Positions 1 through 64,000 of a DNA stretch of 64,000 bases are shown one piece after another. Under the pieces are notes generated by a model. It was not told where the DNA came from. It worked only from the letters and a program-made list of their open reading frames with translations, and did not search any database. A program made the translations under genes and the position numbers. Numbering within the stretch: the stretch's first letter is position 1; every line of letters starts with the position of its first letter. Origin of the DNA: Roseburia faecis (GTDB lineage Bacteria; Bacillota; Clostridia; Lachnospirales; Lachnospiraceae). The DNA is taken from assembly GCF_001406815.1 (NCBI RefSeq), contig NZ_CVRR01000071.1:1-64000 (forward strand), in the 5' to 3' direction.

Positions 1-34
1 TTTTCGGAATAAATTTCATAAACACAAAGAAAAA

Positions 35-64
35 TGCTCCGAGAAACGGAAGTTTCTCGGAGCA
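35..64. terminator. Perfect 13-bp hairpin, probable terminator
   Basis: TGCTCCGAGAAAC pairs with GTTTCTCGGAGCA around a GGAA tetraloop. An A-rich run lies to the left and CTTTG to the right, so it could act in either direction. It probably ends a gene that lies left of the window. Confidence 0.6.
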
Positions 65-79
65 CTTTGTCTACGGTCT

Positions 80-104
80 GAACCGGCATCACGGATGCCG
101 GTTC
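80..104. terminator. Perfect 11-bp hairpin before the EamA gene
   Basis: GAACCGGCATC, loop ACG, GATGCCGGTTC, followed by TATAATAAAA. It is a second stem-loop only 15 nt after the first. It could be a tandem terminator or a leader structure of the permease gene; the sequence does not decide between these. Confidence 0.4.
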
Positions 105-132
105 TATAATAAAAATCTGAGGTGATTGTACA

Positions 133-999
133 ATGAAACAGGAAAATTATATACGTGGCATGATAATGATCATTTTGTCGGCATTCTTTTTTGCGTGTAT
201 GAATGTGAGTGTGCGGCTGGCGGGAGATCTGTCGTCCGTACAGAAAAGTTTTTTTCGGAATCTGGTAGCTGCATTTTTTGCGGCAATTATTCTTATCAAA
301 AATCATACAGCACCTAAGGTGGAAAAAACACAGTGGGGTTCACTGTTTTTACGCTGTGCATTTGGGACACTTGGAATTCTTTGTAATTTCTACGCGATTG
401 ATCACCTGCTGGTGGCAGATGCTTCTATTTTAAATAAATTATCTCCCTTTTTTGCAATTATTTTTTCCTTCCTGTTATTAAAAGAAAGGATAAAACCAGC
501 TCAGGCAATGTGCGTTATACTGGCATTTGTCGGCTGTTTGTTTGTGGTAAAACCGGGGTTTGAAAATGCACATCTGATCCCTGCGCTTATTGGCGTATGC
601 GGAGGACTGGGTGCAGGAATCGCATATACAATGGTGCGGAAGATGGGTACACACGGAGTAAAGGGACCGGTCATTGTGTTTTATTTTTCCTGCTTTTCCT
701 GTATTATTGTGATACCGTGGATCGTATTTCATTATCAGCCGATGTCACTGCGGCAGTTGTTGACGCTGCTTCTTGCGGGACTTTTTGCAGCGGGAGGACA
801 GTTTACGATCACCGCAGCATATACCTATGCACCCGCCGGAAAAATTTCTATTTTTGATTATTCACAGATTATTTTTGCAACATTACTTGGATTTCTTTTA
901 TTCGCGGAGATTCCGGATCGATACAGTCTGATAGGATATGGATTGATCATTCTGGCTTCACTGGGAAATTTTCTGTATAACTGGAAACACAAAGATTAA
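133..999 (+). CDS. EamA/DMT-family membrane transporter
   Basis: A 288-residue integral membrane protein of the drug/metabolite transporter superfamily. It shows the two-fold EamA repeat: hydrophobic segments alternate with short basic loops over the whole length, about ten in total, and a second half-repeat starts near residue 150 (ALIGVCGGLGAGIAYTMVRK). The family exports amino acids, nucleosides or other small metabolites, and the substrate cannot be read from sequence. The start ATG follows a GAGGTGATTGTACA leader. The gene lies 12 nt before the next unknown gene, so the two are probably cotranscribed. Confidence 0.85.
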   Translation: MKQENYIRGMIMIILSAFFFACMNVSVRLAGDLSSVQKSFFRNLVAAFFAAIILIKNHTAPKVEKTQWGSLFLRCAFGTLGILCNFYAIDHLLVADASILNKLSPFFAIIFSFLLLKERIKPAQAMCVILAFVGCLFVVKPGFENAHLIPALIGVCGGLGAGIAYTMVRKMGTHGVKGPVIVFYFSCFSCIIVIPWIVFHYQPMSLRQLLTLLLAGLFAAGGQFTITAAYTYAPAGKISIFDYSQIIFATLLGFLLFAEIPDRYSLIGYGLIILASLGNFLYNWKHKD

Positions 1000-1011
1000 A
1001 GGAGTATTCAC

Positions 1012-1944
1012 ATGTCGATTATTTCATTTCGGTGTCATACAACCATTCATCTGGCACCATTGGTAAATCAGGAAACCATTCATCAGGATATGGATAGGGG
1101 ACAGCAGCTTATGTCAAGGATCAATCAGGGAATCCTTAGGGAGATAAAGCCCAAAAACCCACTGGTTGAATGGTATTACTGGAAGGACAAACACACAGTT
1201 TCGGATGTCACAGAGCATAGTTTGTTTAAGATGGCGCAGGGGATGCTGTCCCCCGTGGAAAATGATAATTACCGGTTGGAAGAGATCGAAGAATTAAATA
1301 ATGCATGGGCCGTTTATGATAAAAAACTGAACACATTTTTTGCGTTTGACCCGGCAATTACGACATTGCAAAAAGATGAGAAGCGAAACCGTGTGCTGGT
1401 GGTCTGTGAAGACAAGGAACGCGGGCTGATTGATGTTATTGAAGCGGGAGCTCTGCTGCTTGAGTGTCTGCGTGCATTTACAGGGATAGAAGAACTTTGC
1501 TTTCTTCCGGTCAACCCGGACTACTATATATGGACAGGAATGGTGACAGGGATTGACGGATTGAAGATGCGCAGTAATGGATATGCCGGTACCTGGCTGC
1601 TTCTGCAGAGTGAAAGCCAGGTGAAGAAATTGCGGATGCTTGCAACAATTTACAGTATGGATTACCCGGATCTGGTAGATTCGGTTGAACTGGCACGCAG
1701 ACTGGCAAAGGAGGAAGCCGCAGGGCAGTGCATCCGAAGCAGGCATGGGATCGTGCTGTTTACGGAAGAGGGACTTGTGTATATGGATGGAACAAATCCG
1801 GACAATGACTGGGAACTGAAGTATCCAATTTATGAGAATGACTGTTATTATGAGATGTTGAGATTTGCTTACCGGAAACAGGTATCCGGGGAACTGGAAA
1901 ATTACTGTGCATGGAAAGCCTGGCTGAACAGGAATTTTACTTGA
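1012..1944 (+). CDS. Conserved-looking protein of unknown function
   Basis: A 310-residue soluble protein that I do not recognise. It has no signal peptide or membrane span. The start is supported by AAGGAG 8 nt upstream of the ATG. Composition is mixed, with several Trp/Tyr-rich stretches (EWYYWKDK near residue 53, PDYYIW near 165) and a predicted helical middle. It follows the EamA permease by 12 nt, which suggests a two-gene operon. Its TGA stop lies inside the -35 box of the ileS leader promoter, so the two transcription units abut without spacer. Confidence 0.6.
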   Translation: MSIISFRCHTTIHLAPLVNQETIHQDMDRGQQLMSRINQGILREIKPKNPLVEWYYWKDKHTVSDVTEHSLFKMAQGMLSPVENDNYRLEEIEELNNAWAVYDKKLNTFFAFDPAITTLQKDEKRNRVLVVCEDKERGLIDVIEAGALLLECLRAFTGIEELCFLPVNPDYYIWTGMVTGIDGLKMRSNGYAGTWLLLQSESQVKKLRMLATIYSMDYPDLVDSVELARRLAKEEAAGQCIRSRHGIVLFTEEGLVYMDGTNPDNDWELKYPIYENDCYYEMLRFAYRKQVSGELENYCAWKAWLNRNFT

Positions 1945-1969
1945 CATCTGAAAGAATCATTACTATACT
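1941..1969 (+). promoter_or_regulatory. Sigma-A promoter of the ileS T-box leader
   Basis: TTGACA (1941-1946), 17-nt spacer, TATACT (1964-1969), a near-consensus vegetative promoter. The -35 box overlaps the TGA stop of the upstream gene. Confidence 0.8.
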
Positions 1970-1979
1970 TAAAACCAAA

Positions 1980-2240
1980 GGTGAAAAACGAAGACGAAGA
2001 CAGTAACTGTGATAGGAAAGTCAAAGAGAGTTGGAACAGGTGAGAGCCAATACGAGTAATATGACAGTGAAAATCACTTCCGAGTTGCGGATCGAAATCC
2101 CAGGAGAGTAGAGTTCGACGTATTTCCAGCGTTATGGGAACGAAGTATGCAAATCCTTTTTGAATACGGGATTTAAGTACATGGTAATCAGGTGGTATAA
2201 CGTGACCCCGCGTCCTAATTACTGGACGTGGGGATTTTTT
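1980..2240 (+). promoter_or_regulatory. T-box riboswitch, isoleucine-specific
   Basis: A leader between promoter and ileS with the T-box order of elements. These are the GACGAAGACAGTAACTG start of stem I, a distal AGAGAG...CGAG stem, a specifier region GTGAAAATCACTTCCGAG with codon ATC (Ile) at 2073-2075, and the T-box-like AGGTGGTATAACGTG (2190-2204). The element ends in an intrinsic terminator, CCCCGCGTCC / GGACGTGGGG (2206-2233) followed by TTTTTT. The UGGU of the bulge fits the ACCA end of tRNA-Ile. Uncharged tRNA-Ile would stabilise the antiterminator and switch on ileS. Confidence 0.92.
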
Positions 2241-2270
2241 ATTTCAGAATCATAAATGCAGGAGGAAAAT

Positions 2271-5200
2271 ATGTACAACAAAGTAGATACCAATATGAAC
2301 TTTGTCGATCGCGAAAAAGAAACGGAAAAATTCTGGCGCGAAAATGATATCTTCAAAAAATCCATGGAGAACCGTAAGGAAGGCGAGACTTACACATTTT
2401 ATGACGGACCGCCTACGGCAAACGGAAAACCACATATCGGACATGTAGAGACACGTACCATCAAGGATATGATTCCGAGATTCCAGACCATGAAAGGAAA
2501 GTACGTTCCACGGAAAGCCGGATGGGATACCCACGGTCTTCCGGTAGAAATCGAAGTGGAGAAACTTCTTGGACTGGATGGAAAGGATCAGATCGAAGCA
2601 TATGGTCTTGAGCCATTCATCAAAAAGTGTAAAGAATCCGTCTGGAAATACAAGGGTATGTGGGAAGATTTCTCAAATACGGTAGGTTTCTGGGCAGATA
2701 TGGACAATCCATATGTCACTTATGATGACAATTTCATTGAGTCTGAGTGGTGGGCGTTAAAGGAGATCTGGAACAAAGGTCTTCTCTACAAGGGATTTAA
2801 GATTGTGCCGTATTGTCCGCGTTGTGGAACTCCGCTTTCTGCACAGGAGGTGGCACAGGGCTATAAACTGGTAAAAGAAAAATCCGCAGTTGTTCGTTTT
2901 AAGGTTGTGGATGAAGATGCTTATTTCCTGGCATGGACGACAACTCCGTGGACACTGCCAAGTAACGTGGCACTTTGTGTAAACCCGAATGATACCTATA
3001 TCAAGGTAAAAGCAGTAGATGGTTATACGTATTATCTGGCAGAGGCACTGGCAGACAAGGTGCTTTCTCCACTTCTTTCCAAAGAGGATAAAGAGGCAGG
3101 AAAGAAAGCCTACGAAGTGCTTGAAACCTACAAGGGACAGGATCTTGAACGTAAAGAATATGAGCCTCTTTATGCCTGTGCAAAGGAACTGGCAGATAAG
3201 CAGGGCAAGAAAGGCTTCTTTGTGACCTGCGATACTTATGTCACGATGTCCGATGGTACTGGAATCGTTCATATCGCACCTGCATTTGGTGAGGATGATG
3301 CCAATGTCGGAAGAAACTACGACCTTCCGTTTGTACAGTTCGTAAATGGAAAAGGAGAACTGACTGAGGAGACACCGTTTGCCGGTATGTGGGTAAAGGA
3401 TGCCGATCCGGAAGTATTAAAGGATTTAAGTGCCAGAAAGCAGCTGTTTGATGCTCCGAAGTTTGAACATGAGTATCCACACTGCTGGAGATGTGACAAG
3501 CCTCTGATTTATTATGCAAGAGAGTCCTGGTACATCAAAGAGACTGCAGTAAAGGATGATCTGATCCGCAATAACAACACTGTTAACTGGATTCCGGAAT
3601 CCATCGGTTCCGGACGTTTCGGAAACTGGCTGGAAAACATTCAGGACTGGGCAATTTCCCGTAACCGTTACTGGGGTACTCCACTTAACATCTGGGAGTG
3701 TGCGTGCGGACACAGAGAATGTATCGGAAGCCGCGCTGAATTAGCAGAAAAAGCCGGTGATCCAAAGGCAGCAGAGGTAGAACTTCACAGACCATATATT
3801 GATGCGGTGACGATCAAGTGTCCGGAGTGTGGCAAGGATATGCACCGTGTACCGGAAGTATTGGATTGCTGGTTTGATTCCGGAGCTATGCCGTTTGCAC
3901 AGCATCACTATCCATTTGAAAATAAAGAAGTATTTGAGCAGCAGTTCCCGGCCAAATTTATCTCAGAGGCAGTTGATCAGACCAGAGGATGGTTCCATTC
4001 TCTTATGGCAGAATCGACACTGCTTTTCAACAAAGCACCTTATGAGAACGTCATCGTGCTCGGACATGTACAGGATGAAAACGGACAGAAGATGTCCAAG
4101 TCCAAGGGAAATGCCGTAGATCCGTTTGATGCCCTGCAGACATACGGCGCAGACGCTATCCGCTGGTATTTCTATACGGCATCCGCACCATGGATTCCAA
4201 AGAGATTCTCCGGCAAGCTTGTGCTTGAGGGCCAGCGTAAGTTTATGGGAACGCTCTGGAATACCTATGCGTTCTTCGTACTTTATGCAAATATTGACCA
4301 GTTTGACGCTACAAAATACAAGCTGGAGTATGACAAATTATCGGTTATGGATAAGTGGCTGCTTTCTAAGCTCAATTCTGCAGTAGCTGGTGTGGATGAA
4401 AGTCTTTCTAATTATAAGATTCCGGAAGCTGCAAAATATCTGCAGGAGTTTGTCGATGATATGAGTAACTGGTATGTCCGCCGCTCCCGTGAGCGTTTCT
4501 GGGCAAAAGGCATGGAGCAGGATAAGATCAATGCTTATATGACATTGTATACCGCACTTGTTACAATCAGCAAAGCGGCAGCACCGATGATTCCATTTAT
4601 GACAGAAGATATTTATCGCAATCTGGTATGCTCCATCGATCCGTCAGCACCGGAAAGTATTCATCTGTGTGACTTCCCGGTTGTGGATGAAAAGCTGATC
4701 GACAAAGATCTCGAAACCGCAATGGATGAGGTATTAAAGATCGTTGTTATGGGACGTGCGTGCCGTAACAGTGCCAATATCAAGAACCGTCAGCCGATCG
4801 GACAGATGTATATCAAGGCACCGGAAGCACTGGGTGATTTTTATAAAGAGATTATTGCCGATGAGTTGAATGTCAAAAATGTGGCATTTACCGATGATGT
4901 TTCTTCTTATACAGATTATCAGTTCAAGCCGCAGCTTCGTACGGTTGGTCCGAAATATGGTAAGTATTTAAAACAGATTCAGGCTGCCCTGTCAGAACTT
5001 GACGGAAATGCTGCAATGAAAGAATTAAAAGAGAACGGATGTCTGAAACTTGACAGTGTAAGTTCCGAGGTTGTATTATTGGAGGAGGATCTTCTGATTA
5101 CCATGACACAGGCCGAAGGCTTTGTGACCGAGGGGGATAACAATGTGACAGTTGTTATGGATACAAGACTGACACCGGAATTGATCGAAGAAGGTTTTGT

Positions 5201-5438
5201 ACGTGAACTGATCAGTAAGATTCAGACCATGCGTAAAGAGGCTGGTTTTGAAGTTATGGATCATATTGCTGTTTCCTATACAGCAGACGAGAAGGTAACT
5301 GGTATTTTCAATAAATACGGAGAAAAGATCCAGACAGAGGTACTTGCAAATGCTATCACTGCAGGCACACTTGCCGGATATCAGAAAGAATGGAGCATTA
5401 ACGGTGAGAAGGTTACGCTGGCAGTGGAAAAACAATAG
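2271..5438 (+). CDS. ileS: Isoleucyl-tRNA synthetase, long type-2 form
   Basis: Charges tRNA-Ile in the cytoplasm. Class I signatures are clear: HIGH in GKPHIGHVETR near residue 65 and KMSKS in GQKMSKSKGN near residue 610. An editing (CP1) insertion lies between them with TTTPWTLPSN, and an anticodon-binding C-terminal part follows. At 1055 residues, with WDTHGLPVEIEVE after the first motif, it resembles the eukaryote-like type-2 IleS rather than the roughly 930-residue common bacterial form. I chose ATG 2271 because GGAGG (2261-2265) lies just upstream; the in-frame ATG at 2256 would precede that ribosome site. It is controlled by the isoleucine T-box. Confidence 0.95.
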   Translation: MYNKVDTNMNFVDREKETEKFWRENDIFKKSMENRKEGETYTFYDGPPTANGKPHIGHVETRTIKDMIPRFQTMKGKYVPRKAGWDTHGLPVEIEVEKLLGLDGKDQIEAYGLEPFIKKCKESVWKYKGMWEDFSNTVGFWADMDNPYVTYDDNFIESEWWALKEIWNKGLLYKGFKIVPYCPRCGTPLSAQEVAQGYKLVKEKSAVVRFKVVDEDAYFLAWTTTPWTLPSNVALCVNPNDTYIKVKAVDGYTYYLAEALADKVLSPLLSKEDKEAGKKAYEVLETYKGQDLERKEYEPLYACAKELADKQGKKGFFVTCDTYVTMSDGTGIVHIAPAFGEDDANVGRNYDLPFVQFVNGKGELTEETPFAGMWVKDADPEVLKDLSARKQLFDAPKFEHEYPHCWRCDKPLIYYARESWYIKETAVKDDLIRNNNTVNWIPESIGSGRFGNWLENIQDWAISRNRYWGTPLNIWECACGHRECIGSRAELAEKAGDPKAAEVELHRPYIDAVTIKCPECGKDMHRVPEVLDCWFDSGAMPFAQHHYPFENKEVFEQQFPAKFISEAVDQTRGWFHSLMAESTLLFNKAPYENVIVLGHVQDENGQKMSKSKGNAVDPFDALQTYGADAIRWYFYTASAPWIPKRFSGKLVLEGQRKFMGTLWNTYAFFVLYANIDQFDATKYKLEYDKLSVMDKWLLSKLNSAVAGVDESLSNYKIPEAAKYLQEFVDDMSNWYVRRSRERFWAKGMEQDKINAYMTLYTALVTISKAAAPMIPFMTEDIYRNLVCSIDPSAPESIHLCDFPVVDEKLIDKDLETAMDEVLKIVVMGRACRNSANIKNRQPIGQMYIKAPEALGDFYKEIIADELNVKNVAFTDDVSSYTDYQFKPQLRTVGPKYGKYLKQIQAALSELDGNAAMKELKENGCLKLDSVSSEVVLLEEDLLITMTQAEGFVTEGDNNVTVVMDTRLTPELIEEGFVRELISKIQTMRKEAGFEVMDHIAVSYTADEKVTGIFNKYGEKIQTEVLANAITAGTLAGYQKEWSINGEKVTLAVEKQ

Positions 5439-5472
5439 TGTCACGCAAACCAAGCACAGAGGAGGACTTTTG

Positions 5473-7941
5473 ATGCGAGACAAAGTGTTTAGTAAAAAGG
5501 AGTTTATTGCTTCCGTGACAGAAAATGTCAAGACGATGTATCGTAAGACATTGAAAGAAGCGACACAGCAGGAGATTTATCAGGCTGTTTCACTGGCTGT
5601 CAAGGATGTTGTCATGGATGAATGGATGGCAACACAGCAGGTCATTGAAAAAGATGACCCTAAGATATTGTATTATATGTCCATGGAGTTTCTGATGGGC
5701 AGGGCACTGGGGAATAATCTGATTAATCTGGGGGCTTATGGGGAAGTAAAAGAAGCACTTGAAGAGATTGGACTGGATTTGAGTGTCATTGAAGACCAGG
5801 AGCCGGATCCGGCTCTTGGAAATGGTGGACTTGGCCGGCTGGCAGCATGTTTTATGGATTCTCTTGCTACCTTGGGCTATGCCGCATATGGATGTGGAAT
5901 TCGTTATCGTTATGGTATGTTTAAGCAGCAGATCATCGATGGATTCCAGGTAGAAGTACCGGACAACTGGCTGAAGGATGGATATCCATTCGAGCTGCGC
6001 AGACCGGAATACTGCTACGAGATCAAGTTTGGTGGTCATGTGGAAGAAACCGCAGGGGAGGACGGAAATCTGCACTTTGAGCAGGTAGGGTATCAGTCTG
6101 TTCTTGCAATTCCTTATGATATGCCGATCGTTGGCTACGGCAACCATGTGGTAGATTCCCTGATGATCTGGGATGCACAGCCGAAGGAAGAGTTTTCACT
6201 GGATTCCTTTGACCGTGGAGATTACGATCAGGCAGTGGAGCAGGAAAATCTTGCCCGCAACCTGGTAGAGGTGCTGTATCCGAACGACAATCACGTAAAA
6301 GGAAAGGAACTGCGCTTAAAACAGCAGTATTTCTTTGTTTCCGCAAGTATCCAGCGTGCGCTGGAGCGTTTTAAGAAACATCACAATGATCTGCATGATC
6401 TGCCAAAGAAGGTAACGTTCCAGATGAATGATACCCATCCGACGGTTGCTGTTGCAGAACTGATGCGAATCCTTCTGGATGAGGAAGGCATGTCATGGGA
6501 TGAGGCATGGGAGATCACAACACACTGTGTAGCTTATACCAACCATACCATCATGGCAGAGGCACTTGAAAAGTGGCCGATCGACATCTTCCAGAGACTG
6601 CTTCCGCGTGTATATCAGATCGTGGATGAGATCAACCGCCGTTTTGTAGAAGAGATCCGTGCAAAATATCCGGATAATGAGGAGAAGGTGCGCAAGATGG
6701 CAATTCTCTACGACGGACAGGTGAAGATGGCAAATCTTGCAATTGTTGCCGGATATTCTGTCAACGGTGTGGCAAGACTGCATACAGAGATTCTTGAGAA
6801 GCAGGAACTTCGTGATTTCTATGAACTGTTTCCGGAGAAATTTAACAATAAAACCAACGGTATCACACAGAGACGTTTCCTTGCACATGGAAATCCACTG
6901 CTTGCAGATTGGGTAACAAAGCATGTCGGAAAAGACTGGATCACAAGTCTTGCGAAGGTCGAGGATCTGACAAAATATGCAACCGATCCGAAAGCACAGC
7001 AGGAATTTCTGGAGATCAAAAAGCAGAATAAGATCCGTCTGGCAAAATATATCAAGGAGCACAATGGTATCGAAGTCGATCCGAATTCTATCTTTGATGT
7101 ACAGGTTAAGAGACTGCATGAGTATAAGAGACAGCTTATGAATATCCTGCATGTGATGTATCTGTACAACCAGATCAAGGCAAATCCGGGCATGGATTTC
7201 TATCCGAGAACTTTTATCTTCGGAGCAAAGGCTGCAGCCGGATATCGTACGGCAAAGAAGACCATCAAGCTGATTAACACTGTTGCGGATGTAATCAATA
7301 ATGATCCATCCATCAACGGAAAGATCAAGGTTGTGTTCATTGAGGATTACCGCGTATCCATTGCAGAGTGGATTTTTGCGGCAGCAGATGTCAGCGAACA
7401 GATTTCCACAGCAAGTAAAGAGGCATCCGGAACCGGAAATATGAAGTTTATGTTAAACGGTGCGATCACATTGGGAACCATGGATGGCGCAAATGTTGAG
7501 ATGTACGAGGAAGTTGGCGCAGACAATATCTTTATCTTTGGTATGAGCGCAGACGAAGTCATTGCACATGAGCAGCATCATGATTACAATCCATATGATA
7601 TTTACAATAATGATGAGGATATCAAGAAGGTTGTCAACCAGCTGGTAGATGGAACGTATTCTCATAATGACCGTGAGTTGTTCCGCGAGCTGTACAACTC
7701 ACTGCTCAATCCACAGCAGGGACAGGTAGCAGACCGCTACTTTATCCTTGCAGATTTCCGTGCATATGCAAATGCACAGAAGAAGATCGGTGTTTATTAC
7801 ACCAACAAGAGTGCGTGGGTAAAGTCTGCAATTTTAAATATTGCGCACAGTGGTAAATTCTCTTCTGACAGAACCATTCAGGAATATGTCGATGATATCT
7901 GGAAACTGGATAAGATTGAAGTGAATACGGAAGGCTGTTAA
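5473..7941 (+). CDS. glgP: Glycogen/alpha-glucan phosphorylase (copy 1)
   Basis: An 822-residue GT35 phosphorylase that releases glucose 1-phosphate from the non-reducing ends of glycogen or maltodextrin. Family blocks include [20 protein letters not shown] near residue 100, QMNDTHPTVAVAE, and [15 protein letters not shown] near residue 650, which holds the lysine that binds pyridoxal phosphate. The start at 5473 follows GAGGAGG; an upstream in-frame extension overlaps the end of ileS and is unlikely. A second, shorter paralogue (750 residues) lies at 44669-46921. The two share the catalytic blocks but differ at the N-terminus, so they may differ in regulation or chain-length preference. Confidence 0.95.
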   Translation: MRDKVFSKKEFIASVTENVKTMYRKTLKEATQQEIYQAVSLAVKDVVMDEWMATQQVIEKDDPKILYYMSMEFLMGRALGNNLINLGAYGEVKEALEEIGLDLSVIEDQEPDPALGNGGLGRLAACFMDSLATLGYAAYGCGIRYRYGMFKQQIIDGFQVEVPDNWLKDGYPFELRRPEYCYEIKFGGHVEETAGEDGNLHFEQVGYQSVLAIPYDMPIVGYGNHVVDSLMIWDAQPKEEFSLDSFDRGDYDQAVEQENLARNLVEVLYPNDNHVKGKELRLKQQYFFVSASIQRALERFKKHHNDLHDLPKKVTFQMNDTHPTVAVAELMRILLDEEGMSWDEAWEITTHCVAYTNHTIMAEALEKWPIDIFQRLLPRVYQIVDEINRRFVEEIRAKYPDNEEKVRKMAILYDGQVKMANLAIVAGYSVNGVARLHTEILEKQELRDFYELFPEKFNNKTNGITQRRFLAHGNPLLADWVTKHVGKDWITSLAKVEDLTKYATDPKAQQEFLEIKKQNKIRLAKYIKEHNGIEVDPNSIFDVQVKRLHEYKRQLMNILHVMYLYNQIKANPGMDFYPRTFIFGAKAAAGYRTAKKTIKLINTVADVINNDPSINGKIKVVFIEDYRVSIAEWIFAAADVSEQISTASKEASGTGNMKFMLNGAITLGTMDGANVEMYEEVGADNIFIFGMSADEVIAHEQHHDYNPYDIYNNDEDIKKVVNQLVDGTYSHNDRELFRELYNSLLNPQQGQVADRYFILADFRAYANAQKKIGVYYTNKSAWVKSAILNIAHSGKFSSDRTIQEYVDDIWKLDKIEVNTEGC

Positions 7942-7963
7942 TCGCTTGGATGGCAGTAAAAAA

Positions 7964-7990
7964 GGCGGGAACCTGGTTGCGGTTTCCGCC
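7964..7990 (+). terminator. Intrinsic terminator after glgP copy 1
   Basis: GGCGGGAACC / GGTTTCCGCC stem with a 7-nt loop, followed by TTTTT and preceded by an A run. Confidence 0.85.
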
Positions 7991-8007
7991 TTTTTCGCGT
8001 AGAAATA

Positions 8008-8028
8008 CTGGTCAAAAATTTCCTTTGT
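8008..8028 (-). repeat. 21-bp relic matching the 3' end of the Rpn pseudogene
   Basis: CTGGTCAAAAATTTCCTTTGT differs at one position from 16254-16274, which lies in the Rpn-like pseudogene right of the agr island. On the minus strand it reads TTKEIFDQ, against NTKGIFDQ in the pseudogene. Only 21 bp match, so a chance or regulatory origin remains possible. Confidence 0.4.
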
Positions 8029-8049
8029 GGTAACATTTTCAGGATCAGT

Positions 8050-8077
8050 TTGACGTAGATAAAAGAAATGGTAAAAT
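8050..8077 (+). promoter_or_regulatory. Promoter of the agrA-like gene
   Basis: TTGACG (8050-8055), 16-nt spacer, TAAAAT (8072-8077) with an upstream TGG extension (extended -10). It lies 20 nt before the start codon of the response regulator. Confidence 0.65.
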
Positions 8078-8097
8078 AAAAATGGAGGAGAATATCG

Positions 8098-8826
8098 ATG
8101 AAAATTGCAATATGTGATGATGAAAAACATTACTGCAAACAGATACAGGAATGTGTGGAAATATATTTGGACAAGCATCATATATACGGGAAAACAGAAA
8201 TTTTTATGGATGGAAATGCTTTGTTAGAAAAAGGTATGCTGGCGGAATTTGATGCTTTGTTTCTAGATGTGGAATTTGGTGGAAAAGCGCAGGGAATGAA
8301 AATTGCAAGAGAGGTGCATCAGAGAAATGCAATGCTTCCGATTGTATTTGTGTCGGCATTTATTAAATATTCCGTAGAAGGATATCGCGTAAATGCGCTA
8401 CGTTATCTTTTGAAAAATGCAAAAGATTTGCAGAAAGAAATAGAAGAAAGCATGGATACCGTTCTTTCCGTGTATACGCAGAGACAAAAGAAAAAAACAT
8501 TTCGTTTTCGGGGGGAGACCGTAACGCTTTTACTGGATCAGATTATGTATATTGAAAGCAAAGCTCATCAGCTGTTTTTTTATTTGTGCGATGATACCTG
8601 TCGATGTATGGGAAAACGGACACTTGATGAAATGCAGAGAGAACTGACGGAGGATGAAGGAAGATTTTTGCGTATCCATAAAAGTTTTTTGGTGAATATG
8701 AACGACATCAGCACGCTCAAACGTTATCAGGTTCAGTTATTTTCGGGAAAACAGCTGCCGATTCCGCGAGAGCGTTATGCGGTGGTGGAAATGCAGTATG
8801 AGGAGTGGAAAAACAGAAATGATTGA
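8098..8826 (+). CDS. AgrA-like LytTR response regulator
   Basis: A 242-residue two-component regulator. The receiver domain (about 1-120) has the acidic pair D7-D8, phospho-acceptor D57 in ALFLDVEFGG and the switch lysine region near ALRYLLKN. A LytTR DNA-binding domain (about 135-238) follows, with the typical block GRFLRIHKSFLVNMNDI. In agr systems this protein is phosphorylated by AgrC and activates the agrD/agrB promoter and target genes. GGAGG lies 9 nt before the ATG. The gene overlaps the kinase start by 8 nt (ATGATTGA), so the pair is translationally coupled. Confidence 0.9.
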   Translation: MKIAICDDEKHYCKQIQECVEIYLDKHHIYGKTEIFMDGNALLEKGMLAEFDALFLDVEFGGKAQGMKIAREVHQRNAMLPIVFVSAFIKYSVEGYRVNALRYLLKNAKDLQKEIEESMDTVLSVYTQRQKKKTFRFRGETVTLLLDQIMYIESKAHQLFFYLCDDTCRCMGKRTLDEMQRELTEDEGRFLRIHKSFLVNMNDISTLKRYQVQLFSGKQLPIPRERYAVVEMQYEEWKNRND

Positions 8827-9679
8827 TTTTGTGGAAAATCTGTTTTTTATTTTAATTGAGACGATATGTTGCTGTCTGTATTTTCAAACGTTTTCAAAAT
8901 TTCGGTTTACAAAGAAAATACAAATCTTGCAATTTATTGGGCTGACAGGGTGTATGACGGCGGTAATCTATCTTTTTGCAACAATTCCTTTTTGGAAAAT
9001 GCCAACAGTCTGGTTTTTATTTGCGGTATCGATGTATGGAATGTTTCAAATGAAATTTTTCGAAGCATTGGGAATGGGAGCCTTGTACTATGCCCTTCTT
9101 CTGGTTGTGGATGTATTGGCATATGCCTGTAATGACATTTTGCAATTTCGTATGGGAGGGGAAACAAAAGTGTATGGGTGGAAAGCATGGCTGATTGCAT
9201 TGCTTGGGAAAATGTTCTTATTTATAATTATTCTTTTTGTAAGACGAATATTCGGAAAATCGGCAGTAGAAACACTCTCGAAGAGAGAATGGATAAAGTT
9301 TCTGGTATTTCCGATATTCACCATTTTTATGATCACATGGATGCTGGTGGTCGTTCAGAGTTCACAGGCGGGACCTGGAAAAATCCCTATAGTGTTGGCA
9401 TTTTCACTGGTAGGACTCAATGTTTTTATTTATGGATTGCTCTATGATATCCTTCAGAAAGAAGTCAGGACAAGAGAATATATGGTGTCCATGGCGAAAG
9501 CAGAGGGAAAAATACAATTATATCAAAAGCAGACGGCTTTTATACATGATTACCAGAATCAGATGCAGTGTGTCAGAACATTGCTGATGAAAAAAATTAC
9601 AAGGAGGCAGAGCAGTATTTGGAGCAGATGTGTAATGTGGGTGCGGATGTATGGAATGTTATTGATACGAATCATATGA
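8819..9679 (+). CDS. AgrC-like sensor kinase, N-terminal part (frameshifted gene)
   Basis: The first half of a broken kinase gene. The start at 8819 overlaps the regulator stop. Residues 1-about 205 form some six membrane segments, the peptide-sensing domain of AgrC-like kinases. A linker helix and the phospho-acceptor H243 in FIHDYQNQM follow. After LLMKK the frame is lost: a run of seven A at 9590-9596 puts translation into a spurious tail that stops at 9679. With one more A, or a -1 slip, the reading continues as KNYKEAEQYLEQM into the downstream frame, which fits the family. It could be a sequencing error, a phase-variable tract, programmed frameshifting or true inactivation. Confidence 0.8.
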   Translation: MIDFVENLFFILIETICCCLYFQTFSKFRFTKKIQILQFIGLTGCMTAVIYLFATIPFWKMPTVWFLFAVSMYGMFQMKFFEALGMGALYYALLLVVDVLAYACNDILQFRMGGETKVYGWKAWLIALLGKMFLFIIILFVRRIFGKSAVETLSKREWIKFLVFPIFTIFMITWMLVVVQSSQAGPGKIPIVLAFSLVGLNVFIYGLLYDILQKEVRTREYMVSMAKAEGKIQLYQKQTAFIHDYQNQMQCVRTLLMKKITRRQSSIWSRCVMWVRMYGMLLIRII

Positions 9680-10068
9680 TTGTAAATGCGGTTCTCAACG
9701 CAAAATATCAGGAAGCACAGGAAAGTGGAATTGGAGTTACGATAAAGATTAATGATTTATCTGGCTGGAGGATGGCTTACAATGATGTGACGATATTGCT
9801 TGCAAATTTGCTTGATAATGCAATTGAAGCCTGCAAATTATGCGAAGACAAAAAGCATATCTGGTTTAAATGTGTTCAGGAATCGGGAAAAATTATTTTA
9901 TCCGTAAAAAATACATATTGCGAAATGAATAGGAAAAAGAAAGAGGGACTACACGGAATAGGATTAAAAAATGTAGAACATGTGATCACATCTTATGGTG
10001 GAAATTACAGTATAAAAAAAATACAGGGAAAATTTATTGTGACTATTTTATTCTGGATGGAAGAATAG
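9568..10068 (+). CDS. AgrC-like kinase, C-terminal GHKL ATPase part
   Basis: The second half of the same kinase in the -1 frame, open from the GTG at 9568; the true junction is near 9596. It carries the end of the dimerisation helix (KNYKEAEQYLEQM), the N box NLLDNAIEACKL and the glycine-rich G box GLHGIGLKNVEHV of the HATPase_c_5/GHKL type found in AgrC, ComD and related peptide receptors. No ribosome site fits an independent start, so on its own it is unlikely to be a separate gene. It ends at 10068, just before a strong terminator. Confidence 0.8.
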   Translation: MCQNIADEKNYKEAEQYLEQMCNVGADVWNVIDTNHMIVNAVLNAKYQEAQESGIGVTIKINDLSGWRMAYNDVTILLANLLDNAIEACKLCEDKKHIWFKCVQESGKIILSVKNTYCEMNRKKKEGLHGIGLKNVEHVITSYGGNYSIKKIQGKFIVTILFWMEE

Positions 10069-10083
10069 AGATTCAAGCAGCTG

Positions 10084-10124
10084 AAAAGAGAACTTTTACA
10101 GATATTATGTAAGGGTTCTCTTTT
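10084..10124 (+). terminator. Intrinsic terminator between agrC and agrD
   Basis: AAAAGAGAAC and further paired bases against GTAAGGGTTCTCTTTT, ending in TTTTTT. It separates the agrA-agrC transcript from the agrD transcript. Confidence 0.85.
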
Positions 10125-10180
10125 TTGTTGTGATAAATGGTCGAATTTTGTACCAGTAATGCTGTTTTTTGTTCATAGGC

Positions 10181-10207
10181 TTGCTTGGAGAAAATTATTC
10201 TTATAAT
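10181..10207 (+). promoter_or_regulatory. Candidate agrD operon promoter
   Basis: Perfect -10 TATAAT (10202-10207) with a weak -35 TTGCTT (10181-10186) at a short 15-nt spacing. A good -10 with a poor -35 is what an AgrA-activated promoter would show. AATTTTGTACCAGTA at 10144-10158 is an inverted near-copy (13 of 15) of sequence at 8006-8020 upstream of agrA and could be a regulator site. Confidence 0.45.
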
Positions 10208-10268
10208 GTAAAAATGGAGGTAGAATATAAAGTTTAAATAATAGTTTAGAAAGGAAGTGAAAAATAAA

Positions 10269-10403
10269 ATGTTGAAGCTGTCAGAAAAAACATTAAAAGT
10301 GCTTTGGAAAATTGCTACAAGAGAAGTGGATAAGCAGAAATTATCATGGCCGCCACTTTGTGCGGGAATTTATCATCAACCTAAAAGACCAAAGAAAAAA
10401 TAA
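10269..10403 (+). CDS. AgrD-like cyclic autoinducer peptide precursor
   Basis: A 44-residue small gene. The N-terminal part (MLKLSEKTLKVLWKIATRE) is an amphipathic helix, as in AgrD leaders. It is followed by WPPLCAGIYHQPKRPKKK, which contains a single Cys (C31) five residues before the HQPKxP motif typical of cyclic lactone/thiolactone autoinducer precursors in Clostridia. In known systems AgrB cuts after the ring segment and closes a thiolactone through the Cys. Here CAGIY or CAGIYH would be the likely ring, with WPP or longer as tail. AAGGAAGTG lies 11 nt upstream of the ATG. It sits 20 nt before the large secreted protein gene and between kinase and AgrB genes. Confidence 0.8.
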   Translation: MLKLSEKTLKVLWKIATREVDKQKLSWPPLCAGIYHQPKRPKKK

Positions 10404-10423
10404 AAAGATAAGGAGTAAAGTTT

Positions 10424-13400
10424 ATGAAAATAAAATGGAAACGAGCAGTGAGCATTATACTTGTAATGACACTTATGGTAACTTTCGCCCAATGGAAGGT
10501 TTACGCGGATGAAGAAAAAGAAACGACAGAGATAGTTGAAAATAATTTGGAAGTTGTATATCAGGAGAAAGAATATAAGATAATCATTAGTTTGAAAGAA
10601 CATTGGGATAGTGGATATAATGCTAATGTAAAAATTGAAAATATAGGTGAGGAAACAATTGAAAACTGGTATTTGCAGTGGGTGTATGAAGAAGATATTA
10701 CAAATATCTGGAATGCTGAAGTGAAGTCACATCAAGATGCAAACTATATAATTAAAAATGTTACATGGAATCAGGATATTGAATCAGGAAAATCAATTGA
10801 ATTTGGTTTTAGTGGAAATAAAAGTTTTACAGGCTTTCCAAAAGAATGTAAACTGGTTGGCGATAGCTCGGAAGTGAAAAAAGATGATTATACAATTCAA
10901 TATCAGTTGGATAGTGATTGGGGAGATGGCTTTACAGGGAGAGTTTTAATTACAAACAATACAGAGCAGACACTAGAAGATTGGGTATTGGAAATGGATT
11001 TTGCGCGTCAAATTACAAATATTTGGGATGGGAAAATCAAATTACATGAAGAAAATCATTATATAATTCAAAATGCTGGATATAATAGTAATATAATGGC
11101 GGGGCAAACTATTTCATTTGGATTTAATGGAATAAATGGAAAAAAGGAAATGGAGCCGGAAGCATATCATTTGTATTCATATAATGATGAAGCTGAACAA
11201 TATAAGACGATTCATTTTGAACTTAATATTGATCCGGATGGAGTTACGAATATACCAGAGGATCAAATTGTGGAAACAGGTAAATATATGCAGGAACCAG
11301 AACAAAATCCACAAAAAGATGGATATGTTTTTTTGGGATGGAGTACAGATGTAAATGGAGATGAATATTTTATTCCGGATGAAACACCTATTGTAAAAGA
11401 TTTAGTGCTTTATGCAGATTGGTTTAATTATATAGATGAAACAGATACAGATAAAGATGGTTTAAGTGATGAGTTAGAGAGAATATTAGAAACAGATCCA
11501 TTGAAAGAAGATACAGATGGAGATGGAATAAATGATAGAATAGAAATTGATCAGTTGCGAACAGATCCGACAATGTCGGATAGTGATCAAAATGGCATAG
11601 AAGATGGGGAAGAGGATAGTGATGAAGATGGTTTAAAAAATAAAGAGGAATTGGAGATTGGAACAGATCCGATGAATGAGGATACCGATGGGGATGGATT
11701 GAATGATTTTGAAGAAATAAATACATATGGGACAGATCCAGTGAATGAGGACTCTGATGGGGATGAAGTTTCAGATAAAAAAGAAATTGAAATAGGGACA
11801 GATCCACTGAAAAAAGAAGAAAGTTTTCATGTTACAGAACAAGCGGAAGGTGATGGAAAAGTGCAGGCATCTGTTACGATTGATTTAAATGGTGAACAGG
11901 TTGAAACACTTACGGTAAAACCAACCGGAACTGAATTCCTTTTTCCAAAAGAAATGCCTGGATACATTGGAAATGCATATGAATTTTCTGTAGATGGAAC
12001 GTTTGATTCTGCAAAGTTGTCTTTTACATTTGACGAGGAATTATTAAAAGATAAGGATTTTGACCCGATAATTTATTATTATAACGAAAACATAGGAATG
12101 GAGGAAATGCCAACATCCATTCATGGAAATACGGCGACAACCGAAACAACACATTTTTCAAAATATATTTTATTAAACAGGAAAGAGTATGAAAAATCAT
12201 TTACTTGGATTGATAGTTCTCCAATCGATGTGTATAATAATGCTGAAGTTGTTTTTGTTATGGATGATACAGGGAGCATGAAGACAAATGATAAATCTTT
12301 TAAACGTCTTTCAGCAGCAAAGAGTATGATAGAAAATCTACCGGATTCCTGTAAGATAGGTATAGTACGATTTAGTAATGAATCTAAGAAACTAACAAAG
12401 AAGCTTGTGACAAATAAAACAGAAGCCGAAAAATATCTTACTACCGATTATTTTTCTTCGAGTGGCAGTACAGAAATGTATAAAGCGGTAAAAAATACAT
12501 TTTCACTATATGAGTCAAGTGATATAAAAACACTTAAGATCATGATAGTGCTTACGGATAGTGCTTCAAAAAATTTAGAAGAGCATGATGTAACCGTACA
12601 GCAGGCAAAAGAAAAAGATATCCGAATATATACCATTGGGCTTGGAACTGCAACAAATTATTTTAAAAAATATCTAAAACCATTGGCTGAAGATACAGAT
12701 GGAGCATTTTATATGGCAACGGATGCTACGAAGATAAAGGATGTATTTGAAAAATGTAATCAAAGAATTGATTTACAGATGGATAGTGATGGAGATGGAT
12801 TATGTGATTATGCAGAAGATAATTTGACTTTGTTTAACGGGGTAAAAATAACAACGGATAGATACAAAGCTGATAGTGATGAGGATGGATTAAGCGATGG
12901 CGAAGAAATACTTGTAACAAGACCACAATATTGCGATAATGGGAAAAAAATGAGGCTTGTATTATTGGGGAAATCAAATCCATGTAGTAGTGATAGTGAT
13001 GGAGATGGACTGAATGATGGAAGAGTATCGTTTAAAAATGGAAATATTATTGCACCGAAAGATCCAGATCCTAATAATGCAAATGAACCGATGGGATTAT
13101 GGAATGCGCATATTGACCAACAGAAAGTAAGAGTAAGCAGAAAATATGAATTTGAACATGATTATTCAAAGAAACAGCTGCAAAAATATATAAATAATGG
13201 AATGAAGAAAGGAACCACCAAGAAGACGGTACACCAAATTGTCGAATGGGCATTGGATATGAGAAATACCGTAAACCAAAATGAAAAAAAGATTAAGTGC
13301 TTTGCAAAGTTTTTAAAAAGATTTACAAGTGGAAAGGAAGCAACGGAGGCGGGGGCAGCTATTTTAAATTTTGTAAAAGATACAGATGATGAGGCATATC

Positions 13401-13957
13401 ATTCCCAGGTAGAAACTTGGCAAAGAAGTTTTGGATATAATGTGTTTTATGATGAAGTATTCCGGATTGGAACAAAGATGAATGAAAAAGATTTTCCATT
13501 CAAAGTAGGAAATGAAGAGTATGCGCTTTGGATGTGGAAAGGGAATTACTGGAATTTGCATAGTGGAGCAGAAATAGGGTTGTACAAATATGATAGAACC
13601 CATGCTGGAACAAAACATTATGATGCCATTGATTTTGAAGTACCAATGCGTTTGAGTTTGTATCGATATTCTAACAATGGGAAGCAGATCGATACGATAT
13701 TTAACTGGTATCCATATGGTGGTCAATGGTGGATTACAGGATTTAGTGGAGATAATTCTCAATTCAGAAATACAAATTGTAATAACATGGCAGCTATTGG
13801 GTATGTTGATTTATCAAAACATATAGATATATATAAAGGGATTAGGAATGCTGGCAGAAATTATAAAGGGGATAGAAAGACCGCGAATAATAAGTATTTG
13901 ATTTTTGATGATAAAAATTATTTGATTTGGATATATTGGTACGAAGGAATTAAATAA
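10424..13957 (+). CDS. Large secreted CBM2-like / TSP3-like / VWA protein
   Basis: 1177 residues with a signal peptide (1-about 28). Domains in order: two CBM2-like modules (about 45-147 and 157-258; each has W, GY/GF, NW or DW, N-IW and the FGF motif near its end), an InlB/Flg_new-type repeat (about 264-333, ending LVLYADW), and Asp-rich thrombospondin-3-like calcium repeats (about 338-465, DTDGDGxND units). A VWA domain follows (about 608-785) with MIDAS D614-x-T-x-S618, then more calcium repeats (785-865). The conserved C-terminal region (about 1010-1177) has an LWMWKGNYWNLHSGAEIGLY block that resembles DUF4474. There is no sortase motif or membrane anchor. Its AT-rich codon use differs from the flanks. 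Role unknown: adhesin or contact-dependent effector are both plausible. Confidence 0.8.
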   Translation: MKIKWKRAVSIILVMTLMVTFAQWKVYADEEKETTEIVENNLEVVYQEKEYKIIISLKEHWDSGYNANVKIENIGEETIENWYLQWVYEEDITNIWNAEVKSHQDANYIIKNVTWNQDIESGKSIEFGFSGNKSFTGFPKECKLVGDSSEVKKDDYTIQYQLDSDWGDGFTGRVLITNNTEQTLEDWVLEMDFARQITNIWDGKIKLHEENHYIIQNAGYNSNIMAGQTISFGFNGINGKKEMEPEAYHLYSYNDEAEQYKTIHFELNIDPDGVTNIPEDQIVETGKYMQEPEQNPQKDGYVFLGWSTDVNGDEYFIPDETPIVKDLVLYADWFNYIDETDTDKDGLSDELERILETDPLKEDTDGDGINDRIEIDQLRTDPTMSDSDQNGIEDGEEDSDEDGLKNKEELEIGTDPMNEDTDGDGLNDFEEINTYGTDPVNEDSDGDEVSDKKEIEIGTDPLKKEESFHVTEQAEGDGKVQASVTIDLNGEQVETLTVKPTGTEFLFPKEMPGYIGNAYEFSVDGTFDSAKLSFTFDEELLKDKDFDPIIYYYNENIGMEEMPTSIHGNTATTETTHFSKYILLNRKEYEKSFTWIDSSPIDVYNNAEVVFVMDDTGSMKTNDKSFKRLSAAKSMIENLPDSCKIGIVRFSNESKKLTKKLVTNKTEAEKYLTTDYFSSSGSTEMYKAVKNTFSLYESSDIKTLKIMIVLTDSASKNLEEHDVTVQQAKEKDIRIYTIGLGTATNYFKKYLKPLAEDTDGAFYMATDATKIKDVFEKCNQRIDLQMDSDGDGLCDYAEDNLTLFNGVKITTDRYKADSDEDGLSDGEEILVTRPQYCDNGKKMRLVLLGKSNPCSSDSDGDGLNDGRVSFKNGNIIAPKDPDPNNANEPMGLWNAHIDQQKVRVSRKYEFEHDYSKKQLQKYINNGMKKGTTKKTVHQIVEWALDMRNTVNQNEKKIKCFAKFLKRFTSGKEATEAGAAILNFVKDTDDEAYHSQVETWQRSFGYNVFYDEVFRIGTKMNEKDFPFKVGNEEYALWMWKGNYWNLHSGAEIGLYKYDRTHAGTKHYDAIDFEVPMRLSLYRYSNNGKQIDTIFNWYPYGGQWWITGFSGDNSQFRNTNCNNMAAIGYVDLSKHIDIYKGIRNAGRNYKGDRKTANNKYLIFDDKNYLIWIYWYEGIK

Positions 13958-14039
13958 ATAATGCCCAAAAAACATTTATAATAATACTGGTAATGGAACT
14001 ATGTACTGCTCTGGATAATGGAAGGATGGTAGGAAAATG

Positions 14040-14591
14040 ATGAAAAAAAAAATGATCGTAAATGACATTTTATGTTTATTCAGTTGTTTTTTTTTGATGG
14101 GATGTAATGCAATTAAAGAAGATAATACAAAGGTATACGTTGATTCTTATAGCCAAACAGCTCTGCAACAGGCTGACATCATTATGGATGGCATTCAGTC
14201 AGAAAATTGCGAAGAAATAGCAGATATTTTTTGCACTTATATCAAAAAAAATCATCCGGAGCTGCAAACAGATATAAAAGCATGGATGAAATATATTGAT
14301 GGCAATATTATATCTTATGATCCGCCAACAACAGAAAGAGGATCGTTAAATACCGGGGAATCAGGAGTGGAAATGTTGGTTATGGAAGCTGATATTGATA
14401 ATGTGAAGACGGATACCGGAAAAACTTACTGCATAGGTATGGGGTCATATTCTGTATTTAAAAATCATTCAGATTGCGTAGGAGTGACAGATTTATTAAT
14501 TCGTGATTTGGATGCAGAAAAAGAAAACAAAGAGGATTCGCAAGTTAGAGTGGAATATGATGATATATGGACGATAGAATATGGAAAATGA
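14040..14591 (+). CDS. Lipoprotein, first of a tandem pair (DUF5104-like)
   Basis: A 183-residue lipoprotein: signal peptide with lipobox FLMGC (Cys22), then a small globular domain. It is paralogous to the next gene. Shared blocks are KKNHPELQTDIKAWM against KEKHPELENDIKKWM, IISY, DIDNVKTDTGKT against EIDNVKTDTGKT, and EGVTDLL-type near the end. I think it belongs to the DUF5104 lipoprotein family, from memory of the family pattern. It starts at the second of two adjacent ATGs, 6 nt after TAGGA. Position behind a large secreted multidomain protein makes a cell-surface partner or immunity role possible, but this is unproven. Confidence 0.7.
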   Translation: MKKKMIVNDILCLFSCFFLMGCNAIKEDNTKVYVDSYSQTALQQADIIMDGIQSENCEEIADIFCTYIKKNHPELQTDIKAWMKYIDGNIISYDPPTTERGSLNTGESGVEMLVMEADIDNVKTDTGKTYCIGMGSYSVFKNHSDCVGVTDLLIRDLDAEKENKEDSQVRVEYDDIWTIEYGK

Positions 14592-15168
14592 AATAAAGCG
14601 GTTAGAAAAAAATAGAAGTGTCACGATAGTAGTAATGCTGGTAATCATGCTGGCAATCGTATTGAGTGCATGCACAGTTTCGGCAGGTGGGGAACCGCAT
14701 GTAAAATCCAAAAGTGAAAAAGCAATTGAGCAGGCAAAAACAATACTACAGGGGATAAAATCCGGTGATGCAGAGAAAATAGCAGATCAGTTTAGTCCGA
14801 TTGCGAAAGAAAAACATCCGGAATTAGAAAATGATATCAAAAAATGGATGGGTTTTTTAGACGGAGAAATTATATCCTATGGTGAACCTGTTCGTGATTT
14901 TGGGGATGCAACATGGGATGAAGATGGATATATTATATGGGGAGGAAGTATAGAAATTGATAATGTAAAAACCGATACAGGGAAAACAGATGAGATTGTT
15001 TATGGGGTGTATGCTACAGTAAGGGATCATCCAGAATATGAAGGGGTGACAGATTTACTTGTAATTGATACCAAAAAACAAGAAAAGGCAAATATGGAAG
15101 ATAAAGACATAGATCTTTCTGATGCGCAGAAAAGCGTGGGCTATGATGATGTTTATTGGGAGTGGTAG
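14581..15168 (+). CDS. Lipoprotein, second of a tandem pair (DUF5104-like)
   Basis: A 195-residue lipoprotein with a longer N-terminal charged segment and lipobox VLSAC (Cys31). Its start overlaps the end of the first copy by 11 nt and lacks a clear ribosome site, so translation is probably coupled. Homology with the upstream gene runs across the mature domain, showing a gene duplication. The C-terminus is longer (KQEKANMEDKDIDLSDAQK before the common YDD). Function unknown; see the upstream copy. Confidence 0.7.
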   Translation: MENEIKRLEKNRSVTIVVMLVIMLAIVLSACTVSAGGEPHVKSKSEKAIEQAKTILQGIKSGDAEKIADQFSPIAKEKHPELENDIKKWMGFLDGEIISYGEPVRDFGDATWDEDGYIIWGGSIEIDNVKTDTGKTDEIVYGVYATVRDHPEYEGVTDLLVIDTKKQEKANMEDKDIDLSDAQKSVGYDDVYWEW

Positions 15169-15194
15169 ACAAAGGAACAGTAGGAGAAAAAGTT

Positions 15195-15431
15195 ATGGCG
15201 TTTGTGACAATGATTTTTGCATACATGGTAATAGCTGGAGTAATTGCAATGGTGATTGCCGGGACAATCAGCACGATAGGTCTTATTGTCTTGATTATAT
15301 CGTTGATTCGACGGCACAGGGCTAAAGTCCGGGGAGAAACGCCAAAAAAATTTGGTTTGATTACAGGATGGATTTTGTTTTTGCTGCCAATATTTGTAGT
15401 TATTAGTTTTATAGTCTATTGGTTTGTTTGA
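15195..15431 (+). CDS. Small two-span membrane protein
   Basis: 78 residues, two hydrophobic segments (about 2-37 and 57-77) joined by a basic loop RRHRAKVRGETPKKF. I start it at 15195 because AGGAG (15182-15186) lies 8 nt upstream; an earlier in-frame ATG at 15156 falls inside the preceding gene and lacks a site. It sits 26 nt after the lipoproteins and 26 nt before agrB. No family recognised. Confidence 0.6.
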   Translation: MAFVTMIFAYMVIAGVIAMVIAGTISTIGLIVLIISLIRRHRAKVRGETPKKFGLITGWILFLLPIFVVISFIVYWFV

Positions 15432-15457
15432 ATATTGAGTTGGTGGAAGTGGAGATA

Positions 15458-16033
15458 ATGTTAGATCAAATAATTAAAAATTGTCTGGATCAAATGCAGG
15501 AAAAAAATCTGATTATGGAAGACAACAGGGAATATTATCAGTATGCTATGGAACTATTGGTAGAAGAAAGTTTGACAGTTGGAACAATACTTGTGGTAAT
15601 TATATGTATGCAGGAATTTGTGAATGGGGTGATTTTTCTTATTTCATTTTTGGCTTTACGAAGAAGAACTGGTGGTTTTCATATGAAGACGTTTAAAGCA
15701 TGCTACGTGGCAACCATCGGGACATTTATAGGTGTTTTGCTTGTGAAAAATATTATGTATACATATTCAAAATTGTTGCTTGTTTTTACCTGTATAGCGG
15801 CTAGTTATCTTTTGATTGTAGGTACGATGAATCATCCTAATATAGATATGGATAAAATAGAATTGTTGGCAAGTAAAAAATGTGCCAGAATGGTATGTAT
15901 AATAGAATTGTTAATGATTATAGTTGGAATGCAAATTAGAAATTTTGAAGAAATTTCTATAATGATATCATTGGCAATTATATTATGCTCTGTTTCTATG
16001 AAACTTGCGCAGCTTGTGAGACAAAAAATATAA
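15458..16033 (+). CDS. AgrB-like peptide-processing membrane protease
   Basis: 191 residues, the usual AgrB length, mostly hydrophobic with about five membrane segments after a cytoplasmic N-terminal helix. The catalytic signature RRRTGGFHMKTFKAC carries H75 and C82, seven residues apart as in Staphylococcus aureus AgrB (H77/C84). AgrB cuts the AgrD C-terminal tail and forms the thiolactone ring. ATG 15458 is chosen for length; GGAG lies only 3 nt upstream, so initiation may be modest. In S. aureus agrB directly precedes agrD, whereas here it lies 5 kb downstream of agrD, behind four other genes. Confidence 0.88.
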   Translation: MLDQIIKNCLDQMQEKNLIMEDNREYYQYAMELLVEESLTVGTILVVIICMQEFVNGVIFLISFLALRRRTGGFHMKTFKACYVATIGTFIGVLLVKNIMYTYSKLLLVFTCIAASYLLIVGTMNHPNIDMDKIELLASKKCARMVCIIELLMIIVGMQIRNFEEISIMISLAIILCSVSMKLAQLVRQKI

Positions 16034-16046
16034 CATTGCGGAGAAA

Positions 16047-16089
16047 ATAATGGGAATTGTATTAACTAAGTTAGTGCGATTCCCATTAT
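16047..16089 (+). terminator. Stem-loop after agrB
   Basis: Perfect 11-bp inverted repeat ATAATGGGAAT / ATTCCCATTAT with a 21-nt loop. It lacks a following T run, so it may end transcription inefficiently or protect the 3' end of the mRNA. Confidence 0.5.
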
Positions 16090-16220
16090 CTGATAGTTTG
16101 TGAAAACTAAGGAATGCCGTGTATGGAATGAGAGAGCAACTAATTAACCGTGGTTAGAGCCGCATACTTGATTTATGGAAGTTTTAAAGCCTTTCTGTGG
16201 GAAATGATAGTACATCATCA

Positions 16221-16653
16221 TCAATAATAATTAACGGATACATTAATTGTTGTCTGGTCAAAAATTCCCTTTGTATTTAAAATGATTTTCTGTGTAGCAT
16301 CGTTAAGCAACAGATTTGTATCTTCCACACAGCGGTTTTCGACAGTATAGACATGTCTGCCGATATGGAACGGATCAAAGGTGCAGACAAAGATTACAAA
16401 ACTCTGTTTTAACTGTGTGTTCAATGTTGTAAACTGTATTGGAATCGTCCTCAACATAGACATCTAGTCGGATGCTTTTGGCATCGAGAGAAAGATTGAT
16501 CGTTTTCTGGTCTTGTGGGTACTCAATGCGCGAAATCTTAATATTCAGTATTGTTTCCCAAAACGGTTTGCAGTACTTTGGATTGCGCATGATAATGCCA
16601 AACATAAAATCATCACTAATGGTAAGAACTTCGAACTTTTTGCTCATATGCAT
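16221..16653 (-). pseudogene. Degraded Rpn-family PD-(D/E)XK nuclease/transposase
   Basis: The remnant of an Rpn-type gene on the minus strand. The N-terminal fragment (16653 to about 16400) has a normal start with AAGGAG upstream and reads DDFMFGIIMRNPKYCKPFWE, SIRLDVYVEDDSN and TVYNIE. The C-terminal fragment in another frame (about 16405-16221) reads SFVIFVCTFDPFHIGRH, VYTVENRCVEDT and IILNTKG. The part normally joining them, with the YYQ-type block, is missing, so the gene carries a deletion plus frameshift. Such genes mark mobile or recombined ground. It abuts the agr island. Confidence 0.8.
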
Positions 16654-16950
16654 CTTCTTCTCCTTTGTAGTGGTGGAGAGGAAAAGGTGTCATATAGAGG
16701 CTGTTTTTCTATCAGAATTGTTACATGGAAGTCTCCAGCTTTCAATATCTGAATAGTTACAAAACAATAATAAAATAACAACTGAATCTTTGTTCTGCAC
16801 GAAATTTCTCTCCAATATCTAATTAGTACACATGGAAAAATGGATGAAATATCCAATGAAATGCAGTCAAATATAAAAAGACTGCACATTCGATATGTGT
16901 AAAGAAAATATAGTATGTGGAAGGCATATATACAATAGGAAAATAGAACT
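16654..16950. other. Non-coding AT-rich stretch
   Basis: No convincing gene. Two similar 17-18-nt sequences occur 70 nt apart, CAATATCTGAATAGTTAC (16743) and CAATATCTAATTAGTAC (16813). They may be leftovers of the Rpn element. Confidence 0.4.
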
Positions 16951-16991
16951 AAAAACAGATAGCGGATGATAAATATCCGCTATCTGTTTTT
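16951..16991 (-). terminator. Intrinsic terminator of the patatin gene
   Basis: A 17-bp stem, AAAAACAGATAGCGGAT / ATCCGCTATCTGTTTTT, directly after the minus-strand stop codon. It gives a T run on both strands. Confidence 0.85.
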
Positions 16992-17843
16992 TTAGGAAAG
17001 AAATGTATGCAGTTCGTTCAGGCGTGCATCAAAGTCGGAAATCCCCAGATCATACAACTCCTGTTCTAACTTTTCATCACGCGCGTAGGTACTCATCTTT
17101 AATTCTTTCGAAGGTGCAAAGACAAGCGCTTTTCCAGCGGATTCCTGTTTTTTTACATCGGCAATATTCTGACGGTACATCAGATGCCGGTTGTCAAGTG
17201 CTGCAATTGTCTGCGGATATTTACGCAGGGCATGCCGGTAAATGTGCCGGAAGCCTTCCGGTTGCTTTACAAAGCTGCGCGGTTTGCTCAAGATCACGAC
17301 TACACGGTCGCATCCTTTTGCAAATGCGCGCATAATCGGAACAGAATCGGATAATCCGCCATCAAAATATGTCTGATCTTTAAAAGAAATCGGACGACAC
17401 ATCACAGGCAGGGCACAGCTTGCCATAATGGCACGGTAGTCATCCTGTTTCATATCGTCTTTGGTAAAATAAACGGGCTTTCCAGTTGCGGCATCTGTTG
17501 CCACGAGTTCAAACTCGGCCGGATTTTCCACGATGGCAGGATAATCGATCGGGTCAGCTCCATCGGAGTTGGTCAGTGTCTGATAAATATACTGAAGACC
17601 GAAAAACTGTCCGGTGCGCAGCAGATTTTTGACACCCATATAACCGGGCTCATGCAGATGGTCTACATAAAAACGAAGATTGCGCCCGCGTTGTCCGGCG
17701 AGATAGCTTGCTGTGTTTGCAGATCCGGCCGATACGCCGATGCAGTAATCGAATGTAATGTGTTCATCTAAAAAGCGGTCAAGAATGCCTGCGCTGTAGG
17801 CACATTTCATGCCGCCGCCTTCTACTACAAGTCCTGTCTTCAT
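16992..17843 (-). CDS. Patatin-like phospholipase
   Basis: A 283-residue lipid acyl hydrolase. It has the oxyanion loop VVEGGGMKCAYSAG at residues 6-19, nucleophile S38 in GVSAG, and the dyad aspartate in YFDGGLSDSVP near residue 175. The first ATG at 17876 is less likely than 17843, which follows AAGGAG. No signal peptide, so it is cytoplasmic or membrane-associated. Similar YjjU/RssA-type proteins are common in Firmicutes; the substrate is unknown. It stands alone between its own terminator and a 460-nt spacer. Confidence 0.88.
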   Translation of the reverse strand: MKTGLVVEGGGMKCAYSAGILDRFLDEHITFDYCIGVSAGSANTASYLAGQRGRNLRFYVDHLHEPGYMGVKNLLRTGQFFGLQYIYQTLTNSDGADPIDYPAIVENPAEFELVATDAATGKPVYFTKDDMKQDDYRAIMASCALPVMCRPISFKDQTYFDGGLSDSVPIMRAFAKGCDRVVVILSKPRSFVKQPEGFRHIYRHALRKYPQTIAALDNRHLMYRQNIADVKKQESAGKALVFAPSKELKMSTYARDEKLEQELYDLGISDFDARLNELHTFLS

Positions 17844-18086
17844 GTCTGGGATACTCCTTTTGCCTGAAATTAGCATTATTGTAGCACTTTTTTTCTTTTT
17901 GTCAAATTTTTAACAATATGTGTTTGTTTTTCTGCAACCGTTTCAGTAGTGCCGGGACATTTGAAAAAAAGTGATTGGCTGACAATTCCTTAGAATGGGG
18001 ACAGCCCGGAAGGCAGAGATATTGGATTTTTTGATATGAGATATGATTTGACGAATGGGGAGATTGAGGAAGGTATGGGATAATAT

Positions 18087-18170
18087 TTAAAAATGATAAT
18101 ATCCTTTTGTGAAGAAAGTTTCATAAAAGCTAAGAAAGTTTTCAATAAAGTTGTGGAATTTGTTTCTCAT
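18087..18170 (-). CDS. Possible 27-residue microprotein
   Basis: A minus-strand ORF reading MRNKFHNFIENFLSFYETFF then seven more residues, ending HF. It has AAAGGAG about 10 nt before the ATG and a perfect TATAAT on the same strand near 18212. It is rich in Phe, Tyr and Asn and could form an amphipathic helix. There is no homology argument, so this is speculative. Confidence 0.25.
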   Translation of the reverse strand: MRNKFHNFIENFLSFYETFFTKGYYHF

Positions 18171-18260
18171 GGAAGTTCATCTCCTTTCTGTTTACGTTGT
18201 CATTATAAAACACGAAAGGGGATATTACTTGCCAAAATAAAAAAATAAATGGACAAAAAT

Positions 18261-18297
18261 TGCAAAAAGCAGAGATTCCAATCCTCTGCTTTTTGCA
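18261..18297 (-). terminator. Intrinsic terminator of the AraC-type gene
   Basis: TGCAAAAAGCAGAG / CTCTGCTTTTTGCA, a perfect 14-bp stem just after the stop of the minus-strand regulator, followed by a T run on that strand. Confidence 0.85.
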
Positions 18298-18302
18298 TTT
18301 TT

Positions 18303-19157
18303 TTATATGTTTTTACGATATTCAGAAGGTGACAGCCCTTTTGTCTTTTGAAAAATCCGGCTGAAATACAGTGGATTATCATATCCGACAATTTGTGCGA
18401 TCTCATTGATATTATATTGTGTATTCTGAAGCAGTGCTTCGGCATTATATATTCTTTTTTGCAGAATGAATTGTTTTGGTGTGATTCCGGCATATAATCT
18501 GAAATTACGGATAAACCAACTGGCACTGACATGATTTTGTTCGGCATAGTCATCAATGCTGATTGGTTCATTGTAATGCTCACTGAAATAAGAAATTGCT
18601 TTGTCTATTTCCTCAGCAGCATGGGAGTTCACTGTGTTGACAGAAAATTTAAAGTGGCGCTGTAGTTTTATAAAAATTTGTCTTAAATACATTTCAAGCA
18701 TTTCAGAATAGCTATCCTGACACATTTGTAATTCTTTTATCATGGCACGGAAAAGATACTGATATTCCGAACCGGAACCACAGTGGAACACCCTTTTATC
18801 ATTTGTCAATCCATAGGAACGGAGCAGATTGGTGACATTGTTTCCTGTAAAATGAACCCAGTAAACCTCCGTCTGGTCGTTGGCATAGTATTCATATTTC
18901 TGGGGTTCTCTTGGGCGGTATAAAACCATATGACCAGCATGAACAATCGTTTCTTCCTCATCGTTGTCAAAATGAAAATGAGCTTTCCCGGCAGCAATAA
19001 AGATCAACTGAAAATCAACTCTGCCACGTGGTCTCCAGGTGGGAAGTTTAGGGTGCGTATATAACTTGTAAGTCCCACACATGGTTACGACAAGTGGCTT
19101 GGATTTATCTTTTCTGTCAATTGTTGAGTTATTCAGATATGCATTATTGGTATACAT
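18303..19157 (-). CDS. AraC-family regulator of the lactose module
   Basis: 284 residues: a cupin-type sensor domain (about 20-160; LIFIAAGKAHFHFDNDEE, GHMVLYRPREPQKYEY) and a C-terminal pair of helix-turn-helix motifs (about 185-284). The second ends in the AraC signature IAQIVGYDNPLYFSRIFQK and GLSPSEYRK. It is divergent from the GPH symporter and lacLM genes across a 359-nt spacer, so it most likely activates them in response to lactose or another galactoside. The ligand is inferred from context only. Confidence 0.88.
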   Translation of the reverse strand: MYTNNAYLNNSTIDRKDKSKPLVVTMCGTYKLYTHPKLPTWRPRGRVDFQLIFIAAGKAHFHFDNDEEETIVHAGHMVLYRPREPQKYEYYANDQTEVYWVHFTGNNVTNLLRSYGLTNDKRVFHCGSGSEYQYLFRAMIKELQMCQDSYSEMLEMYLRQIFIKLQRHFKFSVNTVNSHAAEEIDKAISYFSEHYNEPISIDDYAEQNHVSASWFIRNFRLYAGITPKQFILQKRIYNAEALLQNTQYNINEIAQIVGYDNPLYFSRIFQKTKGLSPSEYRKNI

Positions 19158-19516
19158 TTGAGACCCCCATATGATAATTGAAAATGTTCATGAAATAATA
19201 ATCTGAAATACATAAATTTATGTTTGGCTCATGATGCAATTTTATCATTTTATGCATGTCTTGTCTATTTGGATTTTAAACGTTTGAAATAATGGTATTT
19301 TTTGTATAAATTAACGTGCTGGAAAATGAAAGTCAATAAAAGTACATGTCAAAAATAACAAAAGAAAGGAATAAAGAAAATGGTTTTTGTTAATTATACT
19401 GTTTTGTGCATGTTTTGTGTAATTTATGATATGGTTTTTTGACATCAGTTTTTATATACTATCTATAACAAAGTTGTGGGAACAAAAATAAGGATCATCG
19501 AAAGGAGCAGTTTCAC
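19158..19516. promoter_or_regulatory. Divergent control region, AraC regulator / lactose operon
   Basis: A 359-nt AT-rich spacer between divergent genes. Before the symporter there is TTGACA (19439-19444) and TATAAC (19464-19469) at a long 19-nt spacing. That arrangement suits an activator-dependent promoter. AAAGGAG precedes the start at 19517. Confidence 0.5.
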
Positions 19517-20878
19517 ATGGAAGAAAAGAAATACCTGAAATGGTATAACAAGGTGGGGTATGGAACCGGAGATCTGGCAGGAAATGTCGTGTATGCATTT
19601 CTTTCCTCGTTTGTAATGTTGTATCTGACAAATACGGTAGGGTTAAATCCGGGAGTTGTCGGAACATTGATCATGGTATCAAAATTATTCGACGGTGTCA
19701 GTGATATGTTTTTTGGTACATTGATTGACAAAACAAAGAGCAGACTTGGAAAAGCAAGACCGTGGATGCTTTATGCATATATTGGCTGTGCAGTAACGCT
19801 TGTGGCGAACTTTGCAATACCGGAAAGTCTTGGAAAAACAGCACAGTATGCGTGGTTTTTTATTGCATATACTTTGCTGAATGCAGTATTTTTTACTGCA
19901 AACAATATTGCCTATGCATCACTGGTTACGTTTTGTACAAAAAATAGCAAAGAACGGGTAGAAATGGGGTCGTTCCGTTTTATTTTTGCGTTTTTAACAA
20001 GTCTGATCATTCAATCTATCACCGTTCAGTTTGTAAGAATGGCAGGCGGTGGAGCTGCTGCATGGAGAACCGTAGCAATCATATACGCAGTAATCGGACT
20101 GATTGTAAACACAATTTCCGTATTCTCAATCAAAGAACTTCCGGAGGAAGAATTAAAGGCAGGCAGAGAACAGACAGAAGAAAAATATGGTTTGATTGAA
20201 GCCGCAAAACTTTTATTTTCCAATAAATATTATCTTATGATTTGTGTTACTTATATTTGTCAGCAGATCTATTCGGCTATGTTAAATATGGGTATTTACT
20301 ATATGATTTATGTTTTGAAAAATGAAGATTTATATTCGGTCTTTTCCTGGGCAATTAATATCCCTGTCATCATTGCAATGTGTATTACACCTATGCTTGT
20401 GGAAAAGATGAAGGGATTATATCGAATGAATCTTGCAGGATACATTCTTGGAACAGCCGGACGTGTCGGTGTTATTTTTGCAGGCTATATGGGAAGTGTT
20501 CCGCTGATGCTTGCTTTTACCGCAATCGCAGCACTTGGAATGGCACCATGGCAGGGAGATATGGGAGCTGTTGTGGCAAGCTGTTCAGAATACACATACC
20601 TGACAAAACATAAACACATTGATGGAACCATGTATTCCTGTACATCCTTTGGAACCAAAATCGGGGGTGGAATCGGAGTTGCCCTCTGCGGATGGCTGCT
20701 TGATGCAAGCGGATTTGTCAAGGAAGCGGCCGTGCAGCCTGCATCCTGCATGAATATGCTTCACATTATGTATTTATGGATTCCAATGATCCTGTCATTA
20801 GTCATTACATTTATTATGTCAGAAATGAATGTGGAAGCAGCGAACCGGCGACTTAGAGAACAGATGGAGGAGTGTTGA
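19517..20878 (+). CDS. GPH-family sugar:cation symporter (LacS/MelB type)
   Basis: 453 residues, twelve predicted membrane segments. The N-terminal block YGTGDLAGNVVYAFLSSF and the loop DGVSDMFFGTLIDKTKSRLGKARPW are diagnostic of the glycoside-pentoside-hexuronide family. It lacks the C-terminal EIIA domain found in streptococcal LacS. It lies directly upstream of lacL and lacM, so lactose or a related galactoside taken up with H+ or Na+ is the likely substrate. The next gene starts 58 nt downstream. Confidence 0.88.
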   Translation: MEEKKYLKWYNKVGYGTGDLAGNVVYAFLSSFVMLYLTNTVGLNPGVVGTLIMVSKLFDGVSDMFFGTLIDKTKSRLGKARPWMLYAYIGCAVTLVANFAIPESLGKTAQYAWFFIAYTLLNAVFFTANNIAYASLVTFCTKNSKERVEMGSFRFIFAFLTSLIIQSITVQFVRMAGGGAAAWRTVAIIYAVIGLIVNTISVFSIKELPEEELKAGREQTEEKYGLIEAAKLLFSNKYYLMICVTYICQQIYSAMLNMGIYYMIYVLKNEDLYSVFSWAINIPVIIAMCITPMLVEKMKGLYRMNLAGYILGTAGRVGVIFAGYMGSVPLMLAFTAIAALGMAPWQGDMGAVVASCSEYTYLTKHKHIDGTMYSCTSFGTKIGGGIGVALCGWLLDASGFVKEAAVQPASCMNMLHIMYLWIPMILSLVITFIMSEMNVEAANRRLREQMEEC

Positions 20879-20936
20879 CGTGGAATATAGTGGAATGAAA
20901 GAAATTGTATGGGGTGTATGGAAAGAGAGGGAAAAT

Positions 20937-22838
20937 ATGAACGCTGATATGAAATGGCTGGACAATCCGGAAGTGTTTAAGGTAAATCAATTGGAATCAC
21001 ATAGTGATCATTGTTATTATCTGGATTATTCAGACATGAAAAAAGAAAAAAATCCATTATTACAGTCATTAAATGGTCAATGGGAGTTTGCTTACAGCAA
21101 AAATGTGATGGAAAGACCTGTTGATTTTTATAAGGAAACATTTGATGCATCAGGATTTGATAAAATTATGGTTCCAGGACATATCGAACTGGCTGGATAT
21201 GATAAAATCCGTTACATCAACACGATGTATCCGTGGGAAGGAAAAGAGTACCACAGAGGAGCCTATAGCATGGAGGCAACCGGAGCAGAAGAAGGAATGT
21301 TTTCAGAGGCACAGTACAATCCGGTAGGCTCTTATATCAAATACTTTGATTTGGACAGGAGTATGTGTGGAAAAAGAATCCATATCTGCTTCGAAGGTGT
21401 AGAAGAAGCTATGTATCTGTGGCTGAATGGCCAGTTTATAGGGTATGCCGAAGACAGCTTTACACCTTCTGAGTTTGATCTGACACCATATATTAAGGAA
21501 AAAGGAAATGTACTGGCAGTGCAGGTACATAAGATGAGCACAGCGGCATTTTTGGAGGATCAGGACTTTTTCAGATTTTTTGGAATTTTCAGAAATGTTA
21601 CGTTGAAGGCATTACCGGATGTTCATCTGGAGGATGTATGGTTTAAACCTGTGTTAAATCAGGATAATGTAAGCGGAAGGGTATCGACTAGCATGAAGGT
21701 ATCTGCACCTGACAGTCAGCATGTAACTGCATGCTTTATTTTAAAAGACAGGGAGGAAAATGTATTAGTAGAGAAATCCATACAGTTAACGAAAGAAAAC
21801 GGCCATATGGAAGGCACGATTTGTGTTGATTTGGAAAATGTCAAACTGTGGGATAATCATAATCCATATTTATATCATGCTTATGTTGAGCTTAAAGCAG
21901 AGGATGGTTCTCTGGCAGAGGTAATTCCTTATGATATCGGTTTCAGAAGAATAGAGATTATAGATAAAGTAATTTATCTGAATGGAAAACGACTTGTTAT
22001 CACAGGAGTAAACCGTCATGAGTGGAATGCAAAAACAGGAAGATGCATTGGTGTGGAAGATATGAAAGCAGACATATCCTGTATGCTCAGGAACAATATT
22101 AATTCTGTTCGTACCTGCCACTATCCTGACCAGATACCATGGTACTATATGTGCGACAATGCAGGTATTTATGTGATGGCAGAAACAAATCTGGAAAGCC
22201 ATGGTTCATTCCAGAAGCTGGGGGCAATCGAGCCATCGTGTAATGTACCGGGGTCTTTTCCACAGTGGAGAGATGCTGTGCTTGATCGTGCAAAAAACAA
22301 TTTTGAAACTTTTAAAAATCATACGTCCATCCTTTTCTGGTCATTAGGAAATGAATCCTATGCAGGAGACGACATTGAGGCAATGAATGTTTATTTTGCG
22401 GAAAAGCAGGATGGAAGACTGGTTCATTATGAAAGCTCTTATTATAATAGGGCATATGAGGATACTATTTCTGATTTAGAGACAAGAATGTATGCAAAAC
22501 CGGAGGATGTAGAGGAATACCTGAATAATAGTCCGAAGAAACCATATATTTTATGTGAATTCATGCATGATATGGGAAATTCCATGGGAGGACTTGGTTC
22601 TTATATGAAGCTGATTGACAAATATGATAGGTATCATGGCGGATTTATATGGGATTTTATTGATCAGGCAATTATGGTAAAAGATCCGGTGACAGGAAAA
22701 GATGTTTTACGCTATGGAGGGGATTTTGATGATAAACCGGCAGACTATGAATTTTCAGCAAATGGAATCGTATTTGCTGACAGGAAAGAGAAACCGGCAA
22801 TGCAGGAAGTGAGGTATTACTATGGCTTATACAGATAA
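20937..22838 (+). CDS. lacL: Beta-galactosidase large subunit (GH2)
   Basis: 633 residues: GH2 jelly-roll, immunoglobulin-like and TIM-barrel domains. The acid/base is E473 in SLGNES and the nucleophile is E541 in ILCEFMHDMGNS. It ends where single-chain LacZ continues into its C-terminal domain; that part is encoded by the next gene, as in heterodimeric LacLM enzymes of lactobacilli. ATG 20937 is chosen because LacL proteins begin this way (MKWLDNPEVF) and GAGAGG precedes it. It hydrolyses lactose imported by the upstream symporter. Confidence 0.92.
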   Translation: MNADMKWLDNPEVFKVNQLESHSDHCYYLDYSDMKKEKNPLLQSLNGQWEFAYSKNVMERPVDFYKETFDASGFDKIMVPGHIELAGYDKIRYINTMYPWEGKEYHRGAYSMEATGAEEGMFSEAQYNPVGSYIKYFDLDRSMCGKRIHICFEGVEEAMYLWLNGQFIGYAEDSFTPSEFDLTPYIKEKGNVLAVQVHKMSTAAFLEDQDFFRFFGIFRNVTLKALPDVHLEDVWFKPVLNQDNVSGRVSTSMKVSAPDSQHVTACFILKDREENVLVEKSIQLTKENGHMEGTICVDLENVKLWDNHNPYLYHAYVELKAEDGSLAEVIPYDIGFRRIEIIDKVIYLNGKRLVITGVNRHEWNAKTGRCIGVEDMKADISCMLRNNINSVRTCHYPDQIPWYYMCDNAGIYVMAETNLESHGSFQKLGAIEPSCNVPGSFPQWRDAVLDRAKNNFETFKNHTSILFWSLGNESYAGDDIEAMNVYFAEKQDGRLVHYESSYYNRAYEDTISDLETRMYAKPEDVEEYLNNSPKKPYILCEFMHDMGNSMGGLGSYMKLIDKYDRYHGGFIWDFIDQAIMVKDPVTGKDVLRYGGDFDDKPADYEFSANGIVFADRKEKPAMQEVRYYYGLYR

Positions 22839-23769
22839 ATTAAGAGTGGTCTATGGTGACTATACACTTGGTGTACATGGGGAGGGATTTGATTATATTT
22901 TTTCTTATGCACAGGGTGGACTGGAATCTATCGTTAAAAATGGATATGAGTGGCTGTACCGTTGTCCAAAACCTACTTTCTGGAGAGCATTGACAGATAA
23001 TGACAGGGGAAGCAGGTTTCACATTAAAAGCGGAAGCTGGCTTTCCGCAGATATGTTCATTGACTGTAAGGGAATAAAGGTCATCATGGATGGCAAGGAG
23101 CAGACCCCATATGCCCCTGATAATAATAGCTATGGTGGTGATGTTTATGCGGATGAAATTGTCGTAACATACACATACGAGACCATAACCACTCCGGAGA
23201 CAACGGTTCTTGTAAGCTATACCGTTGATGTATCTGGAAAGATTCGCGTGGATGTACATTATCATGGGGTACAGGGACTTCCAGAATTACCTGTATTTGG
23301 AATGAGATTTATCATGCCAACACTGGCAGACAAATATTTATATAAGGGACTCTCCGGGGAAACATATCCTGACAGAAAAGCGGGGGCAAAAGAAGGAATC
23401 TATGAGATTGAAGACCTGAGTCTTACACAATATCTTGTTCCGCAGGAATGTGGTATGAGAATGGATACAGAGTGGCTTGAGATTACAAGACATACGGCTC
23501 TTGATAACAGCAGGACAGACAGTTCATCACAGATACTGCGCATTGAAAAGAATGGCGAAAAATTTGCATTTTCCTGTCTGCCTTATACAGCATCTGAGAT
23601 TGAAAATGCCCTTCACCACGAAGAACTACCACCGGCAAGAAGAACCGTTTTATGTGTATATGGTGCAGTAAGAGGTGTTGGAGGCATCGACAGCTGGGGA
23701 ACTGATGTGGAAGAGGGATATCGTATCAGTGCAGAAGATAATATAGATTATTCATTTACCATATGCTGA
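22822..23769 (+). CDS. lacM: Beta-galactosidase small subunit
   Basis: 315 residues, matching the Bgal_small_N / domain 5 region of LacZ (RVVYGDYTLGVHGEGFDYIFS at the start, WRALTDNDRG near residue 55, GAVRGVGGIDSWG near the end). It overlaps lacL by 17 nt with GAGG upstream, the same kind of overlap known for lacLM of lactic acid bacteria. It completes the active site of LacL and is inactive alone in known systems. Confidence 0.92.
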   Translation: MAYTDKLRVVYGDYTLGVHGEGFDYIFSYAQGGLESIVKNGYEWLYRCPKPTFWRALTDNDRGSRFHIKSGSWLSADMFIDCKGIKVIMDGKEQTPYAPDNNSYGGDVYADEIVVTYTYETITTPETTVLVSYTVDVSGKIRVDVHYHGVQGLPELPVFGMRFIMPTLADKYLYKGLSGETYPDRKAGAKEGIYEIEDLSLTQYLVPQECGMRMDTEWLEITRHTALDNSRTDSSSQILRIEKNGEKFAFSCLPYTASEIENALHHEELPPARRTVLCVYGAVRGVGGIDSWGTDVEEGYRISAEDNIDYSFTIC

Positions 23770-23816
23770 TTGTGGTTGGAGAAACAGGGAGTATAAATAA
23801 AAGGAGTTGCTTGTAA

Positions 23817-24605
23817 GTGCTATTGGTATATGAAAACAGAAATACAGGAGTATCCGCGGAGTGGAAGAAGCCAGTACATGTGCCGCCGCATCTACATGAG
23901 GCAATAGAAGTAGTGTATGTAACGGATGGAGAAATAGAACTTGGAGTGGGACAGGAATTGTTCCATATGGATGAAGGGGATTTTGCAGTTGTGTTTCCAA
24001 ATGTAATACATCATTATCAGGTGTTTGGGGAAAAAGAAAACAAGGTAATATTCCTGTACCTTGAACCAACACTGTTTCCTTCCTATTACAGGGAATTGCA
24101 GATATACAGCCCGAAGAACCCGGTTGTAAAAAAAGAGCAGGTGCATCCGGATGTGGTAAATGCCATAAAATATCTGACCGGAATAACAGAGGGGGATCCC
24201 CGGATGATACAGGCATATGCACAGATGATCCTTGCACATGTTTTCACAACAATGCCAATGATGGACAAAAGTGCGGTAGGGAGTGATGATCTGATTTATA
24301 ATGCGGTAGAATACGTGGCCAAAAATTTTAGGGAAAACATCAGCCTTGAAAAAATGGCATATGAATTGTGTGTAAGTAAATATGTGTTGTCAAGAATGTT
24401 TGCAAAAACCTTTCACTGTAATTTTAGTAAATATGTGAATGGAGTCCGGTTAAATTATGCAGTTGCGGCACTGGAAAACACAATGGATTCCATTACAAAT
24501 ATATGTCTTGATTGTGGATTTGAAAGTCAAAGAACTTTTAACCGCGTGTTTAAGGAAAGATATAAAATCACACCTAGAGAATATCGAAAAAGGATAATTA
24601 TGTAA
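23817..24605 (+). CDS. AraC-family transcriptional regulator
   Basis: 262 residues starting with GTG, supported by AAGGAG 10 nt upstream. The N-terminal cupin (about 10-110) has the metal- or sugar-site-like VPPHLHEAIEVVYVTDGEIELGVG. The C-terminal helix-turn-helix pair (about 165-262) reads SLEKMAYELCVSKYVLSRMF and CGFESQRTFNRVFKERYKITPREYRK. It lies 47 nt after lacM in the same direction, so it may be part of the lactose operon and form a second control layer with the divergent regulator. Confidence 0.85.
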   Translation: MLLVYENRNTGVSAEWKKPVHVPPHLHEAIEVVYVTDGEIELGVGQELFHMDEGDFAVVFPNVIHHYQVFGEKENKVIFLYLEPTLFPSYYRELQIYSPKNPVVKKEQVHPDVVNAIKYLTGITEGDPRMIQAYAQMILAHVFTTMPMMDKSAVGSDDLIYNAVEYVAKNFRENISLEKMAYELCVSKYVLSRMFAKTFHCNFSKYVNGVRLNYAVAALENTMDSITNICLDCGFESQRTFNRVFKERYKITPREYRKRIIM

Positions 24606-24649
24606 AGCGATGTAGAAAAAGTTGTGGTGTTTCCTGAGAAAGAGAAAAC

Positions 24650-24678
24650 TTGTCATAACAGCCGAAAATAGATATAAT
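24650..24678 (+). promoter_or_regulatory. Sigma-A promoter of dnaE
   Basis: TTGTCA (24650-24655), 17-nt spacer, TATAAT (24673-24678), 50 nt before the dnaE start. Confidence 0.75.
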
Positions 24679-24728
24679 AGTTACACATGTGGGATACCAC
24701 AATGAACGAAAAAGGTGAGGAAACAATC

Positions 24729-27700
24729 ATGGCATTTGTACATCTGCATACACATACGGAATATTCATTACTCGATGGTTCCAACAAAATAAAAGAATAT
24801 GTAAGCCGTGTGAAAGAACTGGGGATGAACAGTGCCGCGATCACTGACCATGGCAATATGTATGGTGTGGTGGAATTTTACAAGACGGCAAAGGCAGCAG
24901 ATATTAATCCGGTGATTGGCTGTGAGATCTATGTGGCGCCGAATTCCCGGTTTGACCGCGAGACCAGCCATGGCGAGGACCGGTATTACCATCTGATCCT
25001 GCTTGCGGAAAACAATACCGGTTATGCGAACCTTATGAAGATCGTCTCCATCGGGTTTACGGAAGGGTATTATTACCGGCCGCGTGTGGATTTTGAGACG
25101 CTGCAGAAATACCATGAGGGACTGATCTGCCTGTCGGCGTGTCTGGCGGGAGAAGTGCCGCGCTATATTGTGCGTGGATTTTATGAAGAGGCAAAAGGCA
25201 TTGCAAAAAAATACCAGGACTGTTTTGGAAAAGACAACTATTTCCTGGAATTACAGGATCATGGCATCCCGGATCAGAAGACGGTCAACCAGGGGCTTCT
25301 TCGGATCAGTCAGGAACTGGACATTCCCCTTGTCTGCACGAACGATATCCACTATACCTATGAAACGGATGTGGAGGCACACGATGTCCTTCTCTGTATC
25401 CAGACCGGTAAAAAGATTACGGATGAAGACCGTATGCGTTACGAGGGCGGACAGTTTTTCGTAAAAAGCGAGGAGCAGATGCGGAGTCTGTTTCCGTATG
25501 CAAAAGAAGCCGCAGACAACACGCAGAAAATCGCAGACCGCTGCCATGTCACACTCGAATTTGGCAATTACCAGATTCCAAAATATGCACCGCCGGAAGG
25601 CTATGACAGTGCGTGGACATTTCTGGATGCGCTGTGTGAGAAGGGATTTAAGGAAAAATATACGGACAATCCGGCGTACGATGAGACGCAGTGTGCAAAG
25701 ATCCATGACGATATGGAATACGAGCTTGGCATTATCCAGAAGATGGGATTTGTCGAGTATATCTTAATCGTGTGGGATTACATCAACTGGGCGAAAACAC
25801 ATGACTGCTGGGTCGGACCGGGGCGTGGTTCCGGCGCGGGCAGCCGCGTGTGCTATTGTACCGGCATTACAAACATTGATCCGGTCAAATATAACCTCCT
25901 TTTTGAGCGTTTTTTAAATCCGGAGCGTGTGTCCATGCCGGATATTGATGTGGATTTTGAGTATGCGGAGCGTTCCCGCGTGATCGAGTACGTCACAGAA
26001 AAATATGGAAAGGATTCTGTGACACAGATTACGACCTTTGGTACGATGGCAGCCCGCGGTGTCATCAAGGCAGTTGGAAAAGCACTCGATTTTCCGTATG
26101 CGGAGATGGACCGTGTGGCAAAAATGGTGCCGATGGAACTGAACATTACGATTGACCGTGCCCTGCAGGTCAACCCGGAATTCCGCAGCCTCTATGATGG
26201 GGATGCACGTATGCACGAACTGATTGACATGGCAAAGCGTCTCGAAGGGCTGCCGAACCACACATCCGTACATGCGGCAGGGGTTGTGATCTATCCGGGA
26301 GAGGCGAGCAATTATGTGCCGCTGGGGCGTGCCAGTGACGGAACACCGACGGCAGAGTACAATATGGTACAGCTTGAGGAACTTGGTCTTTTAAAGATGG
26401 ATTTCTTAGGACTCCGCACGCTTACCGTATTAAAAGATGCCGTCAAAAATGTAAAGGCATCCCAAGGCATCGACATTGACATCGATCATATCGATTTGAA
26501 TGATAAAAAGGTGCTTGATTTTATCGGAACCGGGCGCACCGAGGGTGTGTTCCAGCTGGAATCTGCGGGCATGCAGAACTTCATGAAAGAGTTAAAACCA
26601 CAGAATTTCGAGGATATTGTTGCCGGAATTTCCCTGTACCGTCCGGGACCTATGGATTTTATTCCAAACTACATCAGGGGAAAGAATAATGCAGACACCG
26701 TTACTTACGTGACGCCGGAATTGCAGCCGATCCTTGAGCCAACGTATGGATGTATCGTTTATCAGGAGCAGGTGATGCAGATCGTACAGCAGCTTGCGGG
26801 GTATACGATGGGACAGGCGGACAACATCCGCCGCGCCATGAGCAAAAAAAAGCAGTATGTCATCGATGCGGAGCGGCAGAGTTTCGTCTACGGAGATTCA
26901 GAGCGCGGCATCAGGGGCTGCGTGGCAAACGGCATTGATGAGAAAGCGGCAAACAGTATTTACGATTCCATGGTGGATTTTGCAAAGTATGCGTTTAACA
27001 AATCCCATGCGGCAGCCTATGCGGTCATCAGTGTGCAGACTGCGTGGCTGAAGTTTTACTATCCGGTGGAATTTATGGCAGCACTTATGACGTCCGTGAT
27101 TGACAATTCGGCAAAAGCCGCGGAGTATCTGCTGCATTGTAAGGAACTCGGTATTTCCGTGCTCCCGCCGGATATCAATGTGGGACAGGGAGAATTCACG
27201 GCAGAGGGAAATGCCGTGCGCTATGGTCTGTATGCCATTAAATCCCTGGGACGTCCGGTGATTGACAGCATCATCGGGGAACGCAAAAAAGGTGGTTCAT
27301 ACCGCACCCTGCAGGATTTCATTGAACGTACGGTGCAGCGGGACATCAACAAACGTGCGATCGAGAATCTGATCAAGGCAGGTGCCTGTGACGGGCTTGA
27401 CGGTAACCGGCATCAGATGTCCATTGTCTATACGTCCATTGTAGATGATGTCGTGCGACGGAAAAAGACCGGGCTGGAAGGACAGATGAGCCTGTTTGAT
27501 TTTGTCGGGGAGGAAGATAAAAAGGACTACGAAGTCCATTATCCGAATGTGGAGGAGTTCCCGAAGGAAGTGCTGCTTGGCTTTGAAAAAGAAGTGCTTG
27601 GGATTTATTTAAGCGGGCATCCGCTGGAAGATTACCTTGGTAAAATGAAGAAAAATGTCACGGCAAATGCAGCGGATTTTGTCAGGGAAGAGGAAAGCGG

Positions 27701-28226
27701 CGCGATTCGTGTGACAGATAATATGCATGTGGTTGTGGGTGGCATGATTGCAGCAAAAACAGTTAAATATACAAGGAATAATCAGGCAATGGCATTTCTG
27801 ACAGTGGAGGATCTGACCGGTTCTGTGGAAATTATTGTATTCCCAAAAGATTATGAGAGGTACAACCGCTTTTTGAATGATGAGGAGAAGATTTTCGTAG
27901 TCGGACACGCAACGGTGGAGGAGGAACAGGACGGAAAAGTGATCTGCGAGCGGATCGTTCCGTTTGACGATACCAGAAAGGAACTCTGGCTGCAGTTTCC
28001 GACAAAGAGTGATTTTGCGGAGAAAGAACAGCAGGTGTATGATATTCTCCGGGATTCGGACGGAAATGATGAAGTGGTAATTTATATATCAGATGTCAAA
28101 GCATTTAAAAGATTGCCAAGAAACCGTGCGGTTGGTATAAATTCTGTGCTCTTGGCACGTTTGACGGAATTTCTGGGCGAAAAAAATGTAAAAGTTGTGG
28201 AAAAAGGCATTGAAAATCGCGCGTAA
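24729..28226 (+). CDS. dnaE: DNA polymerase III alpha subunit
   Basis: 1165 residues. N-terminal PHP domain (VHLHTHTEYSLLDGSNKIKE), catalytic palm with GPGRGSGAGSR and PDIDVDFE near residue 400, finger and helix-hairpin-helix regions, beta-binding region near QMSLFDF, and a C-terminal OB fold (LTVEDLTGSVEIIVFPKDY). This is the DnaE class, distinct from PolC. The start at 24729 follows GTGAGG. The GC content is clearly higher than in the agr island, consistent with a core gene. It is followed by pfkA, a gene order seen in many Firmicutes. Confidence 0.95.
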   Translation: MAFVHLHTHTEYSLLDGSNKIKEYVSRVKELGMNSAAITDHGNMYGVVEFYKTAKAADINPVIGCEIYVAPNSRFDRETSHGEDRYYHLILLAENNTGYANLMKIVSIGFTEGYYYRPRVDFETLQKYHEGLICLSACLAGEVPRYIVRGFYEEAKGIAKKYQDCFGKDNYFLELQDHGIPDQKTVNQGLLRISQELDIPLVCTNDIHYTYETDVEAHDVLLCIQTGKKITDEDRMRYEGGQFFVKSEEQMRSLFPYAKEAADNTQKIADRCHVTLEFGNYQIPKYAPPEGYDSAWTFLDALCEKGFKEKYTDNPAYDETQCAKIHDDMEYELGIIQKMGFVEYILIVWDYINWAKTHDCWVGPGRGSGAGSRVCYCTGITNIDPVKYNLLFERFLNPERVSMPDIDVDFEYAERSRVIEYVTEKYGKDSVTQITTFGTMAARGVIKAVGKALDFPYAEMDRVAKMVPMELNITIDRALQVNPEFRSLYDGDARMHELIDMAKRLEGLPNHTSVHAAGVVIYPGEASNYVPLGRASDGTPTAEYNMVQLEELGLLKMDFLGLRTLTVLKDAVKNVKASQGIDIDIDHIDLNDKKVLDFIGTGRTEGVFQLESAGMQNFMKELKPQNFEDIVAGISLYRPGPMDFIPNYIRGKNNADTVTYVTPELQPILEPTYGCIVYQEQVMQIVQQLAGYTMGQADNIRRAMSKKKQYVIDAERQSFVYGDSERGIRGCVANGIDEKAANSIYDSMVDFAKYAFNKSHAAAYAVISVQTAWLKFYYPVEFMAALMTSVIDNSAKAAEYLLHCKELGISVLPPDINVGQGEFTAEGNAVRYGLYAIKSLGRPVIDSIIGERKKGGSYRTLQDFIERTVQRDINKRAIENLIKAGACDGLDGNRHQMSIVYTSIVDDVVRRKKTGLEGQMSLFDFVGEEDKKDYEVHYPNVEEFPKEVLLGFEKEVLGIYLSGHPLEDYLGKMKKNVTANAADFVREEESGAIRVTDNMHVVVGGMIAAKTVKYTRNNQAMAFLTVEDLTGSVEIIVFPKDYERYNRFLNDEEKIFVVGHATVEEEQDGKVICERIVPFDDTRKELWLQFPTKSDFAEKEQQVYDILRDSDGNDEVVIYISDVKAFKRLPRNRAVGINSVLLARLTEFLGEKNVKVVEKGIENRA

Positions 28227-28289
28227 TAAGTATAGAATAAAACAGATTAAAGAATTTCATTTTAATTTTAATAAATGGAGGATTTCACA

Positions 28290-29261
28290 ATGGCGAAAGA
28301 GATTAACACAATTGGTGTACTGACCAGTGGAGGAGATGCCCCGGGAATGAACGCTGCAATCCGTGCAGTTGTCCGTCAGGCTATATCTAAAGGAAAGAAA
28401 GTGAAAGGAATCAAGCGTGGATACGCTGGATTATTAAACGAAGAAATTATTGACATGAACGGACAGAGCGTTTCAGATACAATCTCTCGTGGTGGTACTA
28501 TTTTACAGACTGCCCGTTGTATGGAGTTTACCACACCGGAAGGACAGCAGAAAGGTGCGGAGATCTGTAAGAAGCATGGAATTGATGCAATTGTAGTTAT
28601 CGGTGGAGATGGTTCTTTCAAGGGTGCACAGAAGCTTGCTGCACTGGGAATCAATACCATTGGTCTTCCGGGAACCATTGATCTGGATATTGCATGTACT
28701 GATTATACCATTGGTTTTGACACCGCTGTTAATACAGCCATGGAAGCGATTGATAAGGTTCGTGATACTTCTACATCTCATGAGAGATGCTCAATTATTG
28801 AGGTTATGGGTCGGGGAGCCGGACATATCGCATTATGGTGCGGTCTTGCGAACGGTGCTGAGGAGATTCTTCTTCCGGAAAAATATGATTACGATGAGCA
28901 GCGTCTGATTGATCAGGTAGTCAACGCAAGAAAGAACGGAAAGCAGCACTATATTATTGTAAATGCTGAGGGTATCGGTCATTCACAGAGCATGGCAAAG
29001 CGTATCGAGGAAGCGACAGGTGTTGAGACACGCGCAACGATTCTCGGACATATGCAGCGTGGTGGAAGCCCGACATGTAAGGACCGTGTCTATGCAACCA
29101 CAATGGGTGCAATGGCAGTTGACCTTCTCTGCGAAGGAAAGAGCAACCGTGTCATTGGACATAAGGGTGGCAAGTTTGTAGATTTCGACATTGATGAAGC
29201 TCTGGCTATGAAGAAAGATGTCGATGAGTACATGTACGAAATCTCAAAGACACTGGTATAG
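28290..29261 (+). CDS. pfkA: ATP-dependent 6-phosphofructokinase
   Basis: 323 residues; phosphorylates fructose 6-phosphate in glycolysis. GGDAPGMNAAIR starts the nucleotide site. GGDGS and LPGTID carry the two glycines that favour ATP over pyrophosphate. The catalytic loop reads TIDLDI rather than the usual TIDNDI: both aspartates are kept but the middle Asn is Leu. The start at 28290 follows GGAGG; the ATG 15 nt earlier precedes that site. Confidence 0.94.
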   Translation: MAKEINTIGVLTSGGDAPGMNAAIRAVVRQAISKGKKVKGIKRGYAGLLNEEIIDMNGQSVSDTISRGGTILQTARCMEFTTPEGQQKGAEICKKHGIDAIVVIGGDGSFKGAQKLAALGINTIGLPGTIDLDIACTDYTIGFDTAVNTAMEAIDKVRDTSTSHERCSIIEVMGRGAGHIALWCGLANGAEEILLPEKYDYDEQRLIDQVVNARKNGKQHYIIVNAEGIGHSQSMAKRIEEATGVETRATILGHMQRGGSPTCKDRVYATTMGAMAVDLLCEGKSNRVIGHKGGKFVDFDIDEALAMKKDVDEYMYEISKTLV

Positions 29262-29286
29262 TTATTCCTTTTATTGGAGAACATAG

Positions 29287-29312
29287 TGCGGCAGGGAATT
29301 CTCTCTGCCGCA
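29287..29312 (+). terminator. Intrinsic terminator after pfkA
   Basis: TGCGGCAG / CTGCCGCA stem followed by TTTTT. Confidence 0.85.
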
Positions 29313-29354
29313 TTTTTAGGTTTGAAATCAATGGGATTTTCAAGGAGACGGGCA

Positions 29355-30128
29355 ATGGACAACACCAAGGAAATTCTCACACTGGCAGTAGAAATCGGGG
29401 ACGCGATGCTGCGGTGCGGAGCAGAAATTTACCGGGTGGAAGATTCTGTGATACGCATATTGGAAGCTTTTGGTCTGGATGATTTTGATGCTTATGTTTT
29501 ATCCAACGGAATTTTTGCAAGTGCAAATGAGAGCAGGGAGGATGCCTGCAGTGTGGTAAGATATGTTCCACTTTCGGCAACCCATCTGGGGAAACTCGCT
29601 GCTTTAAATCAGCTGACCCGAGATATCTGTAATCATAAATGTTCGGTTGCAGAGGCATCAGAGCGGTTGAAACAGTGCAAAAAAATTCCGGTTTATGCGA
29701 ATGCGGTACAGTTACTGGCATGTGGAATCGGTTGTGCAGCGTTTACCTTCATGTTTGGAGGGCATCTGCCGGAAGCACTGTATGCATTTTTTGTAGGGCT
29801 GATAGAGCAGCTGGCATTGTTTGTGTGCCGGAAGCGTAAAGTTTCCAGATTTTTAACGAATGTATATGTCAGTCTGCTGATCTCTTTGCTTAGTCTGCCA
29901 GCGGCCGCGGGTGTGATACCTGTTTTGCATGACAAAGTGGTGATCGGGGCAATTATGCCGTTAGTACCTGGAATTGCACTGACAACATCCATTCGTGATT
30001 TTTATAATGGCGATTATTTGTCCGGAACGATCCATCTGATTGATGCACTTCTTACGGCACTTTGCATTGCAGTGGGCATTGCACTGCCGATTCTGTTGTT
30101 GCGATATGGAGGAAATTTACCGGTATGA
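29355..30128 (+). CDS. Threonine/serine exporter, ThrE N-terminal-type subunit (YjjP-like)
   Basis: 257 residues. The soluble N-terminal half carries MLRCGAEIYRVEDSVIRI, typical of the DUF1212/ThrE family, and several membrane segments follow from about residue 115. In this family the protein pairs with a small YjjB-like subunit, encoded next with a 4-nt ATGA overlap. Together they correspond to the single-chain ThrE exporter of threonine and serine. Start chosen at 29355 with AAGGAG upstream; earlier in-frame codons lie in the pfkA terminator. Confidence 0.85.
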   Translation: MDNTKEILTLAVEIGDAMLRCGAEIYRVEDSVIRILEAFGLDDFDAYVLSNGIFASANESREDACSVVRYVPLSATHLGKLAALNQLTRDICNHKCSVAEASERLKQCKKIPVYANAVQLLACGIGCAAFTFMFGGHLPEALYAFFVGLIEQLALFVCRKRKVSRFLTNVYVSLLISLLSLPAAAGVIPVLHDKVVIGAIMPLVPGIALTTSIRDFYNGDYLSGTIHLIDALLTALCIAVGIALPILLLRYGGNLPV

Positions 30129-30559
30129 GTTATGTGCTTCAGTTTTTTATTGCAGCGGTTGCCACGGTTACTTTTGCCATTTTGTTTGCGGCACCGAAAA
30201 AGGAACTGGTTTTCTGTGGCGTATCAGGCGGGCTTGCCTGGCTGGTTTATTTTATTTTGTACAGGCAGTCGGGGAATGTGGTTTTGGGCAGTCTGGTGGC
30301 AACCTTTGTTTTGACAATTTTAAGTCGTATTCTGGCAGTAGCAAGATGCAATCCTGCCACGATTTATCTGGTATCCGGGATTTTCCCACTGGTTCCGGGA
30401 GCCGGTATCTATTATACGGCATATTATCTGATATCCGGAATGCCGGCAAAATGCTCGGCAAAAGGGCTGGAAACTTTTGAGATTGCCCTGGCCATTGTAT
30501 TTGGGATTATTTTTGGCTTCTCGATTCCGGAAACACTGTTTCATAAAAGGAAACAGTAA
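30125..30559 (+). CDS. Threonine/serine exporter, ThrE C-terminal-type subunit (YjjB-like)
   Basis: 144 residues with about four to five membrane segments, including YLVSGIFPLVPGAGIYYTAY, the conserved PLVPG block of the DUF3815 half. The start overlaps the stop of the upstream subunit (ATGA), so the two are translationally coupled and probably form one transporter. Confidence 0.85.
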   Translation: MSYVLQFFIAAVATVTFAILFAAPKKELVFCGVSGGLAWLVYFILYRQSGNVVLGSLVATFVLTILSRILAVARCNPATIYLVSGIFPLVPGAGIYYTAYYLISGMPAKCSAKGLETFEIALAIVFGIIFGFSIPETLFHKRKQ

Positions 30560-30562
30560 GTA

Positions 30563-31381
30563 ATGGGAAAGGATTGTACGGATGATATGATTACAAGCAG
30601 TGCAAATCAGCAGATGAAACATCTGTCACAGCTGATGAAAAGGGCGAAAGAACGAAAAAAAGAACAGGTCTTTGTTGTGGAAGGAATAAAGATGTTTCAG
30701 GAAGCACCGGCGGATACGGTGGTGTCTGTCTACGTGTCGGAAAGTTTTCTGGAAAAACCGGAACATGAAAAATGCCTGCAGGGATACCGGTATGAGGTCG
30801 TGAGTGATGCGGTATTCCGGGAAATTTCGGATACACAGACTCCGCAGGGAATCCTTGCGATTGTCCGCATGCCGAAGTATGATCTGTCCGATCTTTTGCA
30901 GGGGGATCACACGCATCTTTTAATTCTTGAGAGCGTGCAGGATCCGGGAAATCTTGGAACGATGGTGCGCACCGGAGAGGGTGCCGGCATCACGGGAATT
31001 ATAATGAATAAAACGACGGTGGATCTGTTTAACCCGAAAACCATACGCTCGACGATGGGAAGTATCTACCGTGTTCCGTACCTGATCACGGAGCATCTGC
31101 CGGATCTGCTTGATGAGCTGCATAAGGAGAATATCAGATTGTATGCGGCACATTTAAAAGGAGATACATATTATGATGCCTTTGATTTTACCGGGGCATG
31201 TGGCTTCCTGATTGGAAATGAGGGGAACGGTCTGTCTGATGAAATTGCAGAGTGTGCGGATTGCTATCTGAAGATTCCCATGGAGGGAAAGGTGGAGTCG
31301 CTGAATGCAGCCGTTTCTGCAGCACTTTTGATGTATGAATGTAAGAGACAGCGGGGAGAGCACAATGAAAATATGGTTTAA
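30563..31381 (+). CDS. SPOUT-class RNA 2'-O-methyltransferase (TrmH/SpoU family)
   Basis: 272 residues. The N-terminal substrate-binding domain (FVVEGIKMFQEAP near residue 38) is followed by the knotted SAM domain with ESVQDPGNLGTMVRTGEGAG, FLIGNEGNGLS and the final motif KIPMEGKVESLNAAVSAALLMYE. It methylates a ribose in rRNA or tRNA; the exact target is not predictable. Translation may start at 30563 or at the ATG 24 nt later. It overlaps the next gene by 17 nt. Confidence 0.88.
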   Translation: MGKDCTDDMITSSANQQMKHLSQLMKRAKERKKEQVFVVEGIKMFQEAPADTVVSVYVSESFLEKPEHEKCLQGYRYEVVSDAVFREISDTQTPQGILAIVRMPKYDLSDLLQGDHTHLLILESVQDPGNLGTMVRTGEGAGITGIIMNKTTVDLFNPKTIRSTMGSIYRVPYLITEHLPDLLDELHKENIRLYAAHLKGDTYYDAFDFTGACGFLIGNEGNGLSDEIAECADCYLKIPMEGKVESLNAAVSAALLMYECKRQRGEHNENMV

Positions 31382-31628
31382 AATCTGGGAAAACACACAC
31401 TTATTAAAATCGGAAACCATAGAAGATGATACGGAGGATACACGTACACATAAGATTTTTCATGCGCTTGAAGAAGTCTGTCTGAAGTGGGATCTTGGAA
31501 AACCGATCTGGTTTGATGCGAATATAGCGGAATTTCAAAGGCATGCGCGAACGAGGTTTGGCAAGGACAATTTTGTGGAGGAAACAGAATTTGATTATCT
31601 GGAGATACAGGTGATAGACGAAGATTAA
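31365..31628 (+). CDS. Small conserved-looking protein of unknown function
   Basis: 87 residues, acidic, no signal peptide, with HKIFHALEEVCLKWDLGKPIWFD in the middle. ATG 31365 follows GGGGAG and overlaps the methyltransferase end by 17 nt, so it is probably translated in the same operon. I do not recognise a family. Confidence 0.6.
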   Translation: MKIWFKIWENTHLLKSETIEDDTEDTRTHKIFHALEEVCLKWDLGKPIWFDANIAEFQRHARTRFGKDNFVEETEFDYLEIQVIDED

Positions 31629-31781
31629 AAAAATATTAAATTTGTTGCTTTCTGCGTACAGAACGTGTTTCTTGTGATATGATAATACCATATGGGAAAG
31701 CACGTTAATACATGTGTGAGGTCTGCTTTCGCATTTATGAAAGGAATGTCTGCCATTGTGGCAGGAAAGAGGAGGAATGAC

Positions 31782-32441
31782 ATGGGAACATCGCAGATGC
31801 TGGGGGAAGATATTGATAGTTGGGAAACTATGATGTTTTTATATAATTCTGCACTGAAAGAGGTGGGAACAAAACTTGAGATTTTAAATGACGAGTTTGT
31901 TCATATACATAAGTACAATCCGATTGAATATATTAAGTCGAGGATTAAAACACCGGAAAGTATTGTAAAAAAATTAAAGCGTGACGGATATGAGAGTACG
32001 ATCGAGAATATGAGAAATTATATTAACGATATTGCAGGAATCCGTATTGTCTGCTCGTTTACTTCGGATATTTACCGTCTTGCAGAGATGATCGGAAAAC
32101 AGAATGACCTGACCGTGATCTGTGTAAAAGACTATATCAAAAATCCGAAAGTCAGCGGTTACAAGAGTTTCCATATGCACGTGACGGTTCCTATCTTTTT
32201 ATCGGACCGTGTGGTTGAGACAAAGGTGGAAATCCAGATCCGCACCATTGCAATGGATTTCTGGGCAAGTCTGGAGCACAAGATTTATTATAAATTTGAG
32301 GGGCATGCCCCGGAATATATCAGCCGGGATCTGCGTGCCTGTGCAGAAATTGTTTCAAACCTCGATGCAAAGATGCTGCAGCTGAATGAAGCAATTTTAG
32401 AAGAAAAGGAAAAAGAGGAACAGAAGAAAAAGGAAGAATAG
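31782..32441 (+). CDS. Small alarmone (p)ppGpp synthetase (RelQ/YjbM type)
   Basis: 219 residues: a RelA/SpoT synthetase domain alone, without an HD hydrolase domain. Motifs: EYIKSRIKTPESIVKKL, NDIAGIRIVCSF, GYKSFHMHV, and VEIQIRTIAMDFWASLEHKI, followed by a Lys/Glu-rich tail. It makes (p)ppGpp or pGpp from ATP and GTP/GDP during stress. ATG 31782 follows GAGGAGG; upstream in-frame ATGs have no site. Confidence 0.9.
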   Translation: MGTSQMLGEDIDSWETMMFLYNSALKEVGTKLEILNDEFVHIHKYNPIEYIKSRIKTPESIVKKLKRDGYESTIENMRNYINDIAGIRIVCSFTSDIYRLAEMIGKQNDLTVICVKDYIKNPKVSGYKSFHMHVTVPIFLSDRVVETKVEIQIRTIAMDFWASLEHKIYYKFEGHAPEYISRDLRACAEIVSNLDAKMLQLNEAILEEKEKEEQKKKEE

Positions 32442-32489
32442 TTACGAAGAATAAAACTATTACGGAACAGTCGGAAAGAAGGGAATGCT

Positions 32490-32834
32490 ATGGTACCTTC
32501 CATTGCACGTCAGAGTGTGATTTTAAAATGTAATATGCAAAAATCCGTGATGCTTGGAAACTACGAATTTTTCTATGCTGCGGGATTGATGAGAAAATTA
32601 TACAACATAGAGATCCGGACAGATATGGAACCGGAACAGATTCTGGAAGCGATTCTGCAGATGCAGGATAATCTGGCTCCGCAGAGTGAACAGGAAAAAT
32701 ATCTGATACAGATCATAAAGAATTATGAGCCGTCAGCGGATCATGATGCACAGATGGATGAACTGTTTGCCTGGGGAGAACAGGAACCTGACATGTGGCA
32801 GGTCACGACATCGTTCCATCCGGTTATAAGGTAA
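32490..32834 (+). CDS. Protein of unknown function
   Basis: 114 residues, soluble, without recognised motifs; the central part (EPEQILEAILQMQDN) is helical. It follows the alarmone synthetase by 48 nt and ends inside the left arm of a terminator hairpin. It may be cotranscribed with the synthetase gene. The start has only a weak GGAATG-type site. Confidence 0.5.
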   Translation: MVPSIARQSVILKCNMQKSVMLGNYEFFYAAGLMRKLYNIEIRTDMEPEQILEAILQMQDNLAPQSEQEKYLIQIIKNYEPSADHDAQMDELFAWGEQEPDMWQVTTSFHPVIR

Positions 32835-32856
32835 CTATGAGCGATAGTTACCTTAT
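32826..32856 (+). terminator. Intrinsic terminator before spoVAC
   Basis: Perfect 13-bp stem ATAAGGTAACTAT / ATAGTTACCTTAT, loop GAGCG, then ATTTTT. The stop codon of the preceding gene lies in the left arm. Confidence 0.8.
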
Positions 32857-32881
32857 ATTTTTGCAATTTTCGTACATACTA
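32853..32881 (+). promoter_or_regulatory. Sigma-G-like promoter of spoVAC
   Basis: -10 CATACTA (32875-32881) fits the CATnnTA pattern of forespore sigma-G. The -35 is weak (TTATA, 32853-32857, 17 nt away). The matching -10 before spoVAA strengthens the call. Confidence 0.55.
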
Positions 32882-32916
32882 CAAGTAATTTTAAAAGAAA
32901 GATGAGGATGTATGAA

Positions 32917-33378
32917 ATGAGTAAGATGACTCTGGAACAGGAAGAAGTGCGCAATCAGGAGTATAATGAGTATGTCGAACAGATGACACCGAAACATAAT
33001 CTGTGGGCAAATATGGGAAAAGCCTTTTTGCTGGGGGGAGGTATCTGCCTGTTGGGACAGATTATTTTACAGATTGCAGCCGGGGTATTCGGACTTAAGG
33101 CAGAGGATGCCGCTCTTTGGTGCAGTTTACTTCTTGTTCTTCTTTCGGTGATCCTGACGAGCTGTAATGTATATGGGATTCTTGCCAACTGGGGAGGTGC
33201 AGGGGCATTGGTTCCGATTACCGGATTTGCAAATGGCGTGTGTGCTTCTGCGGTGGAATTCCAGAAAGAGGGACAGGTATTTGGTATCGGATGCCAGATT
33301 TTTAAGATTGCCGGTCCGGTGATTTTGTATGGGATTTTTTCAAGCTGGGTGCTGGGATTGATTTACTGGCTATTTTAA
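32917..33378 (+). CDS. spoVAC: Stage V sporulation protein AC
   Basis: 153 residues, several membrane segments. The conserved block GILANWGGAGALVPITGFANGV and the EFQKEGQVFGIGCQIFKIAGPV segment are typical of SpoVAC, part of the spore inner-membrane channel that moves Ca-dipicolinate. ATG 32917 follows GAGG. In Bacillus the order is AA-AB-AC-AD-AE; here AC comes first and AD-AE lie 7.8 kb away. Confidence 0.92.
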   Translation: MSKMTLEQEEVRNQEYNEYVEQMTPKHNLWANMGKAFLLGGGICLLGQIILQIAAGVFGLKAEDAALWCSLLLVLLSVILTSCNVYGILANWGGAGALVPITGFANGVCASAVEFQKEGQVFGIGCQIFKIAGPVILYGIFSSWVLGLIYWLF

Positions 33379-33516
33379 ATTCGGTGGTATCTATGTCGAT
33401 AAAATCCATGTAAAAGATACCAGTGAGGTATCTATATACTGAAAATTTAATGTTCAGATACCGTGTTTTATCATCAAGTGATTTAACAGGATGCTTTTCG
33501 ATTATATTTTTTTTCC

Positions 33517-33545
33517 GCGTACTTTTCCTGAATTTGCACATACTA
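33517..33545 (+). promoter_or_regulatory. Sigma-G-like promoter of spoVAA
   Basis: GCGTA (33517-33521), 17-nt spacer, CATACTA (33539-33545), 33 nt before spoVAA. The same -10 heptamer precedes spoVAC. Confidence 0.6.
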
Positions 33546-33577
33546 CCATAGAAAATAAGGAAGCAAAGAGGTGCAGA

Positions 33578-34240
33578 ATGAAAGAAAAACGGGAAATAGT
33601 TTATCTGAAGGCAGACCGCAACAGTGTCTGCCATGATCCAAAAATAAAGATACAGGATGTGATGTCTGTACAGTGTGCAGATTCTGCAATCTGTGCCGGA
33701 ATAAAAAATAAAACACTGTATACGTTTAAGAAAAACGATGACCAGAAAAAAGAAGGAAAAAAGAAAAAACGAATGGAAGTATTTTCGATGCTAAATGTGA
33801 TCGAACGGATACAGACGGATTACCCGGATGTGGAAATTGTTAGTATCGGGGAACAGGATTTTGTGGTGCAATTGTTAGATGCACCGATGGCACCGAAATG
33901 GCTGGAGACGCTTAAAGTTGTTGTGATGGTTGTAGTAATCTTTCTTGGAGCGGCATTTACGATTATGGCATTTAACAATGACGTGTCCGTGGGGGAAGTG
34001 TTCAACCGGTTTTATCAGCAGGTGATGGGAAAAGAAAAACCGAAAGTATCAGAAATTGAAATTTTTTACTGTCTTGGACTGGCAGTGGGAATTTTGGTAT
34101 TTTTTAACCATATCGGAAAGAAAAAAATTACTTCAGATCCGACACCGATTCAGGTTGAGATGCGAAAGTATGAACAGGATGTCGATATGGCGTTTATAGA
34201 GAACGCGGGAAGAAAGGGGCATGAACACGATGTTTCTTAG
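33578..34240 (+). CDS. spoVAA: Stage V sporulation protein AA
   Basis: 220 residues: a cytoplasmic N-terminal part (KREIVYLKADRNSVCHDPKIKIQDV) and two membrane segments (about 115-135 and 170-190), as in SpoVAA. ATG 33578 follows GAGGTG; the longer in-frame extension upstream would overlap the promoter. It overlaps spoVAB by 20 nt. Confidence 0.88.
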   Translation: MKEKREIVYLKADRNSVCHDPKIKIQDVMSVQCADSAICAGIKNKTLYTFKKNDDQKKEGKKKKRMEVFSMLNVIERIQTDYPDVEIVSIGEQDFVVQLLDAPMAPKWLETLKVVVMVVVIFLGAAFTIMAFNNDVSVGEVFNRFYQQVMGKEKPKVSEIEIFYCLGLAVGILVFFNHIGKKKITSDPTPIQVEMRKYEQDVDMAFIENAGRKGHEHDVS

Positions 34241-34679
34241 ACACATTTTTATGGCGGGCCTTGCGACAGCCTGCGGCATTGCGGTTTCTGCCGGAACGTT
34301 TGCGTTTCTTCTGGTGATCGGGGTCATTCCGCGCATGATCAAACGCTGCAATTTTGGAGAACGGATACTGATGGTCGAAAATACGGTTATACTGGGGGTA
34401 TTGACCGGTGCCGTATTTTCTGTGGTGGAGTGGAAGGCACAGCTGCCGTATCCGTGGCTGGCGCATGTCATTTTGGGCGCTTATGGAACTGCAGCGGGAA
34501 TTTTTGTGGGATGTATTGCGGTGGCACTGGCAGAAATATTAAATACTTTTCCGATCCTGTTCCGGCGTCTGTATATCAACCGTGGACTCAGTGGTGTTAT
34601 GATTGCCATGGCACTGGGGAAAATGGCTGGTTCTTTTTATTATTTCTTTTTTGGTTACGGGCTTCCAAAATATTGGTAA
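34221..34679 (+). CDS. spoVAB: Stage V sporulation protein AB
   Basis: 152 residues, four predicted membrane segments; AEILNTFPILFRRL and GLSGVMIAMALGKMAGSFYYFF are characteristic of SpoVAB. Start with AAAGGGG upstream, inside the end of spoVAA, so the two are coupled. It is part of the spore DPA channel gene set. Confidence 0.9.
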   Translation: MNTMFLRHIFMAGLATACGIAVSAGTFAFLLVIGVIPRMIKRCNFGERILMVENTVILGVLTGAVFSVVEWKAQLPYPWLAHVILGAYGTAAGIFVGCIAVALAEILNTFPILFRRLYINRGLSGVMIAMALGKMAGSFYYFFFGYGLPKYW

Positions 34680-34694
34680 ATCCATATTTTCTAA

Positions 34695-34724
34695 TTGCAA
34701 TCTTCTTTGTGACTGGCGTATAAT
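34695..34724 (+). promoter_or_regulatory. Sigma-A promoter of the GH3 operon
   Basis: TTGCAA (34695-34700), 18-nt spacer, TATAAT (34719-34724). Confidence 0.65.
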
Positions 34725-34756
34725 AAAAGGTATGATTAGTTTCAGGAGGATTTTAA

Positions 34757-37510
34757 ATGGGCAGATATGCATTGGATATGGAAAAATATGCAGATTTGGC
34801 AAGGACTGCATCTGCTGAGGGATGCGTGTTATTGAAAAATGACAACAGTACCCTGCCACTTAAAAAAGGAGATAAAGTTGCTGTATTTGGGCGCATGGCG
34901 TTTCATTATTACAAAAGCGGACTTGGCTCGGGCGGACTGGTAAATACACGCTATGTGGTTGGAATCCTTGATGCGCTGCGCGCCTGCAAAGATATTGCGC
35001 TGGATGAAGAACTGATTGGGATCTACGAAAAATGGATTAAAGACCATCCATATGACGAAGGTGAGGGATGGGGGCTGGTTCCGTGGTCACAGGAAGAAAT
35101 GCCCGTGACGGAAGAGATGCTTCAAACCGCATCCGGGGATGATGTGGCACTGGTGATTCTTGGACGTACGGCGGGGGAAGACCAGGACAATACGGACAAG
35201 CCGGGCAGTTATAAGCTGACACGGACAGAAGAAGACCTGATCCGTAAAGTGAGCAGTCAATTTTCACGCACGGCCGTTATTTTAAATGTGGGAAATATCA
35301 TTGATATGAAATGGGTCAGAGAATTTGATCCGGCAGCGGTACTCTATGCATGGCAGGGAGGTCAGGAAGGTGGAAACGGTGTCTGTGATGTACTTACGGG
35401 GCGTGTGAATCCGTGCGGAAAACTGACCGATACGATTGCAGAGGATATCAGTGACTATCCATCCACGTCAAATTTCGGGGATTTACAGAAAAACTATTAT
35501 AAAGAAGATATCTATGTGGGATATCGGTATTTTGAGACATTTGCCAAAGATAAAGTTTTGTATCCGTTTGGATTTGGATTGTCGTATACTTCTTTTTCCG
35601 TGCAAGCGTCTGCAGAAGAAAAGGACGAGCATACGGTCTGTGTAAAGGCAACAGTGAAAAATACCGGAACAAAACCGGGGAAAGAAGTGCTTGAAGTATA
35701 TGCCAAAGCCCCACAGGGGGTACTGGATACACCGGTGCGTGTTCTTTGTGGATTTGCAAAGACAAAGGAACTGGCAGCAGGGGAAGAAGAGCATATTACT
35801 CTGGAGATTCCGAAAAATACATTTGCCTCCTATGATGACAGTGGTGTAACCGGACACAGGGACTGTTTTGTGCTGCTGGAGGGTACTTATACCATTTATG
35901 TGGGAACCGATGTGCGGACGGCACAAAAGGCAGGCAGTTATCCGCAGACGTTTACAGTACTTGAACAGCTTGAGGAAGTCTGTGCACCGCAGAAACCGTT
36001 TGCCCGTATGACAAGAAAGCCGGGTGATGTGATCGGATATTCCGATACACCGGAACGGATCTATGGTCCGTATGACCGAGTGGAAAAACCGGCAGAGATT
36101 TCACAGACTGGTGATAAAGGCTATCGTCTGGAAGATGTATATGACAAAAAGATTTCCATGGAGACATTTGTGGCACAATTGTCGGACGAGGATCTGATTA
36201 TGCTGTTCCGCGGAGAAGGCATGTGCAGTCCGAAGGTGACTCCGGGTACTGCAGCGGCATTTGCAGGACTGACTTCGTCTTTGAGGAAGTTTAGAATTCC
36301 GGCAGAATGTGCATCGGACGGACCATCCGGAATACGTATGGACTGCGGAACAAAGGCATTTTCCCTTCCGAACGGAACGCTGCTCGGATGTACATTTAAC
36401 TGTGAACTGGTGCGTCAATTATATGAAATGACAGGGCTTGAACTACGGTTAAACCGTGTAGATACATTGCTCGGACCGGGATTGAATATTCACAGAAATC
36501 CGTTGAACGGACGAAACTTTGAGTATATTTCCGAAGATCCGTTTTTAACCGGAAAAATGGGAGCCGCACAGCTGCAGGGACTTAATATTGCAGGTTCCAC
36601 AGGAACCATCAAACATTTTGCGGCAAACAATCAGGAAACGAAACGACATGAGGCAGATTCGATTATTTCCGTGCGGGCACTGCGGGAAATTTATCTGAAG
36701 GGATTTGAAATTGCGGTAAAAGAAGGACCGGCCCGCTCTGTTATGACTACATATGGCCCGGTCAACGGGGTGTGGACTGCAGGAAGTTATGATCTCAATA
36801 CCATTGTATTGCGCAAAGACTGGGGATTTTCCGGCATCGTTATGACTGACTGGTGGGCAAAGGCAAACCATGAGGGACAGCCATCGGATCCGCGTATACA
36901 TGCGGTCATGGCAGCGGCACAGAATGATGTATATATGGTGACTGCAGACGCGCAGGATATGCAGCAGGATGATATGCTCGAAGAATTCCAGAAGGGAAAT
37001 CTTACGAGAGGACAGCTGCAGAGAAATGCCATCAATATATTGCAGTTTGTACTAAAATCCCCGGCGATGCTTTATGAGATGGATAGGATTTCTCCGGAAG
37101 AACTTAAAGACCGGAAGAATGCTGCAAAAGATGATCCGGATGTCTCAAAGATGATGAAATTTGTGACAGATGAGCAGGGAAATATCCGCATTTCCGGTGG
37201 CGGCTGGGATACACATCAGGGAAAAGAAATACTTGCGGATCTGGATATGAAAGCCGGAAGTTATGAACTGCAGATGAAAGTGAAATCAAATCTGGATGAT
37301 CTGGCACAGCTTCCGGTAACAGTATATCTGGATAATATCATCAAAGGAACACTGTCATTTAGGGGATCGAAAGGGCAGTGGGTGACACAGCAGATCCGGT
37401 TTGATACATTCGAGGGACATCATTATATGAAATTATATTTTGGGGCAACCGGACTTACGGTAGATCATATAGCGTTTCAGCTGTCCGGGGGCGCAGACAA
37501 GGAGCAGTAA
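34757..37510 (+). CDS. GH3 beta-glucosidase with inverted domain order
   Basis: 917 residues, no signal peptide. The domain that is usually C-terminal comes first (about 1-225, with ILGRTAGEDQDN and the start AASAEGCVLLKND-like ARTASAEGCVLLKN). A fibronectin-III-like domain follows (about 275-385). The TIM-barrel domain comes last (about 455-780) with LGPGLNIHRNPLNGRNFEY, TIKHFAANNQE and nucleophile D698 in VMTDWW. An extra beta-rich tail (about 790-917) completes it. This inverted order is known in GH3 enzymes of rumen Firmicutes such as Ruminococcus and Butyrivibrio. It probably cleaves imported beta-glucosides. A cNMP-domain-like gene follows after 3 nt. Confidence 0.9.
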   Translation: MGRYALDMEKYADLARTASAEGCVLLKNDNSTLPLKKGDKVAVFGRMAFHYYKSGLGSGGLVNTRYVVGILDALRACKDIALDEELIGIYEKWIKDHPYDEGEGWGLVPWSQEEMPVTEEMLQTASGDDVALVILGRTAGEDQDNTDKPGSYKLTRTEEDLIRKVSSQFSRTAVILNVGNIIDMKWVREFDPAAVLYAWQGGQEGGNGVCDVLTGRVNPCGKLTDTIAEDISDYPSTSNFGDLQKNYYKEDIYVGYRYFETFAKDKVLYPFGFGLSYTSFSVQASAEEKDEHTVCVKATVKNTGTKPGKEVLEVYAKAPQGVLDTPVRVLCGFAKTKELAAGEEEHITLEIPKNTFASYDDSGVTGHRDCFVLLEGTYTIYVGTDVRTAQKAGSYPQTFTVLEQLEEVCAPQKPFARMTRKPGDVIGYSDTPERIYGPYDRVEKPAEISQTGDKGYRLEDVYDKKISMETFVAQLSDEDLIMLFRGEGMCSPKVTPGTAAAFAGLTSSLRKFRIPAECASDGPSGIRMDCGTKAFSLPNGTLLGCTFNCELVRQLYEMTGLELRLNRVDTLLGPGLNIHRNPLNGRNFEYISEDPFLTGKMGAAQLQGLNIAGSTGTIKHFAANNQETKRHEADSIISVRALREIYLKGFEIAVKEGPARSVMTTYGPVNGVWTAGSYDLNTIVLRKDWGFSGIVMTDWWAKANHEGQPSDPRIHAVMAAAQNDVYMVTADAQDMQQDDMLEEFQKGNLTRGQLQRNAINILQFVLKSPAMLYEMDRISPEELKDRKNAAKDDPDVSKMMKFVTDEQGNIRISGGGWDTHQGKEILADLDMKAGSYELQMKVKSNLDDLAQLPVTVYLDNIIKGTLSFRGSKGQWVTQQIRFDTFEGHHYMKLYFGATGLTVDHIAFQLSGGADKEQ

Positions 37511-37513
37511 GAC

Positions 37514-39754
37514 ATGAATGTTTTAAAGGTAAAAAAGGGAGAAACGCTTGCCAGAAAACAGGACAAGGTGATGGAATGGTATCTGATTCAGGAGGGATCG
37601 GTGATCCGGCAGTTTGCATTTGCAGAGATCATTATGCACCGGAATGCAATTGTGGGTATTCTCGAGAACGAATGGTTTGCCTGCGATTATGTGGCAAATG
37701 AAGATACGACATTGATTGTGATTCCATGTAAAAATGCACAGGATCTGCGGAAGATTTTGTCCGAACATGAGAATTTCCGCCCGATTTTTTTGCGTACGGC
37801 AGTGGAACAGCGGCATCAGGCACTGTGTCTGTATGCCAGTCTGCAGAAAAAATGCATGCTTTTACATAATGCTGCGGAAACGTTGTACAGCGAATACAAA
37901 AATCTGTGCAGCGAGAAGCTTCTTGATGAACAGGATTTTCCGCGTATGGAACAGTTTGCAGCTTTAAAAATGCAGCACCGTGCGGAAAACTGGGAGATTG
38001 CAAACAGTAACAGTCTGGTCCGGAGTTATCTGAAAGAATATATGCAGCTGATGATCAAAGATGACAGTCTGTGTGTGGGAGCAATCATGGAGGCGGCGGC
38101 ACAGATGCGTCGTGTGACACAGGGAATCGGCGAGATGGTAAATTATCTGCAGTACAACAGGGATATTTTATTTTCAGATTCCAGAGATGATATTTTTCGT
38201 CTGTTTTTTACAATGGCAGTCCAGCAGTCGCAGAAAAAGCAGGACATTTCCGAGATCAAAAAGCGTCTGTTAAATATGGTGGATGTCATGACAAAGCTTG
38301 ATGTGTACGATAAAAAACAGATGGCGGAGGCACATGAACTCTGCGAAAATTACGACTTTACCAAGGAGTCCGAAGGACGTATCAATATTATGCGTGAGGA
38401 TTGTATTGCACATATTATGGAGTATGCAGGATATGGCAGCGATATGATCAGGGATTTCCACAGCATTGTGCAGCAGTACCGGGAGCTGCCGGATATGATG
38501 TCTACAGACAATGAGGCGAGACAGCTGCGCAGGGAAATCACAAAGGTCTTTTACGATATTTATACCAAGGCGTTTATGAGATCAGTTGAGGAACTGGTCA
38601 AGCCGTCACCGATCATGATGATGTTTTTCAATTTTGGGTTTATGGATGCGGAGGTGCTGGGGGAAACTAACACAAATGCACTGTATAATCTGACGGATTC
38701 GCTTGGATTGTTTCACTCTGCAAATGTCTATACGGTTTATGACTGGCTGGTACAGATTTATCAGGGAAAGAAAGAACCGTCCCGCAATGAATTTGACCAG
38801 GATTTCAATGCATTTCTGCTGGAAGAAAAGAGAACTGGGAATATTACGGAAGAGCAGATGCAACAGTATAAAAATGACCGCAGGCAGAAAGTACAGTTTG
38901 AGATCCGCAATATGTTTACCTCCGGAAACCGTGTGACCTATGGCCGTGTGACTACATTCTGTCCGGTTCTGATGGAAGAGGATTTCATCAACACCGTGGA
39001 AAAGATGGCAGTTACCGCAGAAAAAATTGCCGATGCCATCAATAAGGTGCGCTGTGTGGATTATTCTGCACTCTATCATGATGTCATGTTTTCCGATCCG
39101 GATCGCGGAATCAATCAGGAATGGATCAAAAAGGAAATTCTGCCGGATGTGATTCTGATGCCAAATGCCGGAACCCGTACCCTGATGTGGCAGGAGACAT
39201 CCGGGGCCAAGATTGATACACCAGCGCGTTTTCTGTTTCCGATCTTTTCCGCAGTGGATCTCGATGATCAGATGGTGGAATGTATCGGCCGATACCGCTG
39301 GGAGATCTGCAGACGTGTGCAGGGTGTATACTGGAACGATATCCGGGAGAAATCGCTTACGGCGGAGTACTGTGATTATATTCAGTATTATCGCAAAAAT
39401 TCAGATCTTTCTGCAGATGCAAAGGAAAAGATCAAGACTGCATTGTCCCGTGCGCGCAACAGTTACCGTGAGGTATTTGTCAAGGATTATCAGGCGTGGA
39501 TGAAGTATGAGTCACAGGGAAGTTTCCGACTGAATAAAGTGGCAAGAGATATTCTGGTAAGGTATTGTCCGTTTGCAAAGGATATCCGCCAGGGACTGGC
39601 CACCAATCCACAGTATCAGAATGCATTTCACAGACTTGATGCGGAAAACAGAAAGAAACTGCAGCGGTTCCGTTCTGTTTATGATAAATATGAGGCTGCC
39701 GGCGGAGAGATCACACCGGAACTGAAAGAAAATCTGCGGTTTTATCAGATGTAG
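37514..39754 (+). CDS. Large cytoplasmic protein with cNMP-binding-like N-terminus
   Basis: 746 residues. The N-terminal about 120 residues look like a cyclic-nucleotide-binding beta-roll (KVKKGETLARKQDKVMEWYLIQEGSVIRQF, then VGILENEWF). The rest is long, mainly helical and charged, and I do not recognise it. No signal peptide or membrane span. It lies 3 nt after the GH3 gene and 8 nt before trmO, so it is cotranscribed with both. Whether it binds a nucleotide is unknown; the phosphate-cassette signature is not evident. Confidence 0.6.
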   Translation: MNVLKVKKGETLARKQDKVMEWYLIQEGSVIRQFAFAEIIMHRNAIVGILENEWFACDYVANEDTTLIVIPCKNAQDLRKILSEHENFRPIFLRTAVEQRHQALCLYASLQKKCMLLHNAAETLYSEYKNLCSEKLLDEQDFPRMEQFAALKMQHRAENWEIANSNSLVRSYLKEYMQLMIKDDSLCVGAIMEAAAQMRRVTQGIGEMVNYLQYNRDILFSDSRDDIFRLFFTMAVQQSQKKQDISEIKKRLLNMVDVMTKLDVYDKKQMAEAHELCENYDFTKESEGRINIMREDCIAHIMEYAGYGSDMIRDFHSIVQQYRELPDMMSTDNEARQLRREITKVFYDIYTKAFMRSVEELVKPSPIMMMFFNFGFMDAEVLGETNTNALYNLTDSLGLFHSANVYTVYDWLVQIYQGKKEPSRNEFDQDFNAFLLEEKRTGNITEEQMQQYKNDRRQKVQFEIRNMFTSGNRVTYGRVTTFCPVLMEEDFINTVEKMAVTAEKIADAINKVRCVDYSALYHDVMFSDPDRGINQEWIKKEILPDVILMPNAGTRTLMWQETSGAKIDTPARFLFPIFSAVDLDDQMVECIGRYRWEICRRVQGVYWNDIREKSLTAEYCDYIQYYRKNSDLSADAKEKIKTALSRARNSYREVFVKDYQAWMKYESQGSFRLNKVARDILVRYCPFAKDIRQGLATNPQYQNAFHRLDAENRKKLQRFRSVYDKYEAAGGEITPELKENLRFYQM

Positions 39755-39762
39755 GAACGGAT

Positions 39763-40458
39763 ATGGAATATATAGCTTATGTAGAGACCCCGTATAAAGA
39801 AAAATTTGGAATTCCCAGACAGAGCGGGCTGGCGGAGAGTACCTGTGGAGAGATCATCTTTACACCGAAATTCCGGAATCCGGATGCGGTGCGTGGAATC
39901 GAGGAGTTTTCCCACCTGTGGCTTCTCTGGGAGTTTTCGAGGGCAAAGCAGGATACCTTTCATGCAACGGTAGCACCTCCCCGTCTGGGAGGAAAAGAAA
40001 AACGGGGCGTGTTTGCCACACGTTCCCCCTTTCGCCCGAATTCGATCGGTCTTTCGTGCGTGAAACTTGAAAAAGTGCGCATCGATCAGAAGCTTGGACC
40101 GGTTCTTACGGTTTCCGGGCTGGATCTGCTTGATCACACACCGCTTTTTGATATCAAACCGTATCTGCCGTACGTGGATGCCCATCCGGAGGCAAAAAAC
40201 GGTTTTGCGGAAGAATTCCGGGAGTTTCAGATACCGGTAGTATTTCCGGAGGAATTGCAGGCGCAGCTTCCGGAACATCTGCGAGGACCGCTTCTTGAGG
40301 TTCTGGCACAGGATCCAAGGGCAGCATACAACAAAAAGCCGGATTATATCTACGGGATGGCATTTGCTGATTATGACATCCGGTTTACGGTGGCAGAGGG
40401 AATCCTGACGGTAAAAGAGGTCACAAGGCGCACGCAGGAGTGGAAAAAAGTCAAGTGA
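39763..40458 (+). CDS. trmO: tRNA (N6-threonylcarbamoyladenosine37-N6)-methyltransferase
   Basis: 231 residues of the TsaA/TrmO family (former UPF0066). It shows FEEFSHLWLLWEFS-like EEFSHLWLLWEF, the signature GVFATRSPFRPNSIGLSCVKLE, and GLDLLDHTPLFDIKPYLPYVD. It uses SAM to methylate t6A37 in tRNA. Start ATG 39763 has AGGAAC just upstream. Confidence 0.9.
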   Translation: MEYIAYVETPYKEKFGIPRQSGLAESTCGEIIFTPKFRNPDAVRGIEEFSHLWLLWEFSRAKQDTFHATVAPPRLGGKEKRGVFATRSPFRPNSIGLSCVKLEKVRIDQKLGPVLTVSGLDLLDHTPLFDIKPYLPYVDAHPEAKNGFAEEFREFQIPVVFPEELQAQLPEHLRGPLLEVLAQDPRAAYNKKPDYIYGMAFADYDIRFTVAEGILTVKEVTRRTQEWKKVK

Positions 40459-40461
40459 GAG

Positions 40462-40490
40462 TTGCGCTTGCGTGTGGAAAGTCTTATAAT
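40462..40490 (+). promoter_or_regulatory. Sigma-A promoter of apt
   Basis: TTGCGC (40462-40467), 17-nt spacer, TATAAT (40485-40490), 55 nt before the start. Confidence 0.7.
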
Positions 40491-40545
40491 AGAACCATCA
40501 AAAGTCAAAAACGCGAAGAAATTCGTGTAGTAGTGAGGTAAGAGG

Positions 40546-41070
40546 ATGAAAGAGTTAAAAGAGTACATTCGCAGTATCCCGGATTTCCCGGAGAAGGGAA
40601 TTATTTTCCGTGATGTCACAAGTGTACTGCAGGATGCAGATGCACTGAAGCTTTCCATTGATGAACTGGCAAAACGCTTGGAGGGCGTTGATTTTGATGT
40701 GATCGCCGGAGCAGAATCCAGAGGCTTTATCTTTGGAGCACCACTTGCTTATGTCATGCATAAGCCGTTTGTACCGATTCGTAAAAAGGGAAAACTGCCG
40801 TGTGAGACAGTTGAAAAAACATATGATCTGGAGTACGGTACGGCAACGATTGAAATGCATAAAGATGCCGTTAAAAAAGGAGAAAAGGTTGTACTTTTGG
40901 ATGATCTGATTGCAACCGGCGGAACCATGAAAGCTGCTGCAGAACTGGTAGAGGAACTTGGCGGTGAAGTGGTAAAGATGCTGTTTCTCATAGAGTTAAG
41001 CGATCTCAACGGACGGGAAGTCTTAAAGGACTATGACGTGGACTCTGTCGTACAGTTCGAAGGCAAATAA
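40546..41070 (+). CDS. apt: Adenine phosphoribosyltransferase
   Basis: 174 residues, full family length. The PRPP-binding motif VVLLDDLIATGGTMKAA lies near residue 110, and GAESRGFIFGAPLA and VPIRKKGKLPCET are Apt-specific. It salvages adenine to AMP. It stands as a single gene between trmO and the spoVAD unit. Confidence 0.94.
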   Translation: MKELKEYIRSIPDFPEKGIIFRDVTSVLQDADALKLSIDELAKRLEGVDFDVIAGAESRGFIFGAPLAYVMHKPFVPIRKKGKLPCETVEKTYDLEYGTATIEMHKDAVKKGEKVVLLDDLIATGGTMKAAAELVEELGGEVVKMLFLIELSDLNGREVLKDYDVDSVVQFEGK

Positions 41071-41072
41071 TC

Positions 41073-41101
41073 GAATAAAAAAGAAAATTCTGCACATACT
41101 G
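41073..41101 (+). promoter_or_regulatory. Sigma-G-like promoter of spoVAD
   Basis: GAATA (41073-41077) fits the sigma-G -35. A 17-nt spacer and CATACTG (41095-41101) follow, 28 nt before spoVAD. This is the best -35 among the spoVA promoters in this window; the last base of its -10 deviates. Confidence 0.6.
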
Positions 41102-41129
41102 TATCAAAAACAAAGTAAGGAGAGACAGT

Positions 41130-42170
41130 ATGGATCAGCAGGTTGGATTAGGGAGTCTTTGCTTTGCAAAGGCTCCTTTTATTATTGGAACAGCATCTGT
41201 GGTTGGAACCAAAGAGGGGGAAGGCCCCCTGGCAGATGCATTTGACTGTATCGGACCGGATGATAAATTTGGTCAGCAGACATGGGAGGCCGCAGAGAGC
41301 AGTCTGCAGAAAGAAGCATTGACGCTTGCCCTCGGGAAAGCAGATCAAAAGCCGGAAGATATGCGGTATCTGTTTGCTGGAGATCTGCTTGGACAGCTGA
41401 TTGCCTCATCATTTGGACTGAAAACGTTTGAAATTCCACTGTTTGGACTGTACGGGGCATGTTCCACATGTGGAGAAGCACTGGCACTTTCTGCAATGAC
41501 GGTAGCGGCCGGATATGCGGATCGCGTGGCTGCAGTCACTTCGAGCCATTTTGCCAGTGCGGAAAAACAGTTCCGTTTTCCGCTGGAATACGCAAATCAG
41601 CGTCCGGTAAGTGCCACATGGACAGTGACCGGAGGCGGTGCATTTATTCTGTCAAAGGATGCGAAGCAGCCGCTGGCAAAGGTGGCGGGGGTCACAACCG
41701 GAAAGATTGTAGATTACGGAATCAAAGATTCCATGAATATGGGAGCCGTGATGGCACCGGCTGCCGCTGAGCTGATTGCGCAGAATCTTACGGATTTTAA
41801 ACGAAAACCGGAAGATTATGACCGGATTATCACGGGAGACCTGGGAGAAGTCGGTCAGCAGATTCTGTTTGATCTGCTGCTGAAAAAAGGCATGGATATC
41901 CGCAAGCAGCATGAGGACTGTGGCATGTTAATTTTTGATTCACAGACACAGGGAACCGGTTCCGGAGGATCGGGATGCGGATGTGCAGCCTCGGTGCTGA
42001 GTGCGCATTTTCTGCCAAAACTGGCAAGCGGGGAATTGAAAAGAATACTCTTTGTGCCGACAGGCGCACTGCTTTCTACGGTCAGTTTCAATGAAGGACA
42101 GACAATACCGGGGATTGCACACGGTGTTGTGCTGGAAAGCTGTGTTTCATCCGCAAAAAAGGAGGGATAA
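41130..42170 (+). CDS. spoVAD: Stage V sporulation protein AD
   Basis: 346 residues with a thiolase-like fold. YGACSTCGEALALSAMTVAAGYAD, TSSHFASAEKQFRFPLEY and GSGGSGCGCAASVLSA are conserved SpoVAD segments. It is the soluble DPA-binding part of the SpoVA channel. Start with AAGGAG upstream. It lies 4 nt before spoVAE. Confidence 0.95.
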   Translation: MDQQVGLGSLCFAKAPFIIGTASVVGTKEGEGPLADAFDCIGPDDKFGQQTWEAAESSLQKEALTLALGKADQKPEDMRYLFAGDLLGQLIASSFGLKTFEIPLFGLYGACSTCGEALALSAMTVAAGYADRVAAVTSSHFASAEKQFRFPLEYANQRPVSATWTVTGGGAFILSKDAKQPLAKVAGVTTGKIVDYGIKDSMNMGAVMAPAAAELIAQNLTDFKRKPEDYDRIITGDLGEVGQQILFDLLLKKGMDIRKQHEDCGMLIFDSQTQGTGSGGSGCGCAASVLSAHFLPKLASGELKRILFVPTGALLSTVSFNEGQTIPGIAHGVVLESCVSSAKKEG

Positions 42171-42174
42171 GGAT

Positions 42175-42534
42175 ATGCAGTATGTAATTGCATTTGTAAC
42201 AGGGGGAATGATCTGTGCACTGTCACAGATCCTGATGGAAAAAACAAAAATGCTTCCGGGACGTATCATGGTTCTTTTGGTCTGCCTGGGGGCCATCCTT
42301 GGATTTGTGGGGATCTATGAGCCGTTTTCCAAATGGGCGCAGGCGGGCGCGAATGTGCCGCTTCTGGGATTTGGAAACAATCTCTGGAAGGGTGTCAAAG
42401 AGATGGTGGACAAGAAAGGATTTATCGGTATTTTTCTGGGAGGCTTTAAAAACTGTGCGGCAGGACTTTCCGCAGCACTCGTTTTTTCTTATATTGCCTC
42501 CCTGCTCTGCCAGCCAAAGATGAAAAAGCACTAG
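42175..42534 (+). CDS. spoVAE: Stage V sporulation protein AE
   Basis: 119 residues, four hydrophobic segments. It starts MQYVIAFVTGGMICALSQI, with PLLGFGNNLWKGV and GFIGIFLGGFKNCAAGLSA, as in SpoVAEB. AAGGAGG lies upstream at the spoVAD stop. It completes the DPA channel set C, A, B, D, E. Confidence 0.93.
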   Translation: MQYVIAFVTGGMICALSQILMEKTKMLPGRIMVLLVCLGAILGFVGIYEPFSKWAQAGANVPLLGFGNNLWKGVKEMVDKKGFIGIFLGGFKNCAAGLSAALVFSYIASLLCQPKMKKH

Positions 42535-42554
42535 CAAATCGGGAAAATTCTGTT

Positions 42555-42584
42555 GTATAATAAATGGGAATTTTGCACACACTA
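42555..42584 (+). promoter_or_regulatory. Possible sigma-G promoter of the lipoprotein gene
   Basis: GTATA (42555-42559), 18-nt spacer, CACACTA (42578-42584). Weaker than the spoVA examples. Confidence 0.35.
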
Positions 42585-42617
42585 GCTCTGTAGATCAAAT
42601 AAAAGGAGATATGTGTG

Positions 42618-42995
42618 ATGAAAAAATTAAAAGTTCTGATGATGAGCGGAATGCTTGCAGCAGGGATCTGTCTGTTTGCGGCCTGTGGTACAGCAAATGA
42701 TGACGGAACGAACAATGGTGTAAACGATACTTCCAATACACAGGTTACTACACAGGAAAACATTCCGGGAACGGACAATACGACTGGAAATGGTACAACA
42801 GACAATAATACGGATGCCGGAAATTCCAAAAACGATGGCAATGTCGGAAAAGATATCGGGGATATGGGAAAAGATGTCGTGGATGGTGTGAAAGATGCCG
42901 GTGATGCTGTGGCAGATGGCGTGGATGATGCAATTGACGCGGTAGATCCGGATGCAGACACAAACAATGGCGGTAAGACCAATACCGGACGTTAG
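42618..42995 (+). CDS. Low-complexity lipoprotein
   Basis: 125 residues: signal peptide with lipobox LFAAC (Cys23), then a Thr/Asn/Asp/Gly-rich low-complexity region and a repeat-like helical segment of V-D-G-V-K-D-A-G type (about 80-112). AAGGAG lies 10 nt upstream. No enzymatic motif. Location after spoVAE and a possible sigma-G promoter suggest a spore-related lipoprotein, but this is inference. Confidence 0.7.
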   Translation: MKKLKVLMMSGMLAAGICLFAACGTANDDGTNNGVNDTSNTQVTTQENIPGTDNTTGNGTTDNNTDAGNSKNDGNVGKDIGDMGKDVVDGVKDAGDAVADGVDDAIDAVDPDADTNNGGKTNTGR

Positions 42996-43007
42996 ACAGG
43001 ATTACCT

Positions 43008-43490
43008 ATGAAAAAAGAAACTTACGTTAAAATGACCCAGCCGTTTCGGGATGACCCGAAACGTGCGCGGGCGTTACATAGAGCAAATAAAATATTGACG
43101 GTTGTGATTTTTGTGGCATATCCATGCCTGCTTCTGTGGCTGCTGTGGCAGAAGGATATGCGGCTATATAAAGCCATCTGTGTGCCGCTGGACGGATTTA
43201 TTATTGTGACGGTTGTGCGGGCCTGGATCAACCGGAAACGGCCGTATGAAATATTTGAACTGCCATCTGTGATTCCAAAAGATACGAAAGGACATTCCTG
43301 GCCGAGCCGGCATGTGTTTTCCGCGGCAGTGATTGCGTTTACGTTCTGGTTTGTGTGCCCGGCTGTGGGGATTGTATTTTTGCTTATGACAGTTGCTATT
43401 GCATGGATCCGGGTAGTTTCCGGAGTGCACTTTATCAGTGATGTAGTGGCGGGATTTCTTTTTGCTGCGTTTTTTTCTTTGTTTTTTTAG
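43008..43490 (+). CDS. PAP2-family membrane phosphatase
   Basis: 160 residues, about four membrane segments. The three catalytic motifs are visible: RAWINRKRP (K-x6-RP type), PSRH in SWPSRHVFSAA, and R-VVSGVH-FISD. Members dephosphorylate lipid phosphates such as undecaprenyl pyrophosphate or phosphatidate. It lies 12 nt after the lipoprotein gene and is convergent with the next regulator. Confidence 0.88.
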   Translation: MKKETYVKMTQPFRDDPKRARALHRANKILTVVIFVAYPCLLLWLLWQKDMRLYKAICVPLDGFIIVTVVRAWINRKRPYEIFELPSVIPKDTKGHSWPSRHVFSAAVIAFTFWFVCPAVGIVFLLMTVAIAWIRVVSGVHFISDVVAGFLFAAFFSLFF

Positions 43491-43519
43491 TGTGGTTTTC
43501 ACCGGCTATGCCGGAAAAA

Positions 43520-44395
43520 TTACTGGCTTTCTTTCCGGAACTGGCGCGGTGTCATGCTGTATTTTTGTTTGAACACCCGGTTAAAATAGGAAAGATTTTC
43601 AAAACCGGATTCCGCCGCAATATCCAGAATGGAGGAGTCGGAAGTTGTCAGCAGACGCGAGGCGATTGTCAGGCGGTAGTCCCGCAGATAGTCCACGAAA
43701 GACGTTCCCATAGTTTCTTTGAAATACCGCATAAAATGAGATTCGGAAAAATCAACGGTTGCCGCGATGTCGGCAATCGTTATTTTTTGCATGTAATTAT
43801 TTTCAATGTATTTTAAAACAATTTTCATTTTATCAAGCGTTTTGCGGTTACTGCCTGTCGTTAAGTTCCGGCAGCGGTTGTCTAAAATAAAGAAAAACTG
43901 GTACAACTGACTTTTGATGTACAGTTCATAGCCCTGTGGTTTGGTCTTGCTGATTTCGTCACAGGCATCAATTGGCATGATGACATCTGTGTAATAAGGA
44001 TAGACAGGGGTGAAGATGGTTGGAACCGTGACTTTTCCGCTCATAAGAGGAAGAAGAAAATCGGTGGCAGTCACATCGTTCTGCCGTGGAATCAGCATAC
44101 TCGGATTAAAGATGATATTTTCATATTCCATGAAGGCATCTTCCAGCTGGTCAATGGAGTGGAGCTGTCCCGGAAGAATAAGAACCAGAGTCGGACCTTT
44201 TACTTTGTATTCCCGGAAATCTACCGTAATGCGTCCCATCCCCTTTTTGATGTAGATCAGTTCCAGTTCATCGTGCCAGTGCAGCGGTACACGCGGAAAA
44301 TCCAGTGGGATCGAGCATAGATATGTATTATAAGGGAAGATGATATCCCCATGTGTGATGGTTTCGTGATAATTTTCATATTCAAGTATATTCAT
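43520..44395 (-). CDS. AraC-family transcriptional regulator
   Basis: 291 residues. The N-terminal cupin (about 25-110) has PLHWHDELELIYIKKGMGRITVD. The C-terminal AraC domain (about 190-291) has ITIADIAATVDFSESHFMRYFKE and AAESGFENLSYFNRVFKQKYSMTPRQFRK. It is divergent from the second glgP across 273 nt. An inverted repeat TTGTCCT-N10-AGGACAA at 44414-44437, just upstream of its start, is a candidate operator. The regulated sugar genes are not evident. Confidence 0.87.
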   Translation of the reverse strand: MNILEYENYHETITHGDIIFPYNTYLCSIPLDFPRVPLHWHDELELIYIKKGMGRITVDFREYKVKGPTLVLILPGQLHSIDQLEDAFMEYENIIFNPSMLIPRQNDVTATDFLLPLMSGKVTVPTIFTPVYPYYTDVIMPIDACDEISKTKPQGYELYIKSQLYQFFFILDNRCRNLTTGSNRKTLDKMKIVLKYIENNYMQKITIADIAATVDFSESHFMRYFKETMGTSFVDYLRDYRLTIASRLLTTSDSSILDIAAESGFENLSYFNRVFKQKYSMTPRQFRKESQ

Positions 44396-44413
44396 ATCTT
44401 TATTTTAGCAGAA

Positions 44414-44437
44414 TTGTCCTATGACTGTAAAGGACAA
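44414..44437. promoter_or_regulatory. Inverted repeat in a divergent spacer
   Basis: TTGTCCT (44414-44420), 10-nt gap, AGGACAA (44431-44437). It is perfectly symmetrical and lies 19 nt upstream of the AraC-type start. Could be an operator; function not shown. Confidence 0.35.
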
Positions 44438-44668
44438 AAACGACAGAAAACGCATGAAACAGGCGAAAACACAGGATATGCAGGCACTGTGGAAATGTAC
44501 CAAGACAGGTGGCACGAAATTGGTGAAATTTAACAGCTGGGGGTTATTTGAATATGAAAAATGATAGAATAGTATCAGTTTTTGCTTGAATACGACAAGA
44601 AATCAGCAGGAAAAAATCATATACTAAGTACATCAAAACAACACGAAATCTTGTGGGAGGGAAAACAC

Positions 44669-46921
44669 ATGACTTTAGCAAAAGCAGTATCTATGAAATA
44701 TAACAAGACCATCGAGAAGTGCTCAAACGAGGAAATTTACTATGCACTCCTTGATATGACCAAGCAGATGGCAGAGGACAAGGTCAGCAATGAGGGAAAG
44801 AAGAAGCTGTACTACATCTCAGCAGAGTTCTTAATCGGAAAGCTTTTATCCAACAACCTGATCAACCTTGGCATTTATGACAGTGTAAAATCCGAACTTG
44901 AAGCATCCGGAAAGAATATCGGTGAGATTGAGGAGATCGAACTTGAGCCTTCACTCGGAAATGGCGGACTTGGACGTCTGGCAGCATGTTTCGTAGATTC
45001 CATCGCAACACTCGGATTAAACGGTGACGGTGTCGGATTAAATTATCACTACGGATTGTTCAAACAGGTATTTGATCACAATCTGCAGAAAGAGACTCCA
45101 AACCCATGGATCACACCGGACAGCTGGCTGACAAAGACCGATATCACCTATCCGGTACAGTTCGGCGGATTTACCGTACAGTCCAGATTATATAACATTG
45201 ATGTTGTCGGATACAACAACCGTACGACAAAGCTTCGTCTGTTCGATATCGAAACGGTGGATGAGAGCATTGTCGGAGATACCATTGATTTTAACAAAGA
45301 TGACATTGCAAAGAATCTGACCTTATTCCTGTATCCAGACGATTCCGATGATAAGGGACGTCTTCTGCGTGTATATCAGCAGTATTTCATGGTAAGCAAT
45401 GCCGCAAGACTGATTCTTGATGAGGCAGTTGAGAAGGGATCAAACCTGCATGATCTGGCAGATTATGCGACTGTTCAGATCAACGATACCCATCCGTCCA
45501 TGGTTATCCCGGAGCTGATCCGTCTGTTACAGGAGCGTGGAATTCTTATGGATGAGGCTGTATCTATTGTATCTAAGGTTTGTGCATACACCAACCACAC
45601 AATCCTTGCAGAAGCACTTGAAAAATGGCCGATCGGATTCCTTGAGAAGGCAGTTCCTCAGCTGATGCCGATCATCCGCGAATTGGACAACCGTGTACGT
45701 GCAAAGGTTTCCGATGAAAGCACCTATATTATCAAAGACGGTCTGGTACACATGGCACATATGGATATCCACTACGGATACAGTGTTAACGGTGTTGCAT
45801 ATCTGCACACAGAGATCTTAAAGAACAGTGAGTTAAATAACTTCTACAAGCTCTATCCAGAGAAGTTTAACAATAAGACAAACGGAATCACATTCCGCCG
45901 CTGGCTCATGTCCTGCAACCCGGAACTTTCCGCAATGATTACTGACCTGATCGGCGATGGCTGGAAGAAGGATGCCAATGAGCTGGAGAAACTTGGCAAT
46001 TTCGTAAACGATGATGCCGTTCTCGACCGTCTCCTTGCAGTAAAGGCCGGAAAGAAGGCAGATCTGAAGAATTACCTGAAGATGAAACAGGGATTTGATA
46101 TTGATGAAAATTCCATCTATGATATTCAGGTAAAGAGACTGCATGAGTACAAGAGACAGCAGATGAATGCACTCTATGTCATCCATAAATATTTCGAGAT
46201 CAAGGAAGGAAAGAAGCCGGCAACTCCGATCACGGTATTCTTCGGAGCAAAGGCAGCGCCTGCATATATTATCGCAAAGGATATCATTCATCTGATTCTC
46301 TGCTTACAGCAGATCATCAACAATGATCCGGAAGTCAGCCCATACTTAAAGGTATTTATGGTAGAAAACTACAATGTAACCATGGCTGAAAAGATGATTC
46401 CGGCATGTGATATTTCCGAGCAGATTTCTCTGGCTTCCAAGGAAGCATCCGGAACCGGTAACATGAAGTTCATGTTAAACGGAGCACTGACACTTGGAAC
46501 TATGGACGGAGCAAATGTTGAGATCGCAGAGCTGGTTGGAAATGAGAATATCTTTACCTTCGGTGAGGATTCCCAGACTGTTATCGACCGCTATGCAAGA
46601 GGCGATTACAACTCCAGAAGCTACTATGAGAAAGATTCTGAGTTAAAGAGAGCCGTTGACTTTATTGTAAGTGACACTGTAAAGTCTGTAGGATGCAGTG
46701 AGAACTTAGAGCGTCTGTACAATGAGTTGTTAAACAAAGACTGGTTTATGACATTCCCGGATTTCGAGGAATATATTGCAACCAGAGAGAAAGCTTATAC
46801 AGCTTATACCGATCGCAAGGCATGGGCAAAGAAAGCACTGATCAACATTAGCAAGGCAGGTTTCTTCTCATCTGACAGAACGATTGAGCAGTACAACAAA
46901 GAAATCTGGAAATTATCATAA
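44669..46921 (+). CDS. glgP: Glycogen/alpha-glucan phosphorylase (copy 2)
   Basis: 750 residues, GT35. It has [33 protein letters not shown] and the PLP-lysine block [16 protein letters not shown]. It is a paralogue of the 822-residue enzyme at 5473-7941; shared segments such as [13 protein letters not shown] and SSDRTIEQY are nearly identical, but this one is shorter. ATG 44669 follows GGGAGG; upstream in-frame codons have no site. It is followed by its own terminator. Confidence 0.94.
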
Positions 46922-46942
46922 AAATATTTTAACTCCTCCTTT

Positions 46943-46971
46943 AGTGGGAACCGTATGTTTCGGTTCCCACT
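46943..46971 (+). terminator. Intrinsic terminator after glgP copy 2
   Basis: AGTGGGAACCG / CGGTTCCCACT stem with a 7-nt loop, followed by TTTTT. Confidence 0.88.
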
Positions 46972-47107
46972 TTTTATTGTGCCGGGCACACGGGAACGGG
47001 CACGGTGTTTTTAAAATTTTACTGGAAGAATGGGGGTGAATTGGATATAATAAATATTATGAGGTTACAGGGGAGAAAATGGATATAATGTGCGAAGGAG
47101 GAACGCT

Positions 47108-48289
47108 ATGAAATGGAAAGGGCGAAGACTGCTTGCCATGGCACTTACCGGTATCTTGCTTGCAGGATGCGGGGCAGCCGGACAGGTCGATGATTATGCA
47201 ACGAATGAGGGAAGTACACAGGAGGCTTCCACCAAAACAACGGGAACGGAAAGCGGAGGGATTTCAAAGGACAAGATCAAGGTAGGGGTTTTGCACTTAT
47301 CGGATCCGGCAGAAGGCAGTGGATATACCTATACACATGATCTCGGCATTCAGGCAATGCAGCAGAATCTTGGATTATCAGATGAACAGATTGACAGAAA
47401 AATAAATGTTGATGATTCCGATAAAGAGGCAACCGAAAAAGCGATTCAGGAGTGTGTGGATGATGGATGCAATATTATTTTTACCACCAGCTGGGGATAT
47501 ATGGATGCTACGGAGGAGATGGCGGAAAAATATCCGGATATATATTTTGCACATGGAACAGGATACAAAAGCAACGGAAAGAATTTTGTAAACTATTTCG
47601 GGCGAATCTATCAGGCAAGATATTTAAGCGGAATCGTAGCGGGAATGAATACCAAAACCAATAAGCTGGGATATGTGGCAGCGATGGATTCCTCCAATTC
47701 CGAAGTGACAGGAGGTATTGATGCCTTTGCACTTGGGGTGTATTCCGTGAAACCGGAAGCAAAAATCTATGTAAAAGTCACGAACAGCTGGTTTGACCCG
47801 GATGCGGAGAAAGCAGCAGCACAAACCCTGTTAAATATGGACTGTGATGTGGTCACGCAGCACTGTGATACAGAATATCCACAGACAATGGCACAGGAAA
47901 AAGGGGTGTATGGTATCGGGTACAATTCCGATATGAGCAAAAATGCTCCGGATGCCTGTCTGTGCAGCGTGATCTGGAACTGGGGTGCTTATTATACAGC
48001 AGCGGTGCAGAGCGTGATTGACGGTACCTGGGATGGAAGCAATTATTATGGCGGTATGAATGAAAATCTGGTAGGGATTACGTCACTTGCTGATTTTTGC
48101 ACAGATGGAACACAGGAGGCTGTGGATACTGCAAAAGAAGATATTTTATCCGGGAAAAACGGTGTGTTTGACGGTGTGATTGAAACAAATACCGGGGAAA
48201 CGGTTGGTGAAGAAGGAAAAACGCTGGATGATGCCACAATTACAGGTGGAATCAACTGGTATTTTAAAACCGTTGAAGTGGTAGAATAG
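47108..48289 (+). CDS. BMP/PnrA-like substrate-binding lipoprotein
   Basis: 393 residues: signal peptide with lipobox LLAGC (Cys21), a Thr/Ser/Glu linker to about residue 55, then a periplasmic-binding fold of the Med/BMP family (IKVGVLHLSDPAEGSGYTYTHD, NIIFTTSWGYMD, DIYFAHGTGY, GRIYQARYLSGIVAG). Such proteins normally bind nucleosides for an ABC transporter, but no transporter genes follow. The next gene, 9 nt on, is a chemoreceptor, so this lipoprotein may present a ligand to it. ATG 47108 follows GGAGG. Confidence 0.87.
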   Translation: MKWKGRRLLAMALTGILLAGCGAAGQVDDYATNEGSTQEASTKTTGTESGGISKDKIKVGVLHLSDPAEGSGYTYTHDLGIQAMQQNLGLSDEQIDRKINVDDSDKEATEKAIQECVDDGCNIIFTTSWGYMDATEEMAEKYPDIYFAHGTGYKSNGKNFVNYFGRIYQARYLSGIVAGMNTKTNKLGYVAAMDSSNSEVTGGIDAFALGVYSVKPEAKIYVKVTNSWFDPDAEKAAAQTLLNMDCDVVTQHCDTEYPQTMAQEKGVYGIGYNSDMSKNAPDACLCSVIWNWGAYYTAAVQSVIDGTWDGSNYYGGMNENLVGITSLADFCTDGTQEAVDTAKEDILSGKNGVFDGVIETNTGETVGEEGKTLDDATITGGINWYFKTVEVVE

Positions 48290-48298
48290 GGGGCATAT

Positions 48299-49999
48299 AT
48301 GAGTATACGAAAGAAAATTCTTGCAATCAGCATAGGGCCGGTGCTTGTATTAGGGGTAATTACCCTGCTTTTTATGCTTACGATGGTTAAAAGCTCCCTG
48401 ATGGATGAGGTACAGGATGCATTAAAAGGTACCGCGGCAGCCACCCTTGCCGCCTATGACCAGAATACCGGGGATTATCTGGAAAGTACCAATGGGGATA
48501 TCTGGAAAGGAAGCTATAATATATCAAAGTCGGAGAGTCTTGTGGACCGGATCAAAGAGAATACCGGTATGGATGTAACCTTTTTTTATGGAAACAAAAG
48601 GATTATGACATCTGCACTGGATAAAAAAGGAAACCGTATCCTTGGTTCAGAAGCCGGAGAGCGTGTGGTGAATCAGGTGATCAAAGGGAAAAAGCCGTTT
48701 TTCAGTACAAATGTTTCACTGGATGGGACGAGAAATTATGGATATTTTATTCCAGTGTATCAGAATGGAACGACAGATCAGGTTATCGGTATGGTGTTTG
48801 TCGGAACCAATAAGGCACGAAAAGATGCAATTGTCAATAAAATCCTTGGAAGTATTATGATGGCATTGCTTGTAGTGATGCTTTTGTGCATTGTTACGGC
48901 GATGCGCATGGCAGCCTCTATCAGTAAAAATATCAAAAACAGTGTTGCTGTTGTAGGAAAACTTGCAGATGGTGATTTAAATGTGTGGGTAGATGAAAAA
49001 CTTCTGAAACGAAAGGATGAGATTGGTGATCTGTCTCGCGGAACCATGACATTAAGGGATGCCATGAAGTCCGTAATCCGGGATATTTCAGAAAATGCAA
49101 AGCAGCTGCTTTCAACGTCACAGATTCTGGGTACGGCAGCAGACAACACCAATGGAACAATGTCACAGGTACAGCAGGCGGTCAGCCTTGTAGTGGATAA
49201 TTCCAGTGAGCAGGCGAAAAATTCGAGAAATACTTCGGATCATATGAAAATTATGGGGGAGAATATCACGGAAACTACAGCAGAGGTACAAAATCTGGAT
49301 CAAAATGCCACATTTATGCATTCTTCCAGCGAAAATGCTTCCGCAACGCTGGAAAAACTCTGTGGGATCAATGAACAGGTGGAGCAGATGCTGGCACAGG
49401 TTCAGCAGCAGACCGACCGGACAAACGATTCTGTACAGAAGATCCAGCAGGCCACAACCATCATTTCTTCTATTGCAGAGGAAACCAATCTGCTGAGCCT
49501 GAATGCCTCCATTGAAGCTGCCCGGGCGGGAGAAAGCGGCCGCGGATTCGCTGTGGTGGCAGGTCAGATTAAAAAACTTGCAGAGCAATCGGATCAGTCG
49601 AGTCAGGAAATTGAGCAGATAGCGTCAACGCTGATCAGGGATTCTTCCCTTGCTGTGGAAAGTATGCAGAGTATGCAGCAGATTATTACCAGCCAGAGTG
49701 AGAGCATGGCAGAAACGCAGAATATTGTAAAAGAAGTGCTGGGCGAAATTAACAGTTCCATGCAGAGCATCAAACAGATCAAAGCAAGTACCAGACGTTT
49801 GGAAGATTCAAGAAATGAAGTCGTTCAGGCAGTTGGGGAATTGTCCGGAATTGCGGAAGAAAATGTGGAAAGCACGAAAAAAACCTACGATGGAACACAG
49901 GAAGTTGTGGGAACGTTCCAGCAGGTATATGTAAGTGCCGAGCAGTTGCGTGAGATTTCTGATAAACTGGTAAAAGGAATCGGGTATTTTCATATTTAA
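48299..49999 (+). CDS. Methyl-accepting chemotaxis protein with single Cache domain
   Basis: 566 residues. TM1 (about 10-30), an extracellular Cache-like domain (about 35-180; [39 protein letters not shown]), TM2 (about 185-207), HAMP, then the cytoplasmic signalling coiled coil with the conserved tip [25 protein letters not shown]. It implies that the organism has chemotaxis signalling, not otherwise seen in the window. It is cotranscribed with the BMP-type lipoprotein and closed by a terminator. Confidence 0.92.
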
Positions 50000-50009
50000 A
50001 AGAAACACA

Positions 50010-50033
50010 GAGTGTCGGAAAATTCCGGCACTC
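50010..50033 (+). terminator. Intrinsic terminator after the chemoreceptor gene
   Basis: GAGTGTCGGAA / TTCCGGCACTC stem with one wobble, followed by TTTTT. It ends 5 nt before the putative AraC operator of the GH94 operon. Confidence 0.85.
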
Positions 50034-50037
50034 TTTT

Positions 50038-50102
50038 TATGTCATGAATCTGGTATAAATCCTGTGATTCTGATATTCATAAATTTGTAAATCCGTTACA
50101 AT
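50038..50102 (+). promoter_or_regulatory. Candidate AraC-type operator and promoter of the GH94 operon
   Basis: A 20-bp element at 50038-50057, starting TATGTCATGAATCTG, is 19/20 identical to 56041-56060 before the transporter operon. A second half-site, GATTCTGATATT (50066), repeats GAATCTGGTATA (50046) at a 20-bp offset, as AraC dimers use. The -10 TACAAT (50097-50102) starts 39 nt after the element and no good -35 is present, which suits activator dependence. Confidence 0.65.
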
Positions 50103-50142
50103 GGGGTAAAAGGCTTGAAAATTGAAAGGTTGGAGGTTTCAC

Positions 50143-52557
50143 ATGAATTTTGGATATTTTGATGATGAGAAAAGAGAGTATGTAATCACACGCCCGGATA
50201 CACCGGCACCGTGGGCGAATTATCTGGGGTCACCGGAGTATGGTGCGCTGATTTCAAATAATGCAGGAGGATACAGTTTTGCCAGATCTGGTGCAAACGG
50301 AAGAATCCTGCGTTATATTTTTAACCAGTTTGATCAGCCGGGACGCTATATTTATCTGCGGGATAATGAGAGCAAAGACTACTGGTCTGCATCCTGGCAG
50401 CCGGTAGGAAAAGATCTGGAAAGTTATAAAAGTGAGTGTCATCATGGAACAGCATACACAAAGATGCTTGCAGATTACAGTGGAATCCATTCTGAAGTAT
50501 GTTATTATGTGCCGTTGAATCAGACATATGAGGTCTGGCATCTGAAAGTGACCAATGCGTCAGCGTGTGAAAGAAACCTGACCATCACCGGTTATGCGGA
50601 ATTTACCAACAACAATAATTATGAACAGGATCAGGTAAATCTGCAGTATTCCCAGTTCATCACGAGTACGGTATTTGAGACAAACCGTATCCGGCATATT
50701 ATTCACGGTAATCTGGACTGGGTGAAAGAAGGAGAGGAAGTGGATAACAAGCTTGCAATCTCCCGTTTCTTTGCATTGACCGGTGCACCGGTGGACAGTT
50801 ACTGTGGAGATAAAGAATCGTTTCTTGGACGCTATCACGGATATCATAATCCGGTGGGGGTGGAAAACGGAAAATTATCCGGGGAAATGTGCTACAACGA
50901 AAACGGGTGCGGAGCACTGGCAGCTCAGATGCTTCTGAAACCGGGAGAAACAAAGGAAATTGCATTTCTTGTCGGAATGAAAGAACATGAGGAAGCAGAA
51001 GCAATCTGTAACCGCTATGCAGATGTGGCAGCACAGTGTGAGACGGAACTGAAAGAACTGACGGGCTACTGGCATGAAAAACTGGAACATTTTCAGGTAC
51101 ATACACCAAGCAGGGAATTTGATACCATGATCAATACCTGGAACGCATACAATTGTTTTATGACATTCATCTGGTCACGTGCGGCGTCATTTTTCTACTG
51201 TGGTCTGCGAAACGGTTACGGATACCGCGATACCGTGCAGGATATTCAGGGTGTGATTCATCTTGCACCGGAGATGGCACTCGAAAAGATCCGGTTTATG
51301 CTTTCGGCACAGGTGGATAACGGAGGAGGACTTCCGCTTGTCAAATTTACACACAATGCCGGACATGAGGATACGCCGGATGATGCTTCCTATGTACAGG
51401 AAACCGGGCATCCGGCATATCGTGCGGATGATGCTCTGTGGCTGTTTCCAACGGTATATAAATATATTGCGGAGTCCGGAAATCTGGCATTTATCGATGA
51501 AGTGATTCCGTTTGCCAATAAAGATGAAGCCACTGTATACGAGCACTTGAAGAGAGCACTTGCGTTTTCTGTGAATCATCTGGGACCGCACGGACTTCCG
51601 GCAGGACTTTATGCGGACTGGAATGACTGTCTGCGTCTGGGCAAAAATGGAGAGTCCTCGTTTGTTGCACTGCAGTTTTATTATGCAATGACGATTTTAA
51701 AACAGTTTGCCGCATACAAAGAAGATCAGGCATATATGGATTATCTGGAAGAAGAACAGAAAAAACTTGGAACATTAATTAACAATCTCTGCTGGAATGA
51801 GGATCGTTTTATCCGTGGATTTACGGAAGCCGGAGAGGTGATTGGAAAACGCACGGATCCGGAAGCAAATATGTGGCTGAATCCACAGAGCTGGGCTGTG
51901 ATTAGTGGACTGGCAACAAAGCAGCAGGCAGAACTTTCCATGGAAAATGTAAGAAAGCGGTTAAACACAGAGTATGGAGCGATTCTGATGGATCCACCAT
52001 ATCACCTGCATGCATTTGACGGAGCACTGGCTGTGATTTACAATCCCGGTACAAAAGAAAATGCCGGTATCTTTTCCCAGTCGCAGGGATGGCTGATTCT
52101 GGCAGAAGCATTGCTGGGGCATGGGGATCAGGCATTTACCTATTTTATGGAAAATGCACCGTCTGCACAGAACGATCGTGCTGAGATCCGGAAACTGGAG
52201 CCATACTGTTATGGACAGTTTACGGAAGGAAAAGACAGCCCGCATTTTGGTCGTTCCCATGTGCACTGGCTGACCGGAACTGCTTCCACTGTAATGGTAG
52301 GATGTGTGGAAGGAATCCTTGGCATGCGTCCGGACTTTGGAGGACTTCGTATTGCACCATCCATTCCGGCGGACTGGGATCAGTTTACCATTGAGAAGGA
52401 TTTCCGGGGAAAACATCTTCATATTGTGGTAGAAAATCCAGAGCATGTACAGAGTGGATGCAAAGCGTTGTACGTGAATGAGGAAAAGATGGAAGACAAC
52501 TACATTCCGGTAGAAAAAATGACCGATCAGACGAAGGTACGCCTTGTGATGGCATAG
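50143..52557 (+). CDS. GH94 cellobiose phosphorylase-like enzyme
   Basis: 804 residues, cytoplasmic. The N-terminal beta-sandwich starts MNFGYFDDEKREYVITRPDT as in clostridial cellobiose phosphorylases, and an (alpha/alpha)6 barrel follows. YADWNDCL near residue 492-496 contains the general-acid aspartate region. NPQSWAVISG and QSQGWLILAEALLGHG are further family blocks. It splits a beta-linked glucose disaccharide with phosphate to glucose 1-phosphate and glucose. Cellobiose is the likely substrate; laminaribiose cannot be excluded in a locus with a GH16 enzyme. TTGGAGG lies before the ATG. The second GH94 gene follows after 12 nt. Confidence 0.88.
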   Translation: MNFGYFDDEKREYVITRPDTPAPWANYLGSPEYGALISNNAGGYSFARSGANGRILRYIFNQFDQPGRYIYLRDNESKDYWSASWQPVGKDLESYKSECHHGTAYTKMLADYSGIHSEVCYYVPLNQTYEVWHLKVTNASACERNLTITGYAEFTNNNNYEQDQVNLQYSQFITSTVFETNRIRHIIHGNLDWVKEGEEVDNKLAISRFFALTGAPVDSYCGDKESFLGRYHGYHNPVGVENGKLSGEMCYNENGCGALAAQMLLKPGETKEIAFLVGMKEHEEAEAICNRYADVAAQCETELKELTGYWHEKLEHFQVHTPSREFDTMINTWNAYNCFMTFIWSRAASFFYCGLRNGYGYRDTVQDIQGVIHLAPEMALEKIRFMLSAQVDNGGGLPLVKFTHNAGHEDTPDDASYVQETGHPAYRADDALWLFPTVYKYIAESGNLAFIDEVIPFANKDEATVYEHLKRALAFSVNHLGPHGLPAGLYADWNDCLRLGKNGESSFVALQFYYAMTILKQFAAYKEDQAYMDYLEEEQKKLGTLINNLCWNEDRFIRGFTEAGEVIGKRTDPEANMWLNPQSWAVISGLATKQQAELSMENVRKRLNTEYGAILMDPPYHLHAFDGALAVIYNPGTKENAGIFSQSQGWLILAEALLGHGDQAFTYFMENAPSAQNDRAEIRKLEPYCYGQFTEGKDSPHFGRSHVHWLTGTASTVMVGCVEGILGMRPDFGGLRIAPSIPADWDQFTIEKDFRGKHLHIVVENPEHVQSGCKALYVNEEKMEDNYIPVEKMTDQTKVRLVMA

Positions 52558-52569
52558 AAGGGAGAAGTT

Positions 52570-55266
52570 ATGAAAAACGATATGCAGTTTACAGGAAAAA
52601 ACGGAGAATTTCAAATCCGTCATATGGTTGAAAAAACACAGCTCAATTTTCCGGTGGCAAATGAAGAGGGAATCAAAAGCAGCGTGACGCAGACCTTCGG
52701 CGGCGATTGTAAGCTGGATCAGAACCATTTTCTGCTGGAACCGGTGAGCATCGAAAATCTGCACAATAACAGAAGTACCCGCAATGTCTGGTGTACAATC
52801 AACCGGAAGGAACATGTGTCACTGACCGGAGTTTCGGCGCAGGCAGAATATGCACATTTCCTTGGAAAAGAGGAGGAAGTGACATTCGATGCCGGATTTA
52901 TGTGGCAGGAGACGAAGCGGGAATTAAAAGAACAGAAAATCGAGGCAGCCGTGCGGATCTTTGCTCCGCTTGGAGTACCGGCAGAACTGATGCAGGTGCG
53001 CGTTACCAATAAATCGGATATGGATATGTGTGTGCGCGTGACTTCTGCTATCCCAATTTACGGCAGAAGCGCGGATAATCTGCGCGATCACCGCCATGTA
53101 ACTTCCTTGCTTCACCGGATCCGTACTACCGGACGCGGCGTGATCTGTAAACCGGTATTGTCATTTGATGAACGCGGACATCAGAAAAATCATATGATTT
53201 ATTTTGAGATGGGCAGTCAGGGAGATGGAACAAAACCGGAATCGTTCTTCCCAACGGTGGAATCGTTTATCGGAGAAACCGGAACATTTCTGGCACCGGA
53301 TGCGCTTAAAAATAAAGAAAAAGGCTGTCCGGCCGGTTGTACCGTGGATGGAAAAGAAGCAATGGGGGCGATGGCATTTCCGGAGATTACCCTTGCAGCA
53401 GGAGCACATGTCGATTATATTCTGCTTGGTGGCATGACAGAGGATCCGAAGCTGGCAGAACAGGCAGCAGAAATGTTTTGCACGACCAAACAGGCAGATG
53501 CTGCCTTTGAACAGGCAAAAAATTACTGGAATGGGCTGGTCAATATTTCCTTTGAAACCGGAAACCCCAAAGAAGACAGTTATCTGAAATGGATCTGTTT
53601 CCAGCCGGTTCTTCGCAGAATCTACGGATGTTCGTTTTTGCCGTACCATGATTATGGCAGAGGCGGCAGGGGCTGGCGTGATCTGTGGCAGGATTGTCTC
53701 TCCCTTCTGATTCTCGACCCGAAGGAAGTTCGCTCCATGATTTTAAACAGCTTTGCGGGTGTCCGTTTTGACGGGACCAATGCGACAATTATCGGGGATA
53801 AGCCGGGAGAATTTGTTGCAGACCGCAACAATATTACAAGAGTCTGGATGGATCATGCGTACTGGCCGTTTGTTACCACAAAATTGTATCTGAACCAGAC
53901 GGGAGATCTGGATATTCTGGATCAGAAAGTGGCGTATTTTAAGGACCCACAGGCAAAGCGTGGAACTGCCGGGGACGCAGAGTGGACACCGGCATATGGG
54001 ATGCGCCAGAAAGATGTAAATGGCAATATTTACGAGGGCACGGTTTTAGAACATCTGCTTTTGCAGAATCTGTGCGCTTTCTACGAGGCGGGAGAACATG
54101 GAATGATGCGTCTTCGCGGTGCTGACTGGAATGATGCACTGGATATGGCAGCGGAAAAAGGAGAAAGCGTGGCTTTTACCTGTGCGTATATCGGAAATCT
54201 CCGTGATTTGGCAGATACCCTTGAAAAATACGAAGCGGCAAGCGGAAAGAAAGAGATTACACTGGCAAAAGAGATGGAAATTCTGATCAGACAGGACCGC
54301 ACATCGTATGATTCGGCAGAAAAACGGAATGTTGTTTTAAATAATTATGTGAGTCAGTGTGTGCATAATATTTCTGGAGAACAGATTTCTGTGGATATCA
54401 GTACTCTGGTGCAGAATCTGCGGGAGCGTGCTGACTGGTATACCGGATTGATCCGTACGCAGGAATGGGTAACGGACGAAAACGGAAATGGCTGGTTTAA
54501 CGGATATTATGATAATCACGGCAGACCGGTGGAAGGCAAAAGGGATAATCATGTCCGCATGATGCTGACCGGTCAGGTATTTTCTGTTATGGGAAATGTC
54601 GCAGATGATGCACAGACCGCTGCGATTACAAAAAGTGCAGACCTGTATCTGTATAAAAAAGAGGTGGGAGGCTACCGGCTGAACACGGATTTTAAGGAAG
54701 AAAAATTTGATCTGGGACGAATGTTTGGATTTGCTTATGGCGAAAAAGAAAATGGTGCGGTTTTTTCCCATATGACGGTGATGTATGCAAATGCATTGTA
54801 TCAGAGAGGTTTTGTAAAGGAAGGATATAGGGCATTGTACACTCTGCTCGAACAGGCCATGAACACACCGGTGAGCCTGATGTATCCTGGAATTCCGGAA
54901 TATTTTGATGCGGACGGAAAAGGCAAATATCCGTATCTGACCGGGGCAGCCAGCTGGTATATGATGACAATGGTTACACAGATTTTTGGATTCCGCGGAG
55001 AATGGGGAGATCTGGTACTAGAACCCAAAATTCTGTTGCGGCAGTTTGACGAAAGTGGCAATTATTCGGCACAGTTCCCATTCCGTGGACAGACATACGC
55101 AGTGGTTTACCAGAATCCACAAAAGAAAGAATATGGGGATTACCAGATCACGGAAGTATGGCTGGATGGTCAGCGGTATGCCGGAGAAACAAATACAGGC
55201 ATCTGCATTCCGTTTGCCGTACTTGAAGGAAAAGAAAACCATACACTTCGGATTGTTCTGGGATAG
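52570..55266 (+). CDS. GH94 beta-oligoglucan phosphorylase (second copy)
   Basis: 898 residues, cytoplasmic, a divergent GH94 member. RGADWNDALDM (D519, D522) is the catalytic motif. YHDYGRGGRGWRDLWQDCLSLL, the DGTNATIIGD block and LDPKEVRSMI mark the barrel. It is about 95 residues longer than the upstream enzyme. The length suits laminaribiose or other beta-oligoglucan phosphorylases, and linkage preference is inferred only from the GH16 neighbour. Preceded by AAGGGAGAAG and coupled to the first GH94 gene. It ends 7 nt from the convergent AraC gene. Confidence 0.85.
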   Translation: MKNDMQFTGKNGEFQIRHMVEKTQLNFPVANEEGIKSSVTQTFGGDCKLDQNHFLLEPVSIENLHNNRSTRNVWCTINRKEHVSLTGVSAQAEYAHFLGKEEEVTFDAGFMWQETKRELKEQKIEAAVRIFAPLGVPAELMQVRVTNKSDMDMCVRVTSAIPIYGRSADNLRDHRHVTSLLHRIRTTGRGVICKPVLSFDERGHQKNHMIYFEMGSQGDGTKPESFFPTVESFIGETGTFLAPDALKNKEKGCPAGCTVDGKEAMGAMAFPEITLAAGAHVDYILLGGMTEDPKLAEQAAEMFCTTKQADAAFEQAKNYWNGLVNISFETGNPKEDSYLKWICFQPVLRRIYGCSFLPYHDYGRGGRGWRDLWQDCLSLLILDPKEVRSMILNSFAGVRFDGTNATIIGDKPGEFVADRNNITRVWMDHAYWPFVTTKLYLNQTGDLDILDQKVAYFKDPQAKRGTAGDAEWTPAYGMRQKDVNGNIYEGTVLEHLLLQNLCAFYEAGEHGMMRLRGADWNDALDMAAEKGESVAFTCAYIGNLRDLADTLEKYEAASGKKEITLAKEMEILIRQDRTSYDSAEKRNVVLNNYVSQCVHNISGEQISVDISTLVQNLRERADWYTGLIRTQEWVTDENGNGWFNGYYDNHGRPVEGKRDNHVRMMLTGQVFSVMGNVADDAQTAAITKSADLYLYKKEVGGYRLNTDFKEEKFDLGRMFGFAYGEKENGAVFSHMTVMYANALYQRGFVKEGYRALYTLLEQAMNTPVSLMYPGIPEYFDADGKGKYPYLTGAASWYMMTMVTQIFGFRGEWGDLVLEPKILLRQFDESGNYSAQFPFRGQTYAVVYQNPQKKEYGDYQITEVWLDGQRYAGETNTGICIPFAVLEGKENHTLRIVLG

Positions 55267-55273
55267 CAGAATT

Positions 55274-56011
55274 TTACCATGTGCTTTTGTACTTGGAACT
55301 GCGGTATTGTTTTGGGGTCATACCGACATAGTGCTGGAATGTCTGGATAAAATGACTCTGGGAAGAAAATGATAAATAGTTTGCAATCTGAATGTAGGTA
55401 AAATCGGAAAAGCGTAGAAGATTCTGCGCTTTTTCGATTTTTTTTTCGCGGATATAATCACTGATCGACACACCGAGGTTCTGCTTAAACAACCGGGACA
55501 GATAGCTGGCAGACAAATTGGTGCAGACCGCAAGATCTTCCACGGTGATTCTTGCACTGATGTGGGCATAGATATAATCAATACACTGTGCAACCGGTTT
55601 GGATAATGCGGTATTCTTCTGCAGAAGGCGCATTTTTCCGGTGAAGTCAAGAGCCATCTCATGATGCAGATCTGATATTTCCTGAATGGTGCTGCAGGCA
55701 TCCATGTGAATAATGTAAAAATCGCTCAGACGGTAGGCCTGCTCTGTTTCCATGCCGCCGTCAATGCAATACCGTGTGACCAGTGCAACGGTAATAACAA
55801 AATGATATTTTAAGTTTGTCAGGGGATTTTTGGAAAGAATTCCCATGCCTTCGGGATTGGTAAACGCTTCTTCCTTTAAATTTTTACTGACTGCTTCGAT
55901 GTTTCCGTCTTTTACGGCTTCAAAAAAGGAATATTCCTCGGAAAGTGCACGATGATGGATTTCGTATTCGCTGTCTTCGATTTCTTTTTTGCTCCATTGA
56001 TTTTTCAGCAT
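55274..56011 (-). CDS. AraC-family regulator of the beta-glucan locus
   Basis: 245 residues. The N-terminal about 140 residues are helical rather than cupin-like (NPLTNLKYHFVITVALVTRYCIDGGM, DACSTIQEISDLHHEM), as in YesN-like or PTS-independent sugar regulators. The C-terminal AraC domain (about 145-245) has VEDLAVCTNLSASYLSRLFKQNLG and IANYLSFSSQSHFIQTFQHYVGMTPKQYR. CAGGAGG precedes the ATG. It lies between the two halves of the locus, convergent with GH94 and divergent from the transporter, whose promoters share a 20-bp element. It is probably their activator. Confidence 0.88.
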   Translation of the reverse strand: MLKNQWSKKEIEDSEYEIHHRALSEEYSFFEAVKDGNIEAVSKNLKEEAFTNPEGMGILSKNPLTNLKYHFVITVALVTRYCIDGGMETEQAYRLSDFYIIHMDACSTIQEISDLHHEMALDFTGKMRLLQKNTALSKPVAQCIDYIYAHISARITVEDLAVCTNLSASYLSRLFKQNLGVSISDYIREKKIEKAQNLLRFSDFTYIQIANYLSFSSQSHFIQTFQHYVGMTPKQYRSSKYKSTW

Positions 56012-56040
56012 GGCAAGACCTCCTGTTTATATCTGTAGAT

Positions 56041-56105
56041 TATGTCATGAATCTGATATATTTGCAAGCATTTTTGTATCAGAACCCATTGGAAAACTCT
56101 ATAAT
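56041..56105 (+). promoter_or_regulatory. Candidate AraC-type operator and promoter of the transporter operon
   Basis: The element at 56041-56060, starting TATGTCATGAATCTG, matches 19/20 bases of 50038-50057. The -10 TATAAT (56100-56105) starts after the same 39-nt distance as in the GH94 promoter. No consensus -35. It lies in the 136-nt spacer divergent from the AraC gene, so it may also control that gene. Confidence 0.65.
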
Positions 56106-56147
56106 AAAACCATGCTTAAGGCAGAAAAGAAAAGGAGGAAATTTACT

Positions 56148-57560
56148 ATGAAAAAGAAAGCAGTCAGTGCATTATTATGTGCAGCCATGGTAGCAGGAAT
56201 GCTTGCAGGTTGCGGAAAAGGAAGTGATTCCGGTACACCGTCAGATACATCCAAGGGGGATGCGTCAAACGCAACAGAAAGTGCTTCATCAAATCTGAAA
56301 GATGATGGAAAGGTATTAAATATTTACTGCTGGAACGAGGAGTTCAAGAGCCGTATTACCGCACACTATCCGGATTACAAGGAAGTGGATGCAACACACG
56401 GAAAAATCGGAGATGTGGATGTTGTATGGAACATCACACCGAGTGATGACAATGCATATCAGAACAACCTGGATGCAGCACTGTTAAATCAGCAGGATGC
56501 TCCGGCAGATGACAAGATTGATATTTTTCTGGTAGAAGCGGACAACGCATTAAAGTATGTAGATACGGATTACACAGCACCGGTAAAGGATCTTGGAATT
56601 ACCGATGCGGATCTTTCCAAGCAGTACCAGTACACAAAGGATATCGTAACCGATTCCAAGGGAGTGTTAAAAGGAGTTTCATGGCAGGGATGTCCAGGTG
56701 TTCTTTTCTATAACAGAGAGGCTGCAAAGGATGTACTGGGAACCGATGATCCGGATGAAGTACAGAATTATGTATGTGACTGGGATACTTTCAATGATAC
56801 TGCTGCAAAAATGCAGGCAAAAGGTTACAAGATGATTTCATCTGTAAATGATACATACCGTGTATACTCCAACAATGTCTCAAGCAAGTGGGTAGAAGAC
56901 GGAAAAGTACAGGTAGATGACAATATCATGAAATGGGTGGACGATTCCAAGAAACTTGTAGATGCAAAAGAGGCAGGAACCTTTGATATGTGGTCCGATG
57001 ACTGGTCAAAGGGATTCTATCCGGACGGAAAAGTATTCTGCTACTTTGGACCGGCATGGCTTGTAAACTTCTCTATGGCAGCTGATACCGAAGGATCTAT
57101 CGGTTACAACGGCGGATGGGGTGCAGCCCAGGGACCACAGGGATTCTTCTGGGGCGGTACATGGATCTGCGCAGCACAGGATACAGATAATGCAAGTCTT
57201 GTAAAAGACATTATGTTAAAGATGACAACCGATGATGACGTCATGAAAGACATTGTTTTAGATGATGATGATTTCGTAAACAACAATACCGTTATGAACG
57301 GACTGGCAGACGGATCGATTAAGGCAAAAGACGGAAAAGAATATAGCAGCAAGATCCTTGGAGGACAGAACCCACTGTCTATGTACTGCGCAGGTGTTGA
57401 GACACTGGATCTGAGCAACATTTCCGCATATGACCAGGGCTGCAACGAAGAGTTCCAGAAAGCAATGAAGAATTACTTTGAAGGAAAGGCAACCAAGGAC
57501 GAAGCATTAGAGTTATTCTACAAAGGTGTTACCGAGAAATATCCAGAGCTTACTTACTAA
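56148..57560 (+). CDS. ABC sugar transporter substrate-binding lipoprotein
   Basis: 470 residues: lipobox MLAGC (Cys22), Ser/Asp linker, then a carbohydrate-binding protein of the extracellular solute-binding family 1 (LNIYCWNEEFKSR at the domain start, VLFYNREAAKDVLGTDDPDEVQ, GPAWLVNFSMA). It is followed by two permease genes and the GH16 glucanase, so it probably captures beta-gluco-oligosaccharides. A close paralogue starts at 63113. AAGGAGG precedes the ATG. A longer in-frame extension to 56010 would run through the promoter and is rejected. Confidence 0.93.
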   Translation: MKKKAVSALLCAAMVAGMLAGCGKGSDSGTPSDTSKGDASNATESASSNLKDDGKVLNIYCWNEEFKSRITAHYPDYKEVDATHGKIGDVDVVWNITPSDDNAYQNNLDAALLNQQDAPADDKIDIFLVEADNALKYVDTDYTAPVKDLGITDADLSKQYQYTKDIVTDSKGVLKGVSWQGCPGVLFYNREAAKDVLGTDDPDEVQNYVCDWDTFNDTAAKMQAKGYKMISSVNDTYRVYSNNVSSKWVEDGKVQVDDNIMKWVDDSKKLVDAKEAGTFDMWSDDWSKGFYPDGKVFCYFGPAWLVNFSMAADTEGSIGYNGGWGAAQGPQGFFWGGTWICAAQDTDNASLVKDIMLKMTTDDDVMKDIVLDDDDFVNNNTVMNGLADGSIKAKDGKEYSSKILGGQNPLSMYCAGVETLDLSNISAYDQGCNEEFQKAMKNYFEGKATKDEALELFYKGVTEKYPELTY

Positions 57561-57584
57561 TTTTTGTTACACATAAGGTCTGAA

Positions 57585-57618
57585 GCCGGAGTCACCTCTC
57601 CCCTATTATGGCTCCGGC
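57585..57618 (+). terminator. Intercistronic stem-loop after the binding-protein gene
   Basis: GCCGGAG (57585-57591) pairs with CTCCGGC (57612-57618). No T run follows, so it likely protects the upstream mRNA or attenuates transcription into the permease genes, giving more binding protein than permease. Confidence 0.6.
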
Positions 57619-57650
57619 GGGACGACCGCCAATACCGCGGAGGTAGAAAT

Positions 57651-58565
57651 ATGAATAAGAGTAAAGGAAAGGTCGTTCGTTACAACAAATGGGGCTACAT
57701 TTTTCTGATCCCGTTTATTGTTGTATATGTCGTTTTTCAGCTGATACCATTGATCAGCACAATTTATAACAGTTTTTTCGAAAATTATATGTCCGGTCTC
57801 AACCAGGTTGGACCGACATTTGTAGGTTTAGATAATTACAGAGAGTTATTCAAAAGTGGAGACGTGTGGATTTATTTTAAAAATACAATGATCCTCTGGA
57901 TTATGTGTTTTATTCCGCAGATCTTTTTTTCACTCCTGCTGGGCGCATGGTTCTCCGATGTACGCCTGCGATTGAAAGGATCACGTTTTTTTAAGACCGT
58001 GATCTACCTGCCAAATCTGATTATGGCATCTGCATTTTCCATGTTGTTTTTTACACTGTTTTCAGATGCAGGTCCGATTAACTCTCTTTTGATGCAGATT
58101 GGATTTATCTCAGAACCATATAAATTTTTATCCCATACCGGAAGTGCCAGAGGCCTGATTGCACTGATGAACTGCCTGATGTGGTTCGGAAATACAACCA
58201 TTCTTCTGATGGCCGGAATGATGGGAATTGATACTTCTTTATTTGAAGCGGCAGAAGTGGATGGAGCAACTTCTACACAGGTATTTTTTAAGATTACACT
58301 GCCTCTGCTTCGCCCGATTCTGATTTATGTAGTGATTACTTCACTGATCGGTGGATTACAGCTTTTTGACGTGCCACAGATTCTGACAAACGGAACCGGA
58401 AATCCGATGCGTTCTACCATGACACTGATCATGTATCTGAACAAGCATCTGTACAGCAAGAACTATGGTATGGCAGGAGCACTTTCCGTGGTACTGTTTA
58501 TCATTACAAGTCTTTTGAGTCTGCTTGTATTTAAAGTATCCGGAAACGATAAGAGAAAGGGGTGA
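57651..58565 (+). CDS. ABC sugar transporter permease (MalF type)
   Basis: 304 residues, six membrane segments. The EAA loop reads EAAEVDGATSTQVFFKITLPLLRP near residue 195, the contact site for the ATPase. GGAGG lies upstream of ATG 57651. No ATPase gene is present in the locus; a shared MsmK-type ATPase encoded elsewhere is the usual solution in these bacteria. The stop overlaps the start region of the second permease. Confidence 0.93.
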   Translation: MNKSKGKVVRYNKWGYIFLIPFIVVYVVFQLIPLISTIYNSFFENYMSGLNQVGPTFVGLDNYRELFKSGDVWIYFKNTMILWIMCFIPQIFFSLLLGAWFSDVRLRLKGSRFFKTVIYLPNLIMASAFSMLFFTLFSDAGPINSLLMQIGFISEPYKFLSHTGSARGLIALMNCLMWFGNTTILLMAGMMGIDTSLFEAAEVDGATSTQVFFKITLPLLRPILIYVVITSLIGGLQLFDVPQILTNGTGNPMRSTMTLIMYLNKHLYSKNYGMAGALSVVLFIITSLLSLLVFKVSGNDKRKG

Positions 58566-58570
58566 TTGTG

Positions 58571-59434
58571 ATGGCAAAAAGTAAGAAAGATGTGGAAGGC
58601 GGACTTGGTATTCATGCCAGACGTGCCATCGCATATATTGTTTTAATTATAATTTCATTTTTCTGCCTGTTCTGGTTTTATATCATGTTTATCAATGCGA
58701 CGCGTTCTAAAGGTGAGCTGAAAGCAGGGTTTACGGCATTGCCGAGCGATCATTTGCTGACAAACTGGAACAATCTGGTACATGGAACACTGCCGATCTG
58801 GTCGGGCATGTTTAACAGTCTGATCATTGCAGCAGCAACCGCAGTTTTGTGTGTATATTTTTCTACCATGACTGCATATGCCATTCATGCATACGATTTT
58901 AAATTAAAGAAATTTATTTATCCGTTTATTCTGATGATTATGATGATTCCGACACAGGTTACGGCACTCGGATTTATCAAACTGATTACAGGCATGGGAC
59001 TGATGGATTCCTTTATTCCACTGATTGTTCCGGCCATTGCATCTCCGGTTACGTTCTTTTACATGAAACAGTACATGGAGAGTGCGCTTCCGCTTTCGCT
59101 GATAGAAGCTGCACGTATTGATGGTTCCGGAGAGTTTCGTACGTTCAACAGCATCGTTCTGCCGTTGATGAAGCCGGCGATCGCCGTACAGGCAATTTTC
59201 AGTTTCGTCAGCAGCTGGAACAATTACTTTACACCGGCACTTGTGTTGCATGATGACAAGAAAAAGACACTTCCGATTCTGATCGCGCAGCTGCGTGGTG
59301 CAGACTGGCTGAAGTTTGATATGGGGCAGGTATATGTCATGATTACATTCTCGATCCTGCCGGTTATCGTTGTGTATCTGATTCTTTCCAAGCATATTGT
59401 ACAGGGGGTTGCTCTGGGAAGCGTAAAAGGATAA
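58571..59434 (+). CDS. ABC sugar transporter permease (MalG type)
   Basis: 287 residues, six membrane segments, EAA loop EAARIDGSGEFRTFNSIVLPLMKPA. ATG 58571 is preceded by AAAGGGG at 8 nt; GTG 58562 is an alternative. It forms the channel with the MalF-type protein. Confidence 0.93.
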   Translation: MAKSKKDVEGGLGIHARRAIAYIVLIIISFFCLFWFYIMFINATRSKGELKAGFTALPSDHLLTNWNNLVHGTLPIWSGMFNSLIIAAATAVLCVYFSTMTAYAIHAYDFKLKKFIYPFILMIMMIPTQVTALGFIKLITGMGLMDSFIPLIVPAIASPVTFFYMKQYMESALPLSLIEAARIDGSGEFRTFNSIVLPLMKPAIAVQAIFSFVSSWNNYFTPALVLHDDKKKTLPILIAQLRGADWLKFDMGQVYVMITFSILPVIVVYLILSKHIVQGVALGSVKG

Positions 59435-59458
59435 TAGAAAAAGAAAGGGGTTTTTACA

Positions 59459-62400
59459 GTGAAAAACAAAACATTATGGAAACAGGTGGGAGCGGCAGCA
59501 ATTGCCGCTGCCATGGTAATGAGTACAGTACCGGCGACGCCGGTACAGGCGGCAGGCGGTAAAACGCTTGCCGTTTCTTCTCAAAAGCAGCTGAATCAGG
59601 CATTAAAAACCGAAAAAGGGAAGAATGCGGTCATTACCGTAAAAGCAGGGAAAAACGTAAAGATTACGATTCCAAAGGGAACTTATAAAGTGACCATTCG
59701 GGTGGTCGGAAAAAAGGCAGCCGTTGTAAATAATGGTACCGTCAAAGAAATTGTTGTAAACAGTAAGGGAACGGTTGCGATCAAAAACAATGGTACCATA
59801 AAGAAAGTGACGGTACAGAATGCAAAAAGTGTTTCCTTTTCCGGAAACCATAAAAAGGCAGTGCCGGTTGTTGTAAATGCCGAAGACGTTTCGATGATTC
59901 TGGCAGCACCGGCGAAAATAACCGCAAAGAAAGATGTGAACATTGTGCTCAAAAAAGGTGCGGAAAAATCATCCATAACGTGTACAAAAAATGTACAGGC
60001 ACAGGTGGATAATCAGACAAAGAAAGCAATATCTGTAAAAATTGCGGATGGAACAACGCTGAAAGTGGAATCCGGTGAATCCTGCACCATAACTCCGAAG
60101 GGAAAGAAAGAAGACACTTCCGGAGAAGACAAGACGGATGAAAAAGATAAGACGGATGGAAAAGACCAGAAAACAGACGATACCTCGGACGGAAATGCTT
60201 CTTCCGGCAGTTCTTCTTCGGGCAATTCTTCTGGTGGAACAACAGTTGAGACACCTTCAAAGCTGACCGAAGCGGATCTCTTAAAACAGGGCTATCAACT
60301 GAAGTGGCAGGACAACTTTGACGGAAATTTTTTAAACCGTGCAGACTGGAATGTGGAACTGCATGAAAAAGGCTGGGTCAACAGTGAGTGGCAGGAATAT
60401 GTGGATTCTGACAAAAATATTCAGGTCAAAGACGGAAAACTGCTGATCAAGCCGGTGGAAACGGTGAATGCAGACGGAACCAGAAGCTACACGTCCGGTC
60501 GTATTAATACACAGGGCAAACATGATTTTAAGTATGGATATTTTGAGTGCCGTGCAAAAGTTCCGACCGGAAAAGGCTATCTGCCGGCATTCTGGATGAT
60601 GCCGACGGACGAAAATCTGTATGGACAGTGGCCAAAATGCGGTGAGATCGACATCATGGAAGTGATGGGGCAGGAAACAAATAAAGCATATGGTACCATT
60701 CATTACGGAGAACCGCATGATCAGAGTCAGGGAACCTGTACGGTAGATGCAAAAAATAATTTTGCAGATCAGTATCATACATATGCCTGTGACTGGGAGC
60801 CAGGAAAGATTACCTGGTATATTGATGGTGTGAAATTTCATGAAGAGTCCGACTGGTTTTCTGCAAAGAGCGGGCAGGGAGAAGTGGCTTATCCGGCACC
60901 GTTTGATCAGCCGTTTTATATGATTTTGAATCTGGCGGTCGGTGGCAGCTGGGTAGGGTATCCGGATGATTCGACCACCTATGCCGATCAGCAGTTTGCA
61001 GTGGATTATGTGAAAGTATATCAGAAAGACAGTTATGACGAAAATGTGGAAAAACCGGTAAAGAATGTTATTTTAAGAGAGCCGGATACAACGGGAAATT
61101 ATATTAACAACGGTGATTTCTCCATAGCAGAGAATTTAAGTGATGACAAAAACTGGAAATTTCTTACCACTTTAGATGGTGATGGAAAAGCAGAAATTAA
61201 GAATCATGAGATGGTTATTTCTACAGTAAATATGGGAACCGCAGATTACAGCATTCAGCTGGTACAGCCGGATGTGCCGTTACAAAAAGGCGGAACATAT
61301 AAAGTAACCTTTGATGCTTATGCGGATGAGGCGCGTACAATGATTGCAGATATTTCCGGACCGGATCATAATTATACGAGGTATTGGAAGGATACAAAAG
61401 TGGAACTTGGAACACAGAAAACGACATATACTTATGTGTTTCAGATGACAGGTTCCGATGATGCCAACGGACGTCTGGAATTTAATCTGGGAAATGCTGC
61501 TTCCACAGCAGCAGTGCACCTTTCCAATGTGCGCATTGAAAAGACCGGATATGAAGAAATCAAAGAAGACACCACAAAGAAAGTGCTTGCAGACGGAAAT
61601 TATGTCTACAACGGTTCCTTCCAGGAAGGGAAGAACCGTCTGGGTTACTGGGACATCACGAAACCGGAAAATGCAACCACAGAGGTAACCGGTCTGGAAG
61701 ATGGACGCCGTCTGAAAGTGGTAAGCCCAAAAGGAACTGTGGTAACAGCAGGACAGCAGGGGCTTGCTCTGAGTGAGGATACAGAATATGTGCTCAGTTT
61801 TTCGGCTCAGGCAAACGAAGCAGAAACTATGACAGTACATGTTGCCGGACAGGAATTTCAGGCAGAACTTACCAATGAAAAGAAAAATTACCGTTTTTCC
61901 TTTCAGACGGCAGCGGATCTGACAGATAAGAATATTTCCTTTGATCTCGGGCTGGGGACAACCGTATATCTCGACGATGTGCGGATTGATGAGGACAGTC
62001 TGATCAAAAACGGAAGTTTTAATGCAGGTATGGCAGGTTTTGAAGTCTATTGCTATACACCATCCAATGTAAAGTATGTTGTTGACTCCTTAAACGAAGA
62101 CAATGCGGCAGATTTCACAATTGACGATACCGGGGAAGCTGACTGGCATATCCAGTTAAAGCAGACAGGGGTAAAACTCGAACAGGGACAATGGTATCGA
62201 CTCTCCCTGAAAATGAAATCTTCTATCGACCGTAAAGTGTCTTATGCGTTGCAGAGAGATGGAAGCACCCATAAGGATGCAGATGGAAATGAGGACTGGA
62301 CTCCATACTGCCAGGAAACCGTAGATCTGACCGGCGAATATCAGACGATCACGAAAGAGTTTCAGATGAAAGAGGATACAGATCTGGAAACGATCTTTAA

Positions 62401-62971
62401 TATTGCCATGGGTGCAGTCGGTGGAAAACAGATCACACAGCAGCACAGAATCTGTATGGATGACATTGTGCTGGAAAAGATAGAGGCACCGGAGATCAAG
62501 CCGGAGGAAACCGGAAAGAATCTGCTGACCAATGGAGATTTTTCGAATGGAACGAATGGATGGGACATTAATGCAAATGCGGATCAGACGGCAACAACAG
62601 TAGTTACTGATGGCGGTATTGTGTTTCAGGTGAAAAATCCGGGCGAAAAAGACTGGGATGTTCAGCTTAAGCAGACTGGATTTACACTTGAAAAAGGATG
62701 TAAATATCGTGTAAAATTCAAAGTCACTTCGACGAAAGCACGAACCATAAAACTCGGCTTAATGGATAACAGTTCCCAGAAGTGGTATGGCGGAGCAGAT
62801 ATTTCTCTGGCGGAAGCAGAGGAAAAGGAAGTTAGTTATGAATTTACGATGCAGCAGGACACAGATAATGTTTCAGAAATGTTTATTTCCATGGGAAAAA
62901 TCAGTGATAAAAATACACCAGCTTCAGACATTACGCTGACGAATTTCTCTCTTGAGAAGATCACAGAGTAG
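59459..62971 (+). CDS. Secreted GH16 endo-beta-glucanase with four CBM4/9-like modules
   Basis: 1170 residues, GTG start after GAAAGGGG. Signal peptide (1-about 31). A repetitive beta-rich domain (about 35-215; NNGTVKEIVVNSKGTV, NNGTIKKVTV) may form a beta-helix. A Ser/Gly/Asp/Lys linker follows (about 217-265). The GH16 domain (about 270-525) has E396, D398 and E401 in GEIDIMEVMG and WQDNFDGNFLNRADWNVE at its start. Four CBM4/9-like modules begin near residues 545, 714, 847 and 1020, each with an NGDF/NGSF start. No sortase or anchor motif. It cleaves beta-1,3- or mixed-linkage glucans outside the cell and feeds the transporter and GH94 enzymes. Confidence 0.92.
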   Translation: MKNKTLWKQVGAAAIAAAMVMSTVPATPVQAAGGKTLAVSSQKQLNQALKTEKGKNAVITVKAGKNVKITIPKGTYKVTIRVVGKKAAVVNNGTVKEIVVNSKGTVAIKNNGTIKKVTVQNAKSVSFSGNHKKAVPVVVNAEDVSMILAAPAKITAKKDVNIVLKKGAEKSSITCTKNVQAQVDNQTKKAISVKIADGTTLKVESGESCTITPKGKKEDTSGEDKTDEKDKTDGKDQKTDDTSDGNASSGSSSSGNSSGGTTVETPSKLTEADLLKQGYQLKWQDNFDGNFLNRADWNVELHEKGWVNSEWQEYVDSDKNIQVKDGKLLIKPVETVNADGTRSYTSGRINTQGKHDFKYGYFECRAKVPTGKGYLPAFWMMPTDENLYGQWPKCGEIDIMEVMGQETNKAYGTIHYGEPHDQSQGTCTVDAKNNFADQYHTYACDWEPGKITWYIDGVKFHEESDWFSAKSGQGEVAYPAPFDQPFYMILNLAVGGSWVGYPDDSTTYADQQFAVDYVKVYQKDSYDENVEKPVKNVILREPDTTGNYINNGDFSIAENLSDDKNWKFLTTLDGDGKAEIKNHEMVISTVNMGTADYSIQLVQPDVPLQKGGTYKVTFDAYADEARTMIADISGPDHNYTRYWKDTKVELGTQKTTYTYVFQMTGSDDANGRLEFNLGNAASTAAVHLSNVRIEKTGYEEIKEDTTKKVLADGNYVYNGSFQEGKNRLGYWDITKPENATTEVTGLEDGRRLKVVSPKGTVVTAGQQGLALSEDTEYVLSFSAQANEAETMTVHVAGQEFQAELTNEKKNYRFSFQTAADLTDKNISFDLGLGTTVYLDDVRIDEDSLIKNGSFNAGMAGFEVYCYTPSNVKYVVDSLNEDNAADFTIDDTGEADWHIQLKQTGVKLEQGQWYRLSLKMKSSIDRKVSYALQRDGSTHKDADGNEDWTPYCQETVDLTGEYQTITKEFQMKEDTDLETIFNIAMGAVGGKQITQQHRICMDDIVLEKIEAPEIKPEETGKNLLTNGDFSNGTNGWDINANADQTATTVVTDGGIVFQVKNPGEKDWDVQLKQTGFTLEKGCKYRVKFKVTSTKARTIKLGLMDNSSQKWYGGADISLAEAEEKEVSYEFTMQQDTDNVSEMFISMGKISDKNTPASDITLTNFSLEKITE

Positions 62972-63006
62972 TACCAGAAAGATAGTTTAAAAAGAAAACA
63001 GAAAAG

Positions 63007-63053
63007 ACACCATGACAGAATCCATTTTTACGACAGGGGGCGTGTCATGGCGT
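63007..63053 (+). terminator. Intrinsic terminator after the GH16 gene
   Basis: ACACCATGACA / TGTCATGGCGT stem (10 of 11 pairs) followed by a T run. It separates the GH16 gene from the second binding-protein gene. Confidence 0.75.
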
Positions 63054-63112
63054 TTTTCTGCATATTGGGGGAAGAAAAGGGGAGAAGAGGAGTAATAAAA
63101 GGAGACATTTGA

Positions 63113-64000
63113 ATGAGAAAGAAGAGTTGGAAACAGGTAGCGGCAATTGTCATATGTGCGGCATTATTAAGTGGATGTACGGGAGAAAACGGACAGAAAA
63201 AAAATACCGGGCGTAAGGAAGGACAGGTTGTAAATATTTATTGCTGGAATGATGAGTTTAAGGAAATTTATGACAAATATGCATCAGATCTTGCTAAAAA
63301 ACACGATGTTGAAGTGAACTTTGTCATAATTTCCAGTGATAATAATGCTTATCAGATCAATCTGGATGAAGCATTAAAAGAGCAGAATACATGTATTGAT
63401 GATGACAAAGTGGATTTGTTTTTAATTGAGGCAGATTACGCATCAAAATATGTAAAGTCAGATAATTCCATTGATGTAAAAAAAACAGTGGGACTGACCG
63501 ATGAGGATCTGAAGCAGCAATATGATTATACAAAGAAAATTGTATCGGAAAATGGAATACAAAAGGGAGTGACCTGGCAGGCAACGCCGGGGTTGTTTGC
63601 GTATCGCAGGTCCATTGCAAAAAAGGTATTGGGTACAGACGATCCGGATCAGGTACAAAAGCAACTGAAGGATTGGGATAAGTTTGATCAGGTTGCACAG
63701 AAGATGAATGCCGCCGGATATAAAATGTTATCGGGATATGATGATTCCTATCGGGCATTTTCCAACAATGTCTCACATCCCTGGGTGGTCGGTAACAAGA
63801 TTGTTATAGATGAAAATATCAAGAAGTGGATTCGTCAGACGAAGGAATATGCTCAAAAAGATTATAACAATCATACCACACTGTGGAGTCCGCAGTGGAC
63901 GCAGGATCAGGGACCGGATGGGAATGTTTTTGGCTTTTTCTATTCGACCTGGGGCATTAATTTTACTCTGATGGGAAATGCATTGGCAGACAGTAGTAAA
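63113..64000 (+). CDS. Second sugar-binding lipoprotein, cut by the window end
   Basis: 296 codons are visible and the frame is open at the window end. Lipobox LLSGC (Cys22), then VVNIYCWNDEFKEIYDKYA, SSDNNAYQINLDEAL, VLGTDDPDQVQ and GYKMLSGYDDSYRAFSNNVS. Each aligns with the binding protein at 56148-57560, so this is a paralogue within the same locus. AAAGGAG lies upstream of ATG 63113. It may begin a second transporter for a different beta-glucan oligomer, which would lie outside the window. Confidence 0.9.
   Translation, partial: MRKKSWKQVAAIVICAALLSGCTGENGQKKNTGRKEGQVVNIYCWNDEFKEIYDKYASDLAKKHDVEVNFVIISSDNNAYQINLDEALKEQNTCIDDDKVDLFLIEADYASKYVKSDNSIDVKKTVGLTDEDLKQQYDYTKKIVSENGIQKGVTWQATPGLFAYRRSIAKKVLGTDDPDQVQKQLKDWDKFDQVAQKMNAAGYKMLSGYDDSYRAFSNNVSHPWVVGNKIVIDENIKKWIRQTKEYAQKDYNNHTTLWSPQWTQDQGPDGNVFGFFYSTWGINFTLMGNALADSSK

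What the first reader, a model, noticed from the sequence alone, without database searches (positions are those of the whole stretch)
8098..16033. Agr-type quorum-sensing island with cargo genes between agrD and agrB
All four agr parts are visible: LytTR regulator, six-span kinase, AgrD-like peptide and AgrB with the His-x6-Cys pair. In known agr loci agrB and agrD are adjacent. Here a 3.5-kb secreted multidomain protein, two lipoproteins and a small membrane protein separate them, all in the same direction. The block is visibly more AT-rich than the dnaE or IleS genes and sits beside a broken mobile-type gene. This suggests a transferred module in which cell density controls a surface or secreted factor in the same transcript.
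Basis: partly seen in the sequence, partly recalled or inferred. Interest (0 to 1): 0.75.

Follow-up and report, generated by a model that had tools for sequence, protein, structure and literature searches.

The report
Quorum-linked secreted toxin with immunity lipoproteins
A gut-type bacterium carries what looks like a swappable secreted antibacterial toxin with two protective lipoproteins, packed between the signal-peptide gene and the signal-export gene of a cell-density sensing system whose sensor gene is broken in this genome.

Summary
Two corrections: the kinase frame is broken in an A-tract near 9590, and a strong terminator-like hairpin separates agrAC from agrD-cargo-agrB.

The big protein ends in DUF4474 and both lipoproteins are DUF5104. 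In 75 related loci, 80 of 100 DUF4474 ORFs are followed within 400 bases by DUF5104. DUF4474 also caps RHS/WXG100 proteins and occurs as C-terminal fragments beside DUF5104 arrays of up to 11 copies. The CBM2/TSP3/VWA scaffold carries other C-termini elsewhere, including DUF3289, a validated toxin. So this is most likely a polymorphic toxin with NTF2-fold lipoprotein immunity. No paper in the held library contains DUF4474 or DUF5104.

The agr link is real but optional: AgrB was seen in 3 of 41 scaffold loci. In one (G258) the same TTTCTGCAA direct repeat precedes agrB and the toxin, and nowhere else in that genome. The window lacks that repeat. Separation of agrD from agrB is not unique even in this genome. 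Verdict: new variant of known kinds; quorum control in this genome is unproven and perhaps off.

The parts
8098..8826 (+). agrA-like response regulator (receiver + LytTR)
   Evidence: Pfam LytTR 3.6e-13, Response_reg 7.1e-10
8819..9679 (+). agrC-like kinase, membrane half (frame ends early; start codon by inspection)
   Evidence: Matches residues 1-269 of intact 434-439-aa agr kinases; ORF list
9590..9596 (+). Run of A at which the kinase reading frame is broken
   Evidence: Sequence; two ORFs in different frames overlap here
9568..10068 (+). agrC-like kinase, catalytic half (GHKL) in another frame
   Evidence: HATPase_c_5 1.8e-21; matches residues 263-435 of intact kinases
10084..10124 (+). 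Terminator-like hairpin between agrAC and agrD
   Evidence: Arms 17 nt, 88% complementary; -22 kcal/mol, z -7.25, 0 of 200 shuffles as stable, T run follows
10143..10174 (+). Possible degenerate direct repeat (period 21) where relatives have TTTCTGCAA pairs
   Evidence: 8 of 11 match, but 76 of 500 shuffles do as well: inconclusive
10203..10208 (+). TATAAT -10-like element before agrD
   Evidence: Sequence; position parallels relatives by eye; not in the scan list, not tested
10257..10403 (+). agrD, signal precursor, ..WPPLCAGIYHQPKRPKKK
   Evidence: TIGR04223 22.5 bits, cut-off 19; 57% identical to AgrD of the first C33 locus
10424..13957 (+). Secreted polymorphic toxin candidate: N-terminal hydrophobic signal, 2 CBM_2, List_Bact_rpt, TSP3, VWA, C-terminal DUF4474
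   Evidence: Pfam; single hydrophobic segment 8-26; survey
13361..13909 (+). DUF4474 domain, the proposed toxic part
   Evidence: PF14751 1.5e-13, residues 980-1162; model pLDDT 87
14037..14591 (+). Immunity lipoprotein candidate 1 (DUF5104)
   Evidence: PF17117 1.4e-13; lipobox LMGC; NTF2-like model
14581..15168 (+). Immunity lipoprotein candidate 2 (DUF5104), 40% identical to the first
   Evidence: PF17117 8.8e-10; identity; lipobox LSAC
15156..15431 (+). 91-aa membrane protein of unknown role
   Evidence: Hydrophobic segments; no family above cut-off; phmmer against ORFs of L073-L153 gave one weak hit, E 0.0095
15458..16033 (+). agrB, peptide protease/exporter (ATG start; a TTG at 15419 is also in frame)
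   Evidence: PF04647 6.5e-28; HMKTFKAC

Best explanation
The block is an accessory island between glgP and dnaE that holds a secreted polymorphic toxin operon built into an agr locus. Proposed working: a Sec-exported 1177-aa protein uses its CBM2/TSP3/VWA scaffold to bind surfaces outside the cell and presents a C-terminal DUF4474 domain that harms the envelope of competing bacteria; two DUF5104 lipoproteins, held on the outer face of the producer's membrane, neutralise it (toxin and immunity: inferred from gene neighbourhood, domain shuffling and fold). AgrD, first gene of the same operon, is matured by AgrB, last gene of the operon, so signal, weapon, immunity and exporter would rise together when AgrA is phosphorylated (inferred from gene order and homologous loci). 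In this genome AgrC is frame-broken, so the circuit is predicted to be off, or driven by basal transcription or another kinase, unless the break is a reversible slip in the A-tract or a sequence error (not decidable here).
For: A DUF5104 ORF lies within 400 bases downstream on the same strand for 80 of 100 DUF4474 ORFs; 68 of 75 loci hold DUF5104. Of 43 DUF4474 proteins scanned, 14 carry RHS repeats, 15 TSP3, 13 VWA, 8 DUF6531, 3 WXG100. L037: WXG100-DUF6531-RHS-Rhs core-DUF4474, then a DUF5104 lipoprotein. DUF4474 C-terminal fragments with DUF5104 in arrays, and 11 tandem DUF5104 in L119. 112 of 134 DUF5104 ORFs have a strict lipobox. The DUF5104 model matches NTF2-like 4r1k, E 4.5e-10, also by sequence, 3.6e-21. 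The scaffold carries other C-termini: DUF3289 three times (one genome), Lipase_3 once; 26 of 41 scaffold proteins show no DUF4474. DUF3289 is toxic and neutralised by immunity proteins (PMC11148199, PMC12135965, passages). agr with scaffold toxins: window, L081, L186. In G258 the repeat TTTCTGCAA-N10-13-TTTCTGCAA occurs twice, before agrB and before the toxin; control pattern 0.
Against: No toxicity was measured. DUF4474 has a branch that does not look like a toxin: short proteins beside a metallophosphatase in 20 of 22 loci, with DUF5104 in only 1 of 22. The DUF4474 model matches no solved fold, so the toxic act is unknown. AgrB was not seen in 38 of 41 scaffold loci (10 of the 41 have under 1.5 kb upstream in hand), nor beside the closest relative of the window toxin in G036. 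The window has no copy of the repeat, and its best pair is not significant (76 of 500 shuffles). The kinase is broken.
Confidence: 0.66

Rival explanations
1. The large protein is a plant-fibre or surface adhesin, or an enzyme, and the DUF5104 lipoproteins are its accessory binding proteins; nothing is a toxin.
For: CBM_2, TSP3 and VWA domains are often adhesive (established knowledge; domains); DUF4474 also exists in short proteins beside a metallophosphatase that look like housekeeping genes.
Against: DUF4474-DUF5104 is found as a unit on RHS/WXG100 proteins and as C-terminal fragments with DUF5104 arrays, and the scaffold also carries DUF3289, a validated toxin.
Confidence: 0.2
2. A toxin/immunity cassette landed by chance between agrD and agrB of an agr locus that had already decayed; there is no functional link, and the toxin is expressed from another promoter.
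For: Broken kinase; the same toxin/immunity set in G036 stands without agr; AgrB in only 3 of 41 scaffold loci; no copy of the repeat element in the window.
Against: AgrB and AgrD frames are intact and tightly spaced with the cargo; two other loci couple agr to the same scaffold (L081, L186); in L186 the toxin has its own copy of the agr repeat.
Confidence: 0.3
3. The operon acts on the animal host, as a colonisation factor, not on bacteria.
For: agr systems often control host-directed factors in pathogens (established knowledge); VWA and CBM-like domains could bind host glycans; many relatives are titled as animal-gut metagenomes.
Against: Dedicated neighbouring immunity-type lipoproteins, and the RHS and DUF3289 links, point to bacterial targets.
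Confidence: 0.07

Closest known systems
agr locus of Clostridioides difficile R20291 (agrACDB, agr2)
   Same: Same gene order A-C-D-B; LytTR regulator, kinase, AgrD, AgrB (PMC3754575, passages).
   Different: There D and B follow each other and the authors suggest one transcript; here 5 kb of toxin/immunity genes lie between D and B, a terminator-like hairpin follows agrC, and the kinase is broken.
RR-HK-AgrB-AgrD loci with AgrD of the PPxC..HQPKRP class (first C33 locus of this genome, G016, G033, G052, G258, G090, G337; G329 similar, its end not printed)
   Same: Same AgrD class, nearest AgrB (35-37%) and nearest intact kinases; hairpin after the kinase in L148-L151 by eye.
   Different: B-D order; TTTCTGCAA direct repeats near agr and cargo in most of them, absent from the window; mostly other cargo.
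L186 (G258:C20), agr plus scaffold-DUF3289 toxin
   Same: agr directly beside a VWA/TSP3 scaffold toxin in the same direction.
   Different: Toxin end is DUF3289; the following 178-aa ORF matches no Pfam family; B-D order; the toxin has its own repeat and hairpin.
RHS and WXG100/LXG polymorphic toxins
   Same: Conserved delivery part, variable C-terminal toxin, adjacent immunity gene, immunity arrays (PMC3482391 and PMC10765036, passages). Involvement of Agr in T7SSb control in S. aureus is in print (PMC10765036, passage).
   Different: The window protein has a Sec-type signal with CBM2/TSP3/VWA in place of RHS or LXG; thrombospondin, von Willebrand, vWA and cellulose-binding do not occur in the held part (300,000 of 357,715 characters) of PMC3482391.
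Imm-NTF2 and Imm65 immunity proteins
   Same: NTF2 fold; lipoprotein immunity (PMC3482391, passages).
   Different: DUF5104 combines both and pairs with DUF4474; membership of those families was not tested.

Membership tests
agr quorum-sensing system | AgrB protease with conserved His and Cys | tested here: met
   PF04647 97.8 bits; HMKTFKAC
agr quorum-sensing system | AgrD precursor | tested here: met
   TIGR04223 22.5 bits, cut-off 19
agr quorum-sensing system | LytTR response regulator | tested here: met
   PF04397 and PF00072; only 50.9 bits against the AgrA equivalog cut-off of 400
agr quorum-sensing system | Intact polytopic AgrC kinase | tested here: not met
   Two frames, break at 9590-9596; hence 'agr locus with a broken kinase', not a complete agr system
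agr quorum-sensing system | agrB and agrD adjacent or overlapping | tested here: not met
   5.05 kb apart; the feature is common, not universal: 21 of 29 locus entries
agr quorum-sensing system | Regulator-binding repeats before the signal operon | tested here: inconclusive
   At most 1 of 500 shuffles in 5 of 6 relatives, 427 of 500 in the sixth (L152); window 76 of 500
agr quorum-sensing system | Density-dependent induction by a secreted cyclic peptide | not testable with these tools
   Needs culture
Polymorphic toxin system | C-terminal domain swaps between unrelated delivery parts | tested here: met
   DUF4474 on RHS and on TSP3/VWA proteins; scaffold with DUF3289, Lipase_3 and unidentified C-termini
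Polymorphic toxin system | Immunity gene directly downstream | tested here: met
   80 of 100 ORFs; window gap 79 bases. That the neighbour is an immunity gene is inferred
Polymorphic toxin system | Orphan toxin fragments and immunity arrays | tested here: met
   L119, L127, L130, L134, L135, L146; in the window only two immunity copies
Polymorphic toxin system | Toxicity neutralised by the immunity protein | not testable with these tools
   Shown for DUF3289 by others, not for DUF4474
Imm-NTF2 immunity family | NTF2 fold | tested here: met
   4r1k, E 4.5e-10, TM 0.70/0.79
Imm-NTF2 immunity family | Family sequence motifs (W, W, W) | not tested
   Named in PMC3482391; DUF5104 is filed only as NTF2-like

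The most novel reading that the evidence does not exclude
DUF4474 is a new antibacterial toxin domain with no solved fold relative that acts outside the cytoplasmic membrane, DUF5104 its NTF2-fold lipoprotein immunity, and the Sec-exported CBM2/TSP3/VWA protein a new polymorphic delivery scaffold that Lachnospiraceae have more than once placed under agr control, so that signal, weapon, immunity and signal exporter form one self-amplifying transcript whose kinase may switch on and off by slippage in an A-tract.
Probability: 0.3. Interest if true: 0.8.

Novelty: new variant of a known kind. Interest (0 to 1): 0.6.

Why it matters
It proposes a function, toxin and immunity, for two Pfam domains of unknown function that no paper in the held library contains (whole-word searches), and points to a Sec-exported polymorphic toxin scaffold in gut Firmicutes that would need no dedicated secretion machine. 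It also links agr signalling to such toxins through a concrete DNA element that can be tested in a strain with an intact kinase, which would make density-dependent warfare among gut commensals directly testable.

Tried and rejected
Viral contigs gave no relative of the window's DUF4474 region. Fold search of the DUF4474 model against PDB gave nothing with E below 0.14; against BFVD one hit at 2.7e-4 with TM 0.20, taken as meaningless. A profile search of solved structures with DUF4474 gave one hit at E 0.84. The recalled staphylococcal-type AgrA motif gave no pair in any agr promoter region looked at. The window repeat pair was tested by shuffling and is not significant; it is not claimed as a binding site. 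A programmed frameshift in the kinase was considered and not favoured: a plain run of A without a recognised slippery arrangement (judgement from sequence); strain-level comparison was impossible with one genome per species. 'Cargo between D and B is unique' was rejected after looking at other AgrB loci of the same genome. AT-richness alone was not used as proof of transfer: the related toxin in L036 has 44% GC. One search stopped with an error after printing the table that is used; one search repeated the failed part.

Selections before counts. The 75 loci are the distinct loci among the best 80 of 82 matches; two of them (L074, L126) are the same contigs as the G036 and G046 loci that seeded the profiles. 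The 100 DUF4474 ORFs (profile E below 1e-5) include fragments, and 3 lie near a contig end. Of 51 DUF4474 ORFs of 300 aa or more, 42 plus the window protein were scanned by Pfam; 9 were left out to stay within 50,000 residues. Of the 41 scaffold proteins, 31 have 1.5 kb or more upstream; L183 and L184 end at a contig end and some others are short, so not all C-termini are complete; loci were gathered partly by DUF4474 and partly by scaffold, so the proportions are not population frequencies. Of the strong scaffold hits regions were fetched; weaker VWA-only hits were not. Of 10 regions fetched around glgP, 9 were analysed; L168, 1 kb, was not. Of 20 genomes with the repeat (37 matches in 397 genomes), G000 and G258 were known and 9 more were fetched in 13 regions: in 7 of these 9 a regulator and kinase pair lay in the fetched region of at least one match, in G137 none, in G072 only a regulator-like hit, and the second G177 match had none; the other 9 genomes were not looked at. 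Paper listings were capped: 20 of 140, 20 of 91, 15 of 23, 12 of 61; some searches listed all (8, 4, 9).


Full report
What is there. The ORF list and Pfam/NCBIfam scans confirm a LytTR response regulator at 8098-8826, a kinase, an AgrD precursor at 10257-10403, a 1177-aa secreted protein at 10424-13957, two DUF5104 lipoproteins, a 91-aa membrane protein and AgrB ending at 16033, all on the + strand. Gaps from agrD to agrB are 20, 79, -11, -13 and 26 bases, so these genes look co-transcribed. AgrD reads ..WPPLCAGIYHQPKRPKKK and is 57% identical to an AgrD that directly follows an AgrB elsewhere in the same genome.

Two corrections. The kinase frame is broken at a run of A at 9590-9596: the membrane half and the GHKL half lie in different frames. 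Searched apart, the halves match residues 1-269 and 263-435 of intact kinases of 434-439 aa in same-genus agr loci. A hairpin at 10084-10124 (-22 kcal/mol; none of 200 shuffles as stable; z -7.25) followed by a T run separates agrAC from agrD. Same-genus agr loci L148-L151 have a hairpin at the same place (read by eye).

The site. Six relatives with 85-90% identical glgP (G056, G018, G037, G005, G055, G010) have glgP followed by one gene of 260-272 aa and dnaE. Here 16.7 kb lie between glgP and dnaE, and that gene has no match in the window's stretch 15901-25000. More distant relatives have other genes at the site, for example a patatin-like gene in G035, G048 and G061. GC of the block is 31-38% against 45-48% for ileS, glgP and dnaE, though 18-20 kb in the window is also AT-rich. 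A truncated Rpn-type gene flanks the block. This supports an accessory island at a variable site.

The cargo. Within the genus the window's DUF5104 lipoprotein finds matches in 2 of 62 genomes, this one and G036. A scan of named genomes with the DUF4474 region gave 75 loci. With profiles built here, 80 of 100 DUF4474 ORFs have a DUF5104 ORF within 400 bases downstream on the same strand, and 68 of 75 loci hold a DUF5104 gene. 112 of 134 DUF5104 ORFs show a strict lipobox. DUF5104 reaches 11 copies in tandem (L119), and C-terminal DUF4474 fragments alternate with DUF5104 in L127, L130, L134, L135 and L146. Of 43 DUF4474 proteins scanned, 14 carry RHS repeats, 15 TSP3, 13 VWA, 8 DUF6531, 6 CBM_2 and 3 WXG100. 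In G046 a WXG100-DUF6531-RHS-core protein ends in DUF4474 and is followed by a DUF5104 lipoprotein. These are marks of polymorphic toxins as described in PMC3482391 and PMC10765036 (passages).

The scaffold is polymorphic too. Searching 250, 397 and 392 genomes with the middle of the window protein or its alignment and fetching the strong hits gave, with earlier loci, 41 distinct scaffold proteins, of which 15 show DUF4474 and 26 do not. Three of the latter, all in G258, end in DUF3289 and one in Lipase_3. DUF3289 has been shown to be a toxin, proposed colicin-M-like, neutralised by immunity proteins (PMC11148199; PMC12135965; passages). Several of the others are followed by a small ORF that looks exported or membrane-bound, sometimes duplicated (by eye), which is suggestive only.

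Structures. The DUF4474 model (pLDDT 87) has no solved relative, so its act is unknown. The DUF5104 model (pLDDT 92) matches the NTF2-like protein 4r1k (E 4.5e-10; by sequence 3.6e-21). NTF2-fold immunity proteins are known, and one lipoprotein immunity family, Imm65, was called exceptional (PMC3482391, passages). Lipoprotein immunity, and DUF3289 on the same scaffold, suggest a target outside the cytoplasmic membrane; this is inference.

The agr link. AgrB occurs in 3 of the 41 scaffold loci: the window, L081 (RR-HK-AgrB-AgrD-toxin-DUF5104-DUF5104; its AgrD scores 19.4 bits, just over the cut-off of 19) and L186 (RR-HK-AgrB-AgrD-DUF3289 toxin). It was not seen in the other 38, 10 of the 41 having under 1.5 kb upstream in hand, and not beside the closest relative of the window toxin in G036 (about 51% identical over its first 600 residues). 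In L186 the element TTTCTGCAA-N11/12-TTTCTGCAA stands before agrB and again, after a hairpin, before the toxin. In the whole G258 genome it occurs only at these two places; in this genome three times, all at C33 by an agr locus; of 8 genomes 5 have it, and the reversed control pattern has no match in any. Among 397 family genomes 20 have 37 matches, the control none; in 7 of 9 further genomes looked at, a regulator and kinase pair lies nearby. This makes it a likely binding element of this agr subfamily and puts the G258 toxin in its regulon. The window does not have the element. Its best period-21 pair is matched by 76 of 500 shuffles, while 5 of 6 relatives have at most 1 of 500 and the sixth, L152, 427 of 500. 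So quorum control of the window operon rests on gene order and homology.

Order of genes. Loci L148-L152 and the first C33 locus have AgrB followed by AgrD; other AgrB loci of the genus have AgrD first. C. difficile R20291 has agrA-C-D-B (PMC3754575, passages). The window is A-C-D-[cargo]-B. Separation of AgrD and AgrB is unusual but not unique: in the same genome the second C33 locus and the C5 locus also have them apart.

Against the reading. DUF4474 has a branch of short proteins next to a metallophosphatase (20 of 22 loci), with DUF5104 in only 1 of 22, so the domain alone does not prove a toxin. No toxicity or regulation was measured. The kinase break may be real decay, a switch, or a sequence error.

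Literature. No paper in the held library contains DUF4474 or DUF5104 as a whole word. Searches combining agr or quorum terms with toxin or Lachnospiraceae terms (several listings capped) showed no title or abstract start that describes an agr-controlled polymorphic toxin of this kind; one review notes Agr among the regulators of the S. aureus T7SSb (PMC10765036, passage). Full texts were not read beyond the passages cited.

Verdict. New variant of known kinds: a polymorphic toxin/immunity operon, probably of a new toxin family and scaffold, embedded in an agr locus with a broken kinase.

Noticed in passing
L297-L301 (G090:C48, G329:C4, G337:C10): agr loci with four to five copies of the TTTCTGCAA repeat over 12-21 kb, before clusters with an ABC-transporter-like protein of about 570 aa, a protein that looks subtilisin-like by eye, and paired proteins of about 320-370 and 470-530 aa; perhaps a peptide (bacteriocin-like) cluster under agr.
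   Followed up: partly
L014-L035: Short DUF4474 proteins next to a metallophosphatase (20 of 22) and often a LysM-type protein (12 of 22): a conserved, probably non-toxic branch of DUF4474.
   Followed up: partly
L119 (Mogibacterium pumilum) 8570-14970: Eleven tandem DUF5104 genes after one 1731-aa DUF4474 protein: a very long immunity array.
   Followed up: no
G000 (whole genome): Ten AgrB-family matches in one genome, several beside contig ends.
   Followed up: partly
L148-L152, L306, L307: agr loci followed by small proteins with leader-like starts; of those scanned only one (in L150) matched a family over cut-off, DUF6033. Apparently the usual cargo of this agr subfamily.
   Followed up: partly
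L153 1190-4359 and L076 3490-6657: A lactococcin-972-like small secreted protein (name recalled) followed by a large protein and an ABC-ATPase-like protein, next to an AgrD-AgrB pair in L153 and near a DUF4474 ORF in L076.
   Followed up: no
window 16047-16089: A long inverted repeat (ATAATGGGAAT ... ATTCCCATTAT) just after agrB without a T run; could be a terminator or a mobile-element end.
   Followed up: no
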